The translations under genes were made by a program, and so were the position numbers. From NCBI GenBank assembly GCA_003194525.1, contig NBIV01000052.1, positions 248,001 through 312,000 of the forward strand: a stretch of DNA of 64,000 nucleotides. Reading direction: 5' to 3'. Origin of the DNA: Gracilariopsis chorda. Taxonomy: Eukaryota; Rhodophyta; Florideophyceae; Gracilariales; Gracilariaceae. The notes under the pieces were generated by a model. It was not told the origin of the DNA and ran no database searches. It saw only the letters and a list, made by a program, of their open reading frames with translations. This document shows, piece by piece, positions 1 through 64,000 of the stretch; the stretch's first letter is position 1, and every line of letters starts with the position of its first letter.

Positions 1-3000
1 TTTGCGGTTGTGAAGGACCATGTAGCCAGAATCTTGATCGCAGAAGGCAAAGAAACATCACCGGTTTCTTTGGTACACAGTTCAAAACCTGACTCGGAAA
101 TGTGTAGCGATTTGATCTCAACAGCTGTTTTGAACATGGTACCTTCTGTTGGTGTGGCTTTTGCCTCATGTTCTATTGGAGTGATGCTGACAAGGCTATC
201 GAAGTCATTCAAGGGAAAGAAGGGAAACATACCGGAAGAGGATTTGGAAGTGTTCAAGAAGTGGTTTACCTTTAAAGGTAATGGTGATACAGAGATAAAC
301 ACCGTTCTAGTCCCATTGAACATGTCTAACAGCCATTGGGGTGTTTTGGTAGGGAAGAAAATTGTCAATGCGGCGCGAGGAACGCAACGATGGACGGTTT
401 GGTTTGGAGACAGTCTTGGAATGTCTGTTGATCGAAGGATTATGAAACTGTTCTCTTTCTTGTTTCCCTTTTGCCTCACAGGAGATGAAGCGCTACGTGC
501 GGTGATATCGGAGCGGAACTACATGCTACAGGTAAAAGGGTTTAAGCGACAAAAGGACTCGCACAGCTGTGGTTGCTATGTTGTTTCCCTTTTCACCATG
601 TTCAGTGCGGACCACGGCTGTATCCCGAAGCGAACCTACGCCTCTGGGTACAGCCGAGCATTGACTGAGAGGATTCGATGGATGTCCATTAGAATCCGGA
701 TTCTACACATACTCATGGCGAAGGAGTTCTTTCAAACCGACATTGTTACTGAAACAATGGTCGTACGGCTCCGGTCAGAGCATCGTTTAGAACTCCTTCG
801 CATGAGGAAGGAAGGTAAAAAACGGCAGCGTACGAAACGAAGCGTGGAGCGGAGCATTGGGATGCAGACTGGAAAGGAAGAAGCTGGAAAGGAAGAGGGA
901 ACGGATGTGAATACAGTTCTGGGAGAACGAAAAGCAGGAGAAGGAAAGGTCGTGGATCTTCAGCCAATGCCGTTGGGTACGCGCGACTCTGAGGCGCGTG
1001 CTATACGGAAAAGCCAGCGAACAAAGCGTGTTCATGAGCTGAACCAAAGTTCTGTTCAGAGCAGTGGGATGTGTCTACCCCTGAAGATTCGCATGAAGCG
1101 ACAAGTGCATTTTTCTGATTCTGCTCCGGTTGTAGCGGACATTGTGAACACATTGATTGAGATATGTGTATCACAGCGCTCCGAGATGGTGCACAAAGCG
1201 CTAGGTGAGAAAACTGGAAGAAGTTCTGAAGTAAGTGGAGCATCAGGTGTAGAAGAGGAGCAGGAAATGATTCAGACTGGAGAAGGTAGTGAAGTAGACA
1301 TGGACATTGACGGACATTCACCAGTAAAGACGATCAGTCGGACACAGGCACAGGTAGAAGTTGAAGCTGAAGAAGGAGCGAAGGATACCGCGGCGCCTTC
1401 CGAGCTGAACGCAGAAACTGAAAAACATATTGAAGAGAAGAAGCAGGCTTCTGAGAATGGTGGTCAAGCTCAAGAGCTCAATGAAGAGCTGGCAGCCTGT
1501 TCTGACGCTCAGATACAGGAGAAGCCGCACATGGAGCTACCATCAATGACTATGTGTGAAGGACGCACTACCAAGACCGGGTCATGCACTGAGGATCAGG
1601 CAGACGTCCAAGAGACATTTGAAAACAATGGAAGGCCTTCAGGGGTTAATGTGAACCTCCAGGACGGTCGTGAGTGTAAGACAGAACTTGCGATTTCAAA
1701 CGAGAGGCTTGTCTCAGCTCTGAAAGGTTTAAAGGAGGTCTTTGACCTCCCTGCACTGGTTGCCTACATCGCTAAGAACTTTGGCTACCTTTATGGTGTA
1801 CAATACTTCTCAGTGTTGCAGACGAGGAAGTCGAGGTCGTCTGCGCTGCTCACCGGAAAATTGCGGTGTCTGCGGCACAAGTCGCAGTGCCGCTCCAACA
1901 TTCGAGCAAAGTTCTATCCCATGGAGAGATGTTGGGTAATTGAACAGGACCTGATACACACGCACACACCCCAACAACTTCCATGCCCCGATGATGTTGT
2001 AAGAAGGAGGTTTGAGGGCATTCGCTCCTCTTTAGCCTCCCGTCTACAAGAATGGGAAGAGCACATACGGAAAAATGGAGAATATGTACGTCTGTCATGC
2101 GTATTTCGAACCATACCCCCCTTCCAGGGAGCCGAGTTCTACAACAGCTCATCATGCTACCTCCTAGAGCATTCACATGGTCCTTTATCTCAAAGCAATG
2201 CAGAAACAGGAAGCGAAGACGATATGGCGTATGGCGACTCCAGTGGGGCTGAGGACTTTTATCCCTTCTATTGCGTGTTGCATAGCACGAAATGCCCTGA
2301 GAGGGGAGGTGTTTTTGATGGCCGTGCTTCGCAAAGAGCAGTTCACGAACCCAAACCCGAGCTTTGGAAGCAACACTCCTCGGTTTCACAGGAAGGAGGT
2401 AGGCCGTTTTCCAATCTACCGAAGAGGCCGCAGCAAGGACCTATCTCAAGGGAAGGCATCGGGAAAGGTGGCGTAAACGATGTAAAATGCTCGGATGGAC
2501 TTCTGGATAATGCGTTTAACGTCGAGAGTGGCGTAAGAGGCGATTTTGGCATTAGCTCTTTTGAAGCTGACCCCCCTGCTGCTTCTCCGAACTCCTCAAC
2601 ACAAACAGTGGACGCGAAATGCGAGCGTGCACGCCACAGCGCTGTGGGCGCCGAATTAGGCTCAAAAATGAGTGAGGAGAGTGAAACTCTCAACGCAAAC
2701 GTTGCATATGCGCAGCAGGTTTCAGATGAGCAATCCGTTGAAGAAGAGGAGGCGCTGCTGATTGATCGATTCTTAGATGACGAAGAAGAGGTTCCTTCAT
2801 GCTTCTTCGAAGACTCTGATGGTGGCATCCTGAATGAAGAAGAATCAGAACCAAAGGAGAAAGATGTCCTTGGAGAGAAAGACGAAAAGTACTGGACAGA
2901 AGATGGTGATGAAGAACTGGGCACGGAATCCGTACAGAACACGATACCGAATGAGAGAATTGAGGAGTGTTTTAAAGCAGCAGTCTTAGCCTATCTGGAA

Positions 3001-3699
3001 ACCCTTCCTCTCAATGCTCCTGGTGTCGCGGTTCTGAAGGAAGTTCAATTTATCGCGGACTGCTTCGGGTACAGCTTATTCGTAAGGACTTCTATATACT
3101 TTGGAGAACGAAAGCGATCTCCGGATAAGGCAAAGTCTCCCAAGAGTCGTGGTGCTGAACGTGGGAATAGAAGGGTGCTGAAGAAGGGAATCTTGAAGTG
3201 CGATCAATACAATAACAAGATGACGCGATGCCTCTTCTCGATAACGATTAAGACGGAGGATTCTGGGCAGGAGGAAGATGGTGGAATGATCTACGTGGCT
3301 AATTTAAATGGTTGTAAACATGGACATGGTCCCTCTGGGAGCTTTGGTATTAGACATCTCAAGCCGCAAATGCGTTCTGAAGTGATACATATGACGAACG
3401 ATTTGCATATGAGCTTTAGAGATACCATACGATACCTGGAAGACAAGTACAATCAGAAGATAAATCCGGTATCGGCGAGGAAGAAGTTGAGGTATGCTTC
3501 CTCCACAAGCAATCCCCGCGATTTGGAATGTGTAAGGTTGTGTGATCTGCTCTTTTCGTTGAGCCAGGAGGATGCAGGGAATAAGGGATTCTTCGCTGCG
3601 GATGATTCGGGTAGGATGAAGTACGCTTGTTGGTCGTTTCGAGAGTGGATGGAAGACTACCAGAAGTTCGGCATTGTTCCGGGGGTATCTATTGATTGA
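1..3699 (+). CDS. MULE transposase, N-terminal part: Ulp1 protease, two FAR1-type zinc modules, first catalytic Asp
   Basis: The frame is open at the left edge, so the true start is outside the window; residues are numbered from the GTG at 10. Residues about 100-200 match a Ulp1/C48 (SUMO-protease type) cysteine protease: His109 (SHWGV), Asp134 (FGDS), Gln181 and Cys187 (SCGCY), with the usual Gln-x5-Cys spacing. A long charged, low-complexity linker follows. Two FAR1/GCM-like zinc modules come next, with Cys at about 620 and 627 and an HTH at about 651, then Cys at about 1064 and CKHGH at about 1103. From about 1195 the MULE DDE domain begins and reaches the first catalytic Asp (1229). A single TGA at 3697-3699 follows, and the same frame continues without indel to 5601. 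The family moves Mutator-like DNA transposons. Ulp1 domains occur in some plant MULEs; an N-terminal fusion in one frame is unusual to me. The TGA may make this a pseudogene. Confidence 0.85.
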   Translation, partial: FAVVKDHVARILIAEGKETSPVSLVHSSKPDSEMCSDLISTAVLNMVPSVGVAFASCSIGVMLTRLSKSFKGKKGNIPEEDLEVFKKWFTFKGNGDTEINTVLVPLNMSNSHWGVLVGKKIVNAARGTQRWTVWFGDSLGMSVDRRIMKLFSFLFPFCLTGDEALRAVISERNYMLQVKGFKRQKDSHSCGCYVVSLFTMFSADHGCIPKRTYASGYSRALTERIRWMSIRIRILHILMAKEFFQTDIVTETMVVRLRSEHRLELLRMRKEGKKRQRTKRSVERSIGMQTGKEEAGKEEGTDVNTVLGERKAGEGKVVDLQPMPLGTRDSEARAIRKSQRTKRVHELNQSSVQSSGMCLPLKIRMKRQVHFSDSAPVVADIVNTLIEICVSQRSEMVHKALGEKTGRSSEVSGASGVEEEQEMIQTGEGSEVDMDIDGHSPVKTISRTQAQVEVEAEEGAKDTAAPSELNAETEKHIEEKKQASENGGQAQELNEELAACSDAQIQEKPHMELPSMTMCEGRTTKTGSCTEDQADVQETFENNGRPSGVNVNLQDGRECKTELAISNERLVSALKGLKEVFDLPALVAYIAKNFGYLYGVQYFSVLQTRKSRSSALLTGKLRCLRHKSQCRSNIRAKFYPMERCWVIEQDLIHTHTPQQLPCPDDVVRRRFEGIRSSLASRLQEWEEHIRKNGEYVRLSCVFRTIPPFQGAEFYNSSSCYLLEHSHGPLSQSNAETGSEDDMAYGDSSGAEDFYPFYCVLHSTKCPERGGVFDGRASQRAVHEPKPELWKQHSSVSQEGGRPFSNLPKRPQQGPISREGIGKGGVNDVKCSDGLLDNAFNVESGVRGDFGISSFEADPPAASPNSSTQTVDAKCERARHSAVGAELGSKMSEESETLNANVAYAQQVSDEQSVEEEEALLIDRFLDDEEEVPSCFFEDSDGGILNEEESEPKEKDVLGEKDEKYWTEDGDEELGTESVQNTIPNERIEECFKAAVLAYLETLPLNAPGVAVLKEVQFIADCFGYSLFVRTSIYFGERKRSPDKAKSPKSRGAERGNRRVLKKGILKCDQYNNKMTRCLFSITIKTEDSGQEEDGGMIYVANLNGCKHGHGPSGSFGIRHLKPQMRSEVIHMTNDLHMSFRDTIRYLEDKYNQKINPVSARKKLRYASSTSNPRDLECVRLCDLLFSLSQEDAGNKGFFAADDSGRMKYACWSFREWMEDYQKFGIVPGVSID

Positions 3700-5601
3700 A
3701 AAGCCATAGCCAATAGATACGGTTTCCCTCTGGTCACCATTAATGGAAGAGCCAATGATGGTCATGTGTTGACATTTTTCATGGGGTATATGTGCTCCGA
3801 AACAGAAGAGGACTTCGTACGAATTCTGTCCTACTTCAAGTCTATAGTCGCCGTCTCACCGGCGATGGTAGTGATGGACCAGAACACTGCGTGTATAAAT
3901 GCAGCTGAGAAGGTGTTCAATTCGTCCTATATAAGCCTCGACGAATGGCATCTGAACGAGAATCAGAAGAAGAATGTGGCCAATTGGTGTAGAAAGATTG
4001 GTAAGATGGAGTGGATGCACGATATGAAGAAAGACCTGTTCAACCTCAGAAAGTCATATACGTCGGAAACGTTTTTCGAAAGGAGAAGAATGCTAGAATG
4101 CAAGTACTTTGATGCTTTTGACGATCGTCTCCCTGTGTGGTATAAGTACTTGTACCACTATAAGCCGCATATGCTGGTGTCTTGCTTCCGAAACGCGGCT
4201 ATACCTACCCGTTACATGTTCCAAGAAACTGGCTACACCGAATCTTCTAACTCTGCATACAAGAAGATCATTATATCGAAGAAGATTCCCTTGTGCAAGG
4301 TTCCTTTGGAGGTTCGGCGTATATCCCAAGAACGGGCTGATACCCGGAACTTGGAGCTTGTAAGAACCTTATCTTCTCAAAGTGGGAGATATCGGAAGAC
4401 AAGAGAGCTTGAGCACTTTCTACCTGTAGAAGTTGTAGACAGCCTGGTGGCTGAGTACACGAACTACGCCTTGGCGCACTTCGTAGATTTGAGCTTTAAG
4501 CCCTCGAAGAACTACATTCTTTCCAGCACAGAGGTTGTGGATTATTCACAGGAAGCGTGGCCGGAAGCAATCAGAAACCTGGAAAGTAGTTCAACCCCAG
4601 CAATGGGACCTGTAGCTCGCTTTAAGTTGAAATGGGGAAGCCATCTGAGTCAGAACCGGAATGCGTCGGTGGATGAAGAGCGCTCATCACAGGAGACTGT
4701 TGTGCAATTCTCAAAAAGGTATACGGGGTCGGGGGATGACGTTAAGGCAGAGTTTATTGGTGTCTGTTCCTGTGGGCAGCCCTGGTCCGTTGGTTTTGCT
4801 TGTCGTCACATGGTTCGATGTGCTGTGGTTTATCAGGAAGAACGTCTGCGTTTCCCTGAACTACGAAACATACTGGGATACTTCATACCTCTTGAAGCGC
4901 TTTTCTCTACATACTGGAGAAAAGATACTTCTGCTATGACAGTCCCATACTTGGCGAAACTCAGGTCAGAGACCCGATACTTCAACAACGAGGAGATGGA
5001 TTACCGACTACGCCGTTTTGATGAGTCGACGGAGAAAGAGTTTATCCCCATTGACTCAGATATACTTAGAACCAGTAGAGAAGACTCGGAAGTAGATGGG
5101 TACAATACGTACATGGAAGGAAAAAACCTCTACGATGCTTTACATCGACAAGCTACTGGAATTGGACGTGTTGCGGTGAGTGGAGTTCTACGTCTTTTAA
5201 GGGATGCCATCGCGGACATTCAGCAAGGAAAAGCGACACACTTCGAAGCTAGAGGTACCTTTAAAACAAGGCTGGCTTCATTAACAGAACACGCGGAAGA
5301 AACAGAGAACACTGTCACTTTACTGCATCCATCGTCTTCTACAAAAGGTTTCAGTTCATCAGGGATCCGTCCGCCAAACAATGGACGCCACAGAGCACAA
5401 CGGAGAAAGAAAAGCTCCTTGGAGCGCACGAGAAAGCGAGCGAGGACAAGCCCACATTCATCCCAGGAAGTGTCTCAGAAAGACTGTCACCCACCTTCAA
5501 CATCCTCAGAACCAGCTGTGACACCCTCAACTTCCATAGCCCAAGACGTGCAAGACAAAGCACTTCGAATTATGTCAAAGTCTCTCGGACACATCCACTA
5601 G
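3700..5601 (+). CDS. MULE transposase, C-terminal part: DDE domain and SWIM zinc finger
   Basis: This stretch is in the same frame as the upstream ORF and is separated from it only by the TGA at 3697-3699. The first ATG-like start is the TTG at 3766. Numbered from there, a MULE catalytic core is visible: second Asp at 38 (MDQN), the family's WH pair at 61-62, and a catalytic Glu at 159 in a YTESSN motif like the family's TESSN. A SWIM zinc finger follows with Cys334, Cys336, Cys346 and His348. The tail is basic and Ser/Pro-rich. Residues between the stop and 3766 continue the family's NRYGFPLVT-like strand, which shows that the break is a point nonsense change rather than a deletion. It probably acted as a DNA-cutting transposase in the nucleus. 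Terminal inverted repeats were not identified. Confidence 0.85.
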   Translation, partial: KAIANRYGFPLVTINGRANDGHVLTFFMGYMCSETEEDFVRILSYFKSIVAVSPAMVVMDQNTACINAAEKVFNSSYISLDEWHLNENQKKNVANWCRKIGKMEWMHDMKKDLFNLRKSYTSETFFERRRMLECKYFDAFDDRLPVWYKYLYHYKPHMLVSCFRNAAIPTRYMFQETGYTESSNSAYKKIIISKKIPLCKVPLEVRRISQERADTRNLELVRTLSSQSGRYRKTRELEHFLPVEVVDSLVAEYTNYALAHFVDLSFKPSKNYILSSTEVVDYSQEAWPEAIRNLESSSTPAMGPVARFKLKWGSHLSQNRNASVDEERSSQETVVQFSKRYTGSGDDVKAEFIGVCSCGQPWSVGFACRHMVRCAVVYQEERLRFPELRNILGYFIPLEALFSTYWRKDTSAMTVPYLAKLRSETRYFNNEEMDYRLRRFDESTEKEFIPIDSDILRTSREDSEVDGYNTYMEGKNLYDALHRQATGIGRVAVSGVLRLLRDAIADIQQGKATHFEARGTFKTRLASLTEHAEETENTVTLLHPSSSTKGFSSSGIRPPNNGRHRAQRRKKSSLERTRKRARTSPHSSQEVSQKDCHPPSTSSEPAVTPSTSIAQDVQDKALRIMSKSLGHIH

Positions 5602-5960
5602 CTGTAGCATTGACCACAGGCGTTTGATCCCTTTCCTTCTTTCCTAATTTCTTTGAGCTCTTTCTGTTCTTCATAAAAGCCTTGAGGTCTTGCTTCTTTC
5701 GCCTTCTGCTTCACTTTAATTCTTTATTCAACTTCTAGATATCGTCACGTATTCTAAAACCTCGTCCAAGAACGCGTGAACAGTCTTTCTTGCATCTGAG
5801 AACCCCGAAATGGAAGCCCAGTTGGAGTGTACTATACACCTTCATCACTCAAGAGCCAACGTATCTCCTAAAAGACTCAACTATAGAATCAGCTAAACTC
5901 ATGAACAAACATTCCAATTCCACTTGAACTATAAGCCACATCAAACGCGTATCCGCAGTC
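5602..5960. other. Intergenic between MULE ORF and MA3-like ORF
   Basis: No coding or structured signal is visible. It is pyrimidine-rich just after the transposase stop. It may be the 3' untranslated part of both converging genes. Confidence 0.4.
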
Positions 5961-6455
5961 TCAGGCTTTGGCTAACTGTCGTACCATGTCTTCTCTCTCC
6001 TTTTCATTTCGTACCGAATCCGTTAGGCTTCCGGTAGGCTCGACAAAGGTATGTAGAGGCAAGTTTTCCTGGCGCTTCGGGTCTTCAATCTCTTGGAGAT
6101 CACGTCCCAAGAACTTCAACCCAAAGTCTTCCCTATTAATCGGATCTAGCTTGCCAGTAGCGGCTGCAGCGCCGAAAAATCTCCCCAGAAACTCACAAAA
6201 GCGTGACTTGTCAGTCTTCATATCAGAAATGTTACGAATAAGTTTAGGAAGATATCTCCAGAAAATAGTCCCCTCAATTGGTGAGTCCACTAGACCTCCG
6301 AGTAGCTCGATAATCTTGTCCTGGTGTATGATCTTCGAACTAAACGTCTCCATTAGTGCCTCATGCAGAACCCCTTTGTAGTTGGGAGCTTTGACGTCAT
6401 CTGCAACAATTTCCTGGACTTCACGTACTGACTGATTTGTCCAAAACTCCTCCAT
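5961..6455 (-). CDS. Small MA3-like domain protein (possible eIF4G/PDCD4-type fragment)
   Basis: A 164-aa ORF starting at the ATG complement at 6453-6455. Residues about 12-105 read like an MA3 helical repeat: a LHEALMETF segment, then IIELLGGLV, then a RNISDM segment before an FLGRFF helix. This resembles the domain with which eIF4G and PDCD4 bind eIF4A. Full family proteins are far longer, so this is either a small stand-alone protein or a fragment. It converges on the MULE transposase, with 360 bp between the stops. MULEs are known to pick up host gene pieces, so capture is possible, but no terminal repeat proves that it lies inside the element. The similarity is judged by eye only. Confidence 0.45.
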   Translation of the reverse strand: MEEFWTNQSVREVQEIVADDVKAPNYKGVLHEALMETFSSKIIHQDKIIELLGGLVDSPIEGTIFWRYLPKLIRNISDMKTDKSRFCEFLGRFFGAAAATGKLDPINREDFGLKFLGRDLQEIEDPKRQENLPLHTFVEPTGSLTDSVRNEKEREDMVRQLAKA

Positions 6456-8041
6456 GGCTCCCTATGCCTTCCTGTTTAAAACCTGTGGGTCCGTTAAGGC
6501 TGAAGTAGGTTTACGGGCCTTCGGGGTTAGTTAATGTTGTGGTGTACGAGATGTTCGTGGCCAAGAGGTAGATTTCACCCGTGTCAGATTAACAGCCTAC
6601 GTAGATTCACTTACCTCTTTGTTTGAGAGCACTGCACGACAAGCGGATGTGCCAGGCCGAAAGCTCACAAAAAAGCCGTCAATAATACCGGGGAGAGTCC
6701 GGCTCGGTGATGGCATGATCGTAAGGGGAATCAATGTTGAGGGAGCACGATCACGACTCCTTATGCCTCTTCTCCCTCGGCTACGCTCACCCTTTTGCAC
6801 AAAGATGGCGCCAAATGGCAATTATGATATTTACGTTGTGCTGACTTGGCGGCCGGAGAGAGCAGGGATAGAGGGAATGCTCTGACTCTGCGGATCTACT
6901 GGTTGAAATCCAAAATAGGGGCGTATTATTGGCTACAGTAAGATCTGAAGTGGCACGGGCACTTGTGCAGCTCGCCGTGGCACGTGCCCGCTGACTCTCT
7001 CTTTTTATTGGTGCAAATGCGCGCTGACTCGCCTACACTATCTACGTCGTGTAGTTTAGCCCTTTCCCGCCTTTCATGTCCCATTTCTTTCATAAATGAC
7101 TGTTCTTAGCAATACTTTACTGTCCAACTGTTGAGGACACCTGTTCAACTGTTGAGGACACCTGTTCAACTGTGACCGCACTCCGTTGTAAAATAGTTAT
7201 CCTTGCTGAGTTCGCTGACGTTTCAATTACCGAAGGGTTACCAACGGTACCTTGAACCATGCGAATTCAAAAATGATTGTATGGATCAGCTACACGGATC
7301 GCACCACGTATAGCAACACGCCAGACATTTCAGGCCGAACAAGAACTTCTGCGGAAAGCTTTCAAAACAGAAATCATGATTCCCTTCTCGAGATTTACTA
7401 GTTACACCATCGATACCCACACTGGCCAGAGTGAAGCCTTCGATCTCCTGTACAAACGGGTGCAGCCAAAAACATGGCCCCAGTCTCTTAACGTGTTCAG
7501 TGGATTATGCAAGAGGTACTCCGCTACCTCTAGCGAATAATGCTTGTGTTGCCGTCTTGCGGATAGGATGCATCTGCCGACTTAGGCCCGCAGCTCTACT
7601 ATGTGCAAAGTATAGATCACCACTTCAGTCTCCGGAAATCGGTGCACAGTGCCATGTTGAGTCTTGCGCAAAGGTGACTTCGAGCTATTGAACTTTGTTT
7701 GGAGCGTTTCCCGCCAGAGATGCTTACCTAATGTCATCCAGGCATACTTTCTTGGGAGAGCCAATCGCAATCTGACATCAACCTATCCCAAGATAGTTCT
7801 GGATCACATGGAAGTGATTAGAAGCCGATATTGAACAGGAAGCGGTCGCGCAGTAAACCGTGCGTCTTGTAATCGAGTCCATGGCGGCGAATGCAAGCTC
7901 CCACAGTGTGATTGATATCTTCATTCGGTTTCTGGTTTCTCTGCGCTAACAGCCAAGGCGGCCTGTTTGACTTTCCGATAATTATGGTCACATGGTCCTC
8001 CCATGTACCGTCTTCATCCTTTGCGGTGAAGAACGCATGTT
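6456..8041. other. Intergenic, no convincing gene
   Basis: Short ORFs on both strands (for example 6619-6885 and 7277-7540) show no family motif. A 7-bp inverted repeat, CGGGCAC at 6956-6962 with GTGCCCG at 6984-6990, and a 21-bp tandem repeat at 7120-7175 are the only structures seen. Confidence 0.4.
7120..7175. repeat. 21-bp tandem repeat with palindromic core
   Basis: Two full copies (7120-7140 and 7141-7161, one difference) and a partial third. The unit carries TCAACTGTTGA, an inverted repeat around a central T, so an 11-bp palindrome recurs at a 21-bp spacing, two helical turns. Confidence 0.85.
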
Positions 8042-8911
8042 TCAAGAGGTGAAGGAGTTCCAAACAGTGCTGTTTCTTCGGATGTTTCGGTGGACGTCTC
8101 CGATGAATGTACTAACTCTTGTATACCAGGATACAGATCCTGCCTCAGCACAATCTGACGTACCGAAAGACGTAATCCCAAACTGTCGTATTCTTCTGGT
8201 GTCCCGGTCGAACTTGAAGAGGGGTCCGCCACTGTCACCAGCACATGTATCTGTGGAGCCCCTAGTTGGCCATCCGACTGACACAGCGCATAGATGACTC
8301 CACAGTTTCAAGTACTTTCTGAAGAAAGGATGTTCTCGATCGACGCAGACTGAAAATGGTTTGAGTAGTACTGGAGCTTTCATTAAAATCGTGGCTTTTG
8401 CAGCATTCTTCCCGAGCGTCCCATATCCAGCAGCCATGACTGCACTTCCAAACGGGGGTAAGTTCTTGTCAAGCACGACGGTTGCCAGTTGCTGGGGTGG
8501 AATAACTCGATCAAGGTAAACCATTGCGATATCACTTCGATGACCTGCCGTTCCAGGTTTGAAGTTCTTGTGAACATGAATCTGTTTCGCCCAGTATGGC
8601 TCAATATCAGTGTTGTCAATTCGTAAGGTGGCGTCCGTTTCTCCAACGAATGCATAAGTTGCGGCTGGAATTGCCGAAGTGGAACCAGAGGGACCGGAAA
8701 AACAATGCGCTGCAGTGAGCAACCATCGAGGCGCTATAACTGTTGCAGTACATAATCCCACGTAGTCGGCATCCTCATAGCTTATTACCAGCTGAGCGAG
8801 ATGACGTCCAAGAAACGTGCCAGCATCCTTCCCACCAACTATTCTACTCTGACAGAAGGCTTCTGACAAGTACAATGCTAGGACGAAGACAACGGAAACA
8901 GATGCGTGCAT
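8042..8911 (-). CDS. Secreted trypsin-like serine protease (S1A)
   Basis: A 289-aa protein. Residues 1 to about 20 form a signal peptide (hydrophobic core ending AFC). Activation would be cleavage after Arg23, before IVGG (24-27). The catalytic triad is complete: His69 in TAAHC, Asp127 in SDIAM and Ser227 in GDSGGP. Asp221 sits six residues before the serine, the position that gives trypsin its preference for cutting after Arg or Lys. Cysteines at 54/70, 189/208 and 223/254 fit the conserved disulfides. The length is typical for a single-domain S1A zymogen with almost no propeptide. It stands alone with no operon-like neighbour. No intron is needed, and the start is the only ATG before the signal peptide. 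It probably acts outside the cell or in a vacuole. Confidence 0.93.
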   Translation of the reverse strand: MHASVSVVFVLALYLSEAFCQSRIVGGKDAGTFLGRHLAQLVISYEDADYVGLCTATVIAPRWLLTAAHCFSGPSGSTSAIPAATYAFVGETDATLRIDNTDIEPYWAKQIHVHKNFKPGTAGHRSDIAMVYLDRVIPPQQLATVVLDKNLPPFGSAVMAAGYGTLGKNAAKATILMKAPVLLKPFSVCVDREHPFFRKYLKLWSHLCAVSVGWPTRGSTDTCAGDSGGPLFKFDRDTRRIRQFGITSFGTSDCAEAGSVSWYTRVSTFIGDVHRNIRRNSTVWNSFTS

Positions 8912-10373
8912 GATGTGTATCCAAGGAAGAACTCAACCAAGACACTCTTACCACTATGAGCGAGTCAAGGGGGACGATCGGCTTAGAAATGAGTGGAGCA
9001 GGTAGGCAAGAGACTGTCTCCTTATGGCGTCGGCCCGTTTGCTTTACACTTTCAGGTCATTCGCTGTTTGAGCTGTACCACAGCGCGACCTCGTTTTGGT
9101 TCTGATCAATATCTCCCTCCAGAAGAGATCATTGTTATCTGCGGTTGTTTTCTTCCCCTTTATGCGTAGGTAATATCATTTAGTGGGGCGAGCACGGACC
9201 GCAATAGAGGGCTTGCGGAATATCCTGCGATGTCTGTATGTATAGTTCTGGCACCGTAGTGGCCCATGAAATGGACAGTATATGGTTGCTCAGTACTTAT
9301 CGCCATTTCGCTACCCCCTGTTGTTCAGGTGTTATGTGTACAATATCCTTATCAATCCAGACCGCAACGCGATGTATTTACTTCGGGTGTGGCAAAGAAA
9401 CAGCGTTTCAGCGTGCTGGCGAAGAACGCTTCTACTTTTTTGGTATAACCCCAACGCATTGTTTTCTTAGAAGAGACAATGAAAAGTAGAATTACTCAAT
9501 GCTGAACCTTTGAGATAAGGATCGCGTGACGTTCAGGACGGGACATATTGCATTTGCTTTTTGGCTACTACGTGGCACTGCAGGGACACTCAAAGTACCA
9601 AGTAGCCTGCCTCGCGATGCTGGTACCGACGATACTGGCCTCGTGGGGTCCAAGGGTAGGAAATATGCCGCGTGGGAGTCATCAAGAGTGCTCCTGTTCA
9701 GCAATGTTGAACCGACATGTTCTTTTCATCTACGCTTTTGCGTTGTGCCTCCAGGCTTCAAGAACGGGAAAGTGCAAAGGCACTCCAGTTCTGTGTTGTG
9801 CCTTTTGTTCAAGCACGAGAAAGTGCAAGGGCACTTCAGTTTTGTGTGATATCGATGCAGCGCTTTGTTGTAGAAGGATATAGGGAGCCAAAGAACCTGG
9901 GTGTTCGGTCTGAGGGTACATACAATCTGTACTCTTTACCTTTACGCCGCAAAGTATTCCAGCCTCGACATTCCAGCTTGTTACTATATGCGTTAATATG
10001 TGCCAAGAAGGACCAGTTTCCAGGATAGGCCTTCGCTGCTCTACCTCGCTTTCCTCCGCTTACCAACGGCATGAAGTCTGACACACTACAACGAGCTGAA
10101 TAATACAACGTAGCCCACATGAAGCCGTTAACGTTTATTTCGCTATACCTCACGGCGATTCCTTAAAACAGTTTGCACCTAGTGCGAAGCAAAGTGAATT
10201 GACATCGCCGTTCTGTCTTGTGCAAATGGAAAAGCTCGTCAGATTAGCGCACAACTGATCCGAACCAGTGACAAATGCTTCTCTCTAGTTCATGGCAGAC
10301 AACACAACCCTGTGTCCAAGATCGCACAAACAGAGCGAAATTCAAAGGACTGATACCCTTCATGTAGTGAAGT
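8912..10373. other. Intergenic, no convincing gene
   Basis: Several overlapping ORFs of 60-110 codons occur in different frames with no recognisable domain. A 51-bp tandem duplication lies at 9757-9851. The promoter of the protease should be in the first few hundred bases; no clear TATA box was recognised. Confidence 0.4.
9757..9851. repeat. 51-bp tandem duplication
   Basis: Two diverged copies start at TTCAAG (9757 and 9808) and share AAAGTGCAA, GGCACT and CAGTT blocks. The period is a multiple of three and runs through an open frame (9526-9849), but no protein family is recognised. Confidence 0.75.
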
Positions 10374-11632
10374 TTATTGCTTCTCGTCCCACGCCAGCCG
10401 AAACTTTGCCATCAAGTACCGGTAACATGGTTGGAAGAAATTTCGGAATGATGTTCTGGATAGGAAGGGATCCGTAAACGGGCTGGCTCCTTTCAGAACG
10501 TAGTGGTTTCCATCGAAGAATTCTTCAGAATACAAAGGGTATAGAATACTAGGTTCGAACCCCTCAAAGGACTCAAATAGGGTGCTTGTGATTTCCCATC
10601 CATTTCCGCACAAGCCTACCACCCCAGACCAACTCTCCGACCCTTTGTGAACTGGTAGCCAACCACGGTCAAAGAGAGGCTCTTCCGCATCTCGCACTGC
10701 GGCGCGGATCCACTCTTCTTCTGTCGGTAAACGGGCACCTTTCCAATTGGCGTAAGCCTTCGCTTCAGCGATTGATACTATGACGGGTCTTTCCGCGATG
10801 TCACTGTCCTCATCTTGCTCAGTTGGAACATACGAAACCTCGTAAGTGTCCCCTCGCTTGCGCCATGTAGCTGGCATTTGAATGCCATTGTTTTTGATCC
10901 AGTTCCAGTGATCATCCCACAAACTCTTCTCCTCGTAGCCACCGGCATTTATGAATTGTAGATATTGTGAGTTGGTTACAGCGTATTTCTCCACAACGAA
11001 TGGCTTCACATAACGCGGTTTAGTATCGTGCTCATTGTCGAGGAGAGATGCGTATCCTTCCCTTTTCGCAACTCCAGGAATAACAGTCCCAGATTGAACT
11101 TGTACTTTTTCGCACTCTATGGCCTCTGCGTGATGCAAAGGGTAGAATATGGCAACATGGGTTTGCGCAAGCATATACTTCAGGGTTTCAAGATGCATGT
11201 GTTCGTGCTCTACAATAAGCTTGAGAGCATGCTGTAAAGCTTTGGAAGAGATTTCATACCCTGCTGCAGACATGATCAGTCTACGACTGCGAGACACATA
11301 GGCTTGTGCCTCTTCCCAAGACGGGAAGTACGTATTTGTCGGGGAGCATTTTCATCTGCGGGCGGGTCGATTCCTTGTGTAAAGGGTTCGTCAAACTCGT
11401 GGGGCGGTATGGAGCCAGGCTCTGCGATGTTAATCAAGCGAATTGAAAATGCTGCCAGATGAAGGGCGTAGAAGATGAAAGGATGTCGAAGTGGAATTGG
11501 TCGTTCATTCAAGAGGTTTTCCTTGAGGATGAGACGAAACTGTTCATCAGTTTTGCGCCAAACGTGGTCCAAGTCGGAAGCAACCTTAAACTGGTGCGAT
11601 ATAGTGTTTGTCTGTGTCGGTGAGCGAGTCAT
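10374..11632 (-). CDS. EgtB/FGE-family non-heme iron enzyme (ergothioneine- or ovothiol-synthase like), frameshifted
   Basis: Two reverse-strand frames together make one protein. The first (11632 down to about 11345) has the DinB-like start, including LRHPFIFYALHLAAF with the first likely iron-ligand His. The second (about 11350 to 10374) continues with PSWEEAQAYVSR, then HEHMHLET, the HxxxHxE iron motif, then a formylglycine-generating-enzyme (FGE-sulfatase) domain with RLPTEEEW and FFDGNHYVLKG. This is the order of EgtB/Egt1/OvoA sulfoxide synthases, which join a cysteine-type sulfur to a histidine derivative. No methyltransferase follows, so OvoA is less likely. The break falls in the variable linker after GIDPPADENAP and needs a one-base change of frame; no GT-AG intron fits. 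Oddities: the usual GNVWEWTS and GGSW are GNGWEITS and GASP. It may be a recent pseudogene or a sequence error. Confidence 0.75.
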
Positions 11633-13425
11633 GTCTCCTCTGAAAGATGTGTAATCGGTGGCGCTGGCGTGAAGATTTGCCTATGCCGATAATCGCCCTG
11701 CCGGAGAGACGGGCAGATGGCTTCAAGAGAGTTTGCACTTGCTTTTCAGCTTTCGGTGGTACGGCGTGAGCTGCTCTTGGTAAGCTAGGCGGCGCATTGT
11801 AAATATCCTGGGAGGTCCAAGTATCTAGATTCTTTTGAGACACACCGCGTGGTGGAAAATAGAGCAGACCGAGATGCATGATGCCTTTGAGACTTGCCGC
11901 GTGATGGAAAACAATCAGACTGAGATTCAAAGCCGGTCGAGGTTGGTTGGAATCTTCTCCCATGCTCCGAACAGATGCGCCGCAAATGCGCGGAAGTGAA
12001 CAGTGACCAGATGGTATTCATATCTCTAGTTGCATGCCATCCCGTTCAAGATCCACCAATGTCATCCACGTATTGGATAGCATTCGTATGTACTCGACAA
12101 AGCCTTGCTTTTCTAAGTTGGCTGGTAAGTGCCGCGATTATCGAGAGAACCTTTCATACCCTGCTTGAAGGCCTACCGCAGGATAGAAAGAAGGCCATAG
12201 CTATGCGCTTTGAATAGTATTTGACGGAGCTATGAGTTGGACCATCCGAATGGCAAGATGCTCTTTCTGCTCTTTCTGCTCTTTCTGCTCTGTTGACTTG
12301 TGTCCTTGTCATGGTGTGTTTCAGCAAGTTCAATAATTTTATCAGCACCAAGAACAGCGAAAGGGCGGTAACCGCGGTAAAAGGTTACTGGCGAGAGAAG
12401 GTTACCCATGTGCAATCCTTCGACCCTCCGTCTCCATGCAACTTGCAAGTCGCAGCTTAAATGCTATGCCCTTCTCTTTCCTGAGAGCAAGCACTAGAGT
12501 AGATATCCCATCGCATCTGCGTTTCCTTCGGATATAAAGAACTGCAACGCCAGTTTTGGAAATAGAATGCTTAGGAAGAAAAGCGGTGCTAGGATAGGTT
12601 TAATGTTCAAGATAATGAGGATCATACAGTATGCCCTCGATGAGTAGGTGCAAGTTTGTTCTTTCCTCGTGAGGAGTGGAATATGTGATAAGATAGAGGT
12701 AAACGTCTTTTTACATCAGCAATACCCGTGTGCCTGCCCATTCTAAACTCCTGTTGAATATGAGGACGAACAACTACAGTTGCGTAACGGGGCTAGGCGG
12801 TAGTGCTGTTGTTGTAATTCGTTCCGGAACACACAACGCATGGCCCATACGAACACGCCAATATCTACCACGTGCTCCTCGAGCTTGCATCACGGCCAAC
12901 ATTCTCAGGCCAATTTGTGGCACTTCTCAGGGTTTCTAGAGCTTTGATTTCAAGCTAGCCACTAGTCCTTTACCTCCACGCTGAGCTGTGGACAGAACTT
13001 TTCCTTCTCTGTCTTTCTGTCAAGCCGAAACGTGTTCTCTATTTTATGCTCCACAGATACAACAGCAGTATTTCCTTGTAGTCATTCGGGTCGTGACTCG
13101 TGAAACGCCACGCAGTGCATGCGCATTAAAGCTGATCAATGCTCGTTCGCATTGTCCTTGCAATAGCTTCAAATTCGCATATCACACTCCATGTCCAATC
13201 TCGTTGAGCGGACAATATGCGGACGCCTTCCTCAGTGGTTCAGCAAAACAATTCTGCTTGTTTCACGCAACGCGAAACGTCCATCGCGCTGTGAGCGCTG
13301 TCTCGATACCTACCAACGCTTAAATTTGAGGTGACCGTAATCGATATCATGCTGACTAGCATTCCGTTCTTCAAAGTGTATTGTGGACTTTCGTCTTCCG
13401 AGCGTCTACCTTCACAGTCGAAGCC
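11633..13425. other. Intergenic, no convincing gene
   Basis: A 125-codon reverse-strand ORF (11963-11586) overlaps the start of the EgtB-like gene but shows no domain and is probably upstream untranslated sequence. Other ORFs are short and unmatched. A 10-bp repeat lies at 12260-12291. Confidence 0.4.
12260..12291. repeat. 10-bp pyrimidine-rich tandem repeat
   Basis: About three copies of CTCTTTCTGC in a row. A simple microsatellite with no visible function. Confidence 0.85.
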
Positions 13426-13968
13426 ATGATTCCTTTTGCTCTCCAGCTATTCGCGCTTGGTATGATGGTCACAGTGGCTAGTGCTGAGGAAGATGTGAGA
13501 ATACCGGAGTTCTTCGCTTCAGATTGTATGGACTTTCGGTACCAGCTATTGAACCACTCTACAACCTCTTTCTACGATAGGAGACATGCAACAAGGGTTG
13601 GTATTGCCAGCATGGCTTTGTTCTGGACAGGAATTCCGGCAATCCCTCTGGGTATAAGCGCCATTTGGATGGGGCGACGGATATCAACGCCTGCTTTGCG
13701 AGCATTGAAGTCATCGGGAGTGTCGAGTGATAACTACCAGAGAGTGAACAAACTATGTGCCACTCTCTTGCGCAAAAGACCCCTGGAAGATGTTTCATTT
13801 CAAGGGAGGAGTAGTGCTGCAATCGCTATGGGAGCTGTCGCGCTTGGCCTTTCCTTATTCGCTTTTGTGGTGCAAACATGCTACGGCGTAATAGTGTTTG
13901 TTGATTCCGGAAAGCGATTTGTGAGTGACTCCGACTCCAGCTCGGATACCGACTCCACTTATGTCTGA
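13426..13968 (+). CDS. Secretory/membrane protein with two hydrophobic helices, paralogue A
   Basis: A 180-aa ORF; the frame is open from a TTG at 13381, but the ATG at 13426 places a signal peptide at the N-terminus (IPFALQLFALGMMVTVASA, cleavage near residue 20). After a cysteine-containing lumenal segment with an N-glycosylation-type NHST, a hydrophobic stretch (about 57-80) is followed by a basic loop. The motif GVSSDNYQRVNKLC comes next, then a second helix (about 131-152) and an acidic Ser/Asp-rich tail. No known family is recognised. The ORF at 15094 has the same layout and a shared G-V-[ST]-x2-N-[WY]-x2-[IV]-N-x2-C motif, so the two are probably old tandem duplicates of a small, perhaps lineage-specific family. 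Confidence 0.65.
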   Translation: MIPFALQLFALGMMVTVASAEEDVRIPEFFASDCMDFRYQLLNHSTTSFYDRRHATRVGIASMALFWTGIPAIPLGISAIWMGRRISTPALRALKSSGVSSDNYQRVNKLCATLLRKRPLEDVSFQGRSSAAIAMGAVALGLSLFAFVVQTCYGVIVFVDSGKRFVSDSDSSSDTDSTYV

Positions 13969-15093
13969 TTCTAGATCGTTGTGGATAGTACGAAACATGC
14001 TATGGTTGGATATACGTGGGTATGTCCAATCACTAACAGTTTTTGCTATGGAAACCTCTACATCGTCCTTGTGGGCGCATGGAAACTTGAGCCCTATTTT
14101 TTCGGCAGTAATGGATTTACTCCTCTCAAAGTTAAACCACCTGCGCAGGATTATTCTCAGTTCTCGTATCGTAAAGCTTTTCCGATTCTTCGGCATCATA
14201 GTCGTACGGGTAAAAGCGCTTGTCAAAGCAAACATGCAACATGTTGTGTAGAAAAGCACTGCTGCTCTCCCTGTAGACATTCAAGTTCTCCTTCGATGTA
14301 CGAACCTCTCTTCCTGTTGTAATGGGTCGCCCGCTTGCTTTTGAGAGAGTGCTTTTAAGAGAGTCGTATTGTGGTAATGCGAATGAAGAGCACGGATATT
14401 CAAAGCTGGTTGTACATGGATTAATCGCGTAGTATTACGGGTGCTTTTGATGGACCCATACATCGCGACGCCCCATTTTCGTCCATTTCCATCACGAAAA
14501 CACACAGTATTCTATCATGTCATGCAAAGAGCTCCCCTATCCAGAAATTGATGTCGTAGGCTTAAACGGATGTTGGAGCTAAAAAGCACGTGTAAAGCAT
14601 TTGAGAGTGGAGCCAATAAAGGTTGCTTCAGGGCCGCAAAAGAAGTAGACGATGCCTTCTACAGCGTGTTAGCCTTCTGGGTGCGATAACTGAAGGAAGA
14701 GTTCTGCTGTGCAAAGCAGTTTGACAGTTCGCCGCCTTTTGCGTGCCCTTGTAGTGGACTACCCAACCGTACAAAGACTGCTGTTTTAGGATTGTCTTTT
14801 TGAACATGCTTCAAGTCCCATGAAACACCTACAGCGTCCTATAAAGCAAACGCGAGAAAGACCTATGGTTGTTAATTTCTGCTGATTGTCCAGATATTAC
14901 AGCCGCATACGAGTGACTCCAAGCTCTATGCCGAACCTGGAAACCACGAACTGGTTTGAGCGGTTAGCTTCATTGTTTTGCAGGTTGCAGCTCTCTCAAG
15001 ATGTAGAAAAGGCCAATACACGATATTACGCATGCAGCATAAGATGGTGTTGAGGACAAGATTCCAAAAAGCTAACCCTTTACCGTTGCAAGC
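13969..15093. other. Intergenic between the two paralogues
   Basis: Overlapping short ORFs on both strands (for example 13981-14322) carry no recognisable domain. No repeat or RNA gene is seen. Confidence 0.35.
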
Positions 15094-15621
15094 ATGAATC
15101 TGAGAGCTTCCTTCGGTTTAACGTTCTCATGCTTCTTCGCTTGGTTAGTGATTGCGGGAAGTGATGGTGTTGAGTGGACAAAGTTTGATCGAAAAGAATG
15201 CGATCGATTTCGAACGTTGTTGCAACGGCATTTGAGACGATCGCGTTCTCTGCGCGCCGAGTCGGAGCGGCTTGGTGTGGCGGCATTATCGACCTTTTTC
15301 ATCCCGGTGGTTCCGTACCCCCTGGCCATGATGAGTATTGTTCGTTCAAGGCAAGCGGAAACGAGTTCGCTGTTGGAATTGCGAATTATGGGTGTAACCG
15401 ATAGAAACTGGGAATTCATCAACAGCCAGTGCGTCGTTTTAGACAATGGCGGTGATTTGTCCTCGGAAGGGCGTCTAGGAGAATCGACGAAGGTGGCGGG
15501 CCTCGGGTCGAGCAGGATTGCTTTCGCATGCGCCGGTATAGCGCTCGTGTATGCAACTGCTCTGCACGTATGGGTGTTATGGTACTTCTGCTGTGATGTG
15601 GAAGTGATTCTGAAAAGATGA
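15094..15621 (+). CDS. Secretory/membrane protein with two hydrophobic helices, paralogue B
   Basis: A 175-aa ORF from the ATG at 15094. It has a signal peptide (FGLTFSCFFAWLVIAG, about 7-22), an Arg-rich segment, a first hydrophobic helix (about 62-82, FFIPVVPYPLAMM) and the motif GVTDRNWEFINSQC. A second helix (about 142-165, IAFACAGIALVYATALHVWVL) lies near the C-terminus, with a short basic end. Order, spacing and the central motif match the protein at 13426, although overall identity is low. A longer reverse-strand ORF (15767-15072) overlaps it but has no signal or domain and is treated as a shadow. Function unknown; membrane or secretory-pathway location is inferred from the helices. 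Confidence 0.65.
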   Translation: MNLRASFGLTFSCFFAWLVIAGSDGVEWTKFDRKECDRFRTLLQRHLRRSRSLRAESERLGVAALSTFFIPVVPYPLAMMSIVRSRQAETSSLLELRIMGVTDRNWEFINSQCVVLDNGGDLSSEGRLGESTKVAGLGSSRIAFACAGIALVYATALHVWVLWYFCCDVEVILKR

Positions 15622-17122
15622 TCTGAACGGTGCTCTGGATGATTAGGGGAAAGGCACGAAACACTTGTTTGGAATATGATCTGGACGAAAGAATGTTTAT
15701 ACGCTAGCTCAATTTTGTTGAACACAAGGGATAGGCCAGTACGCATATGCTCACAGAGCGTGCGCAAACAAGGACCAAAATGTTGCTGTGCCGAAGATGG
15801 TGGTTGCAGAAGCCCTCGTAGGCCGGTGTGAGATGGTAAATGACGGTGCGTGACGTAGTGGGCTGTAGTGGATTGTAGGAATGAGCGGCGTGATGGAAGC
15901 GCTCTACTGGCTTGAGCCTCGAGCAGGACTAGACGCAGTGTAATACACGGGGCATCTGCTGTGCTGGTGTGCTGCGGAAGGAGGGTTGCTACCGCAATGA
16001 GCGTGGAGTTGTTTCAGCTGTATTCGCAGCACTCTTTTGCGTTGTTGACTGTGCGTGAATTGTATGCTCCACAGATGTGGTGAGGAGTTTTGGACGCCGC
16101 AAAGTGAGCGCTGCTTCACAGGGCGGAACACCGCATTGGACGATGGTTGTGCTGGCATGCTGTTACAGTGACACAGGGATTCAGGGATACCCAAGGTAGT
16201 CTACCAAAGGTCGTTGACCTACAACGCTGTGACGAAGATTCAAAGTCAACGACGAATGAAAATGAGAAATTGTGAAACCAACGGGAATGAGCACCACACG
16301 TCTCTGAAGCAGCACAAAAACGCGCCGCATCATAGATACGATGATTGCATGAACAAGCGGGTAAGTTGTAGCTATGTACCGTTGGTATCATGACGGCGCG
16401 CCCAGTGCAAACGCCGTGCGGTCAAAACGTCAGCATGAGACCACTCGGGCTTTCCGCGCACGGCCTCGCAGCTTGACGGAGCCGGAGTTGCGGAAGGGCG
16501 CAACCGGCAAGACGCACGTGCACCAAGAGGTTTCCGTCGCGCGCATGCGCCGCTGACCGGGCCACAGCGCGATGATGAATCAGCCCGGCCGCGCACGCAG
16601 GAAAAAGAAAAACCGCCCATACATACAGTCGCAAAACGTGGTACCTAGCTGCACCGCGTTGGACAGACGAGTCGCGCATGCAACGCCAAGTGCGCCGCAA
16701 AAGGCGTGCGTTCGCAGCGTGGCTTTTTTTCTCTTCTGTCGCTCCAATTCAGCGTGGACTGAAAGCGAAGCTCAACTGGCGCCGCGCATTTCGTGGCTGT
16801 GTTGTCGTTGATGGCCCCTTGGACGAGCTGACAAGGCGCGCATGCACTTGCTGTACCGCGGAAGGGCGTGAGCGACGTTGGAGGCGTTGTTTTCGCGCCA
16901 ACGGCGTGGCAGAAAGGAAGCGCTGCGCCAAACGTGTTGCGCTTTTGCAAGCAGCACGCTTTGATGCGCTTACGTGAACACGACGTACGTTGGCACGAAG
17001 CGGAATCTTGCAAAAACAGGAAAAAGAAGCAGCAAGCTGTGAAGCCAGCCGACGGCGCTCAAGACGCACAACGCCGCACGGCAACGCAATAGCGGTTATC
17101 CGGCGTCGTTACGTGATCCAAC
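15622..17122. other. Intergenic with sharp rise in GC
   Basis: GC content climbs from about 16.4 kb onward. ORFs of 60-120 codons occur on all frames because stops are rare in GC-rich DNA; none has a domain. It probably contains the promoter and 5' leader of the F-box gene, but no TATA box was recognised. Confidence 0.35.
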
Positions 17123-18916
17123 ATGAGCTCCGCTTCTTCAACAGACGAGCAGGTGGCGCCGGTAGTGAGCGCTGCCAGTGATGCAGACACAGTTGCGACG
17201 GACACGAGCGGCAGCGACATACCATCAGACGAGGCGGAGGCAACGGCGGAGGCAACGGCGGAGCAGACGGCAGCCGTGACGCCGTCAAGCGCAATGCTGC
17301 GACTGTCCGTGGGCGGAATGCAGCGGCTTCCGTTCTTCCAGCTGTCGCCGAGCATTCGCAGCGCGATCGCGCCGCACATGAGGCGGGAGGCCGGGCAGAG
17401 GGTGACGCTGATGCATCTGCCCAACGAGGTGATCGACGTGATCTTCCGGTACCTGTCTTCGCGGCCGCACTCCGAGGAGCCGCTGTGGGAGACGTTCTCC
17501 GACACGCAAAACGCAATGAGGCTGGCGCTGTGCAACAGCCGTTTGCTGAGCCTGTTTCGGGCGCGCATGGTATGCATTCGCACCAAGCCGGAGCGGTTCC
17601 GAGAAGACCTGCTGGACACGAAGGCGGTGCGCGGGGTGGTGGTGGAGGCGCGCAACGCGCAGGACGTGCGGCACCTGTCCAACGCGCTGCGGCTGGGGGG
17701 GGGGGCGCTGCGCGAGCTGGTGATCACGAAGAAGCTGGCCAACGAGGGGTGGGTGGAGGCGGTGGTGACGTGCGTGACGGGGCTGCGGAAGCTGTCGCTG
17801 CGCGACGTGAGCGCGCAGTACCCGCTGGAACGGGTGCTGCAGGCGTGCTCGCGCTCTCTGCGCGAGCTGGAAATGGTGGGCGCGACGGGGATGGCGCTGT
17901 CCAAGTCGCAGCTGGAGGCGATGGCGACGCACTGCAGCTCGATCACGCGGCTGGCGCTGCGGCTGAGCATGTTCGAGCACGACTGGACGCAGGTGTGGAT
18001 GGGGATCGGGCCGGGGCTGGAGCGGCTGTCGCTGGGCGCGACGCGCTTCTGGATCATGGACACGGAGGAGGTGGGGCTGCTGGAGCAGGTGGGTCGGTAC
18101 TGCGCGGACGTGCGCGCGCTGCACTTCTACCACGTGGGTCCGACGCTGGGGTTTGCGTGCGCGCGGCTGTGCGCGCGGTACGGGGGGCAGCTGGAGCGGC
18201 TGGAGCTGGAGCAGAGCCAGCTGCTGCGGGCGGACCTGGAGCACATTGCGGCGACGTGCGGACGGACGGAGGTGAGCGTGTCGCACGGCGCGTCGCTGCT
18301 GTCGCACGCGTACAACGCGGACGTGGTGGAGGTGCTGGGGGGGCAGCTGCGCGCGCTGCGGTACCGGTCGCAGCTGGGACACGACGAGAGCGTGTGGGAG
18401 GTGGGGCGGCGGTGCATGCGGCTGCGGGAGTTGCGACTGGACTGCGCGTCGACGCTGAGCGAGTCGGCGCTGACGCAGCTGCTGCGGGGGGTGGGCGCCA
18501 CGCTGCACGTGGTGTCGCTGCGCTTCTTTGTGCGGGGGGGTGGGGGGCGGCTCAACGGCGACGCGGCGCTGCGCGCGCTGGCGGGCGGCGCCACGCAGCT
18601 GCGGCAGCTCAGCGTGGGCGCGCACGCGCTGGACGGCGCGGCGCTGCGCGCGCTGGTGCTGGCGGCGGGGGGGACGCTGCGCCGCGTGGTGCTGACGGTG
18701 GGCGCGGTGGGCGCGGAGGCCACGGCGCTGGCGCTGCTGCGCGCGGCGCGCCACGGCTGCGGCGAGCGGCTGCGCGAGTTGGTGCTGCACGAGCGCCCGC
18801 TGCGCGCGCGCCGCGCCGCCGCCGCGTCCGCGCTGCTGCGCGACGAGCTGTACGCGCTGCGCCGCCGCGCGCCGCGCGGCTGCGTGCTCAGCGTGTGCGG
18901 GCTCAGCGTGCTGTGA
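17123..18916 (+). CDS. F-box/leucine-rich-repeat protein
   Basis: A 597-aa protein. The ATG at 17123 is preceded by AAC, a fair context. The first 60 residues are acidic and Ala/Thr-rich. An F-box lies at about 96-113 (LMHLPNEVIDVIFRYL), the helix that docks Skp1 in SCF ubiquitin ligases. From about 190 to the end run degenerate leucine-rich repeats with phrases such as LRELVI, LRKLSL, LRELEM, LERLSL, LRELRL and LRQLSV, roughly every 25-30 residues; these would bind the target protein. The protein is probably a substrate receptor for ubiquitylation. Codon use is extremely GC-rich, which keeps three other long frames open across the gene (17485-19056 on +, 19111-17285 and 19269-18127 on -); these are Ala/Arg/Gly or Ser/Pro rich without domains and are rejected. 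An 11-G run encodes part of a GGG loop at 17695-17705. Confidence 0.85.
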   Translation: MSSASSTDEQVAPVVSAASDADTVATDTSGSDIPSDEAEATAEATAEQTAAVTPSSAMLRLSVGGMQRLPFFQLSPSIRSAIAPHMRREAGQRVTLMHLPNEVIDVIFRYLSSRPHSEEPLWETFSDTQNAMRLALCNSRLLSLFRARMVCIRTKPERFREDLLDTKAVRGVVVEARNAQDVRHLSNALRLGGGALRELVITKKLANEGWVEAVVTCVTGLRKLSLRDVSAQYPLERVLQACSRSLRELEMVGATGMALSKSQLEAMATHCSSITRLALRLSMFEHDWTQVWMGIGPGLERLSLGATRFWIMDTEEVGLLEQVGRYCADVRALHFYHVGPTLGFACARLCARYGGQLERLELEQSQLLRADLEHIAATCGRTEVSVSHGASLLSHAYNADVVEVLGGQLRALRYRSQLGHDESVWEVGRRCMRLRELRLDCASTLSESALTQLLRGVGATLHVVSLRFFVRGGGGRLNGDAALRALAGGATQLRQLSVGAHALDGAALRALVLAAGGTLRRVVLTVGAVGAEATALALLRAARHGCGERLRELVLHERPLRARRAAAASALLRDELYALRRRAPRGCVLSVCGLSVL

Positions 18917-18918
18917 GC

Positions 18919-19008
18919 CGTGGCCGCGTGGAATCCGTGTGCCGCGTGGAATGCGTGTGCCGCGTGGAATGCGTGTGCCGCGTGGAATGCGTGTATCGCG
19001 TGGCGGGA
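18919..19008. repeat. 18-bp minisatellite between F-box and AN1 genes
   Basis: Three exact copies of a GTGTGCCGCG-starting 18-mer (18937-18990) are flanked by a diverged copy on each side. It starts a few bases after the F-box stop and ends about 45 bp before the TATA box of the next gene, so it sits in the short promoter region. Confidence 0.9.
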
Positions 19009-19051
19009 CGGCGCGCTGCTGTGCGCTGCCTCCCGCCGCTGCTGCGCGCTG

Positions 19052-19058
19052 TATAAAA
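19052..19058 (+). promoter_or_regulatory. TATA box of A20/AN1 gene
   Basis: TATAAAA lies in otherwise very GC-rich DNA, 140 bp before the ATG at 19199. A transcription start about 30 bp downstream would give a pyrimidine-only leader of about 115 nt. Confidence 0.7.
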
Positions 19059-19152
19059 CGACCCGCCCGTGCTTCCCCCCCCCTCCCCCCTCGCGCCCGC
19101 CCCTCCCGCACTCACACACACCTCCCACACACACCTCCCACACACACACTCC

Positions 19153-19153
<1 letters not shown>

Positions 19154-19192
<39 letters not shown>
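19154..19192 (+). repeat. 39-nt poly-C tract in the 5' leader
   Basis: An uninterrupted run of 39 C ends six bases before the start codon (context ACCGCCATG, close to an ideal Kozak site). It is preceded by CA- and CCT-rich sequence. The complementary strand is G39, able to form G-quadruplexes. Confidence 0.9.
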
Positions 19193-19198
19193 ACCGCC

Positions 19199-19641
19199 AT
19201 GTCCGCCACCGGAAACCCGCCCTGCGTCAACAACTGCGGCTTCTTCGGGTCGCCCGCCACCCGCAACATGTGCTCCTCGTGCTACAAGACGTTCCTGGCC
19301 ACCGCGCCAGAAGCGCAGCTGCCGGCGCAAGACGCAGCCGCGCACGCGTCGCCCTCGCCCGCCGTCCCCCCCCGGCGCGCTCGCCCTCGCCCGCGCGCTC
19401 GCCCGCGCCGCCCGCCGCCGTGCCCGCCGAGCTGGCGCCGCAGAAGAACCGGCGACGCTGCTTCAAGTGCAACAAGAAGGTGGGCTTCCTCGGCTTCGAC
19501 TGCGTGTGTGACAGAACGTTCTGCTCGGACCATCGACACGCGGAGCAACACGACTGCAGCTTTGACTTTCGTGCCCGCCAGCGCGAGCAGTTAGCAAAGG
19601 ACAATCCAACCGTCAAGGCAAGCAAAGTACATCGACTCTAA
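19199..19641 (+). CDS. A20/AN1 zinc-finger protein (stress-associated-protein type), frame change in C8 run
   Basis: The A20 finger is read from the ATG at 19199: Cys9, Cys13, Cys25 and Cys28, with the usual CGFFGSPATRNMCSSCY core. The AN1 finger is encoded at about 19459-19570 in the next frame: CFKCNKKVGFLGFDCVC, then FCSDHRHAEQHDC. A20-linker-AN1 is the layout of small eukaryotic stress-associated proteins, which bind ubiquitin and regulate stress responses. The linker is Pro/Ala/Ser-rich. The frame changes in the C8 run at 19366-19373; one missing C there would join SPSPAVPP to ARSPSPARSPAPP smoothly. No intron is needed. Either one C was lost (mutation or homopolymer sequencing error) or ribosomes slip there. 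TATA box and poly-C tract lie upstream; AATAAA occurs at 20059. Confidence 0.85.
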
Positions 19642-20058
19642 ACTGCTGCTCAACGCCGCCGCCGCCAGCCTCCTTCCCGCTGCTTCCTCCCCACGCCCCC
19701 CTCCTTCCTCCCCTCCCCTCCCCTCCCCCCATCACCCCCCGTCACCCCCCGTCACCCCCCACACCCCCCCATCGCGCGCGTGGTTGCCCGGCGCCGGCCC
19801 CCTCCGCCCGTTTTGCTGGAAGGTGCGTGTGTGGACAGATTTTGTGCGTTTTTCTTTTTTCTTTGTTGTAAGAAAGGCGCCGCGCCCCCGCCGCGCACTG
19901 TGTTGCCTTTTGTGTTTGGGCAGCTGCGCTGCGCGTCTGCACACGTGTGGCGCGTGTGTGTGCGTTATGTATTTCCCCCCGCCTGCTGCCACTCGCTGCC
20001 ACAGTTCAACTTTGTTTTTCGCCGTCATGCCCCTGTAACTTGCCGCACCCAATATCCC

Positions 20059-20064
20059 AATAAA
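20059..20064 (+). terminator. Candidate polyadenylation signal AATAAA
   Basis: A canonical hexamer 418 bp after the AN1 stop and the first one downstream of that gene on this strand as far as I could see. Use is not shown. Confidence 0.4.
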
Positions 20065-20194
20065 GAAAAGCATGCGCCCCTCGCCTCCTCGCTCCGTCGC
20101 CGCCCACAGCTCTTGCGTAATCCGCCTCCCCAGCCGCACCCGCCGCTATGCCGCCATGCTCCCGCACGCAACACGTTTGCGCGCCCCGTGCCAT

Positions 20195-20271
20195 GTAAGA
20201 TGTTGTCACCCTGTTTTTTTTGTTTTTGCTTTTTCTTTCTACCCCCCCCCCCCCCCCCTCTGCGCGCGCAG
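20195..20271 (+). other. Candidate spliceosomal intron (77 nt)
   Basis: GTAAGATG at the left, then a T-rich and C17 pyrimidine tract (C17 at 20242-20258) and CAG at 20269-20271. The sequence after it, up to the stop at 20445-20447, has one frame with CSCHTNGCNFQHPPRRPRC then AVC, close to a RanBP2-type zinc finger. The upstream exon frame was not settled. Confidence 0.3.
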
Positions 20272-21108
20272 TGCGCTGCGTGCCCCAAGTCGCATTGGCG
20301 CCCCCTGTGCGCCACCGCCGATGCTCTTGCCACACCAACGGCTGCAATTTTCAGCACCCGCCACGCCGTCCACGTTGTGCCGTGTGCCACGTGTCCACCA
20401 ACCCGCCTTCCTCCCATTTGTTTAACAACAACCACTTCACCTGCTAGCCGCCACGCTCGCCTCATCTCACGCTTCGTCACTGCCGTCGGCAGCGCCCATG
20501 AGAAGGCGCCGCTGTGTATCAAAATTACCCCCAGATGCGACTCCGACCGTATGCGCGCGCGTTCTGGCGCATACTTTGGCCAGCTTGCAAACGCTCAGCG
20601 CTGCGTTATCAGCCATGGAATCGCCATCCATGGCCATTCCAATGTCAGCCATTTCCGACTGCCCACTTTGCAACTTGCAACGGGTGCATTTCCATGGCTC
20701 GCTCAGTACTTCACATCAAATTGCGCGCTACAAGCAATCAATATTCAATTCAAATGTACTGGTAGTGTCCTTTTTCGAACGATACACCCAACTTTGGCGC
20801 TTCGCTGTATCCTTCGAAACGCACATTGAGTGAGCTGCTGCAACTCAAGCAAATAGAGAGTTGTCTCGCTCTAATATCACCTTCACATAGGGAGGAGCGG
20901 AAAGCAAACGAAACAGTGCAACTTTACTTCATTAATGAACACCCCATTCCGCTTGCAAACAACCACGTAGCGCCGACAACCCATCAAGTACCAGTTACGC
21001 TGCAAATCGAGTTCAACCCTTGGGGCACGACACACCAAATTAGGTACCGAGCCGGAGGCGGGCGACCAATTTTGCTGCCGAGTGCCCAATATTTCCACCA
21101 CATTTTCA

Positions 21109-21116
21109 ACATAAAG
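21109..21116. repeat. 8-bp target-site duplication, left copy
   Basis: ACATAAAG immediately before the left inverted repeat, identical to 23759-23766. Eight bases is the duplication size made by hAT transposases. Confidence 0.95.
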
Positions 21117-21143
21117 CAGGCCCGTAACTATGACTGACTAACT
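21117..21143 (+). repeat. hAT left terminal inverted repeat
   Basis: CAGGCCCGTAA followed by ATGACT and CTAAC blocks, pairing with the right end at 23732-23758. Confidence 0.92.
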
Positions 21144-21358
21144 AGCGTCAAAGATACATAGCATTGACTTAACTAACTAGAGCAAGAAAAGTCATTGTAA
21201 GTCATTAGTCAGTTCACATGCACACGTTGAACAACTCATAGAGATGTCCCACGTGCTGCACCTTGGAGATCGAGCAGTCGTTATTCCGTCAGAGCTCGTG
21301 ACTCGGCCGCTCAGAACCGACATCTTGTCGTACTTGAGCCGAAAACCACCCAAGCAAC

Positions 21359-23668
21359 ATGCCCCAGCAAGAACAAGGCCGGACAGTAACGCTTTCGGCT
21401 TCCGCAGTAATTGCCAAACAAAATGCTCAACAAAGGAAACGGCGTGGGCCTGGAAAAGGTAAGGGATCAAGCGCAAAGAGTTCAATCTGGAGCACAGTTG
21501 CTGCCAAGATTATCCAAGCAGAACGACCAAAGTTTCAATGTGAGGTTTGTGGCCTCATACGCAGTATGAATCAATCTTATTCAAACAGCAACATTGTATT
21601 ACATTAAAAGACATATCACAAACGTTTATATGATCAACTGGAATATCACGGATCCCAAAACGGTACGAAAACACTACTAAGAAAGCTTATAAAGACGGAA
21701 AAAGAAAACCAAGAACGCAGATCTTCGCTACATCCACTTCAAAGATTTTTCACCACTGAAAATGCCACGCAGGTACGTGAAAACCAGTTGCATTTCGTGC
21801 CTCCCAAGACGATTCAAACCGTGGCCATCGTACTCTTTGGATGTTTGAGTGAGGTATCTTTTTCCAAAATTGGTTCTCCCGAATTCCAAGGCTTGGTAGA
21901 TCTTTTTAGCGGACGCTTTCAATACTGCAGCTCTCATAGCATTGATTCGTACACTGTGCCAACTTACAAGGCAGTTTGCTGTCTGCTTCGTGATAAGGTG
22001 AAAAAGGGTAGAACGGGATCAGTGACATTTGACGCCTGGAGTGCCGCACTTGGAGCACCAATAATGGGCGTAACATGGCACTTTGTTGACGAAAATTGGA
22101 AACTGTGTTCGATACCGATTGCCTCATTGAACATCAACGGTCTCCCCAAAAACAGTGAACAGCTCTGCGCCGTCTTGCAAGAGATAATGTCTACTAATCT
22201 GTTGGTGGGTTCTGATGATATAGTAGTATAAACAGTGACATCCGATAACGAGGCAGCCACAGCAAGGGCTGTCGATCTCTTTACGAGTTTTGGTGGTTCA
22301 ATTCGCTGCGTTGTCCATACCTTGGCATTGGTGGTCAACGATGTCTTCGTCGATGGCACTCCCTGGCAGACTTTCATGAACCATATCAACAAGATCACGT
22401 CCTATTTCAACTTCCATCCAAAAGCTAACATGCTTTTGAGAGAGAAGCAGCGCAGTGAGGGTATTACTGAGGATCGTCTACAGCGTCTGAAACACGATGT
22501 GCCTACTAGATGGCACTCCCGGCTTGGTGCTATGACCACATATCTCTCCAGGCTTTTAAATATTTCTGAGGTTGCTCAGGATCTTGGTGTATCATCAACC
22601 GATCTTCCGAGTCTTTCCAGTGAGCAAGTTACATGTTTAGTGGAGATAGTGTCGGTCTTAAAGGAAGTAAGGCGTGTGGCACGGCAACTGGAAGCCGACA
22701 AGTACGTTACAATGTCACGCGCTCCACGACTAACGCACGAGCTGTATGAGACTCTTCAAATTATGTCTGGAGACTTGGTGCCCTCTTCTAGAGGCTTCTA
22801 TGAACCTCAGGACACTACAGATGCATCTTTATTTTCTGATACTGAGAGCACTGCGATGGCACTGATTCCCAGTTCTGCAGTGTCAGATGCCGGAAGAGAT
22901 GACGCAAGGAAAGTACGCTTGGTGAAGTCGCCGGCTCGTGAACTTTGCCAAAAACTATGTCATGCGCTGCACATTCGTCTAGGTGATCTTTGGGAACCTG
23001 TGAGATCTGATCTCTTTTCGTGGCGTGATGTAAACTCGGAAGTCATTTCGAGTGGTGAGGTGAGTATTCCGGCAGCATTTAATGTGGCAAGGCGTGTGGT
23101 GTTGTTTCATTTAGCCGCCATTCTTGATATCAACGAATGCGAACTGGATTTTCTACGGGAAAGTGAGCAAGATAAGGAAGTTTACTTTTCGAATTTGTAT
23201 GGCAGTCTAGTGCGAGAAGTTCTGGAACTCGATGAGTCTGTTCTTTTGTCTGCGGATTCCCTTAAAGTTCTTTTTCGCCTATTTCATCAACAAATGCGGG
23301 CCAAACTGAAGCGACAGGGGCGAAGGAATCCAAACGAAGCATTGTTGTTTTGGAAAGCAGCAAATGAATCAAGTGGTGTTGTTAGTCCTGTGCCGTTCAA
23401 TATGATAGCCAGAGCGTTTCTGGCTGCTCAGGCATCTTCTGCTGCTGCTGAACGTTTGTTCAGCGATCTCGGACGGCGGGAAGGATCTACATCTCAATCT
23501 ATACTTTCTAGTACGGCAGAAATGTGTGAGATGATTCGCGTGTTTGTTCGAAGTGAGTTAGAAGCAATCAATTTGACCCAGGCCGGTTTGGTTCATCCGA
23601 AGGGTGAGATGTTCAAGAAAGTTTCTCGAAGAATTGCAAGGTTAGTCTGGAAGGAGATGGATGACTGA
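21359..23668 (+). pseudogene. hAT transposase with BED zinc finger, two nonsense codons
   Basis: One frame of 770 codons from the ATG at 21359, broken by TAA at codon 83 (21605-21607) and TAA at codon 291 (22229-22231), with no indel. The BED finger has Cys61, Cys64, His82 and His87; the first stop falls directly after His82, where relatives have a Leu codon, so one T-to-A change explains it. The catalytic RNase-H-like domain shows Asp225 (FDAW) and Asp296 (TSDN), then the CVVHTLALVVND and DVPTRWHSR motifs. The C-terminal dimerisation region is clear (PFNMIARAFLAAQASSAAAERLFS). The length is normal for the family. The absence of frameshifts indicates recent inactivation. The enzyme cut and pasted the element at its CAGG-starting ends. 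Confidence 0.92.
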
Positions 23669-23731
23669 TTCTATGACTACAATGACTAACATGTCCTTCA
23701 ATGCCATGACTAGTAGGATCGGATTGTGACT

Positions 23732-23758
23732 TGTTAGTTAGTCATCTTTACGGGCCTG
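23732..23758 (-). repeat. hAT right terminal inverted repeat
   Basis: Ends ...TTACGGGCCTG, the complement of the left end. Confidence 0.92.
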
Positions 23759-23766
23759 ACATAAAG
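23759..23766. repeat. 8-bp target-site duplication, right copy
   Basis: ACATAAAG, identical to 21109-21116. Confidence 0.95.
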
Positions 23767-23924
23767 TGCTTATCTCACTATCTCAGCTTCAAATAATTGA
23801 TATTTCATTCGCCCCACAGTTTAAATGTCTCATATTTCAACTGTTCCAGTGCTAAAAGTAAAGTAATCGCTTCGCAGCCTAATGTAAAACACTAGCCACT
23901 AAGTATGACCAACCGTAGGCTATC

Positions 23925-24035
23925 AAACAGCTACAAACTGTCATCACGTAGTGTACACGTAGCGACACACAATAAAGTCCCTGCCCGCCTGCGAGACCGC
24001 CAGAGGAAAGGGAGCATCCATTCTCTCTTGTCTCA
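23925..24035 (+). mobile_element. 5' LTR remnant of short-LTR copia-like element
   Basis: From about 23940 the sequence matches the 3' LTR at 27188-27281 (shared TCATCACGTAGTGTACACGT block, AATAAAGTCCCTGCCC polyadenylation block, end in TCTCA). The first about 80 bases of the LTR are missing or diverged. Confidence 0.7.
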
Positions 24036-24377
24036 GGTTATGGGCACCAGTACGCCACAGCGCCACAAACATAAAAAATCGCAATCGATCCGCGGTCAGA
24101 GCGTTGCTCCCGTGTTTCCCGGTCAAAGCGTTACTCCCACATTTCCCTGTCATCCACCGTCGTTTTTTCACCTCACGGACCCTAAAGAACGTGCCTAATA
24201 CCGTTAAAATAGTTTTATCTGGTCAGATTTGTGGTCAAAAGCCAAAATCCAAACCAGCAGCTCTAGTTACACAATGAGAGGGCTTTCTCAATCTATTTAC
24301 CGTGCAATGCCAATTGCTCATCCTTCCTAGCGGTATACGGAAGACCCCGTTCAACTCACTGCTCAACATTATATCCA
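24036..24377 (+). other. Leader of the copia-like element
   Basis: Begins GGTTATGGGCACCAG just after the LTR, where a primer-binding site is expected, but the matching tRNA is not identified. No coding content is seen. Confidence 0.4.
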
Positions 24378-25561
24378 GTGGAGAGAAACCTTAACAATAT
24401 TCTTACGGAACATGAATATAAACAACTTCTTTCCATCACATTTCAACCCACGACCAGCGAAAGGCAGAACGCGACCCCCAATTTCCGCCGCGTCATTACA
24501 AAAAGCATCACTCAAGATGTTAATCACATGCTTGCCGATCTTACGCTCTTCACTCAGTCTCCAGCAGCAATAGTTCAAGGTATCAAACGCGTAATTGACA
24601 GGCAATCAGCTTAAAATTACGTTAGCCTCAGCAATGAAGCAATGAACCTCTGCCGTACTGGAACTATCTCGGAATACATTGCAAGCCACCTTGCTATTCG
24701 CCGCAAACAAATGTCAGCCAATAATCCTGGAATATCCGACGAACGCGTGACCGTGAACTACATTTTTTTAGGACCTTGTGAATGACCATCGTGTTATTCA
24801 ACGAGCTGCCACTATAATGCTTGACACACCCCCAACCACCATTAGTGAAACCCAACACCGCCTAGAACAATACAAAAGCATTCTAAATCAACAAGAACCC
24901 ACCTCACATCAATTCCATTGTTTCACACAAACTCTGCCTATAACCCGCCTCTCGCATTCATATCGTGGCCGCAGTCGTGGACGAGAAACATATGGCCAAT
25001 CCCGTGGCTGTGAGCTTCGACAAGCAATAGAAGACATCAATACGAAGCTCTAATCATTGCAACAGAATAGGGCACGCAGAGGATGTGGTAGAAACCGTGG
25101 AGCCTCATCTGCCAACCGAGCCACTACCCATACCGACACAGTATCAGCAGAGATTCTACAAGCCATCCAAACCCTCAAAGAACTGCCCAACACGCAGACT
25201 GCAGTTAACGAGCAACCACGTAGGTACACTCTAGATTCAGCCGCTAACCCCACCATTATCAGCCACAAAACGGCAGACGAAACTAACCTCCCTACACCGA
25301 CTACCACACAAACTGCCACTTCTACTGTTTAGACCAAGACAAAGGGAGTTTGAGAATACTCAGTAACACTGGAACTGTGTTTCGCATTCCAAGTCTCATC
25401 AACGAAGATATTAAAAGCAACCTCATCTCCATGCACGCCATCGCACAGCTATGCGGCCCCGTTGTCTTTGCCCCACAATTTGCGGTCATATTGAGCCGTA
25501 CAAGGCCGCTCCGTATACTAGGTCCTGCGACATGGAAGAACAACTGCTACACATGTGGTGC
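24378..25561 (+). pseudogene. Copia-like Gag and protease, degraded
   Basis: Gag-like sequence starts at 24378 and, after a TAA at 24612-24614, continues in frame (SEYIASHLAIRRKQM, then ISDERVTVNYIFLGP). It changes frame at about 24780 to a segment with an Arg/Gly-rich RGRSRGRETYG. A protease-like YTLDSAANPTII appears at about 25235, with DSAA where active enzymes have DS/TGA. A later frame (25350-25560) has the protease C-terminal hallmark NLISMHAIAQLCG. At least three stops or shifts show that it is dead. It ends at about 25561, where the hairpin array starts; no integrase follows. Confidence 0.6.
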
Positions 25562-25565
25562 AATG

Positions 25566-26378
25566 CCCCAAAGGGGAAAAACACCGAAAGACGTTCGGGA
25601 TCTTCCTCTCACGAGGTGAACCCAGTTGGGTAGAGCCCTCCCAGAGATGTCACGGCGAAGCCGGTTTGTAAGACCAGGGACACCTGTCGCGACTCGCGCA
25701 GGGAGGTGAAGGCGAAGAATCGGTATCCGCGTGAGCGGGGTGTGATCCTCAGTAGAGGTATGTTTCCACGTAAGTGGGGGTGTGTGAGCGGATGCGCACA
25801 CGAGGGCCGCGGATAGCGGGAGGTGCTACCCTAAAAAGGGGAAAAGGAAGGGCGAAGAGGAGCAAGAGAGGACGAAGTGAGTCGCGAGGGTGATGGGGAC
25901 GAACGGCGATGCCGGTAACAATATCCCTATACAGGGCGAAACACCAATGCAATTGGAATAATATGACTCCCAAGGATGGGCCTCTTTAGATGTGCAAGGG
26001 GGTTAGATGTCCCGTGATTTACGGCGTTTCCCTCCAAGGAGGAGTAGAACACGCGCGCAAGCGGCAACAACTAGAGCCAATTCCCCAGGTTGGGGTCCCT
26101 TGTTGGGGAAGGTTTACTGGTGCGACGGCAGTGCACCGTCGCACTAAGTACTAGCTTCCCAGAAATGGGTGTGAAAATAATAAATAATATTAACTAAAAT
26201 ACTCCACATTTCGTGGCAACATCCACTACTGTGGCCAACCGCCAATTGACCCAAAACCGTGTCCCACGTGTCCATACCCACCATTGTGGGGCGTAGTTCA
26301 TATACACACTACACAACCGATAATATCGGGAAAACGATCAAGTGCCAGGAATCCCTCCCTGAGGGCGTTGCACTACAA
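25566..26378. other. Mini-hairpin array 1
   Basis: About 800 bp packed with at least 26 small perfect inverted repeats, most of the form CCNN, loop of 3-5, NNGG. Examples: CCGAA/TTCGG 25584-25598, CCGC/GCGG 25727-25738, CCTC/GAGG 25747-25758, CCAC/GTGG 25766-25777, CCCT/AGGG 25829-25840 and 25925-25936, CCAAT/ATTGG 25944-25956, CCGT/ACGG 26012-26024. Also CCCA(GAAA)TGGG 26158-26169, CCAC/GTGG 26204-26216 and 26223-26234, CCCAC/GTGGG 26277-26290 and CCGAT/ATCGG 26317-26329. The longest stem is 8 bp at 26121-26143. Stem sequences differ from one another. Only a purine-rich stretch (about 25841-25900) lacks them. No ORF with a domain is present. It sits between the protease and RNase H parts of a copia-like element. 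Confidence 0.85.
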
Positions 26379-26407
26379 CACACTCAACCTCCGAACCAAT
26401 TCATCCT

Positions 26408-27030
26408 TTGCCAGCACGTCCATCACAGACACATCGGCCACACAAACCCAGCTCCCAAACACTAAACCACGTGCTACCCGGGCATCGCTACTACCGGCAG
26501 CACCTCCATCCACCAAACGCTCCACCAAAAAGAGTGTGCGCTGCACAGCTTCATTCTGCCCCACACCCCTCGCCCGTGTTATCCCACAGCCAAAACTCCA
26601 AAGCTCCGATCATCCAAACTCAGAGCTACCCAAATGGTACCTTATTCTCAACCACGCATTTTGTACATGAGAAACTGGTCTCCTGGTCCTCTCGAAAGCA
26701 ACCGATCCCAGCGCTTTCAACGTGTGAATCAGAATATGTTGCAGCCACAGCCGCAACGAAAGATACAATTCTATTCAGACGTATACCCCGCTTTCTTTGT
26801 TTTACCATAACCGCACCTTCTCCACTTTACGTGGACAACCAAGCCACTTTCTCAGTTGCTCTAAACCAAGGAGCAACAAAATGGCGAAAGTACATCGACT
26901 TGCGCCACCACTATCTGCGCCATCACATACGCGCAAATAACATTTCTGTCAAAAATGTTTCCTCCACGGACCAATGAGCGGACATCCTCACGAAACCACT
27001 CAAGTCTCATGCGTTTAAACGTAATCTTTG
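26408..27030 (+). pseudogene. Copia RNase H and pol C-terminus, degraded
   Basis: In one frame: GTLFSTTHFVHEKLVSWSSR, then STCESEYVAATAATKD and YVDNQATFSVALN, then KYIDLRHHYLR and, after an in-frame TGA at 26975-26977, ADILTKPL. These are the standard end motifs of copia pol (SWSSRKQ, SEAEY-like, DNQ, KHIDxxxHxxR-like, TKPL). The reverse transcriptase that should precede is absent; the sequence upstream to 26378 has no RT motif. Confidence 0.8.
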
Positions 27031-27088
27031 AATTCTCCGCATTCAATCACCTCGCACAGCCGTGCAATGACCCGGCCACCCTAGAAAA

Positions 27089-27281
27089 TGTTTGACATCG
27101 AAGCGCACTCACCTCTTCGCGCCGGAGGGCGTGTCATCACGCACTGACGTGCGCTCTCAAACAGAGGCGAGCACATTATCACGCTTTCATCACGTAGTGT
27201 ACACGTAGCGACACACAATAAAGTCCCTGCCCGCCGGCGACACCACCAGAGGGAAGGGGGCATCAATTCTCTCCTCTCTCA
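27089..27281 (+). mobile_element. 3' LTR of short-LTR copia-like element
   Basis: Starts TGTTTGACATCG directly after the pol end and an A-rich purine tract (CTAGAAAA), and ends TCTCTCA. It holds AATAAAGTCCCTGCCC. It is 193 bp and matches the 5' remnant at 23940-24035. Confidence 0.75.
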
Positions 27282-30194
27282 TGTGGGCGCCATCACGAGA
27301 CGGTGACGCAGGGGGCCAAAATAAATGACAAAATAGCGTAAGAAAGGTGTTCCTCGTAGCTCAAAGCCCCAAAGAAATGAAACGACAGGAACAAAAGATC
27401 AAAAGAACAACCAATGCAGGGACCAAAAGGACTCAACCTGCAACTATAAAAACAAATACAAAAGAAGAGCACAAGGCGCAATCCAAAAAACAACTTCTTG
27501 ATACTTCCTGAAACGGTGCAACACCCAAGAATTATTTCAGGGGTCACTAAGAGTCAGACTCCTGGCTTTCAGTAAGACACTCCGGATGTGAAGTGATTTC
27601 TGCAGCCTACCCACTTCTGCACCAACCAGAAGCAGGTGCGTACAATTCTTACAGTGCTTCCAAAGGAGAGTTATTGACAGCGGAATATGCTTTCACTGTA
27701 TACCCAATCTGGCCCTTTGCACGAGAGGTTGCACGGCACGTCGCCTGCGGACAGCTTCCCGTCCAGCACCTTTGTCCGGAAACCACCAGGTCTTTCGACC
27801 GTCACTGTTATCCGAGCAAAGCTACGGTGGGGGCTCACAGACGACAGAAGCTCCTTTGGTACACACTACCCGTCTCCCATCCACTCCCAGGGCGGTTCAA
27901 CTGGTCTCAGTGACGGTAATGCCCCACCCTATGCATTCACAAAGCGGCGAGCGCCTCACTAAGTGCGGTGGAGAGTTGATGGTTGATAGTAAAAGTTGAG
28001 ACAGTTGTGGGGGTGAGGAATTTCTTATGTCGTTCCCGAGATGAGTCCAGACCGAAGTCCGAGACTCAACTCGCCCTTTTAGAGTCAGAAAGCACGCAAA
28101 AAAACACAGAAACGCAATACTACTTTCTACTTGCTCATGTGTGCGTCTAGGTTACTCCATTGGCTTCCAGAATCCTCTGGAGCTGCACACTAACCAATAG
28201 TAATCTAGCAACTGGCGCCTTCATCACCGAAATATAGTGGTAATGCTGGGCCAGCGACGCTTAGAATGCTCCAGACACTGCTGGAGCAGTCCACACGTCT
28301 GTTCCAGCAGTGCTGGAACATTCTACCACCTTCGCCACCGACATCTCACAAACAAACCAGAAAACAAGAAATAATGATAATTAGTTCAATCCACACACAA
28401 CGCGTGTAGCATTAGATCTGTCACGCAGTCCCTCCCTCTAACTTGACGTGGAGAACACGAGAGGGGGAGTCTATGTGAGATACCATCTCATTTTCTGAGA
28501 ACCACCCGCCTTTCGTTGCTTCCACCACCATCCCTGACTTTATTATACCCGCGGCCCCACCACAGTTGACCATCGCTTCTCCTGCACCAACATCTTTTGC
28601 TGCCCTCCCCCGCCGCAACTGCAGCCAGCTCTTCACGACCGTCAAAAACAGCCCAGAAATGGAGACAAAATAACCTCAGCGTCCCCTCGCAAGCGGTTCC
28701 GAACACGCACCTCACACTCACATACGGCTTGCGCTCCCACCTCCCAACCACGACAAACTGCGTTGAATAACGTTCAATGCAGGCTGGACGTTGCTGATGT
28801 TACAATGGCAGGTTCGCAGTGATAGTAAATGCCCCTTGTTACCGGCTTTAATGCCGCACGCAATGCTACAAGGCTTCCTCAATACTTCAGCACAGCATAT
28901 TTTAAAGGGGATCTCTCCATTTCATATGCCCATGCACTTTTTGCGGCAATTAAGTGCGCCCAAGTGTCCGTAACATCATGAGAAGCGAAACGCGCCCCTG
29001 GCTTTTCTTCTAGTTTTCTCTCCCCGGTCGAGCTTTGCTTGCTCTTCTGCATCTGTTTGCGTTTGTGTTGACACCCACGCCGCGAGCGCTCCCACCTTTT
29101 GCAGCCGCTGGTTTGGGAAAAAACAAAATAGAGGCAAAGCTGTCAGCAAGCATGATCATTCATTCATTTAAACGAGTGTTAAACACAAACAATAGAAATG
29201 GGATGGGATCGATGTTCCGCAGACAATTGCAGTTTGACGAAATCACCAAACCACGAAGAAGCTTACGCAAATAGAATGTACGCGCTTGAGCTTTCAGATA
29301 ATCGATTTATATAACGGTCAACTGTACAAGTTGTCTCTTTATCAGCGATGTGGCATAGGACTTTCTCTAGTTCTTCTAATAAAGAAGAGAATAATCCAAA
29401 GCCCTCGACGCGGTCCGGGACCGGTGGTTGACACGATGCTGCTGGAATCATGTGGTGCCATCACCAGATATAATATATTGCTACAAAATTGCCCTAAGAA
29501 GAACAGTACCTTTGCCGAGCTGGTTTGCCATGGAAAAGATGTGTCACATGACATGTTATCGAGAGTAAGTGCTTAGACCTATTATGTAAAACTGGAGTTA
29601 TTCATATAGAAGAATGGTACGTAGAAGCCCGAGCTTCGCAGCCTCCAAGCCAACTCGGGCCAGACCACTTCTCTTTCCTCTTGCAACCCCCACCTTTCAT
29701 TAGAGCTATCTGCTCCTCCTTACCTCCAAGACTACTCTACTCCACTTTCCCTCCGTAGCTGTGCAGCTCCATCTCCTGCATATCGCGAGAGATTCGGCTG
29801 CCTCGGTCTTTTATGAGACCAGCCGGCATATTCATCACTACCACATAGCGTCTGCTGGACTTCAAGTGTTGGTCGGGCACGTTACCAAGTTTGCTCCAAG
29901 CCACGCACTAGGCCCAAGGTCTTTTTCGTGCATGTCTGGTGAACACTTTCGTATCTATATTGCGCCAGTTTTAAGGTTTTGTTTGCACATCTGTTTTCAC
30001 CGTGGTTCTTCTCTACCACTACTACTGGGCCACGGTCTGGTGTACGCCTCTATCATCATCTATTTCTGCCTTGCCTTAGTTGGAGCCGTGCATTTCTGGC
30101 ACCTATCACTGCAGTGCTTACGTTCCTATTAATCTTTCTCGGTCTACTATCCATTGGTGTGGTGCCAAACCGTGAGTTAATGGAGGAAACTCGC
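27282..30194. other. Non-coding stretch, no convincing gene
   Basis: ORFs are short and lack domains, including 29761-30132. A near-perfect inverted repeat lies at 28263-28324 and a smaller one (CCAGA/TCTGG) at 28167-28180. Otherwise nothing is recognised. Confidence 0.35.
28263..28324. repeat. 26/27-bp inverted repeat forming a long hairpin
   Basis: The left arm starts AGAATGCTCCAG and the right arm ends CTGGAACATTCT; the arms pair except for about three positions around a 9-nt loop. Internal CCAGCAGTGCTGG is itself palindromic. Confidence 0.85.
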
Positions 30195-30993
30195 TACCCC
30201 GGAAGGGATATCTCAAGGTGTTCAGCCTTGCTCCCCTGTATGGGGCGATTCAGCCGTAGACCCCTCCGAGGAGTCGGCGCGTGCCAGTCGTAACTACAGG
30301 CGCCTACGTCCTGCCTTACAGATGGGGGTGTGTAAGATGGCTTAGAACCGGGGATCCGGATGTGCCGGGCCACGGCTATCTCCAGGGACCAGAAATGGGC
30401 GGACAACGACAAGCCGCACTGTGGAGCACTGACTCGTGACAACGATAAATAATCCCGAGACTTCGGGGCAAACCTGGATACAGGGTGGAGTAACATGAGC
30501 CGTAACACGGGTAAGTAGACCAAAATAAAGAAACAAATAAAGAAACAATTACCGTTACTAACGGGTGGTCACTGCTCGGAGAAACGAGGGCGATAACTTG
30601 ACCGGGAACGGTGGCGACACTCTTCGAAGTCAGAGTCATAGCCGTACACCAACGCTAGAATTAGAGCCAAGTCCCTCGATGGGGTTTTGTTTTGGGGAGG
30701 AGCGGCGGCGGCCGCCCCCTTAAATACCGTAGCTAAATATATTCAGTGTAATGCACTAAGTATTCCGGCACAGCCGGGCAGTACATTCACGTGTGCTACT
30801 TGGCCCGTGGGCACGGAGCATTCCACTAGTTGGGAGCATCACGTCCCACGTGTACTATTATTACCCTCTACACAGAGGTACCCCCTAATGGGGACGTCAG
30901 GTGCCGGATATTCATATACAACCTATCAACCCCGGGGATACCGGCATCCCGTTATGAAAAACGGTTTGATCCCCTCGTTCTGATGGTACATTG
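30195..30993. other. Mini-hairpin array 2
   Basis: At least 22 small inverted repeats in about 770 bp: CCC(GGAA)GGG 30198-30207, CAAGG/CCTTG 30214-30230, CCCC/GGGG 30233-30245, CCGG/CCGG 30348-30359, GCCG/CGGC 30364-30376, CCA(GAAA)TGG 30389-30398 and CCCGA/TCGGG 30454-30467. Further ones: CCTG/CAGG 30473-30484, CCGT/ACGG 30500-30510, CCGTT/AACGG 30552-30564, ACCG(GGAA)CGGT 30601-30612, CCGGC/GCCGG 30765-30777, CCTCT/AGAGG 30865-30878, CCCC/GGGG 30882-30893 and CCGTT/AACGG 30949-30964. Linkers resemble array 1 at several places (TAGAGCCAA before a CCC..GGGG stem, GCACTAAGTA, GTCCCACGTGT, TTCATATACA, TTGCACYACAA), in the same order. No copia coding sequence flanks this copy. Confidence 0.82.
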
Positions 30994-31525
30994 CACCACA
31001 ATTAGCATTGCACGCCTGTGCTAGTACTCTTGAACTGCAAATTGATTTGCGATCTACTCTCCGACAAACAAGGGTACAGAGAGGGCTGTTGTCGTCTGTT
31101 GTCATGAAATTGTACATCATGACGCTCAAAAGATTTATATAAAGCGAAACAATGACTTTCTTTTATTATTATTATTATACTACCAGAATAGCCACCCCAG
31201 CTACGCTGGTTGCTTTGTAGTCTATGGTAGTGGAACTAAATGTAGTGTGGCCGGAGGCTGGTCCTGAGACGGTACCATAAATCATCCTTACAAATGCATT
31301 GTTGCCGACGAGGAGCCTTTCGCTGTTGGATGTGGCATAGCCGGGTGGCGAAGGGGAGTCCGGGCGCAGGGCGGGCGCGCGCGCCCGTTCTCGAGTTCAA
31401 ATCCCGGTTTTGCCCGGCTCGCCTATTCTTTTCCAGCTTCCGGCATCCACTGTAAGGCATGCGTTTCTGTAAGCACCATTCAAAGAGAGAGGCAGGAGGC
31501 TTGCAAAGAAGGGAGGGTGGGTGGG
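30994..31525. other. Non-coding flank of the DIRS-like element, with tRNA-like A/B boxes
   Basis: No coding sequence. A TTATTATTATTATTA microsatellite lies near 31163. Pol III-like boxes lie at 31333-31404. AGAGAGAGGCA at 31484 repeats the first bases of the element end at 31527. Confidence 0.4.
31333..31404 (+). promoter_or_regulatory. Pol III-like A and B boxes (tRNA-like or SINE head)
   Basis: TGGCATAGCCGG (31333-31344) fits the A-box consensus exactly, and AGTTCAAATCC (31394-31404) fits the B box in 10 of 11. Spacing of 61 is in the range of tRNA genes with a variable arm, and a GGGCG/CGCCC stem lies between. The acceptor stem does not pair at the expected place, so this is not called a tRNA gene. 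Confidence 0.35.
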
Positions 31526-31746
31526 AAGAGAGAGGCATACCCCAGGAGCAGCGCCGCTCCGGCAGGTACCGATCTCAAATACTTGTGCCACCCGGCGCCG
31601 GCGGCGGTGACTGCAGTTGATCCAATTCGGATTAATGATCTGATCATGACGAATTGCGTACACGGCGTGTCATACCACCTGCGTGGCTATCCTTGCTATC
31701 CATGACGTCGTTATGTTTCATCCGCGAAAACAAGTCTTCACAAGAC
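31526..31746 (-). repeat. Terminal direct repeat, element 3' side
   Basis: 221 bp, identical to 35614-35834 except for one A/G difference (in GACTGCAGTTG versus GACTGCGGTTG). Confidence 0.93.
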
Positions 31747-31814
31747 GAAACCCCAAGGAAGTACAGTGTTAACAGTGATCCTCCGCGATGCGCGAAGCAC
31801 ATCGACGGCCACGC

Positions 31815-34800
31815 TTACCAAAGCGGGGTTGAAGCGGGCAGCGTCACACGAGACGCGGTAGGCCCGAACACCCAGTACGACGCAGCACTCGACTGAATAG
31901 TGCGGTCAAAATAAGTGTTGGCCATATCACCACTCCGCGGCCCCCACCCAAAGCGACTGAGCCTGACCTCCAACGGTATCCCAAGGAGCACTTGCTCTGT
32001 GTGTGCTCCGATACGCAAAGAATGCGATGTGAACTTGCCTTCCGTTGGGGCACCGAGCTGCAGGGCGCGCAAACAATTTTTCAATGCGTGCGTTAAGTGT
32101 CCAGATCGCCAGTTGGCGCTTTCACCCGGAAGCGCAAAGAAGCGATCATGCGTGCCACGAGACTGAGACCAGCGCAGAAGGACATCTAGCGGCGAAGAAA
32201 GAAACTGCAGTCTGTGGTACTGTGCCAGGGGAACAGTGCTTGCTGCGCGTCCTTTAACGACAGACAACCGAACGGTGACCGAATCCGATGAAATCTCAGT
32301 CAAAGCGGTGCGGAGAGAAGCGACGGAGCTCTCACGCAAACCGTTCATGATGTAACTCAGGACGCACATGGCCGAGTCACGGAGGAGGGACTGCGTATTG
32401 GTCGTGAGTCCCAGATGGCAGATGCGCTGCAGGAGCGAAGCCGGTACGCCACAGCGGACGACCTGCTGCGGGAAATTCTGCTCTTCCCATCGGCGATAGC
32501 CACGTAACACGTGGACCATCATCGGGTATGGGGGAACTGGAATACCAGTAAGTATAAGCTGCATCTGGCGAACAGCACTCAGGTACTGTGGGATGGAGGC
32601 GCTGCCCACAGAACGATGGCCGGCTTCGCGTTCCACCCCAAGCCATCCAACGAAGGAGAGGAAGTGCGCCTCCGTGACTGGGAGGATGGGTCGGTTATCG
32701 GTTTCGCAGAAGGCAAGCCAGGCTCGCCACTGAGAGTGGCGCGACCTGCCTGTGCGATCACTCCAGGCGTACTGCTCCAGGAGGCGTGCGGTCATGGCGG
32801 TTGCAGCAGTATGGCCTCCGGTGGCTGTGGTTGCCGACTGCAGACGGCGGGATGCGCGCGTACTTATGCGTCCAGATTGATTTCCAGCATCAACAGGCGC
32901 CACCGTGGGTTCAACTTCCGATGCCCTTCCCATATTGCCTGAGGAGGCCCCTCCAGCCGCTTCACTGCCTGGGCCAGACCTAAGGCCGCCGAGTGCCAGG
33001 GCTGACGGGGCCAGTCCGGGATCAGGAGCATTGCGGGGGCGCGTGTCGACCGCAACTTGTGCAATGTGGCCGCGATGAGTTGCACCGGCGGGCAAAGGAG
33101 CCGTACTTGGTCTGACCACGGCGTTGCCAGCTCCTGATAGGCTTGTCGCTGGAGATATGACGGATGCTCCCCGGTTGGCCGGAAGGGAAAAACGTCGATG
33201 GGAGCCTTCATTCCAGCCTGCACGGAATGCCGCAGCTGCCGTCTGATCTGGAAGTCGCCGCGTGGGAATCGTCGCGACAGCGCGTCCGCAAAGCGATTGG
33301 CCACGGAGGGAATCCATTCCGAGCGTATCTGGAAACCCAGTCGATCGAGGACACACTTCAGACGACGGAGTTCGCGCATCATGTGGCGACTCGCTGACAC
33401 CATGGCGTTTGTAATATGAACGACGGCCATATTGTCGACATGGAGCAACAAATGCTTGCGGCCCTGGTTGGCGAGTTCCGACCCGATAGACCCTGTCAGC
33501 AGCTTCCGTATGGCTTTTAACTCTCTGAAAGATATGCTCTCTGCGCGATCTTCCCAGCTCCAAATGCCCTGATCTTGCAACTGTCCATCGATCCCTGCCG
33601 TCAACTCTTTCGTGTTCAACGTGCCTCCAAAGCCGACATCCGCCGAGTCCGAATGCACCGAAGCGGTCGGGACAAATGGGTGCATAGATCTCCCGAGCAG
33701 CTCTTGGCGGGAGAGGCGTTTCCATGAAAGTAAATCTCGAACGCTCTGATGGCTGAGACGGACACGGCTCCGATGGTCGAGGCGACGCCCGGACGACATG
33801 TCCCAATATAAGGCACGCGTGTAAAACCTTGCCCATGGCATCGCAAAGGTGAGCGAAACGCACAAACCGCAGAAGTGTGTCAGCTGCCTTCTTGAGACCC
33901 ACCGCTTTCCATGGCGGACGCTTGTCAAAAGCTGAGCTGCCAATTGCCGCACTTTCGCAGCCTTCCGCGGGGCGACGAAGAACTTCATCTCCACACTGTC
34001 TATGTGAACTCCAAGGTGCTCGATCGAAGTAGAACCTACCCATTCCCCTTTGGTTGGATGCCTTCTCAGCCCAAGCTGCATCATTAGTCGATCGATAGCG
34101 CGCCTTGCCGCGATGCAATGGCGTTCTTGGGCGACCACCCCGAAAGGAGATGGAACGATGAGAAAATCGTCCAGATAGGCCAGCACTCTGTACCCCAAAC
34201 TGCGCAAATCCGTTAGAAACGGGACCATCAACTGAGTGAACCATAGCGGCGATCGACCCCACCCAAAGGGAAGTGCGACACATTGGTAATACCGGCCTCC
34301 ATACCGGAAAATGAACAATTTTCGCATCAGTGGATGGAGTCGAAAGTGCCGGTAGCCCTTCTGTATGTCCATCGACAAGAAATGGTCCCGCTTCTGAATC
34401 TCCATCGCAAATTGCGAGAGAGACTCCATCCGAACTGTCCCTTTCTTCCAATGCTTCGACTGAACGCTCAGGTTGACGACAAACCTTCCCTTCCTTCCTT
34501 CGACACCATCCTGCCATATCACAAAGGCTGATGATATCACTGCACCTCGTGATCTCGACCGCTGTGCTTCTACTGGAGATATCTCGTGGTAGATGCCGCT
34601 TCGGCATCCCTCTTCCAGGTCTGCTTTCGCAAACAAGCGATCCTCGTCCGTTTGCGGAATATCCCCCAGCTCTACCCCCGTTCCTGTGAAGGGAACCGAG
34701 GGCTTCTCGTATATTCCGAACTGAATGGCACGGCATAGAAATTCCGAACCACCCTTCTGGCGCCATGCTTGGACTCGTCGTTGAGTTCCGAGCCAAAGAG

Positions 34801-35504
34801 GGCGCCTCTGGACGATTGCTATCACTTCTCGCCGGTGGCACCCTTCCCGGCACGCTTCGTTGCGTTGCTCGCACTGAGGGTGGCACCGCTTTCATGAGCT
34901 GAGTTGCCATGAGATTTTCCAACTTTTCGAGGGACTCATACAGATCATCTGCCGCTGGAACTTCGCCCCGTTGTTCCAATGTCGGCATCACCAGCTTAGC
35001 ATGTACCGGATCCCGAGCTGCCATCCTGTAGAACTCTGTCCGCAGGCCTACAACCCGGAGCCCATATCGAACTGCCATTAGGGACCATACATCGAATCGG
35101 AAAGCTTTTTCTTCGTCCTTGTCCTCGATAGCCTCCTGTCGGAGGCAAATGGCAGCCTGGTGAAACGACATCCAGTAGCCAGACGAATTGATGTAGTTGG
35201 CTTCATATTCGTAGACAGCTCGCATGCTTGAATGTTTCTCGAGCTGCTTACGGGGAGGCCACTCACGGTGTTCAAAGAATCCACCTGTGAAAGCAGAAAC
35301 CGAGTCTCCCTGCTCATATGGCCATCTAGTAAGGCGGAGTTCTCGGTCGTCCCTGCAGCGCCTTGCAACTGCCGCGTAAGCCATGAGCCAATCGGAGTCA
35401 ATCTCAGCTTCCTCGAGCGTCTTCCCCTTAGCCACAAGCTTGGCTTTTGCCAGCAGTTCTTCCATTTTCTTCCAGCTAGAAGAAAAACCAGACACGGACG
35501 TCAT
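31815..35504 (-). CDS. Gag-to-tyrosine-recombinase frame of the DIRS-like element (1229 codons)
   Basis: An unbroken 1229-codon ORF starting at the ATG at 35504. Residues 1 to about 230 are Gag-like: charged, with Trp/Arg motifs and no zinc knuckle seen. Residues about 230-880 overlap the reverse transcriptase, which is read in another frame; here they are Arg/Ser/Gly-rich with no domain. From about 900 a tyrosine recombinase appears: catalytic Arg1057 (NGLRESS), Lys1084, His1161 and Arg1164 (HSLR), and nucleophile Tyr1198 (ANTYF). The recombinase joins the circular DNA copy to the genome without making a target duplication. It is unclear whether one long polyprotein is really made or whether the two ends are expressed separately. 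The ORF ends 69 bp before the terminal repeat. Confidence 0.85.
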   Translation of the reverse strand: MTSVSGFSSSWKKMEELLAKAKLVAKGKTLEEAEIDSDWLMAYAAVARRCRDDRELRLTRWPYEQGDSVSAFTGGFFEHREWPPRKQLEKHSSMRAVYEYEANYINSSGYWMSFHQAAICLRQEAIEDKDEEKAFRFDVWSLMAVRYGLRVVGLRTEFYRMAARDPVHAKLVMPTLEQRGEVPAADDLYESLEKLENLMATQLMKAVPPSVRATQRSVPGRVPPARSDSNRPEAPSLARNSTTSPSMAPEGWFGISMPCHSVRNIREALGSLHRNGGRAGGYSANGRGSLVCESRPGRGMPKRHLPRDISSRSTAVEITRCSDIISLCDMAGWCRRKEGKVCRQPERSVEALEERDSSDGVSLAICDGDSEAGPFLVDGHTEGLPALSTPSTDAKIVHFPVWRPVLPMCRTSLWVGSIAAMVHSVDGPVSNGFAQFGVQSAGLSGRFSHRSISFRGGRPRTPLHRGKARYRSTNDAAWAEKASNQRGMGRFYFDRAPWSSHRQCGDEVLRRPAEGCESAAIGSSAFDKRPPWKAVGLKKAADTLLRFVRFAHLCDAMGKVLHACLILGHVVRASPRPSEPCPSQPSERSRFTFMETPLPPRAAREIYAPICPDRFGAFGLGGCRLWRHVEHERVDGRDRWTVARSGHLELGRSRREHIFQRVKSHTEAADRVYRVGTRQPGPQAFVAPCRQYGRRSYYKRHGVSESPHDARTPSSEVCPRSTGFPDTLGMDSLRGQSLCGRAVATIPTRRLPDQTAAAAFRAGWNEGSHRRFSLPANRGASVISPATSLSGAGNAVVRPSTAPLPAGATHRGHIAQVAVDTRPRNAPDPGLAPSALALGGLRSGPGSEAAGGASSGNMGRASEVEPTVAPVDAGNQSGRISTRASRRLQSATTATGGHTAATAMTARLLEQYAWSDRTGRSRHSQWRAWLAFCETDNRPILPVTEAHFLSFVGWLGVEREAGHRSVGSASIPQYLSAVRQMQLILTGIPVPPYPMMVHVLRGYRRWEEQNFPQQVVRCGVPASLLQRICHLGLTTNTQSLLRDSAMCVLSYIMNGLRESSVASLRTALTEISSDSVTVRLSVVKGRAASTVPLAQYHRLQFLSSPLDVLLRWSQSRGTHDRFFALPGESANWRSGHLTHALKNCLRALQLGAPTEGKFTSHSLRIGAHTEQVLLGIPLEVRLSRFGWGPRSGDMANTYFDRTIQSSAASYWVFGPTASRVTLPASTPLW
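32864..34825 (-). CDS. Reverse transcriptase/RNase H of the DIRS-like element
   Basis: A 653-codon frame lying wholly within the Gag-recombinase frame but shifted relative to it. Reverse transcriptase motifs: Asp153 in SMDIQKGY, ALPFGWGRSP at about 184-193, and YLDD at 217-220. RNase H follows with HSDSADVGFGG (about 391-401), FRELKAI (about 439) and HVDNMAVVHI (about 470). The C-terminal 150 residues resemble the region where DIRS elements carry a DAM-like methyltransferase, but no such motif is recognised. The listed start is a GTG; a real start could come from frameshifting out of Gag or from internal initiation. It would copy the element RNA into DNA. Confidence 0.88.
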   Translation of the reverse strand: MIAIVQRRPLWLGTQRRVQAWRQKGGSEFLCRAIQFGIYEKPSVPFTGTGVELGDIPQTDEDRLFAKADLEEGCRSGIYHEISPVEAQRSRSRGAVISSAFVIWQDGVEGRKGRFVVNLSVQSKHWKKGTVRMESLSQFAMEIQKRDHFLSMDIQKGYRHFRLHPLMRKLFIFRYGGRYYQCVALPFGWGRSPLWFTQLMVPFLTDLRSLGYRVLAYLDDFLIVPSPFGVVAQERHCIAARRAIDRLMMQLGLRRHPTKGEWVGSTSIEHLGVHIDSVEMKFFVAPRKAAKVRQLAAQLLTSVRHGKRWVSRRQLTHFCGLCVSLTFAMPWARFYTRALYWDMSSGRRLDHRSRVRLSHQSVRDLLSWKRLSRQELLGRSMHPFVPTASVHSDSADVGFGGTLNTKELTAGIDGQLQDQGIWSWEDRAESISFRELKAIRKLLTGSIGSELANQGRKHLLLHVDNMAVVHITNAMVSASRHMMRELRRLKCVLDRLGFQIRSEWIPSVANRFADALSRRFPRGDFQIRRQLRHSVQAGMKAPIDVFPFRPTGEHPSYLQRQAYQELATPWSDQVRLLCPPVQLIAATLHKLRSTRAPAMLLIPDWPRQPWHSAALGLAQAVKRLEGPPQAIWEGHRKLNPRWRLLMLEINLDA

Positions 35505-35613
35505 GTTTGTTTAGTTCCAAACGTGGGCGCGATAGCGTTCGCGCTTGGCCTACTTCTTTTGGCCGTACTAGAAAGTCGCCTACCACCAGGATGTACTGGG
35601 GACTCTCTTGTAA

Positions 35614-35834
35614 AAGAGAGAGGCATACCCCAGGAGCAGCGCCGCTCCGGCAGGTACCGATCTCAAATACTTGTGCCACCCGGCGCCGGCGGCGGTGACT
35701 GCGGTTGATCCAATTCGGATTAATGATCTGATCATGACGAATTGCGTACACGGCGTGTCATACCACCTGCGTGGCTATCCTTGCTATCCATGACGTCGTT
35801 ATGTTTCATCCGCGAAAACAAGTCTTCACAAGAC
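35614..35834 (-). repeat. Terminal direct repeat, element 5' side
   Basis: 221-bp partner of 31526-31746. On its inner side lies the hairpin CTCTCTTGTAAAAGAGAG (35604-35621). Confidence 0.93.
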
Positions 35835-37400
35835 AAAAACCCAGATTTGACAACCCGTACTGTAATTGGTTTGAGAATACCGAGAAGTGCAAAAACAACG
35901 AAAACTATAAACAGTGCTTTTTCCCAGCATTTACCCTTCAAAGGCTCTTAGGGTTGCTCTATGACGTTGTTATGCTGTACACTGCTAATTATGCCTTATA
36001 AACTTCGAGTTCTGGTCAGTTTCAGTTTCCGTAGAAAACGGAAGGGCACATCTATAGAAAAGCTTTCTATTTCATTGGCAAGATTTTTCACGCCACCATT
36101 TAAGTATCATAAACTGATTTTATTTTCTTCTCACTTTATTTCTGTTCTTAACCTCGGTTCGAACAAAAGCATTACAAAAGCCTACAAAACAAAACACACA
36201 AAAACTAAGAATGCTATTGGGTCCTTTTAATATGATCTGCATTGCAATACACACTTAAATGATAGAAACCGACATTCCATCATTCTTGGTGTCCCAACTT
36301 GATATGAAATTGAAGCACAAGCAGAACTCGACTTTTGATTGGTAGAAGGTGACCAAAAACGCAAGAGTATGGGGATGAGATAAGTTGTTGATCACATGAC
36401 TGCGGACACTTTTGTGCTACATAAAGAAAGTAACATAAACTTCCATGTTTTGCAAGCTGCTCTCGTTTTACTGGAAGTCGTGTAATCTCACTTTTACTGT
36501 TTTTGCATAAACAAATTCATATATCTGCCTTCAAATACGAAACTGTAATAAACAACGCAATTTTTTGAGTTAAAATTCAATAAAACATTTCCATCTACCA
36601 TACAAAGTCATGACGCAGTGACAGTGGTCAACACCACAATGTTTTCATACAAATAAGGGTCAGTTTAGTGTTTTCATTTATTTAGTACACAACGCCAGAG
36701 CCTTTCGTTTCAAGTTTAGCTTGGGAGCAGTTCTCATCAAAGCTTGCCTCAAACTAATTATATATTCATATGCCGCTGGAACATGTTACACGGTTTGGTC
36801 GATGGTGTCTGCCATGATTTTCATGTTCCCATAAATAAACTTTGACTGTCTATACGTTGAATATCTTGTACAATATCGTCGTTTTGTGTAAGGCTGTGTT
36901 TGAAGAGAAGATAAAACCACCACGTCTTTCGAAATCTTCCTTTGATGAGTTTAAACTACTCAAGAAGGCCTTTTAAGAAATGAAATGACTTTGTCGATGT
37001 TAGAACTGTGCAAAATATGTCTTGATCTGCGTAAGGTGATTAAGAGAGAAAAAATAATCCACTTAAGTGGTATAGTTTTCTTTCAGTGATGGCAGTGGTT
37101 TTAATTATGCGCAAGAAGGGCAATATAAAATACTAAAAGCTGAGCAAAGCAAGAGAATACCAGTCGTAACTGGAAAACGGAATAAAAGAATATCTTTGTG
37201 ATGACGGGGATCAACGAAGAGTTCATTGCCGATGGAAATCTTCATAAAATAATACAACAACAGGAATGAATACGATAATCTCCTTGATGGGTCTTTTTAG
37301 TTTTAAAAGGAGAGTTAGACCAATTATTGCAACAAATTACATGTCCATTGATAAGATGAAGTGTGGGGATGTCGATTATTTCTGATGCCATACTTCTTTG
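35835..37400. other. AT-rich stretch, nothing recognised
   Basis: About 1.5 kb clearly richer in A and T than the rest of the window. ORFs are short. There is no repeat, RNA gene or transposon motif that I can recognise. Confidence 0.4.
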
Positions 37401-37615
37401 GTTAGGGAAGGTGTACTGGTGCGGTGTCGGTGTACCGGCGCACCAAGTACAATTATCCTGGAAAGGGGTGTAGAAATGATAACTTAGTATACTCAAAGTC
37501 ATCCCACGTTATGTAGCTCACGTCCACTACTTTGGCCAACCGGCTACGAACTCTGCCGTGTCTCAAAGGCCCAATATTCACCAAAATGGGCCATAATTCA
37601 CATAGGCACTATACT
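37401..37615. other. Mini-hairpin array 3, partial and decayed
   Basis: Aligns by eye with 26100-26305 of array 1: GGGAAGGTGTACTGGTGCG, the GGTGCG/CGCACC stem (37418-37444) and CCAAGTAC. It also has CCT(GGAA)AGG (37457-37466) where array 1 has CCCA(GAAA)TGGG, then GTCCACTACTTTGGCCAACC, and a CCCA..TGGG stem before CATAATTCACATA. Several stems no longer pair. It abuts copia protease sequence at about 37640. Confidence 0.7.
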
Positions 37616-37639
37616 TTGTGTGCATCACCGCATCTTTTG

Positions 37640-39153
37640 GGAAAATACCCAAGTCGATAAATTTGTCTTTATGAGGAGGTGCTGGCAGTTCATCAATGAC
37701 TGAAATATGTGGTATGGCACTGGAAATGTCTTCCATCGTACCCATCGACAGTTCCCATATGGACACGTAGGCTGATAGTGGTGCTACATCACACTTCTTC
37801 CATTTGGTCTCTGCGTTTATTCCCGAGTCCTCGCACCACGTAGAAACTCGAACGATCATGCTTGCAGACAACACTGAAGTATGTGCAACGCAGCGGGGTG
37901 ACGTAGTACTGCCATTTGAGAACGCAAACCTACCATTGACTGATGTCTTGCTCGTTACAGAACTGTAATACAATTTGGTGTCCGTAGGATGGATGGTGGA
38001 CACGGGCATTGAATCCTTCTTTCACTCAAGTGAAGTTCATCTCACCTTGGAAAATGGGGTTGTAGTCAGCAGTGGCCATTGCGATCCACGTTCGGGGTTG
38101 TACACCTTCCCCGATCCGATATTGCAAGGTACCAACCCAACCTCACCCTCGTCGCGACCTGGTGGAGATCATTGCATGAACACATCGGAGTCCGGTATGG
38201 CTAATCTATGGCATCGGCGACTTGCCCATATCAATGGGGGCGACCTCCAGTCAGTTTACAAACATGCTGAAGGGGTGCCAAAAATGTCGAAAATAGAAGA
38301 GATGTGCCGCCCTGGTAGGCTTGGTAAGGCCCATAAAATTCCGTTTCCTGGCAAGTATGACCGAGCACCAGCCGTACTTCAGGTGGTACAATCGACATAC
38401 TAGGACCCCTTCTACCGTCATTCCCACAAGGGTTTCAATATCCCTCTAAATTCCTTCACGAGCATTCAAGATTTGCACTTTTAGGCTTCATGACGCATAA
38501 TAGTGAAATTTCTGTTTTATTCGATGCAGTGGAGCACAAGTTCCAGCAGTTTGAATGAGTGGGTATTGCCAAAGTGCACACGGTTGATACTGGAGATTAT
38601 ATTGCGTTGGAGGTAAACCCTGCCGAAAATCTTCAAGACATTTCTTTCTCTCCTCCGAATACTCCGGAACACAATGCAATATCCCAGCGCATCAATCGCA
38701 CTATGGAGGAAGTTGCTCGAGCTTTGCTCATACAGGCAATTTTACCAGAGTGCTTGTGGCCATATGCGTCAAACCACGTCATACATGTTTGCAATAGGGT
38801 TTCTCACTCTGCAACTGGAAGCTGCCCTTAACTTTTGATGACTGGTTCAGAACCATCCCTGAAGCATGTCAAACTTCTTGAGCTTACTGCATTCCTGCTT
38901 AAGAGGAAACCAGATATAAATTTCCAGTCTCGTGGAATTGAGGGAGTGTACTTGTAGACTCTTGAGCATGGTGTGTATGAAGGTTTAGTGAATGATAGTG
39001 GTGGGATTCCACGCATTGTAAATCTCAACATGTGACATTTGACGAGTCCAAGTTCCCTCGTGAACCATTTCTGGAACATATTATGAGTCATGAAAGTGCA
39101 TCAGGTGATACTTTTGAAAGCACCGATCACTCTGAACGTGATACCGAGAGTTG
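37640..39153 (+). pseudogene. Copia protease-integrase fragment
   Basis: Protease end and GAG-pre-integrase: TQRGDVVLPFENANL, LYNLVSVGWMVDTGIESFF and LWHRRLAHINGGDLQSV. Then integrase with ILGPLLPSFPQGF, PNTPEHNAISQRINRTMEE and LPECLWPYA. Stops occur at 38401, 38556 and 38829, with further breaks after. Reverse transcriptase is missing; the frame decays into the LTR start at 39154. It is closely related to the reverse-strand copy at 51025-52119. Confidence 0.8.
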
Positions 39154-40742
39154 TGTTGATGTTGGCACATGGTTGAGTGCCTGGTAGCCCTAGGAAATCA
39201 TGGTAGACTACTCTGAAACAAAGTTTCATATAACGATGGGCGTTTTTGAGCACCTCCGTTGAAAAAGAGCATATGCCTGTGTGCTTAAACCCAACGTGAA
39301 ATGGGCTTATGATTGGCTACTGCATTTGCCCCTATGCACTACGTGGTTTACAAGTAGTATGCATTTTATGGGTCTTAGGCACAGCATGGGCCACTTGGTA
39401 TAATGCGAGCAGACAACGTACATGAGATTCCGTGTGGCTACATCTGGTTTACAGGTACATCATGTTGTTCCAGAAGTGTCATTGTGTGTGCCAGCACGTG
39501 CATGATACGCAAAGACCTTAGGGTATCGAATCGGATGCAGTGTCATGTGAAGTTGTGCATGGTCATGGTCATGATGATGCAAGTAAGTCAGTACACAGGG
39601 CTGTAACATGCTGGCACAATGTTTTCATGGTGGTTGCACTAGCGTGCTTCGTTCGAATGTGCTGGAAGAATGTTATGTATGGTTGTAGTGAACTGTCACT
39701 AGTTTTTGCAACCCTTGTTATGTTTTGTTTGAATAGGATTGGTAGTATCGGCTGTCTGCACTTAGTGGTTAGGGTTTTCTATGTATTTGTAGTGCACTGC
39801 ATTTGTGCTATAGAAGTTGCAGATGTTGCAGCTTCACGTACACCACCCCAATGCTGACATCCGTCACTCTTGTTTTCACTTCTTTCTTTCATTTTCATTT
39901 CAGTCGAAGCCCGACTTCACCTATCATCAACATTCATTTATCAACAACAATTTCTGTCAAGGCCCAAATTCATCTATCATCAACAGGTTATGGGCCCAGA
40001 GTGTCGACATATTACAGACGTCGCTCTCATTTAACTTTCTTTTGTTTCTGCGTCGCAAATATTTTGGAGACCTAGTTGGAGAGGTGAAATTAGGCAAAGC
40101 GTTCAGGGACTTGTCTCAGCTAAACCGGCCTGTGCCGGTTCCGATCCCTGTCTTTTTTGTTTCAGCGCTCAAAGATCGAGCTAAATTCCGTCAAGAGACC
40201 AGCAGGGGTCAGCTGATGAAAGCATATCGTGCCTGTAAGTAACCTCCCTGGGACGTTTCGTACGGAATAAGCACCCTGCTCTCCAAATGCGCACGGTATA
40301 GCAGGTCGAAGAAACTCGCACCTGAAGAGAGCATCGAGAGTCCAGGGGTTCAACCCTTAGGGTAGCAGAGGCAGTTTTTCCTGTCAGTGCGCCCGCGTTT
40401 ACGAAATTTCACATCTTATTTTCTTTTCCCAGTGTGCTACAGAGCTGCTCATGAGTACACTTCGGGTGTAGAGGACCCGACCTCCGCCTGTGAAGAGCCT
40501 ATCGGAAGCGTCTGGGCGAGTGTTGAGACTTGTTCACATGGTCTCCACTGGCACCCTTCTTGTTGATATTTGAGATTACTGCACTCCGGTATCCATTTCT
40601 TAGTGTGATCTCAGTTACAACTTTTGGCTGATCCTCCGATTCAGCACATTCCATGTCTTGGAAATCGGTTCTTGAGAAGTATTGAGTCCCTCAATCTGCT
40701 TCACAACATATATTCATTAGTGTTACAGCTCCTTCTGGAAAT
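39154..40742 (+). mobile_element. Copia LTR (type 1) and leader
   Basis: Starts TGTTGATGTTGGCACATGG. It carries the shared AACGTGAAAT..TGATTGGCTACTGCA block at about 39290-39325 and runs to the Gag start at 40743. The LTR end is not defined. A later GGGGTTCAACCCTT hairpin recurs in other copies. Confidence 0.7.
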
Positions 40743-42770
40743 ATGCCGGACTCTGTAGTTGAGAATGAGAATAAATCTGGTCTTAAAATCCCACACATTC
40801 ATGCTAAGCGTGGTGAGGATTATGCACTATGACGAAATCGACTTCGTGCAGCGTGTCGCATTAAATGTTTCTGGAATGTAGTGTTGTCAATACTGGATGA
40901 GTCACCGAGTGCTCTATTGACCCAAGAATAGACCTCTGGTGCTGCTCCAAGCAGTTCCCGACTCATGGCAAAACGCGAAAAGGCATGTTCAATCACCGTC
41001 TGTGCACTTGGAGATGCCCCCAACGCGTAGTTATGGATGTGGGTGATGATCCGGGCCACATGGTAAGACTATTACATACACTTTATTCCTCTAATCGAAC
41101 CGTATCTCAAATCGCTGTACATACTCAACTGTTCCAAATGTCGTATAATAGCCAAAGTATGTCAGAATATGTCGACCAGTTTGCCACGTTAGTCTCACAA
41201 TTGGACCGAATGGGGAAGGATGCTGCCATTCCACAGTTACATAAGGCTCTAATGCTGTTGGCGTCTATTGACCCCAACTGCTCACTGGAGTCAAGTGCTG
41301 CTGCACTTAAAACTAAGGAGATCTCGGAACTACAGTGGGACTAGGTGGGAACTACTTTGATTGACAAGTAAAGCGCTCGTCAGCTTGGTTCTGCCAGTTC
41401 CAGTCCTGGTCCTAACCGCAACCAGAACCGAGTTAAGGGAAACCGCCGTCACTTTGAACGCAACAGAATGTCAAATGGAGACCAAAATGATGGTAACGCA
41501 TCAGATTCCAACTTTAATTTGAATCCAATGGTGGTGCTTATGCTGTTGCCAGCAAACACGGTTATCAGTGCACCTTTTGCGACGAATATGGTCAGACGCA
41601 GGACTGATGCCACATGACCCACGACAATCCGGACAACCCTTTACCAAAATTCATCTTGGACCAACTCAAATCTAGTTCTTGTAACAAGTCCAAACCCTCG
41701 GGGTAAGCCCCAAGAAGAGGTTATAAGGTCGGGATCACCGGGATGGGTTTCGAGAAGTCTACGTTCCTCCCATCTGCGTCCAATGGATTGTAAAACTATG
41801 CGGACAGCGGAGCCACGTCCCATTTATTTGGTTCTCCATCCGCGTGTGTACCCAACACATTGGTTGAGGTATCTCCGAGGTTGATTGGACTTGCTGACAA
41901 CAACACGGTCACCGCGACACAACAAGGAGATGTGTTACCGCCCTTCGTCAAGGCTAGTCTGCGATTGACAGATGTACTGCTCGTACCAGATCTTGGATAC
42001 AACTTGGTTTCTGTTGGTCATAAGGCCCATAAAGGCATTCAATCGATGTTTGTTGCAAGTTAGGTTCGCCTTACACAGGAAAAATGGTTTGAAATTGGAT
42101 GTGGTCAACGATTCATGCACTCTAGGTTGTACACGCTGCCACGTTCAATCATGCATACCAATCACAGAACGCTCCTCTCTGCTAGAGACTTAGATCTCAC
42201 AAAGATGTGGCACCGCCGAATTGCACATATGAACCCACGAGACCTTCAAAAGGTACACGAGCAAGTTGATGAAATATCAACGCTAATGCAGATGGAGGAG
42301 GTATGTCCACCGTTTCCACCTGGCAAGGCGAATAAACTTCTGTTTTTGGGAATGTTTAAACGAGCAAAAGAGGATGGAAACATTGTGCACTCGGACATCC
42401 TTGGTCCTTTGCTCCCATCGCATCCTGATCGTTTTCATATGCGTCTGCGTTCCTTGATGACCGCTCCTTATACCCCGGAACATAATGCCATTGCCAAGAG
42501 CATCAATGGCACAATAGAAGAAGCTGCTCGAACTTGGCTGATTCAGGACCATTTGCCAGAATGCTTATTGCCGTATGCATTAAAATACATTATACATGTT
42601 CGCAATAGGGCTCCCCAGTCTACCACCGGCATGACTGCATACCGGTTAGTGACCGTTAATAAGCCGTCAGTGAAATATGCTAGAGTCTTTTGATGCGCAG
42701 CATAAGTATTGAAAATGAGCCCGGACACTACGTTGAACACTATTTCACATGACACTGCATCCATATCGAT
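40743..42770 (+). pseudogene. Copia Gag-protease-integrase, internally deleted
   Basis: Gag (UBN2-like) with VDQFATLVSQLDRMGKDAA and AALKTKEISELQWD, then a zinc knuckle remnant near 41575 (CTFCDEYG). The protease follows: ADSGATSHLF at about 41798, VPDLGYNLVSVG. GAG-pre-integrase has LWHRR-type KMWHRRIAHMNPRDL. The integrase jumps from LPSHPDRF straight to APYTPEHNAIAKSING, so its catalytic core is deleted. Stops occur at 40831, 41342 and several later places. It ends where a reverse-strand LTR begins. Confidence 0.8.
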
Positions 42771-42774
42771 ATCC

Positions 42775-43137
42775 TAAGTCCTTTTTGTACCTTCCACGTG
42801 CTGGCACACGCAAGCACACGTGTACAGCAACTTGATGTACCTGTAAACCACATGTAGTGACACAGAATCTCATGTACGTTGTCCACTCACATTATGCCAA
42901 GTATGCCTTGCTGTGCCCACAACCAATACGATTAATACCACTGGTAGACCGCGTAAGGCATAAGAGCGAATGCAGTAGCCAATGATAAGGTTTGAGGTTG
43001 GGTTCGAGCACACGCGCATATGCGCTTTTGCAAAGGAGGTGCTCAAAAGTGCCCATCGTTATATGCAACTTTGTTTCCAACAAGTCTACGATGATGTCCT
43101 AGGGCTACCAGGCCTCGAAAATGTGCCAAGATCAACA
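42775..43137 (-). mobile_element. Copia LTR (type 1), truncated 3' LTR of reverse element
   Basis: The right end reads, on the reverse strand, TGTTGATCTTGGCACAT, preceded by a purine-rich GGAATTCGAGAAGAA. It contains the shared TGCAGTAGCCAAT block at about 42971. Cut at the left by the junction near 42775. Confidence 0.7.
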
Positions 43138-45430
43138 ATTCTTCTCGAATTCCGGGGTAAGTTCGTACTTTTTCATCTTTACCGCTCCACATCCATGGAT
43201 TAGGGCTTGGGATGTATTTCCGTATCATTGTCTTCACTTTGCAACTCCTTCGGGCGGTAGTGGATAGTGTTGTGTATGAACGCTTGGACAACCCCAACCT
43301 TCGCAGACATTATGAACTGAGAGATTGTCTGAAATCCCGTCACAGTTCTGGTACCACGACCTACCATGGCCAAAGTGTGATGCACTTTCTTCATCCATAT
43401 AGTTTGTGAGATATGGTGCACCAGGGAATGTAGATTTATCAAAAGTGACATTCTGGGACCCCTCATTTCGAGGACTCTCACGCGCATCGATGATCAGAAC
43501 CTGGGAAGCACCATGCTTCAGGGTCTGCAAGTGAAATCCATGAAGTGCACGAGACTCCAACTTGGTGTCCAGGCTAATTCTCAATATGTATTCTGCGCAT
43601 CGAAACACTTTAGTATACTTCAAAGACTGTTTACTGACACTCCTCAAAAGGAATAGATTCAAGCCTGTGGTAGAGTGGAGAGACCTATCGCGTATATAAA
43701 AAACATATTTCAATGCATACGGCTGTAGGCATTCTGGTCAGTGTGCTTGAATCAGCAAATCTTGAGCAGCTTCTTTCATTGTGCAATTGATGGGCTCGGC
43801 AATGGCATAATGTTCTGGGGTGTAGGGAGTTGAGGATAGCGTTCCTTGCAGACCATTCTTGGTTGGGTCTTGGAGAGCAATGCACTCTTCGGCATTGTCT
43901 GCGTGCAAAATCTAAACATGCACATGCGCTCCTTCAGCATTCTATTGAAGCACATGCGCTCCTTTAAACACCAGGAGATTTTGCCCAACAACAAAAAACA
44001 CTGCACTATCACCAAACCTATGCGAATCGAAGTCCTTATGCTCGATTGGACTTGGCAGCGTTTACAAACGAGAGGACGTGTCACGTTGACCACATCCAAT
44101 CTCCAACCCATCTTCGTGTATAACGCGGACCTCATTCGCACAGAAAAACGACTGAATGCCTTTATCGGGCATACGACCTACATACACACAGTTGCATCCA
44201 AGATCCGGCACTAGAAGTACACCTGTCAACCTTAGGTTCAATTCCAAAACAGGGAGTATTAGATCCCCTTTCTGTGTCGCTGAGACCGTAGTGTTGTCAG
44301 CGACCTTAATCTTTCTTTGCTGTATGTCAACCAATGTGTTTGGGACGAACGCAGAAGCACAACTGAAGAAGTGGGATGTAACACCACTGTCTGTGTAGGT
44401 TTCTATGAAAGTGGATGCAAGGGGCACCTCTACAGGCTTTTCAGCAGATATGGCAGCGATCTCAATGTTAGATTCCTTTCGTGATGACCTTTCGGAGTGC
44501 TTGGGTTGGTCACTTGAACTAGGTTTGACTCCAAGACAGCTTCAGGCAGGTTGTTTTCTGGATTGTCAGGATTCATTTTACATCTGTCCTGCGTGTGAAC
44601 ATCGCCGTCACAGAAACTGCAATGATAACTATTTTTGCCTGCAACGGCATACGCGTGCCCATTGCACTCATTGTTTGAGTTGGAATCTGATGTACTTGCA
44701 TCAATGTGGTACCCTTTTGACAATGTAGTGTGTCCACTTGAATGGCTACTTCCCTTACCTCTGCTCTTCCTGCGTTTGCGACTATGAGCAGAACCGGCGG
44801 AATTAATTTGAGGAGCATTTTATTCGTCTATGAGGGTAGTCTTCACGCAGTCCCATGTCCATTCCGAGATGTTCTTTGTTCGGAGTGCCGCAGCCGTGGA
44901 CTCCAATGAGCAGTTGGGATCAATACAGGCTAGCAATATTGTCCCCTTGTGGGATTCGGAAATGACAGCATCCTTCCCCATTCCGTCCAGCTGCGAGAAT
45001 AGGGACGCAAACTGGTCAACATAGTCCAACATATTCTGACCATTATACGAAATTCGGAACAGTTGGGTCTGTGCAGAAATACATGACACTGTCCTGTTAG
45101 ACGCATACCTCAAATCAAGAAGTTGGAGCATACGACCAGGGTCATAATTGACGTCTATAATCATACGCGGAGGGGCATCTCCAAGTGTGCATATTATGAT
45201 TGCGCATGCCTTTTCTCGTTTGGCAAGCACACGGAAAGTAGTCGGTGGAGCGCTTGCTTCCAACGCCTGCGTCGGGGTAGAACTGGATGACCCCTCCAAG
45301 CCTGACATTACGACATTCCAGACTCCTTTGATGCCACATGCAGCCCGGAGACCATGCTGCCATAACTTGTAATCCTCACCATTTCTACGATGGAAGCATG
45401 GACGTTTCACACTAGAGGTGGTTTAGGAAT
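43138..45430 (-). pseudogene. Copia element, reverse strand: Gag, protease, integrase remnants
   Basis: Gag at 45410-44820 (KRPCFHRRNGEDYKLWQHGL, VDQFASLFSQLDGMGKDA). Zinc knuckle at about 44640 (CSFCDGDVHTQDRCKMNP). Protease at about 44390-44200 (YTDSGVTSHFF, VPDLGCNCVYVG). The integrase is reduced to PQNIMPLPSPSIAQ-like and later pieces to 43234, with THE-type FDKSTFPGAPYL linker sequence. Most of the integrase core and all of the reverse transcriptase are missing. CACATGCGCTCCTT is duplicated at 43920 and 43949. Confidence 0.75.
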
Positions 45431-45439
45431 CATCTGCGG

Positions 45440-45998
45440 AGTCAGATATTGTCCTAGAATGAGTTCCAATACCAAACTAAATAATACAAATGTAACAGAA
45501 TGAAGGACTCGATGCATTGAATCGACGATCAGCTGGGATTAAAAAACGATGATCGCAGTACAGCAGTTGTATTGTAGCTGATGTCGCACTTAGAAAGAAA
45601 TATTGGAGTAGAGATTTGTCGACACTCAACAGCTCGGATGCCAGTGGAGACCGTGTAACAAAGTCTCAACGCTCAGTAGGACGAGTCCCGTATGCGAATC
45701 ACAGGCAGAGTTTGGGTTGTCTACGCCGGTAGTATACTCACGAGCAGCTGTGTAGCACACTTGGAAAAGAAAATAAGAGATGAAACTTCGTAAAAGCGGG
45801 CGCGATGACAGGGGAAACTACCTCCGCTACCCTAAGGGTAGAACCTCCGACCATGGATGCTCCATGTGCGAGGTGCGATTTTCTTCGACCTGCTCTACTC
45901 TGCGTCCTTCGAGGGCAGAGTGCTCTCTCCACACGAAACGCCCTAGGGACATTACTTGTAAGCGTGATTTGCTTTCACAAGTTAACCCCTGCTGGAAG
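45440..45998 (-). mobile_element. Copia LTR (type 1) 3' part and leader of the reverse element
   Basis: Matches, in reverse, the second half of the type 1 LTR (GGGACATTACTTG.. and the GTCTCAACGCTC region). Truncated at 45998 by a forward LTR that starts there. Confidence 0.65.
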
Positions 45999-47511
45999 TT
46001 GATGTTAGCCCATTGTCGAGTGCCTGGTAGCCCTAATACATCATGATAGAATACTTGGAAATAAAGTTGGCTATAACGATGGGCACTTTTGAGTACCTCC
46101 TTTCCAAAAGCGCATATGCTCGTGTTTGCTCGAAACCAACGTGAAACGGACTTATGATTGGCTACTGCATTTGCCCTTATGCATTACGTGGTTTACAAGT
46201 GGTATATATTGTGTGGGTCCTAGGCACAGCATGGGCGCTTGGCATAGTGTGAGTGCACAACGTACGTGGGATTCTATGTGGCTACATCTGGTTAAAGGTA
46301 CATCACGTTGTTGCAGACGTCTGATTGTGTGGGCCAGGACGTGAATGAGGGGTCATGTGAAGTTGTGCATTGCCATGGTCATAATGACGCAAGGAAGTCA
46401 TTATACACTGCTTTGACAGCTGGCACATTGTTGTCATGGTTGTTTCACTCGTACGTCATTTGCATATTAGCATGTGCTGGAATAATCTTATGCATGGTTA
46501 TAGTGAACTTTCACCAGTTTGTGCAACCCTTATTGTGTTATGTTTGAATATGATTTATAGTATTAGGTGTCCGCACACAGTGGTTAAGGTTTTCCTTGTA
46601 GTCGTAGTGCACTCTAAGGGTGCTATATAAGTTGCAGTTGTTGCAGCTCCAAGTAAATCACCCCAAGCTCGACAACCTTCACTGCAGATTTTACTTCTTT
46701 CTTTCTTTTCTATTTCTGTTGAAGCCCAACTTAATTTATTACCATCAGTTTATGGGCCCAGAGCGTGGAAATATTGCAGAGGTCGCTCTTATTTAACTTT
46801 ATTTGTTTTTGTGTTGCACATATTTTGGAGACTTAGTTGCAGAGGTGAAAGTAGGCAAAGAGTTCATGGGGTTGTCTTTGGAAAACCGACCTACTCCTGT
46901 TCCAATCCCTGTTTCTTTCGTTTCAGCGCACAACGATCGAGCTAATTTACCGCAAGAGACGAGCAGGGGTTAGCTGGTCAAAGCATATCCCACTTGTAAG
47001 TAACCTCCCTGGGACGTTTTCTACGGATTGAGCACCTTGCTCTCGAAGTGCGCAGAGTACGTCAGATAGGTGAAAATCGCACCTTGCACTTGGAGAGAGC
47101 CTCCAGGGTCCAAGGGTTCAAGCCTTAGGGTAGCGGAGGTAGTTTATTCTGTTAGTGCGCCTGCTTTTACGAAGTTTCATGTCTTATTTTCGTTTCCTAG
47201 TGTGCTACAGCGCTGCTCGTGAGTAAACTCCGGTCGTGGAGGACCCGAACTCTACCTGTGAATCTCGTACCAGATGGGTCTGAACCAGCTTTGAGACTTG
47301 TTTACACTTTCTTCGCTGGCAGCCTTGTTGTTGAGTATTGATATTACTCCACTCCAGTATTCATATCATAGTGTGACCTCAGCTGTAACTTACTGGCTGA
47401 CAATCAGATTCAACAATTTCCCTCTCTTGAAAATTGGTTCTTGAGAAGCATTAATTCCCTCACTCTGCTTCGCAACATATATTCATTTATATTCCAGCTC
47501 CTTCTGGAAGT
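45999..47511 (+). mobile_element. Copia LTR (type 1) and leader
   Basis: Starts TTGATGTTAGCCCATTG (the initial TG is lost at the junction). Shared TGATTGGCTACTGCA at about 46154. TATATAA at 46624-46630 precedes GTTGCAG and is a likely promoter. Runs to the Gag ATG at 47512. Confidence 0.7.
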
Positions 47512-47940
47512 ATGTCTGACTCCAAATTTGAGAATGAAACTAATTCCGGTCTGAAAATCCCACGCTTCCATTGTAAGCGTGGTGAGAACTATACACTATG
47601 GCGACATGGACTTCAAGCAGCGTGTTGCATTAAAGGTGTCTCGAATGTATTGGTGTATACTCTGGATGAGTCATTGAGTGCTATATTGACTCAAGATTCA
47701 ACCTCAGGTGCTGTTCCGAGCAGTTCCAGACTCATGGCATAACTCGAAAAGGAATGTGCAATCATCATCTGTGCACTTTGATATGCCCCCCTACGCGTGG
47801 AAATGGATGTGGAGTATGGTTCTGTATGTACGTTAAGAGTATTAGATGCATATTATGCCTTTAATCGAACGGTATGTCGTATCGCTGTACATACTCCCCT
47901 GTTCCGAATGTCGTATAATGGCCGACGTATGTTAATGCAA
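47512..47940 (+). pseudogene. Copia Gag fragment
   Basis: KIPRFHCKRGENYTLWRHGL, then after a stop at 47740 CAIIICAL and VCRIAVHTPLFRMSYNG. Cut at about 47940 by a reverse-strand LTR. Confidence 0.75.
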
Positions 47941-48672
47941 CGCACGCGGGTTATGAAAAGTAAAAGGGAGAAAAAGTAGGAAGAAGAAACAAGAAAGTAG
48001 AACAAGATACGTTGTCAGCCTTAGTCTACCAGTTTACTCGAGAGCGGGCAAAGGCAACATGCAAATACTGTACCGCACACGCTTCACCGTCGTTGCAGCA
48101 AGCAACGGCGGTAGTTGCACCATTACAATACACGTTCTTCTTGTGTGCAGGTGTACACGAAAAGCTCGCGCATTCGAGACTCTCACACATTCAAATAACT
48201 GAATCAATCAATGCCACAAATCCTTTGCCAGTCCCTTGATCTAGAACCAGCTCAAAAAAAATCAACCATTTCCATCCTGGCACTCCAACCCCTCAGCGCA
48301 GCTCACAAACGCGCATTGTCTCAAATCGCCCAATGCAGCTCCCATTGGCATCTTTGTCATTGCACTACAACCGTCTAATGCATTCAAACTTAAACCAACC
48401 ATATTGCTCTACTTTTGCATATCCGCAATATAGTACCACACACTCCATAACACTTGAACGATGTACAATGCATATAGCGTTTTGCAGTAGCCAATCACAT
48501 GGCCGTTTCGCGTTGGTTTTAGGAGAGGTGCATATGGGCTTTTTGGAGCGAGGAGGTCCAAAAGTGCCCATCGTCCCCTGAATGTCTGGTTTGGAACCAA
48601 GTTGAGGCCTTCTGGGGGGGGGGGGGGGGTACGGGGGTTGGCCAAGCATTCGACCACTTCCAGACTTCAACA
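47941..48672 (-). mobile_element. Copia LTR (type 2), 3' LTR of reverse element
   Basis: On the reverse strand it starts TGTTGAAGTCTGGAAG right after the pol end and a CGAGGAGGAG purine tract. It contains a C16 run (G16 at 48614-48629 on +) and the shared TGCAGTAGCCAATCACATGG block. Its inner part also occurs, inverted, at about 56740-57060. Confidence 0.7.
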
Positions 48673-51600
48673 CTCCTCCTCGAATCTCTGTCCAGAACCC
48701 ATACGTTTCAAAATTGTATTAACACTCATACGTTTTAATGGCTTGGTAAGTGTATCTGTATAGTTTAGCTCACTTGGGACGTAGTGAACACTAATCACAT
48801 TGTCTCTCATGAGATCTCGGATAAAGTGAACGTTTACATCAGTGTGCCTAGCACGACTAGAAGAACACCTTTCACCACCAGCACACTCCAATGCGCACTG
48901 GTTGTCAGAGTGTAGAGGAACCAGGTCTTTCGCGTCGAAGCTGCACTATCGTAGCACACAAGCAACCCATACCATTTCCTGTGCAGCCCACGTCAGAGGA
49001 TAGTACTCCACCTCGCCAGTTGATAGCGCAATTGACGCTTATTTTATACCACCATACCAGCAAGTTGCTGACCTAAGTTTAAAGATATACTCGGACGTTG
49101 ACTTCTGACTCGCAGTGTCTCCAGCGTAGTCACAGTCCACCAAACCATGCAGATCTAGCGATCCAGGTCTGTAGCATAGCCTATGCTGTCCCATTCCACA
49201 CAGGTACCTGAGCACATGCTCACAGCTTTGTGACACCAAACGGTAGGAGCACTTTCAACACCATCCAGAATGAGAACTGGAGTAGGTATATCCACCCTTG
49301 TACGTAGTGCAAAGTACAGCAGAGACCCGATTATCTTCGGGTACAACTGCAGATCCATTGGTGATTTGGAGTCCTCCGTTGCTAGAGATGTGAAGAAGCA
49401 CTTCACTACAGGGTTAGGTACTGGTTTAGCGTTCTGGAGACCAAATCGTCGAAGTATACTCTCAATATACAGCGACCCTCTCAGCTTGACACCAAGGAGT
49501 TGTCGGGCTGTACCTATCTTCTAGGATAGCTCCAAGGTACAGAGTGATTCAGTTCTCAATGCGGAGGTCATAGAGTGCTTTGAGCTCCTCTAACACCGTA
49601 GTCCGTTGCTCCAGCGTTGGCATGAGCACCAAAATCTCGTCCACGTACATGAGTATGTAGGCGTTCCTGCGATCTCCAACCTTTCGCTTGAATACGCACG
49701 GTGCGCTGGGTAGTTCCTCAAAACCCAACCTCTTCGTGACTGCTTGAACTTGGTATTCCATGCTACATGAGCCTGTTTCAAGCCGCACATAGCCTTGAGT
49801 AACCTATAGCACTTTGCGGTCAAACGGGGATCAACACGCGGCGACATCACCCACACGTCTCCTTTAAGCTCACCGTTGAGAAACGCAGTCTTAACATCTA
49901 CTTAAGCAACATACATCTGAAGACAAATTGCAACGTAAATGAACATGTGGACCAGACTAAATGGCACTAATGGCGCATATATCTCCATGTAGTTCTGCCT
50001 ATATGTTTGGTGATTGTCACCAGCCACAACCCTAGCATTGAATCTATCGACCGATCCTTTGGCATAGCGCTTAACCTTTAAGATGGCATGAGTAGGAAGA
50101 GGCTAAGGGGCAGGAGATTCATTCTCCACCCAAGTGTTCTTCTCCTCCAGAGATGTCAGTTCTCCATCAATGGCATTCTTCCAAAGTCTCTGCTCAAGTG
50201 GTCTTTGCCCAGATTAGGTTCATCAATGGTAGTAATATTCATTTGTGACATTGCACTACCCGCCATATACCACCACTTAGCTGGTGCAAGTCGTGTACAG
50301 CGAGGAGAGCGTGGTTCGGATTCAGATTCTGGGTAGACATCAGTGTTCGAAGTATGTGACTAACACTTAGGGCATGCTCACCACCATTTTCTGGGTGCGA
50401 ATCGTCATTTGAAGTATGCTCACTATCATCTGGATGCTCGGTACTGCTTTCAGTACTCGGTGCCGTTGGTATTGGAGTGGATTCAGTAGGCTCCGTATAT
50501 TTCTTAGTATCGAATGGATTGTCCACCGAAACCATACTACCACTCTTAGTATCAATTCCAGATTGATCTGCACATTCATAAGTATCATCTGATGCACGTT
50601 TATCAGTCATAACATGTTCCAGAAATGGTGCACCAGGGAACTTGGACTCGTCAAAGGTCACATGCCAAGACTTTAAAAAGCATGTAATCCCATCACTATC
50701 ATTGACTAAAACGTCATACACACCATGTTCAACAATCGACAATTACACTCCCTCAAGTGCGCAAGACTCGAACTTGGTATGTGGTTTCATCTTAAGCACG
50801 AATGCAGCATACCAAAACACTTTGGCATGCTTCAAAAATGGTTTTAAAGCACTCATCAAAAAGTAAAGGCTGCTTCCAGTTGCATAGTGACAAAACCTAT
50901 TGCAAACATGTATGAAGTGCTTTAACGCATATGGCCACAATCACTCTGGTAGACTTGCCTGTATGAGCAAAGCTTGAGCAGCTTCCTCCATAGTGCAATT
51001 GACGCGCTGGGCTATTGCATTGTGTTACAGAGTATATGGAGGAGAGAAAGAAATGTCTTGAAGATTGTTGGCAGGGTTTAACTGCAACAAAATATACTCT
51101 TCAGCATTAACCGAGTGCCCTTTTGCAATAACCACGCCTCCAAGCTGCTGGAACTTGTGCTCAACTGCATCGAATACAACAAAAATTTCACTATTATGCG
51201 TCATGAAGCCTAAAAGTGCAAATCTTGAATGCTCGTCAAGGAATTTAGAGGGATATTGAAACCCTTGTGGGAATGACGGTAGAAGGGGTCCTAGTATGTC
51301 AGATTGTACCACCTGATGTACGGCTGATGCTCGGTCATACTTGCCAGGAAATGGGATTTCCTGGGCCTTACCAAGCCTACCAGGGCGGCACATCTCTTCC
51401 ATTTCCGACATTTTTGGCACCCCTTCAGCATATTTGTAAACTGACTGGAGTTCGCGCCCATTGATGTGGGCAAGTCGCCGATGCCATAGATTAGCAATAC
51501 TGGACGCCAATGTGTTCATGCAATGATCTCCACCAGTTCGCGACGAGGGTGAGGTTGGGTTGGTACCTTGCAATATCAGATCGGGGAAGGTGTACAACCC

Positions 51601-52140
51601 CGAAAGTCGATCGCAATGGCCACTGCTGACTACAACCCCATTTTCCAAGGTGAGACGAACTTCACTTGAGTGAAAGAAGGATTCAATGCCCGTATCCACC
51701 ATCCATCCTACGGACACCAAATTGTATTGCAGTTCTGTAATGAGCAAGACATCAGTAAATGGTAGGTTTGCGTACTCAAATGGCAGTACTACGTCACCCC
51801 GCTGCGTTGCACATACTTTAGTGTTGTGTGCCAGCATGATCGTTCGAGTTTCTACGTGGTGCAGGGACTCTGGAATAAACGCAGAGACCAAATGGAAGAA
51901 GTGTGATGTAGCACCACTATCAGCCTAGGTGTCCATATGGGGACTGTCGGGGGGTACGATGGAAGACATTTCCAGTGCCATACCACATACTTCAGTATTT
52001 GATGAACTACCAGTCGGCTTACTTAAAGACTTGGACGCCAAAGATATGCTCTTTGACCTGACTTTAAGCTTTTCCAGGATGCTTTTGGGTAAATGATTAT
52101 CCGGGTTATTGGGATTCACATGGCATCTGTCCTTTGTGGG
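48667..52140 (-). pseudogene. Copia pol, reverse strand: protease, integrase, reverse transcriptase, RNase H
   Basis: The most complete copia pol here. Zinc knuckle remnant and protease at 52119-51700 (VPPDSPHMDT, LQYNLVSVGW). GAG-pre-integrase LWHRRLAHINGRELQSV and integrase DILGPLLPSFPQGF at 51891-51025, then LNPANNLQDISFSPPYTL. Reverse transcriptase at about 50100-49500: WVMSPRVDPRLTAKCYRLLKAM, LKQAHVAWNTKF, then LMYVDEILVLMPT, where YVDD is changed to YVDE. RNase H C-terminus at 49406-48667 (DLHGLVDCDYAGDTASQKS, then RHTDVNVHFIRDLM and TDTLTKPL). Many stops and shifts; not functional. Confidence 0.85.
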
Positions 52141-52145
52141 ACCAT

Positions 52146-52886
52146 TGTTGTAAAACTACCTGTTCTGTCACCGAAAACCAAAATTTCCGGGGAGCATGGG
52201 CTGTTTTAGAGGGTACCTCTGCAAAAGTGCATGTGCGTCGCTGTACAAACTCAACGTGAATCTGGCTTGTGATTGGCTACTGCAAATGCACATTCGCACT
52301 GTAGTGCGTACAAGTGGTGGTGCACAAGTGGGCTAGACTGGCACACCCACGTGTCCAGCTAGTACAGTCCGCACAGTGTACAGGGCACGTACCTATGATA
52401 TTTGGAAATACCGGACATGTGGTACAGCATTGGAACTTTGGTGAGGAGTATGGGTACTATCATCAGGTTTACAGGTACACGAAGTGGTTAATGACGTGTG
52501 AGTTTTCGCATTTACACGTACACGTGATGTGGCGAATTACTGTGGCGTGCATGGATTATTTTGGATGCGTTGGCATGCGTTGGCATGCGTTGGCATGTGA
52601 ATCTGTGTTGTGAATTTAGGCTTTGTCATGGTTGTGTGCAGGCACGTAACTTATGGTGCAGTGTTGGCACCTTATTTTGTTGAGCTGTTGTAAGGTATCA
52701 TGAGTTAAGTGCGAGCGGGGCTATGTTATGTTTGGTGATGATTGGTAGTATTGAGTGTCCCCGGCTACTGGTTAAAGTTTCAGTTGAAGTCAAAGTTGCG
52801 ACGAAGACGAAGTTAGAGTTCTATATAAGTTGTGATTGTAGCACCTCCAAGTAAATTCGAGCCAGAGCTGGCGAACTTCCTTTGCA
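52146..52886 (+). mobile_element. Copia LTR (type 3), solo
   Basis: Starts TGTTGTAAAAC and ends near TTTGCA (52886; similarity to the other copy runs 17 bp further). It matches the reverse LTR at 62437-63167. TATATAA at 52822-52828. Three copies of GCGTTGGCAT lie at about 52567-52594. Host copia sequence of opposite strand lies on both sides, so it is a solo LTR inside an older element; no target duplication was found. Confidence 0.75.
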
Positions 52887-52889
52887 TCC

Positions 52890-53550
52890 CCCTACCTTTC
52901 CTTACCCTTCCGCTTAAACGTCTTACAGTTCCCACGTAATCCCATGGGAGTTCTGAAATCTCCTTCGTTCTAATTGCTGCTGCGGTTGACTTCAATGAGC
53001 AGTGAGGGTCAATACATGCCAGAAGCATGGGTGCGTTATGACATTCAGGTACGGGGACATCCTTGCCGATGCAGTCCAGCTGCCAAAACAAAGAGGCAAA
53101 CTGGTCCCCATACTCGGACACGTTTTGGCCGTCATACGACATTTTGAACAGTTGCATTTGCACTGCTATACGATAAACTGTCCTGTTTGATGCATATTGC
53201 GCATCAAGTAGCTGAAGCATGCGACTGGGGTCATTATCCACATCCATAAATACACGCATTGGGGCATCAACAAATGCACAAATGATGATTGCGCCTGCCT
53301 TTTTGCGCTTGGCAACTATACGGGAGGGGGTCTGGTTAGCACTAGAACCAGGCGTTTGTGTCATTATAGCACTGCATGAGTCCTCCAAAATGGACATGAC
53401 AACATTCCAGACACCTTTAATTCGACACGTGGCACGTACAAGGTGTCGCCAAAGGGTGTAATCTTTGTCCCGCTTACCGTAGACGCGCGGGCTCTTCACA
53501 CCAGACGTGGTTTCTGACTCAACTTCGGAGTATGAATTGGGTCCAGAAGA
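52890..53550 (-). pseudogene. Copia Gag, reverse strand
   Basis: KSPRVYGKRDKDYTLWRHLV, AIIICAFVDAPMRVFMDVDN, YGDQFASLFWQLDCIGKDV and AAAIRTKEISELPWDYVGT in one 228-codon frame that runs on into the solo LTR. Its zinc knuckle lies beyond that LTR at about 52130. Confidence 0.8.
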
Positions 53551-55004
53551 AGTTCAGTAAACAAAATACGAACGAATAATGTACGAAAATGAAGCAAAGT
53601 TAGGGACTCGAAGCTTAGAAGCGCTATCAGGACACACAAAAGAGCTGTTCGAGAGATACAGCTTTGGACTGATAGCGGATGTCACAATATGAGGGTGATA
53701 CTGGAACGGAGTATTCTCAACACTGAACAGTGCGGGTGCCAGTCGAGACCGTGTAATTAAGTCTCAACGCTCGTCCAGACGCGTCTGGTACCCGAATCAC
53801 AGGCGGAGTTCGGGTCTTCGAAGGCCAAGTATACCCAAAAGTGGCTCTGAAGGGCACTCGGAAAAGAAAGTAAGAGACTAAACTTCGTAAAAGTGGGCGC
53901 ACTGACAGGAGAGACTACCTCCGCTACCCTAAGGGTTGAACCCATGGACCATGGTGGCTCTCTCTAGGTGCGAGGTGTGAATTTCTTCAACCTGCCCTAC
54001 TCCGCGAACGTAACGAGCAGGGTGCTCATTCCGAATGAAACGTCCCAGGGAGGTTACTAAAAAGCACGATATGCTTTCACCAGTTAATTCCTGCTGGTCT
54101 CTTGCCGGATATAAGCTAGATCTTACGCGCGCACGCAAAGATAAAAGAAGTTGAAACGGAGCGATGTCTGCAAATATCGATGCTCTAGGCCCATAACCTG
54201 ATGTTCGGAACGAGTATTGGGCAACGGCGCATCTGCTGAACAAAGAAAGAAAGAAAATAAAGAGTGAAGGTTACCAGTCTTTGGGGCGAGTTTACTTGGT
54301 CCTGCGACTTCAGAGTGTTATGTAGCACGTGTAATTCGCACTAACACTACAAGAAAACCCTACACCACTAATTGGGGACCCCCAATACTACCAATCATAA
54401 ATAAACATAACATAATAAAAGTTGCACACACTGATTGCAGCTAAGTACAACCATGCATAAAAACATAACAACACATTACAACAACGCACACCAAGTGAAC
54501 CAAGCAGCCAATTATGCGCAACATGTGAACCAGACAAGCCAACAATGTGCGAGCATGTCACAGCACTGTGTAAACACTTACTTGCATCATCATGACTATG
54601 ACAGAGTACAAACTAACATGTCACCGCATCCATGGACGTACCCTAGGGTTGCGTGCATGGTATGTGCTTACTTTCACAACTGCACCTATGCAACATCTGC
54701 ATGTAACTGTAAACCAGATGTAGCCACACATATTTCTAAGTACCATGGCCATTCACCTTATGCCTAGTAGCCAGTTCCGTGCCCATGACCCATAGTATGC
54801 ACAAAACTTGTAACCAATGCATTGCAGATGAGTATATGCAGTAGCCAATCATATGCCCGTTTCATGTTGGGTTTGAGAACACAGGCATATGCGCTTTTGC
54901 AAAGCAGCGCCAAAAAACAGCCGCGGGTATATGAAACTTTGTTTCCAAAGGCTGCACCATGATTTCCCAGGACTACCAGGCACTCGGCCATATGCTAACA
55001 TCAA
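53551..55004 (-). mobile_element. Copia LTR (type 1) and leader, 5' LTR of reverse element
   Basis: The right end on the reverse strand is TTGATGTTAGCATATGG. TGCAGTAGCCAATCAT at about 54838. Contains the reverse of GGGTTGAACCC near 53932. It differs strongly from the type 2 LTR at the other end of the same pol (48672), which suggests a recombinant. Confidence 0.65.
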
Positions 55005-56458
55005 TAGACTCACCAAAGTCTCAGCCCCTACCAATGCATGTCATACTGTATGTGAAGTGTGACGCAGACGACTCCGTTGAACGATTTCTAGATCGAATAA
55101 TGGCTGGAGGCAACCACCAGACATTTGTTCATGACTATTTAGAGACGTATGCACCAGTTGTTTCGTTCAATTTGGTTGGCATGTTCTTGTAACTGATGTT
55201 GTGCCTGCAGATGTTTGTTGCCAGGTTGACATAAAAACAGCATTCCTTAATGGTGACCTTAAGGAAGACGTGTGGGTTATGTCACCGCGTGGCATTCCTG
55301 GTCTCAAATAACAATGCTCCAAACTGCTAAAGACTATATACGTGCCTAAGCAGGCTCATCTGGCATGACATACGACGTTCAGCACAGACATTACAGGCAT
55401 AGGTTTAGAAGAATTACCCAGTGCCCCATCTGTTTTCAGGCGCAAATTAGCCACTAACACTTATGCGTACATGCTGGTATACGTGGATGACCTTCTCATA
55501 TTTACGTTTATTGCCGAACAACGTTCTCACATTTTGGAGGAGCTCAAGTCGTTCTACGACCTACGAGTTGAGACTCGTGTCAGAATGTATCCTAATGCCA
55601 AGTTAACATGGAACATGAACCTCAATGGCTAACTGCTAGGTGTGAAACATTCACAGCCGTTGTATGTCAGTGGCATGTTACTGCAGTTTAGAGTTGAGTA
55701 TAGGAAGCCTCACGGAGCCCAATGGGGGTATCCTTTTTTTCTTCACTTGATTTGGAGGAAGATAAGTCATTGCATGAATTCCAGTTGTATCAGTAGATGA
55801 TCGGATGTCTGCTGTACCTGGCATTACGACCCGTTTGGACATATTGGCACCTGTACTTATCTTAGCACGCTTTCAGAAAGCCCCAACTCGATATTGTCAT
55901 CGAGTGGTGAAGGGCGTTCTGAGGTATTTACGTGGCACTACTCACCATGGACTTGTGTATCACTCTGGGAACCTCTTGCTGAATGGTTATGTAGACTCTG
56001 ATTACGCAGATGATACCACTGATCGGAAGTTTTTGTCTGGCTTCATGATCAAAGTCGGGTCATGTTTTTTTTTGAACAGTGCCCGTAAGCACGCGTCGGT
56101 GGCATTGGCAACAGGCGAGTCTGAGTACTAGTCATTATGGATGGCAAGTCAAGAGCTAATGTGAATATTTCGAGTACTTGGAGAATGTAGATTATTGGTT
56201 AATGATAGTACTATACTAGGCTCAGACAACCAGTTTGCAATTGAGTGGGGCATTGGTGAGCGTTGCGCCTCTGGACATGCCAAACACATTGAAGAGAAAA
56301 AGCACTTTATCCAGGACTTGGTCAAAAGCAAGTTGATGAGTGTGGAGTATGTGCCAAGTTAGGACAACGATGCTGACGTACTCACTAAGCCACTTAATCC
56401 TGGTATGACGCAAGTGATCTTGGACCGAGTTGATCTGAACCAGGAACTTGAGGAGGAG
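55005..56458 (+). pseudogene. Copia reverse transcriptase-RNase H
   Basis: YAPVVSFNLVGMFL, then after a stop CQVDIKTAFLNGDLKEDVWVMSPRG, LVYVDDLLIF at about 55478 (intact YVDD) and LKSFYDLRVE. RNase H has GLVYHSGNLLLNGYVDSDYAD, ALATGESEY, KHIEEKKHFIQDL and, near 56385, VLTKPLNPGM, ending ELEEEC at the LTR start. Several stops (55190, 55308, 55630 and later). The 5' part of pol is missing because the element is joined to a reverse LTR at 55004. Confidence 0.85.
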
Positions 56459-57738
56459 TGTTGATGTTAGCACATGGTCGATTGCCTGGTAGTCCCGGGA
56501 CATCATGGTGCAGCACTTGGAAACAAAGTCTCATATAACGGAGGGCTGTTTTTGAGAGCTGATTTGCAAAAGCGCATATGCGTGTGTTCTCAAACCCAAT
56601 GTGAAACGGGCATATGATTGGCTACTGCATATACTCCTATGCAATGCATTGGTTACAAGTGTTGTGCATCCTATGGGTCATGGGCTCGGAACTGGCCACA
56701 TGGCATAAGGTGAATGGGCATGGTACTGAGGAATATGTGTGGCTACAATGCGTTTGTGGGTGGGGCTGAGTGGCTGAGGTGCCAGGATGGAATTTGTTGA
56801 TTTTTTAGAGCTGGTTCCAGATCAAGTGACTTGCAATGGATTTGCTGCATTGATTGATTCAGTTATTTGAAAGTGTGACACTCTAGATTGCGCGCGCTTT
56901 TCGTGTACACCTGCACACACGAGGAACGTGTAGTGTAATGGTGCAACCGCCACCGTCGCGTGCTGCAACGACAGTGAAGTGTGTGCGGTAGGGTATATGT
57001 AAGTTGCGCTTACACGCTCTCGAGTAAAGTGGTCTAGTAAGACTGGCAACCTTGACTTTTTTTTTCTTTCTTTCATTGTTGAACAGATCAGCCGTATACC
57101 AATACTAGTTATATATATCAGTTTTTGCTTTGCGCATATTGTGGAGACGTAGTTGCAGAGGTGGAAGTAGGCAAAGCGCTCAGTGACTTGTCTCTGGTGA
57201 AAGCATATAGCGCTTTTAAGTAACCTCCTTGGGACGTTTCGTACGGATTGAGCACCCAGCTCTCGAAGTGCACAGAGTAGGTCAGGTCGAAGAAAATCGC
57301 ACCTCCCACCTGTAAAGAGCATCTAGGGTCTAGGAATTCAACCCTTAGGGTAGCGGAGGTAGCTTTTCCTGTCAGTGCGCCGGCGTTTACGAAGTTTCAT
57401 CTCTTACTTTCTTTTTCGAGCGTGCTGAAGAGCTGCTCTTGAGGACACTCCCCTTCGAGAGGACCCGGATTCCACCTTTGAATCGCGTACCACACGCGTC
57501 TCGATGAGCCTTGAGACTTTTTCAAACGGTCTCCGCTGGCACCCTTGTTTTTGAGTGTTGAGATTACTCCATTCCGGTATTCATTCCTTATTGTGGTCTC
57601 AATTTAAAATTTTGGCTGATCCTCGGATTTAACCCTTTCCATCTCTTAGAAATCGGTTTTTTAGAATCAGTGAGTCCCCCATTCTGCTTTGCAACATATT
57701 TCCATTGGTGTTTCAGCTCCTTCTGGAAGCATATCTGA
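56459..57738 (+). mobile_element. Copia LTR (mixed type 1/type 2) and leader
   Basis: Starts TGTTGATGTTAGCACATGG after GAGGAGGAG. TGATTGGCTACTGCA at about 56616. The middle (about 56740-57060) matches the type 2 LTR, and the rest matches type 1, so it looks recombinant. Confidence 0.65.
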
Positions 57739-59702
57739 CTCCGAAGCTGAGACTGAAACTATCTCTGGTGTGAAAGTCCCACGCATTCATGTTAAGGGTG
57801 GTAAGGATTATACACTATGGCAGCATCAACTTCGTGCAGAGTGTCACAATTAAAGGTGTTTGGGATTTAGTGGCGTAAACTCTAGATGAGTCATCGAGTG
57901 CTACATGTACTCAAGATTTAACCTCCAGTGCTGCTCCGAGCAGTTCCCGACTCCAGGGAAAACGCCAAAAGGCATGTGCAATCATCATTCGTGTACTTGT
58001 ATATGCCCATTAACGGGTAGTCATAGATATGGATGACAATCCTGGCCACATGCCTAGACTATTACATGCACGTTATGCCTCAAATCGAACGGTATCTCAT
58101 ATCGCTGTACATATTCAACTGTTCCAAATGTCGTATAATGGCCAAAGTATGTTGGAATATGTCGACCAGCTTGCCACGTTATTCTCACAGTTGGACCGAA
58201 TGGGGAAGGAAGCTGCCATTCCAGATTCACGTAAGGCTTCAATGCTGTTGGTGTCTATTGACCCCAACTGGTCACTGGAGTCAAGTGCTGCTGCACTTAA
58301 AATTAAGGAGATCTCCGAACTAGAGTGGGACTATGTGGGAACTACTTTGATTGACAAATACAATGCTCGTCAACTTGGTTCTGCCAGTTCCAGTCCTGGT
58401 CCTAACCGTAACCAGAACTGAGTTAAGGAGAACCGCCGTCACTTTGAAAGCAATAGAATGTCAAATGGAGACGAAAGTGATGGTAGCGCATCAGATTCCA
58501 ACTTCAAATTTGAATCGAATGGGGGTGCTTATGCTGTTGCCAGCAAAAACGGTTATCACTGCACCTTTTGCGACCAAAACGGTCATAAGCGGGAGCGATG
58601 CCACATGAACCCCGAAAATCCGAATAACCCTCTACCGAAAATCATCTTGGACCCTCCAAACCTTCCGAGAAAGGCCAAAGAGGAGGATCCAAGATTGAGA
58701 TCGCCGGGATGGGTGTCAAGACGTTTACGGTCCTCCCATCTGATTATAAAGGACTGGCCACCAATACGGAGAGAGGAACCACGTCCCATTTCTTTTGTTC
58801 TGCATCCGCGTTTGTACCAAACACATTTTTTGATGTTTCTCCGAGGTCAACTGAGCTTACTGACGACACCAGCGTCACAGCGACATAACAAGGAAATGTT
58901 TCACTGCCATTCGTCGAGGCTAACCTGCGATTGACAGAAGTACTGCTAGTACCAGATCTTGGGTACAACTTGGTTTCTGTTGATCGTATGGCCAATAATG
59001 GCATTCAATCGATGTTCTGTGCAAATTAGGTTCGCCTTACACACAAAAAGGGGTTTCATATTGGATGTGGTCAGCGATACATGCGCCCTAGGTTTTACAC
59101 TCTGCCACGTCCAATCGAGCATACCAAACACAGAACGCTTCTATCTGCTAAAGACTTAGATCTCACAAAGCTGTGGCATTGCCGAATGGCACATATAAAC
59201 CCACGAGACCTTCAAAAGGTACACGAGCAAGTTGATGGAGCGCCAAAGCTAAAGCACATAGAAGAGGTATGTTTGCCGTGTCGACTGGGCAAGGCGCTTA
59301 GACTTCCGTTTTTGGAAAGGTTTACGCGAGCAAAAGAGGTTGGAACCATTGTGCACTCGGACATCCTTGGTCATATGCTCCCATCATTTGCTGATCGTTT
59401 TCAATTTGCGGCTGCGTTCATCGAATACCCCGCACGGTATGCTCTGCTTGGCTCTATGTTGCATAGATCTGAGATTACTGATGTATTTTCGGGGATAGGG
59501 CAGAAGCTCCAGCAGCTTGGAGGAGAGCATGTGCTTGTTCAGAAATTGCACTGGCACAATTCAGAAGAGTACATTTCACTACAAGAAAATCCTGCCAATG
59601 ATCTGCAGGCAGCGTCGTTCTGACCTCTTTATACCCTGAAACAAAAAGCCATTGCCGAGCGCATCAATCGCACTACGAAAATGTCGGCTCTAGCTTTGCC
59701 AA
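57739..59702 (+). pseudogene. Copia Gag-protease-integrase
   Basis: Gag with VDQLATLFSQLDRMGKEAAIPDS and LKIKEISELEWDYVGTTLIDKYN. Zinc knuckle at 58559-58610 (CTFCDQNGHKRERCHMNP, an intact CCHC). Protease remnant near 58790, LLVPDLGYNLVSVD. GAG-pre-integrase LWHCRMAHINPRDLQKVH. Integrase to DRFQFAAAFIEYPARYALLG and KAIAERINR, then cut by the LTR at 59703. The Gag start codon is ATA. Stops occur at 58419, 58885 and 59028. Confidence 0.8.
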
Positions 59703-60486
59703 TGTTGATGCTGGCACATGATTGAGTGATTTGAAGCCCTAAGAAATCATGAGAGCCTACTTGAACACAAATTTACATATAACGATGGGTCGTTTTGAGC
59801 AGTTTATTTGCAGAAGGGCCTATGTGCGTTTGCTCGAACCCAACGTGAAACGGGGTTATGATTGGCTACTGCATTTGCCCTTATGCATTACGTGGTTTCC
59901 AAGTGTTACGCATTGTATGGGTCTTAGGCACAGCATGGGCCACTTGGCACAAATTGAATGGACAACGTACATGAGGTTCTGTGTGGCTACATCTGGTTCC
60001 CAGGTACATCACGTTGCTGCAGAAGTGTGATTGTGTGTGCCAGCACGTTCACGGCACGCCAAGGACTTAGGTTATCGATATCGATGCAGTTTCATCTGAA
60101 CTTGTGCATTGTCATGGTGATGATGACCCAAGAAAGTCATTATACAGGGCTATGAAATGCTGGCACATTGTTGTCGTGGTGGTTTCACATACCGTGCTTC
60201 GTTGGCACGTGCTGGATTAATTTCATGCATGATTGTAGTGAAATATCACCTGTTCGTGCGCCCCTTATTATGTTAGGTGTGAATATAATTGGTAGTGTTG
60301 GGTTTCCGCACTTAGTGGTTAGGGTTTTTCTTGTAGTTATACTACACTCTATTGGTCCTATATAAGTTGCAGATGTTGCAGCTCCAAGTAAACTACCCCA
60401 AATCTGACAAAATTTACTCCTGTTTTTACTTCTTTCTTTTTTTCTCACTTCAGTCGAAGCCCAACGTCATCTATTCAGTTCATTTA
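59703..60486 (+). mobile_element. Copia LTR (type 1), truncated
   Basis: Starts TGTTGATGCTGGCACATG. TGATTGGCTACTGCA at about 59860. TATATAAG at 60359-60366. It breaks off at about 60486 inside the downstream half and joins integrase sequence. Confidence 0.7.
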
Positions 60487-61240
60487 TCATCAACAGCTCA
60501 TTCAGGCCAATTTGCCAGAATGTTTATGGCTGTATGCATTAAATAATGTTATATGTGTTCGCAATAGAGTTCCCCACTCTACCATTGGCTTGACTCCATA
60601 CCTGTTAGTGACTGGTAGTAAGCCGTTTTTGACGTACGCCAGAGTGTTTGGATGCGCAGTATATGTACTGAGAAAAAACTCGGACACTAAGTTTGAGTCT
60701 TGTGCACTTGCGGGAGTGTACCTGTAGACTCTAGATCATGGTGTTTACGAGATTTTGATCACTGATGACTTTATTATTCCTCGAATTATGAGGTCCCGGT
60801 ATGTAACGTTTGATGAATCCACATTCCCTAGGGCACCATATCTCACCATTTACATGGTAACAAAAGTGCATCAGATATTGACTATAGTAGCACTGGGTAC
60901 GACAGCTGTAGTGAAAGCTCAGATGCGTTCTCACTTCATGGTTTCGAAGAACTCCGATCTGTCCCAGAAACTATTACAACGGATCATGCAGCAGAAACTA
61001 TCAATGATGTTGAAATTCCAGTTTTAGACCCTTCTTCTAGTGAAGCCGGTGACAGCGAGGACAGCGAGAGTGATCTTAGTGATCTTGGTGAGTCGAATCT
61101 TCAGTCTGGAATAGGCTTTAGGTATCCTCGACGCAATCGGCGTGCACCATAACGTTGGTTGCATATGGCTGGTGCTGCTACTTCTCAAGTCCAGGTGACC
61201 ACCAGTAATGACCCAACACTTCAAGAAGTTTTATTTGTGT
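60487..61240 (+). pseudogene. Copia integrase C-terminus and linker fragment
   Basis: IQANLPECLWLYALNNVICVRNRVPHS, VFGCAVYVLRKNSDTKFESCALAGVYL, then after a stop RYVTFDESTFPRAPYL and, near 61120, GIGFRYPRRNRRAP, the region just before reverse transcriptase. It ends at an LTR tail. Confidence 0.75.
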
Positions 61241-61540
61241 CCAGGCTCGTATCCATACGTCCTGTGAGTATAATCTGGGCGTTGAGTACCCAAACTCTAC
61301 CTGTGATGGCGTATGAGACGCGTCTCGATGAGCGTTGTAGACTTGGTTACACGGTCTCCGCTGACGTCCTCGCTGTCTAGTGTTTGAGATTCCTCCCCGC
61401 TCCAGTTCTTTTGATTCTTTGTATAACAGAAGCCTTGAAATCTCTCCTTCTGTTTCAATAGATTGTGTGCATATCGCTAAAATTTGGCAATTACATAGTT
61501 GCTTTTGTTGTTTTTCTTTGCGTTTAGTCCACTATGAACC
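61241..61540 (+). mobile_element. Copia LTR 3' part and leader
   Basis: Shares GAGACGCGTCTCGATGAG and ACACGGTCTCCGCTG with type 1 LTRs. Only the last part of the LTR is present before the Gag ATG at 61541. Confidence 0.55.
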
Positions 61541-62436
61541 ATGTGTGACTCCGAATTTGAAACGGAATCCACCTCTTCAATGAAAATTCCTCGTTTTCCT
61601 GGTAAGCGTGGTGGTGATTATATGCTGTGGCGTCGCTGTCTTCGTACTGGATGTCGTAATAATTGTGCCTAGAATGTCGTGAATTCCTCTGGTGTTCAAT
61701 CTACTACAGATAGTTCCACTCAGGACACAACTAGGGCAGGTAACGGCACTGAAGTAGTAGCTCCCCGCATCATTGCCAAATGATAAAATACTTATGGTAT
61801 CATCATATGTGCTCTTGGTTATGCCCCACTACCCGTAATCATGGACGTGGATGATGATCTTGCACGTATTTTGAAATTCTTGGATGGACGTTACGCATCC
61901 AATAGGACTGTATCTAGGATTGCAGTACAGACCCGATTGTTCCGAATGTGGTACAGCGGTGAGCACATGTCCAGCTATGGGGATCAATACACGGCATTGT
62001 TCGCTCATTTAGACCAGGTGGGCAAGGATGCTGCTATACCAGATTCTCACATGGCACCTATGCTACTTGCTTTCATTGATCAGAGCTATTCATTGGAGTC
62101 CACGGCTGTTCCACTACGTACCAAATACACATCGGAATTCAACTGGGACTATGTGGCAACCACTTTGATCGATGACTACAATGTTCCTCAGGTCAGCTCT
62201 TCTAGTTTTGGACGTATGCGAAGTCGAAAGAAGAACCGAAGCAAAGGTTCTGGTGCTTCGCTTGTGTCGAAAAGCTCTTTTCATACGCAAATCAGGGACG
62301 GAAGTGACTCTGATGATTGGCCAAGTACAGCTGGTAGAGCATTCATGGTGTCCGGTAACCGGATTTATCACTGTCAATTCTGTGATAGTGATGGTTGTAA
62401 GAATTTGAAGTGCAAGGGAAAGGAAAGGTAGGGGGA
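61541..62436 (+). pseudogene. Copia Gag
   Basis: KIPRFPGKRGGDYMLWRRCL, stops at 61669 and 61783, then an open frame 61841-62431 with YGDQYTALFAHLDQVGKDAA, LRTKYTSEFNWDYVATTLID and a zinc knuckle CQFCDSDGCKNLKC. Interrupted at about 62437 by the reverse type 3 LTR. Confidence 0.8.
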
Positions 62437-63167
62437 TGCAAAGGAAGTTCGCCAGCTCTGGCTTGGATTTACTTGGAGGTTATACAATCACAACCTATAT
62501 AGAACTCTAACTTCGTCTTCGTCGCAACTTCGACTTTAACTTAAAACCTAAACCAGTAGCCGGAGACACTCAATACTACCAATAATCATCTAACAAAACA
62601 TTGCCACGCTACCACTTAACTCATGATACCTTACACCAACTCAACACAATAACGCGCCAACACCGCACCATAAGTTACGTGCCTGCACACAACCATGACA
62701 AAGCACAAATTCACAACACAGATTCACATGCCAACGCATGCCAACGCATCCAAATACATCTATGAACGTCACAGTAATTCACCACATCACGTGTACGTGT
62801 TAGTGCACCAACTTACACGTCCTTAACCACTTCGTGTACCTGTGAACCTGATGACAGTACCCATACTTCTCACCTAAGCTCCACTGCTCTAGCTCATGTG
62901 CGGTGTATCCAATTATCCTAGGCACGTGCCCTGTACACTGTGCGCACTGTAATAGCTGGACACGTGGGTGTGCCAATCTAGCCCACTTGTGCACTATCAC
63001 TTGTATGCACTACAGTGCATATGTGCATATGCAGTACCCAATCACAAGCCAGATTCACGTTTAGTTTGCACAGCGGGGTATATGCGCTTTTGCAGAGGCA
63101 CCCTCCAGAACAGCCCATGCTCCCGGAACATTTGGTTTTCAGTGAGAAAAGAGATACTTTTCGAACA
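62437..63167 (-). mobile_element. Copia LTR (type 3), 3' LTR of an element running off the right edge
   Basis: On the reverse strand it starts TGTTCGAAAAG after the purine tract GAGAGAAGGAGGG and ends TTGCA. It matches the solo LTR at 52146. CTATATAGAAC on + at about 62496 is its TATA region in reverse. Confidence 0.8.
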
Positions 63168-64000
63168 CCCTCCTTCTCTCACTGACTTCATAAGTATAGG
63201 GGTAGCAGGCCACTGTCACTGCGAAGTGTCTCCAGCTTCACCCCACCAAGTGCCTTTGTAAGCATACCAGCAACCATGTCTTCCGTAGAGCAGTACTGCA
63301 GCTGAATAGCTCTTTACGTAGAGCCTCTCGTTTGAAGTGAAAGCGAATGTCGATATGCTTCGTACGCTTATTGAGAACTCCATTCCGGGCGAGGTCTATG
63401 GAGCCTTGGTTGCCCACATAAACCAGTGTGGGTTCAACCATCAGCATTACTGACTCATCTACGTTCAGGCCAATTGCATCACTAATGGCACTCGAAAATT
63501 GTCTCAGCCAGATCGCCTCTTTCGCTCCAGAACATAGACTCACATACTCAGCCTCGGCCCTGGACAGCGCAACTACTTCCTGTTGGCGTGAGCTCCAAGA
63601 CACAGGAGCACCACCCATAGTGCATACATACCCCCTAGTAGACTTGCGAGTGGATGTGTCACCTGACCAGTCCGAGTCTACATATCTATAAAGCTGAGTA
63701 TCCGCGCATGATCCATACGTGAGTCCAAAAGATCTAGTGCCACTGAGGTACCTCAGTACACGCTTGACTGCATTTCAATGAGTCTCTCCAGGTGTCTCAA
63801 CATATTTTGCTAGCTTGGAGACTGCAAAAGATATGTCCAGTCGAGTACCCACAGAAAGATACATTAGAGAGCAACTCACTGGCATGTAAGGGATGCTTGT
63901 AATAGGTTCCTCAATCTGAGTAAGGTTCACTTTGGAGTCCATGGGAGTGTCCACTGGCTTCGATTGACACATGTTGGAGCGTTCGAGGACCTTGTGCGTG
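63168..64000 (-). pseudogene. Copia (type 3) reverse transcriptase end and RNase H, truncated by window edge
   Basis: Reverse strand: KPVDTPMDSKVNLTQ, YMPVSCSLMYLSVGTRLDISFAVSKLAKY (63972-63775). Then RNase H GGAPVSWSSRQQEVVALSRAEAEYV, VYVGNQGSIDLARN and KRTKHIDIRFHFKREAL (63618-63238). One stop lies between the blocks at about 63774 and a further break follows. This family is distinct from the type 1/2 copia elements and looks the youngest of the copia set. Confidence 0.85.

Follow-up and report, generated by a model that had tools for sequence, protein, structure and literature searches.

What could leave two neighbouring stretches of DNA with the same unpaired linkers in the same order, yet with different stems that still pair perfectly? 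The question is raised by two arrays of small hairpins within a 64,000-nucleotide stretch of a Gracilariopsis chorda contig, hereafter the window. A sequence-only reading had proposed that the arrays share an ancestor, that their stems had changed on both sides together or been swapped whole, and that either selection on pairing or the insertion of ready-made palindromes was responsible. The six linkers on which that proposal was built do occur once per array, in identical order, at the following window positions.

Linker GGGGGTGTGT: 25776 in array 1, 30324 in array 2
Linker TAGAGCCAA: 26072 in array 1, 30662 in array 2
Linker GCACTAAGTA: 26141 in array 1, 30753 in array 2
Linker GTCCCACGTGT: 26261 in array 1, 30843 in array 2
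Linker TTCATATACA: 26297 in array 1, 30911 in array 2
Linker TTGCACYACAA: 26368 in array 1, 30991 in array 2

The arrays have 16 exact 9-mers in common (overlaps counted) and a longest collinear chain of 12, compared with a mean of 3.4 and a maximum of 15 shared 9-mers, and a chain of at most 9, in 300 dinucleotide shuffles of array 2. Array 1 contains 23 perfect stems of at least 4 bp that are bounded by a C..G outer pair and enclose loops of 3-6 nt, and array 2 contains 15; the averages over 500 shuffles are 2.75 (maximum 8) and 2.96 (maximum 9), respectively. An extra hairpin had also been claimed for array 2, and there are indeed two at 30865-30893 where array 1 has one at 26277-26290. The mini-hairpins, to which no strand is assigned, include the following.

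26277 to 26290: CCCAC-catt-GTGGG, array 1
30233 to 30245: CCCC-tgtat-GGGG, array 2, as are all that follow
30266 to 30277: CCGA-ggag-TCGG, overlapping the best covarying helix (below)
30348 to 30359: CCGG-ggat-CCGG, overlapping alternative to the next
30356 to 30368: CCGG-atgtg-CCGG, alternative to the preceding
30454 to 30467: CCCGA-gact-TCGGG
30473 to 30484: CCTG-gata-CAGG, recognisable in several further families
30500 to 30510: CCGT-aac-ACGG
30575 to 30588: CTCG-gagaaa-CGAG
30765 to 30777: CCGGC-aca-GCCGG
30840 to 30852: CACGT-ccc-ACGTG, overlapping linker GTCCCACGTGT
30865 to 30878: CCTCT-acac-AGAGG
30882 to 30893: CCCC-taat-GGGG, or 30881-30893 with a 5-nt loop
30932 to 30944: CCGG-ggata-CCGG
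30949 to 30964: CCGTT-atgaaa-AACGG

Both arrays are solo LTRs, belonging to two families (F1 and F2) of one Ty3/Gypsy chromodomain retrotransposon clade. The assignment follows from TG..CA ends, target-site duplications, the existence of paired copies, and a gag-pol that runs antisense to the strand of the sequence-only reading.

25549 to 25553, no strand: left target-site duplication of array 1, ACACA
25554 to 26377, minus strand (gag-pol sense): array 1, solo LTR of family F1, 824 bp, ends TGTGGTGC..GCACTACA, 23 C..G mini-hairpins
26378 to 26382, no strand: right target-site duplication of array 1, ACACA
30153 to 30157, no strand: left target-site duplication of array 2, ATTGG, matching the right copy at 4 of 5 positions
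30158 to 31000, minus strand (gag-pol sense): array 2, solo LTR of family F2, 843 bp, ends TGTGGTGC..GCACCACA
31001 to 31005, no strand: right target-site duplication of array 2, ATTAG

The two units share the start TGTGGTGC and an end of the form GCAC[CT]ACA. In the 91.3-Mb assembly (1081 contigs), 16 of 18 further F2 copies span the whole array 2 unit with ends within about 10 bases, and array 1 has 39 further copies with the same ends at 96-97% identity (40 candidates scored of 1804, array 1 itself included). A 5-bp duplication with at most one mismatch flanks 31 of the 60 fetched loci in which both ends were recognised. Elsewhere in the genome, LTRs lie in same-strand pairs, 9.07 kb apart for F1 and 10.3-10.9 kb apart for F2. 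The interval 30195-30993, first taken as the unit, is the interior of a dispersed repeat whose boundaries lie sharply at 30158 and 31000; the first reading recognised neither that the arrays are LTRs nor that the hairpin pattern runs over the entire element. Rfam yields no match in the window at the gathering score and none in the arrays at E<=5. Because of this, and because LTR anatomy suffices to explain the unit, a structured non-coding RNA gene, a group I/II intron, a MITE and an rRNA fragment were rejected.

The surroundings hold several further features. To the right of array 1, at 26501-27060, a frame resembles by eye the RNase H end of a Copia element (YVDNQATFSVALNQGA..ADILTKPL, one stop), which suggests that the F1 LTR sits within or next to the remains of a Copia element; the ORF overlapping this frame has no Pfam match. 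Two adjacent palindromes, GCTCCAGACACTGCTGGAGC and TGTTCCAGCAGTGCTGGAACA, lie at 28261-28326 and give sub-threshold miRNA-family matches on both strands. On the plus strand, a 1229-aa frame at 10-3699 has a weak Ulp1-type peptidase match barely above the Pfam cut-off, and a 611-aa frame at 3766-5601 has a MULE match below it; from these matches the two may together be a Mutator-like element with a protease. A second 1229-aa frame, at 31815-35504 on the minus strand, has no Pfam match. The nearest named relatives of a window gene with an FGE-sulfatase domain are in Agarophyton chilense (62%) and Gracilaria domingensis (58%), which points to a gracilarialean red alga as the probable host.

The nature of the complete element is apparent from a young F1 copy, L076 (G000:C57:37025-46921), whose LTRs are 99.15% identical. 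Its pol contains, by Pfam, RVT_1 (368-526), RT_RNaseH (620-721), H2C2 (855-912), rve (930-1026) and Chromo (1735-1772), the RT - RNase H - integrase order and C-terminal chromodomain of a Ty3/Gypsy LTR retrotransposon. A primer-binding-site-like stretch starting with TGG lies 3 nt past the LTR, and a G-run followed by ATA (polypurine) precedes TGTAGTGC. Its Gag has one CCHC motif, CX2CX4HX4C, at residue 622, although Pfam calls no zinc knuckle in it. An in-frame stop directly after the protease motif DTGAG means that this copy is not intact. Between integrase and chromodomain, its pol has about 700 proline-rich residues (14% P), a part that is also hairpin-dense (53 in 2223 nt). In F2, three scanned pieces gave integrase-core matches alone, and homology to F1 in pol and gag was found by tblastn; further families, termed F3-F7, also exist. 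The common ancestry proposed for the arrays is borne out by pol homology between families. Protein relatives reach 60-66% identity. In the viral and prokaryote genome collections, no related DNA was confirmed. Short contigs such as C573, C819, C883 and C1001 carry RT_RNaseH matches head-to-tail every ~5.68 kb, which may be tandem copies of a further Gypsy family or may have arisen in assembly.

The hairpins of the young F1 copy extend through LTRs, gag, pol and spacers as a stereotyped unit. Its stem is perfectly Watson-Crick paired and usually 4-5 bp long, the outermost pair is C(5')-G(3') (usually CC..GG), the loop has mostly 3-5 nt and the outer span is mostly 11-14 nt, neighbouring units often lying 6-11 nt apart. 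Counted as perfect stems with this outer pair and loops of 3-6 nt, L076 has 233 units where 40 are expected, 226 of them with stems of 4-5 bp and 7 with stems of 6 or more; 219 units remain once overlaps are removed, and units cover 28% of its bases. Stems of the opposite type, G..C, number 44 against 41 expected. The excess exceeds z 3 in 30 of 31 stretches of 600 bases, with gag and pol resembling the LTRs. A second F1 copy, L078, also bears the unit repeatedly (179 versus 31.7), and it is present less strongly in F6 (168 versus 38.4), in F7 and in three decayed F2 copies (89-103 versus 35-37). Within the genes, the unit is built by synonymous codon choice: pol of L076 holds 120 units and gag 53, whereas 100 synonymous-codon shuffles give means of 29.5 (maximum 42) and 13.4 (maximum 22). 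LTRs of F1, F2, F5 and F6 likewise show an excess of perfect 4-5 bp stems with loops of about 3-5 nt and little excess at 6 or more bp. In F1 LTRs, C..G stems average 23.3 against 2.7 expected; G..C stems are not in excess in F1, F2 or F5 and are somewhat so in F6 (7.7 versus 3.0).

Three other-clade Gypsy loci of the same genome have no unit excess (z 0.6, -0.7 and 0.3), nor have eight Copia loci (z -1.5 to -0.2), these being the best eight matches from one family search and hence not eight independent families. Within the clade, four diverged LTR copies (F4, F5b) show a weaker excess (z 0.8-3.1) than three F1 copies (z 5.2-7.6), and L104, with pol 78% identical, reaches z 7.9. A sliding scan of the 64-kb window for the C..G unit returns 11 stretches that pass z 3.5, all within 25201-26800 and 30001-31400. 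A separate excess of perfect stems with loops of up to 8 nt (33 versus 16.0) at 35281-36120 lies below z 3.5 for the C..G unit; no cause for it was found on reading the sequence.

That the hairpins are under selection had been suggested from the arrays alone, and the suggestion is borne out by the codon choice described above and by two further lines of evidence. The first concerns the fifth base pair, in which a unit can extend its stem only by shortening its loop. In L076 and the F6 copy L093 pooled, a fifth pair is present in 79 of 143 units of span 13 and in 45 of 81 of span 14, which leave loops of 3 and 4 nt; these rates of 0.55 and 0.56 exceed the shuffled values of 0.25 and 0.27 (p 2e-14 and 9e-8). 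With 5 nt left the rate is 0.37 (p 0.02), and with 6 nt it is not raised. With 1-2 nt left (16 of 67 at span 11, 29 of 123 at span 12) it falls to the shuffled level of 0.24. The 3-nt value is driven by F1 (59 of 83), a fifth pair being hardly favoured in F6 (20 of 60, versus 0.27), while both families carry the 4-nt value (16 of 30 in F1, 29 of 51 in F6). Were the outer pairs all that counted, the fifth-pair frequency would be equal at every span. The fifth pair thus follows a steric loop limit, implying that units are selected to fold as single strands. It is in this light very improbable that the units are dyads in duplex DNA, recognised by a protein of the host or of the element such as an integrase or silencing factor: a constant outer C..G and a narrow span would suit such a site, but the arm sequences vary freely, and a fifth pair favoured at loops of 3-4 nt and not of 1-2 nt is unexpected of a dyad.

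The second line of evidence comes from variation among 23 F1 LTRs. Variants present in two or more copies amount to 5 per 202 stem sites (0.025), compared with 0.077-0.086 elsewhere (Fisher p 0.005), while one-copy variants show no such deficit (0.223 per stem site, 0.187-0.215 elsewhere). The deficit persists with stems defined from one F1 copy (0.024 versus 0.075), but sham stems also show a smaller one (0.048 versus 0.083), so that part of the effect is unspecific. Taken together, the hairpins appear to be kept foldable by selection.

What became of individual stems can be followed between families. Mapped through the protein alignment and counted over gap-free codons only, 32 of 115 F1 hairpins lie no more than 2 nt from one in F6, while 40 synonymous shuffles of F6 give a mean of 6.2 (maximum 10) and a shifted control a mean of 7.5 (maximum 16). 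Co-location is also seen for 7 of 36 F1 hairpins in F7 and for 17-18 of 93-103 in three F2 copies (shuffle means 3.5-4.6, maximum 10), above each of 40 target shuffles in every comparison (means 1.2-6.2, maximum 10 across F6, F7 and F2). In the LTR alignment, co-located hairpins exceed every shifted control in 4 of 10 family comparisons. Among the 32 hairpins co-located in F1 and F6 genes, both arms have changed in 19, one arm in 7, and the stem is the same in 6. Joint change of both sides therefore describes a part of the hairpins, but covariation at the level of single pairs is weak.

The recommended covariation analysis, performed with an R-scape-like test under a tree-based null, found none of 353,220 column pairs at E<1. 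Its alignment had 59 rows. Of the 21 F1 copies 8 were retained, L042 was omitted, eight copies that were partial or carried flanking sequence were trimmed (L027, L037, L038, L040, L043, L044, L081 and L086), and 6 of 7 F6 copies stopped at an internal motif before the LTR's true end. Doubly changed stem pairs are still paired in 35 of 87 cases, control pairs in 858 of 2425 (0.354). Stacked helices of four or more pairs, at least 60% paired, number 15 as against 4-7 under five altered pairing rules, and their summed covariation is 2.55 against 0.27-1.08. One helix, at F2 positions 114-149 (window 30271-30306), contributes 0.97 of this sum. At three or more pairs the difference is small (63 versus 52-57), and at 80% paired nothing is left. 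Compensation above chance is accordingly visible as co-located hairpins with different stems and hardly as classical covariation.

The insertion of ready-made palindromes fares worse as a general process. Some single hairpins are present or absent together with a gap between LTR families, but 83 of the 115 F1 hairpins in gap-free codons lack an F6 hairpin within 2 nt, indicating gain and loss by substitution, and not one of the 45 stem changes private to an F1 LTR is compensated; a MITE or mobile palindrome was ruled out as a general process on the gap-free gain and loss. A related explanation holds that a mutational process, such as template switching or quasi-palindrome correction by RT, makes or perfects short inverted repeats with no selection on pairing. 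Perfect Watson-Crick stems almost devoid of wobble forms and the 19 hairpins changed in both arms are what such a process might leave, yet it must also accommodate private changes that are equally common in stems and elsewhere and never compensated, shared variants that are rare in stems, a fifth pair tied to the loop limit, and the absence of an excess in all 11 other RT-element loci of the genome. It is consequently regarded as quite improbable. With most positions unshared, selection favours the presence of hairpins more than the retention of any one of them, and stems are often replaced.

Which strand folds is less clear. The strongest indication in favour of sense RNA as the strand being read comes from an asymmetry at the base 3' of the hairpin: on the sense strand it is A in 0.42 of 60 LTR, 0.40 of 106 pol and 0.50 of 44 gag hairpins, and in 0.46 of 131 F6 hairpins, while the mirror base is T in 0.15, 0.12, 0.16 and 0.19, respectively. 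The asymmetry is confined to F1 and F6; in F2 and F5 LTRs, A (0.17 of 12 and 0.31 of 13) equals mirror T (0.17 and 0.31). With a 30-nt span, the sense strand folds better in all 3 F1 LTRs compared, and the antisense strand in all 12 LTRs of F2, F3, F5 and F6. The MFED, computed over at most 2700 nt from the start of each ORF with synonymous shuffles and 252-nt windows (which differs from the published scan), is 12.7% sense and 10.3% antisense for the first 2700 nt of F1 pol. Sense values are 11.7% for F1 gag, 5.2% for F6 and 2.9% for F7, compared with 5.6% and 0.7% for Copia and -1.4% and 1.8% for other Gypsy controls; F6 and F7 are not above the Copia control at 5.6%, and F7 is better as antisense. 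Folding energies are thus contradictory as to strand and do not decide it. Sense-strand 4-bp stems with one internal G-U are not in excess (36 versus 33.0) and those with A-C little so (48 versus 38.8), against 322 versus 40.1 for perfect stems. Missing G-U is odd for RNA helices, though a stem of 4 bp may be too short to tolerate a wobble.

These data bear on the possibility that the hairpins have their role not in RNA but in the single-stranded minus-strand cDNA made by reverse transcription (in strand transfer, protection or RT pausing). The lack of a clear G-U excess on either strand, the A-rich loops of the antisense strand in LTRs (0.33-0.40) and the antisense folding preference of the 12 LTRs would all be consistent with it, and the missing 3' A in two of four LTR families strengthens it while weakening a Gag-based reading. 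Against it stand the 3' A on the sense strand in F1 and F6, the slightly higher sense MFED in F1 pol and F6, and the loop limit of 3 nt, which fits RNA; DNA can close loops of 2 nt. A role in cDNA is therefore judged improbable.

On the best reading, the element has a GORS-like structure whose building block is a single stereotyped hairpin, with Gag perhaps making contact many times over. That the hairpins of the genomic RNA are interchangeable low-affinity Gag sites for particle assembly is given a probability of about 0.38. The folded molecule would be the genomic RNA, which would carry every LTR base, with U3-R at its 3' end and R-U5 at its 5' end. Gag, having basic stretches and a CCHC motif, could bind neighbouring hairpins cooperatively and thereby compact the RNA and pick it out for particle assembly. 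Since a hairpin would need only a suitable size to serve, single stems would be free to change, with the same positions and linkers coming to hold other stems; after integration the constraint would be lifted and the hairpins would decay. A wider version, proposed tentatively and with odds below even, is that about 200 C..G-clamped, interchangeable mini-hairpins over LTR, gag and pol are recognised by form and mark self from host RNA along the whole molecule, with no single packaging signal.

The spacing of units helps to separate Gag contact from a GORS-like shield against silencing, which would need no dedicated binding protein. Gaps of 6-11 nt are in excess in L076, and of 8-11 nt in L078 and L093; gaps below 4 nt are avoided in L076, and gaps of 60 nt or more are about as frequent as under random placement. 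The hairpins are thus clustered, whereas a shield of even cover would deplete long gaps, and Gag contact is favoured for this reason. The fixed C..G outer pair and narrow span also suggest recognition of form, and the MFED of F6 and F7 does not rise above controls. A shield would nonetheless suit the few stems of 6 or more bp (7 of 233), a spread over the whole genome in which the identity of the paired bases matters little, a trait reported for GORS (PMC7642675), and the 12.7% of F1 pol (first 2700 nt), which lies within the range given there for structured viruses. On balance a shield is considered unlikely, if less so than a role in cDNA.

Comparison with known systems relates the favoured reading, a GORS-like RNA with possible Gag contacts, to two of them. 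MS2-type dispersed packaging signals number in the tens, compared with about 200 candidate sites in the element. As reviewed in PMC6281560, the packaging signals dispersed through the genomes of MS2 and other RNA viruses resemble the element in combining many short stem-loops with a common feature (one of recognition, putatively so in the element), variable surrounding sequence and a dependence on spacing, but they are defined by a loop motif, and the element's unit by stem base and size. The form shared across the element is the C..G outer pair with narrow span, joined by the 3' A in F1 and F6 only. GORS, in the account of PMC7642675, comprises several hundred consecutive stem-loops through the coding genome with inexact covariance, and MFED values reach 7.5-10.7% in HCV and 12.5% in pegivirus. 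As in the red algal element, positions and pairings evolve fast and paired sites are less variable; structure runs throughout the element and pairings are poorly conserved (32 of 115 F1 hairpins co-located in F6). GORS as described concerns positive-strand RNA virus genomes. The present case is an LTR retrotransposon and so is GORS-like, outside the described set; it differs further in having one uniform C..G unit, LTRs included, with a unit excess far above the folding-energy excess.

Among LTR retrotransposons, yeast Ty3 belongs to the same superfamily and has a Gag-derived nucleocapsid with chaperone activity, structured RNA and palindromic sites (PMC11381356, PMC4974528). RNA probing as presented in PMC11381356 describes a well-folded core near RT rather than a repeated mini-hairpin. 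According to PMC4974528, nt 429-4979 of Ty3 are dispensable in cis, and UTRs or POL are needed for localisation and packaging; by analogy, this dispensability would count against Gag sites spread along the element. The conserved LTR models of PMC3601003 place stem-loops in long R regions and at LTR borders, as single or few structures, unlike a hairpin array through LTR and genes. Among the matches listed from the open-licence literature, none reports such a hairpin pattern in an LTR retrotransposon. The logic is thus common to GORS and to dispersed packaging signals; the kind of element and the uniform unit set the present case apart. If true, an LTR retrotransposon would here offer a natural, strongly selected case of a second, structural code written through protein-coding sequence. 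The unit is uniform, and young, diverged and related copies lie beside unaffected control elements in one genome, so that questions posed by dispersed packaging signals and genome-scale RNA structure (what selection targets, how exact pairs must be, and how fast stems are replaced) would become countable from sequence.
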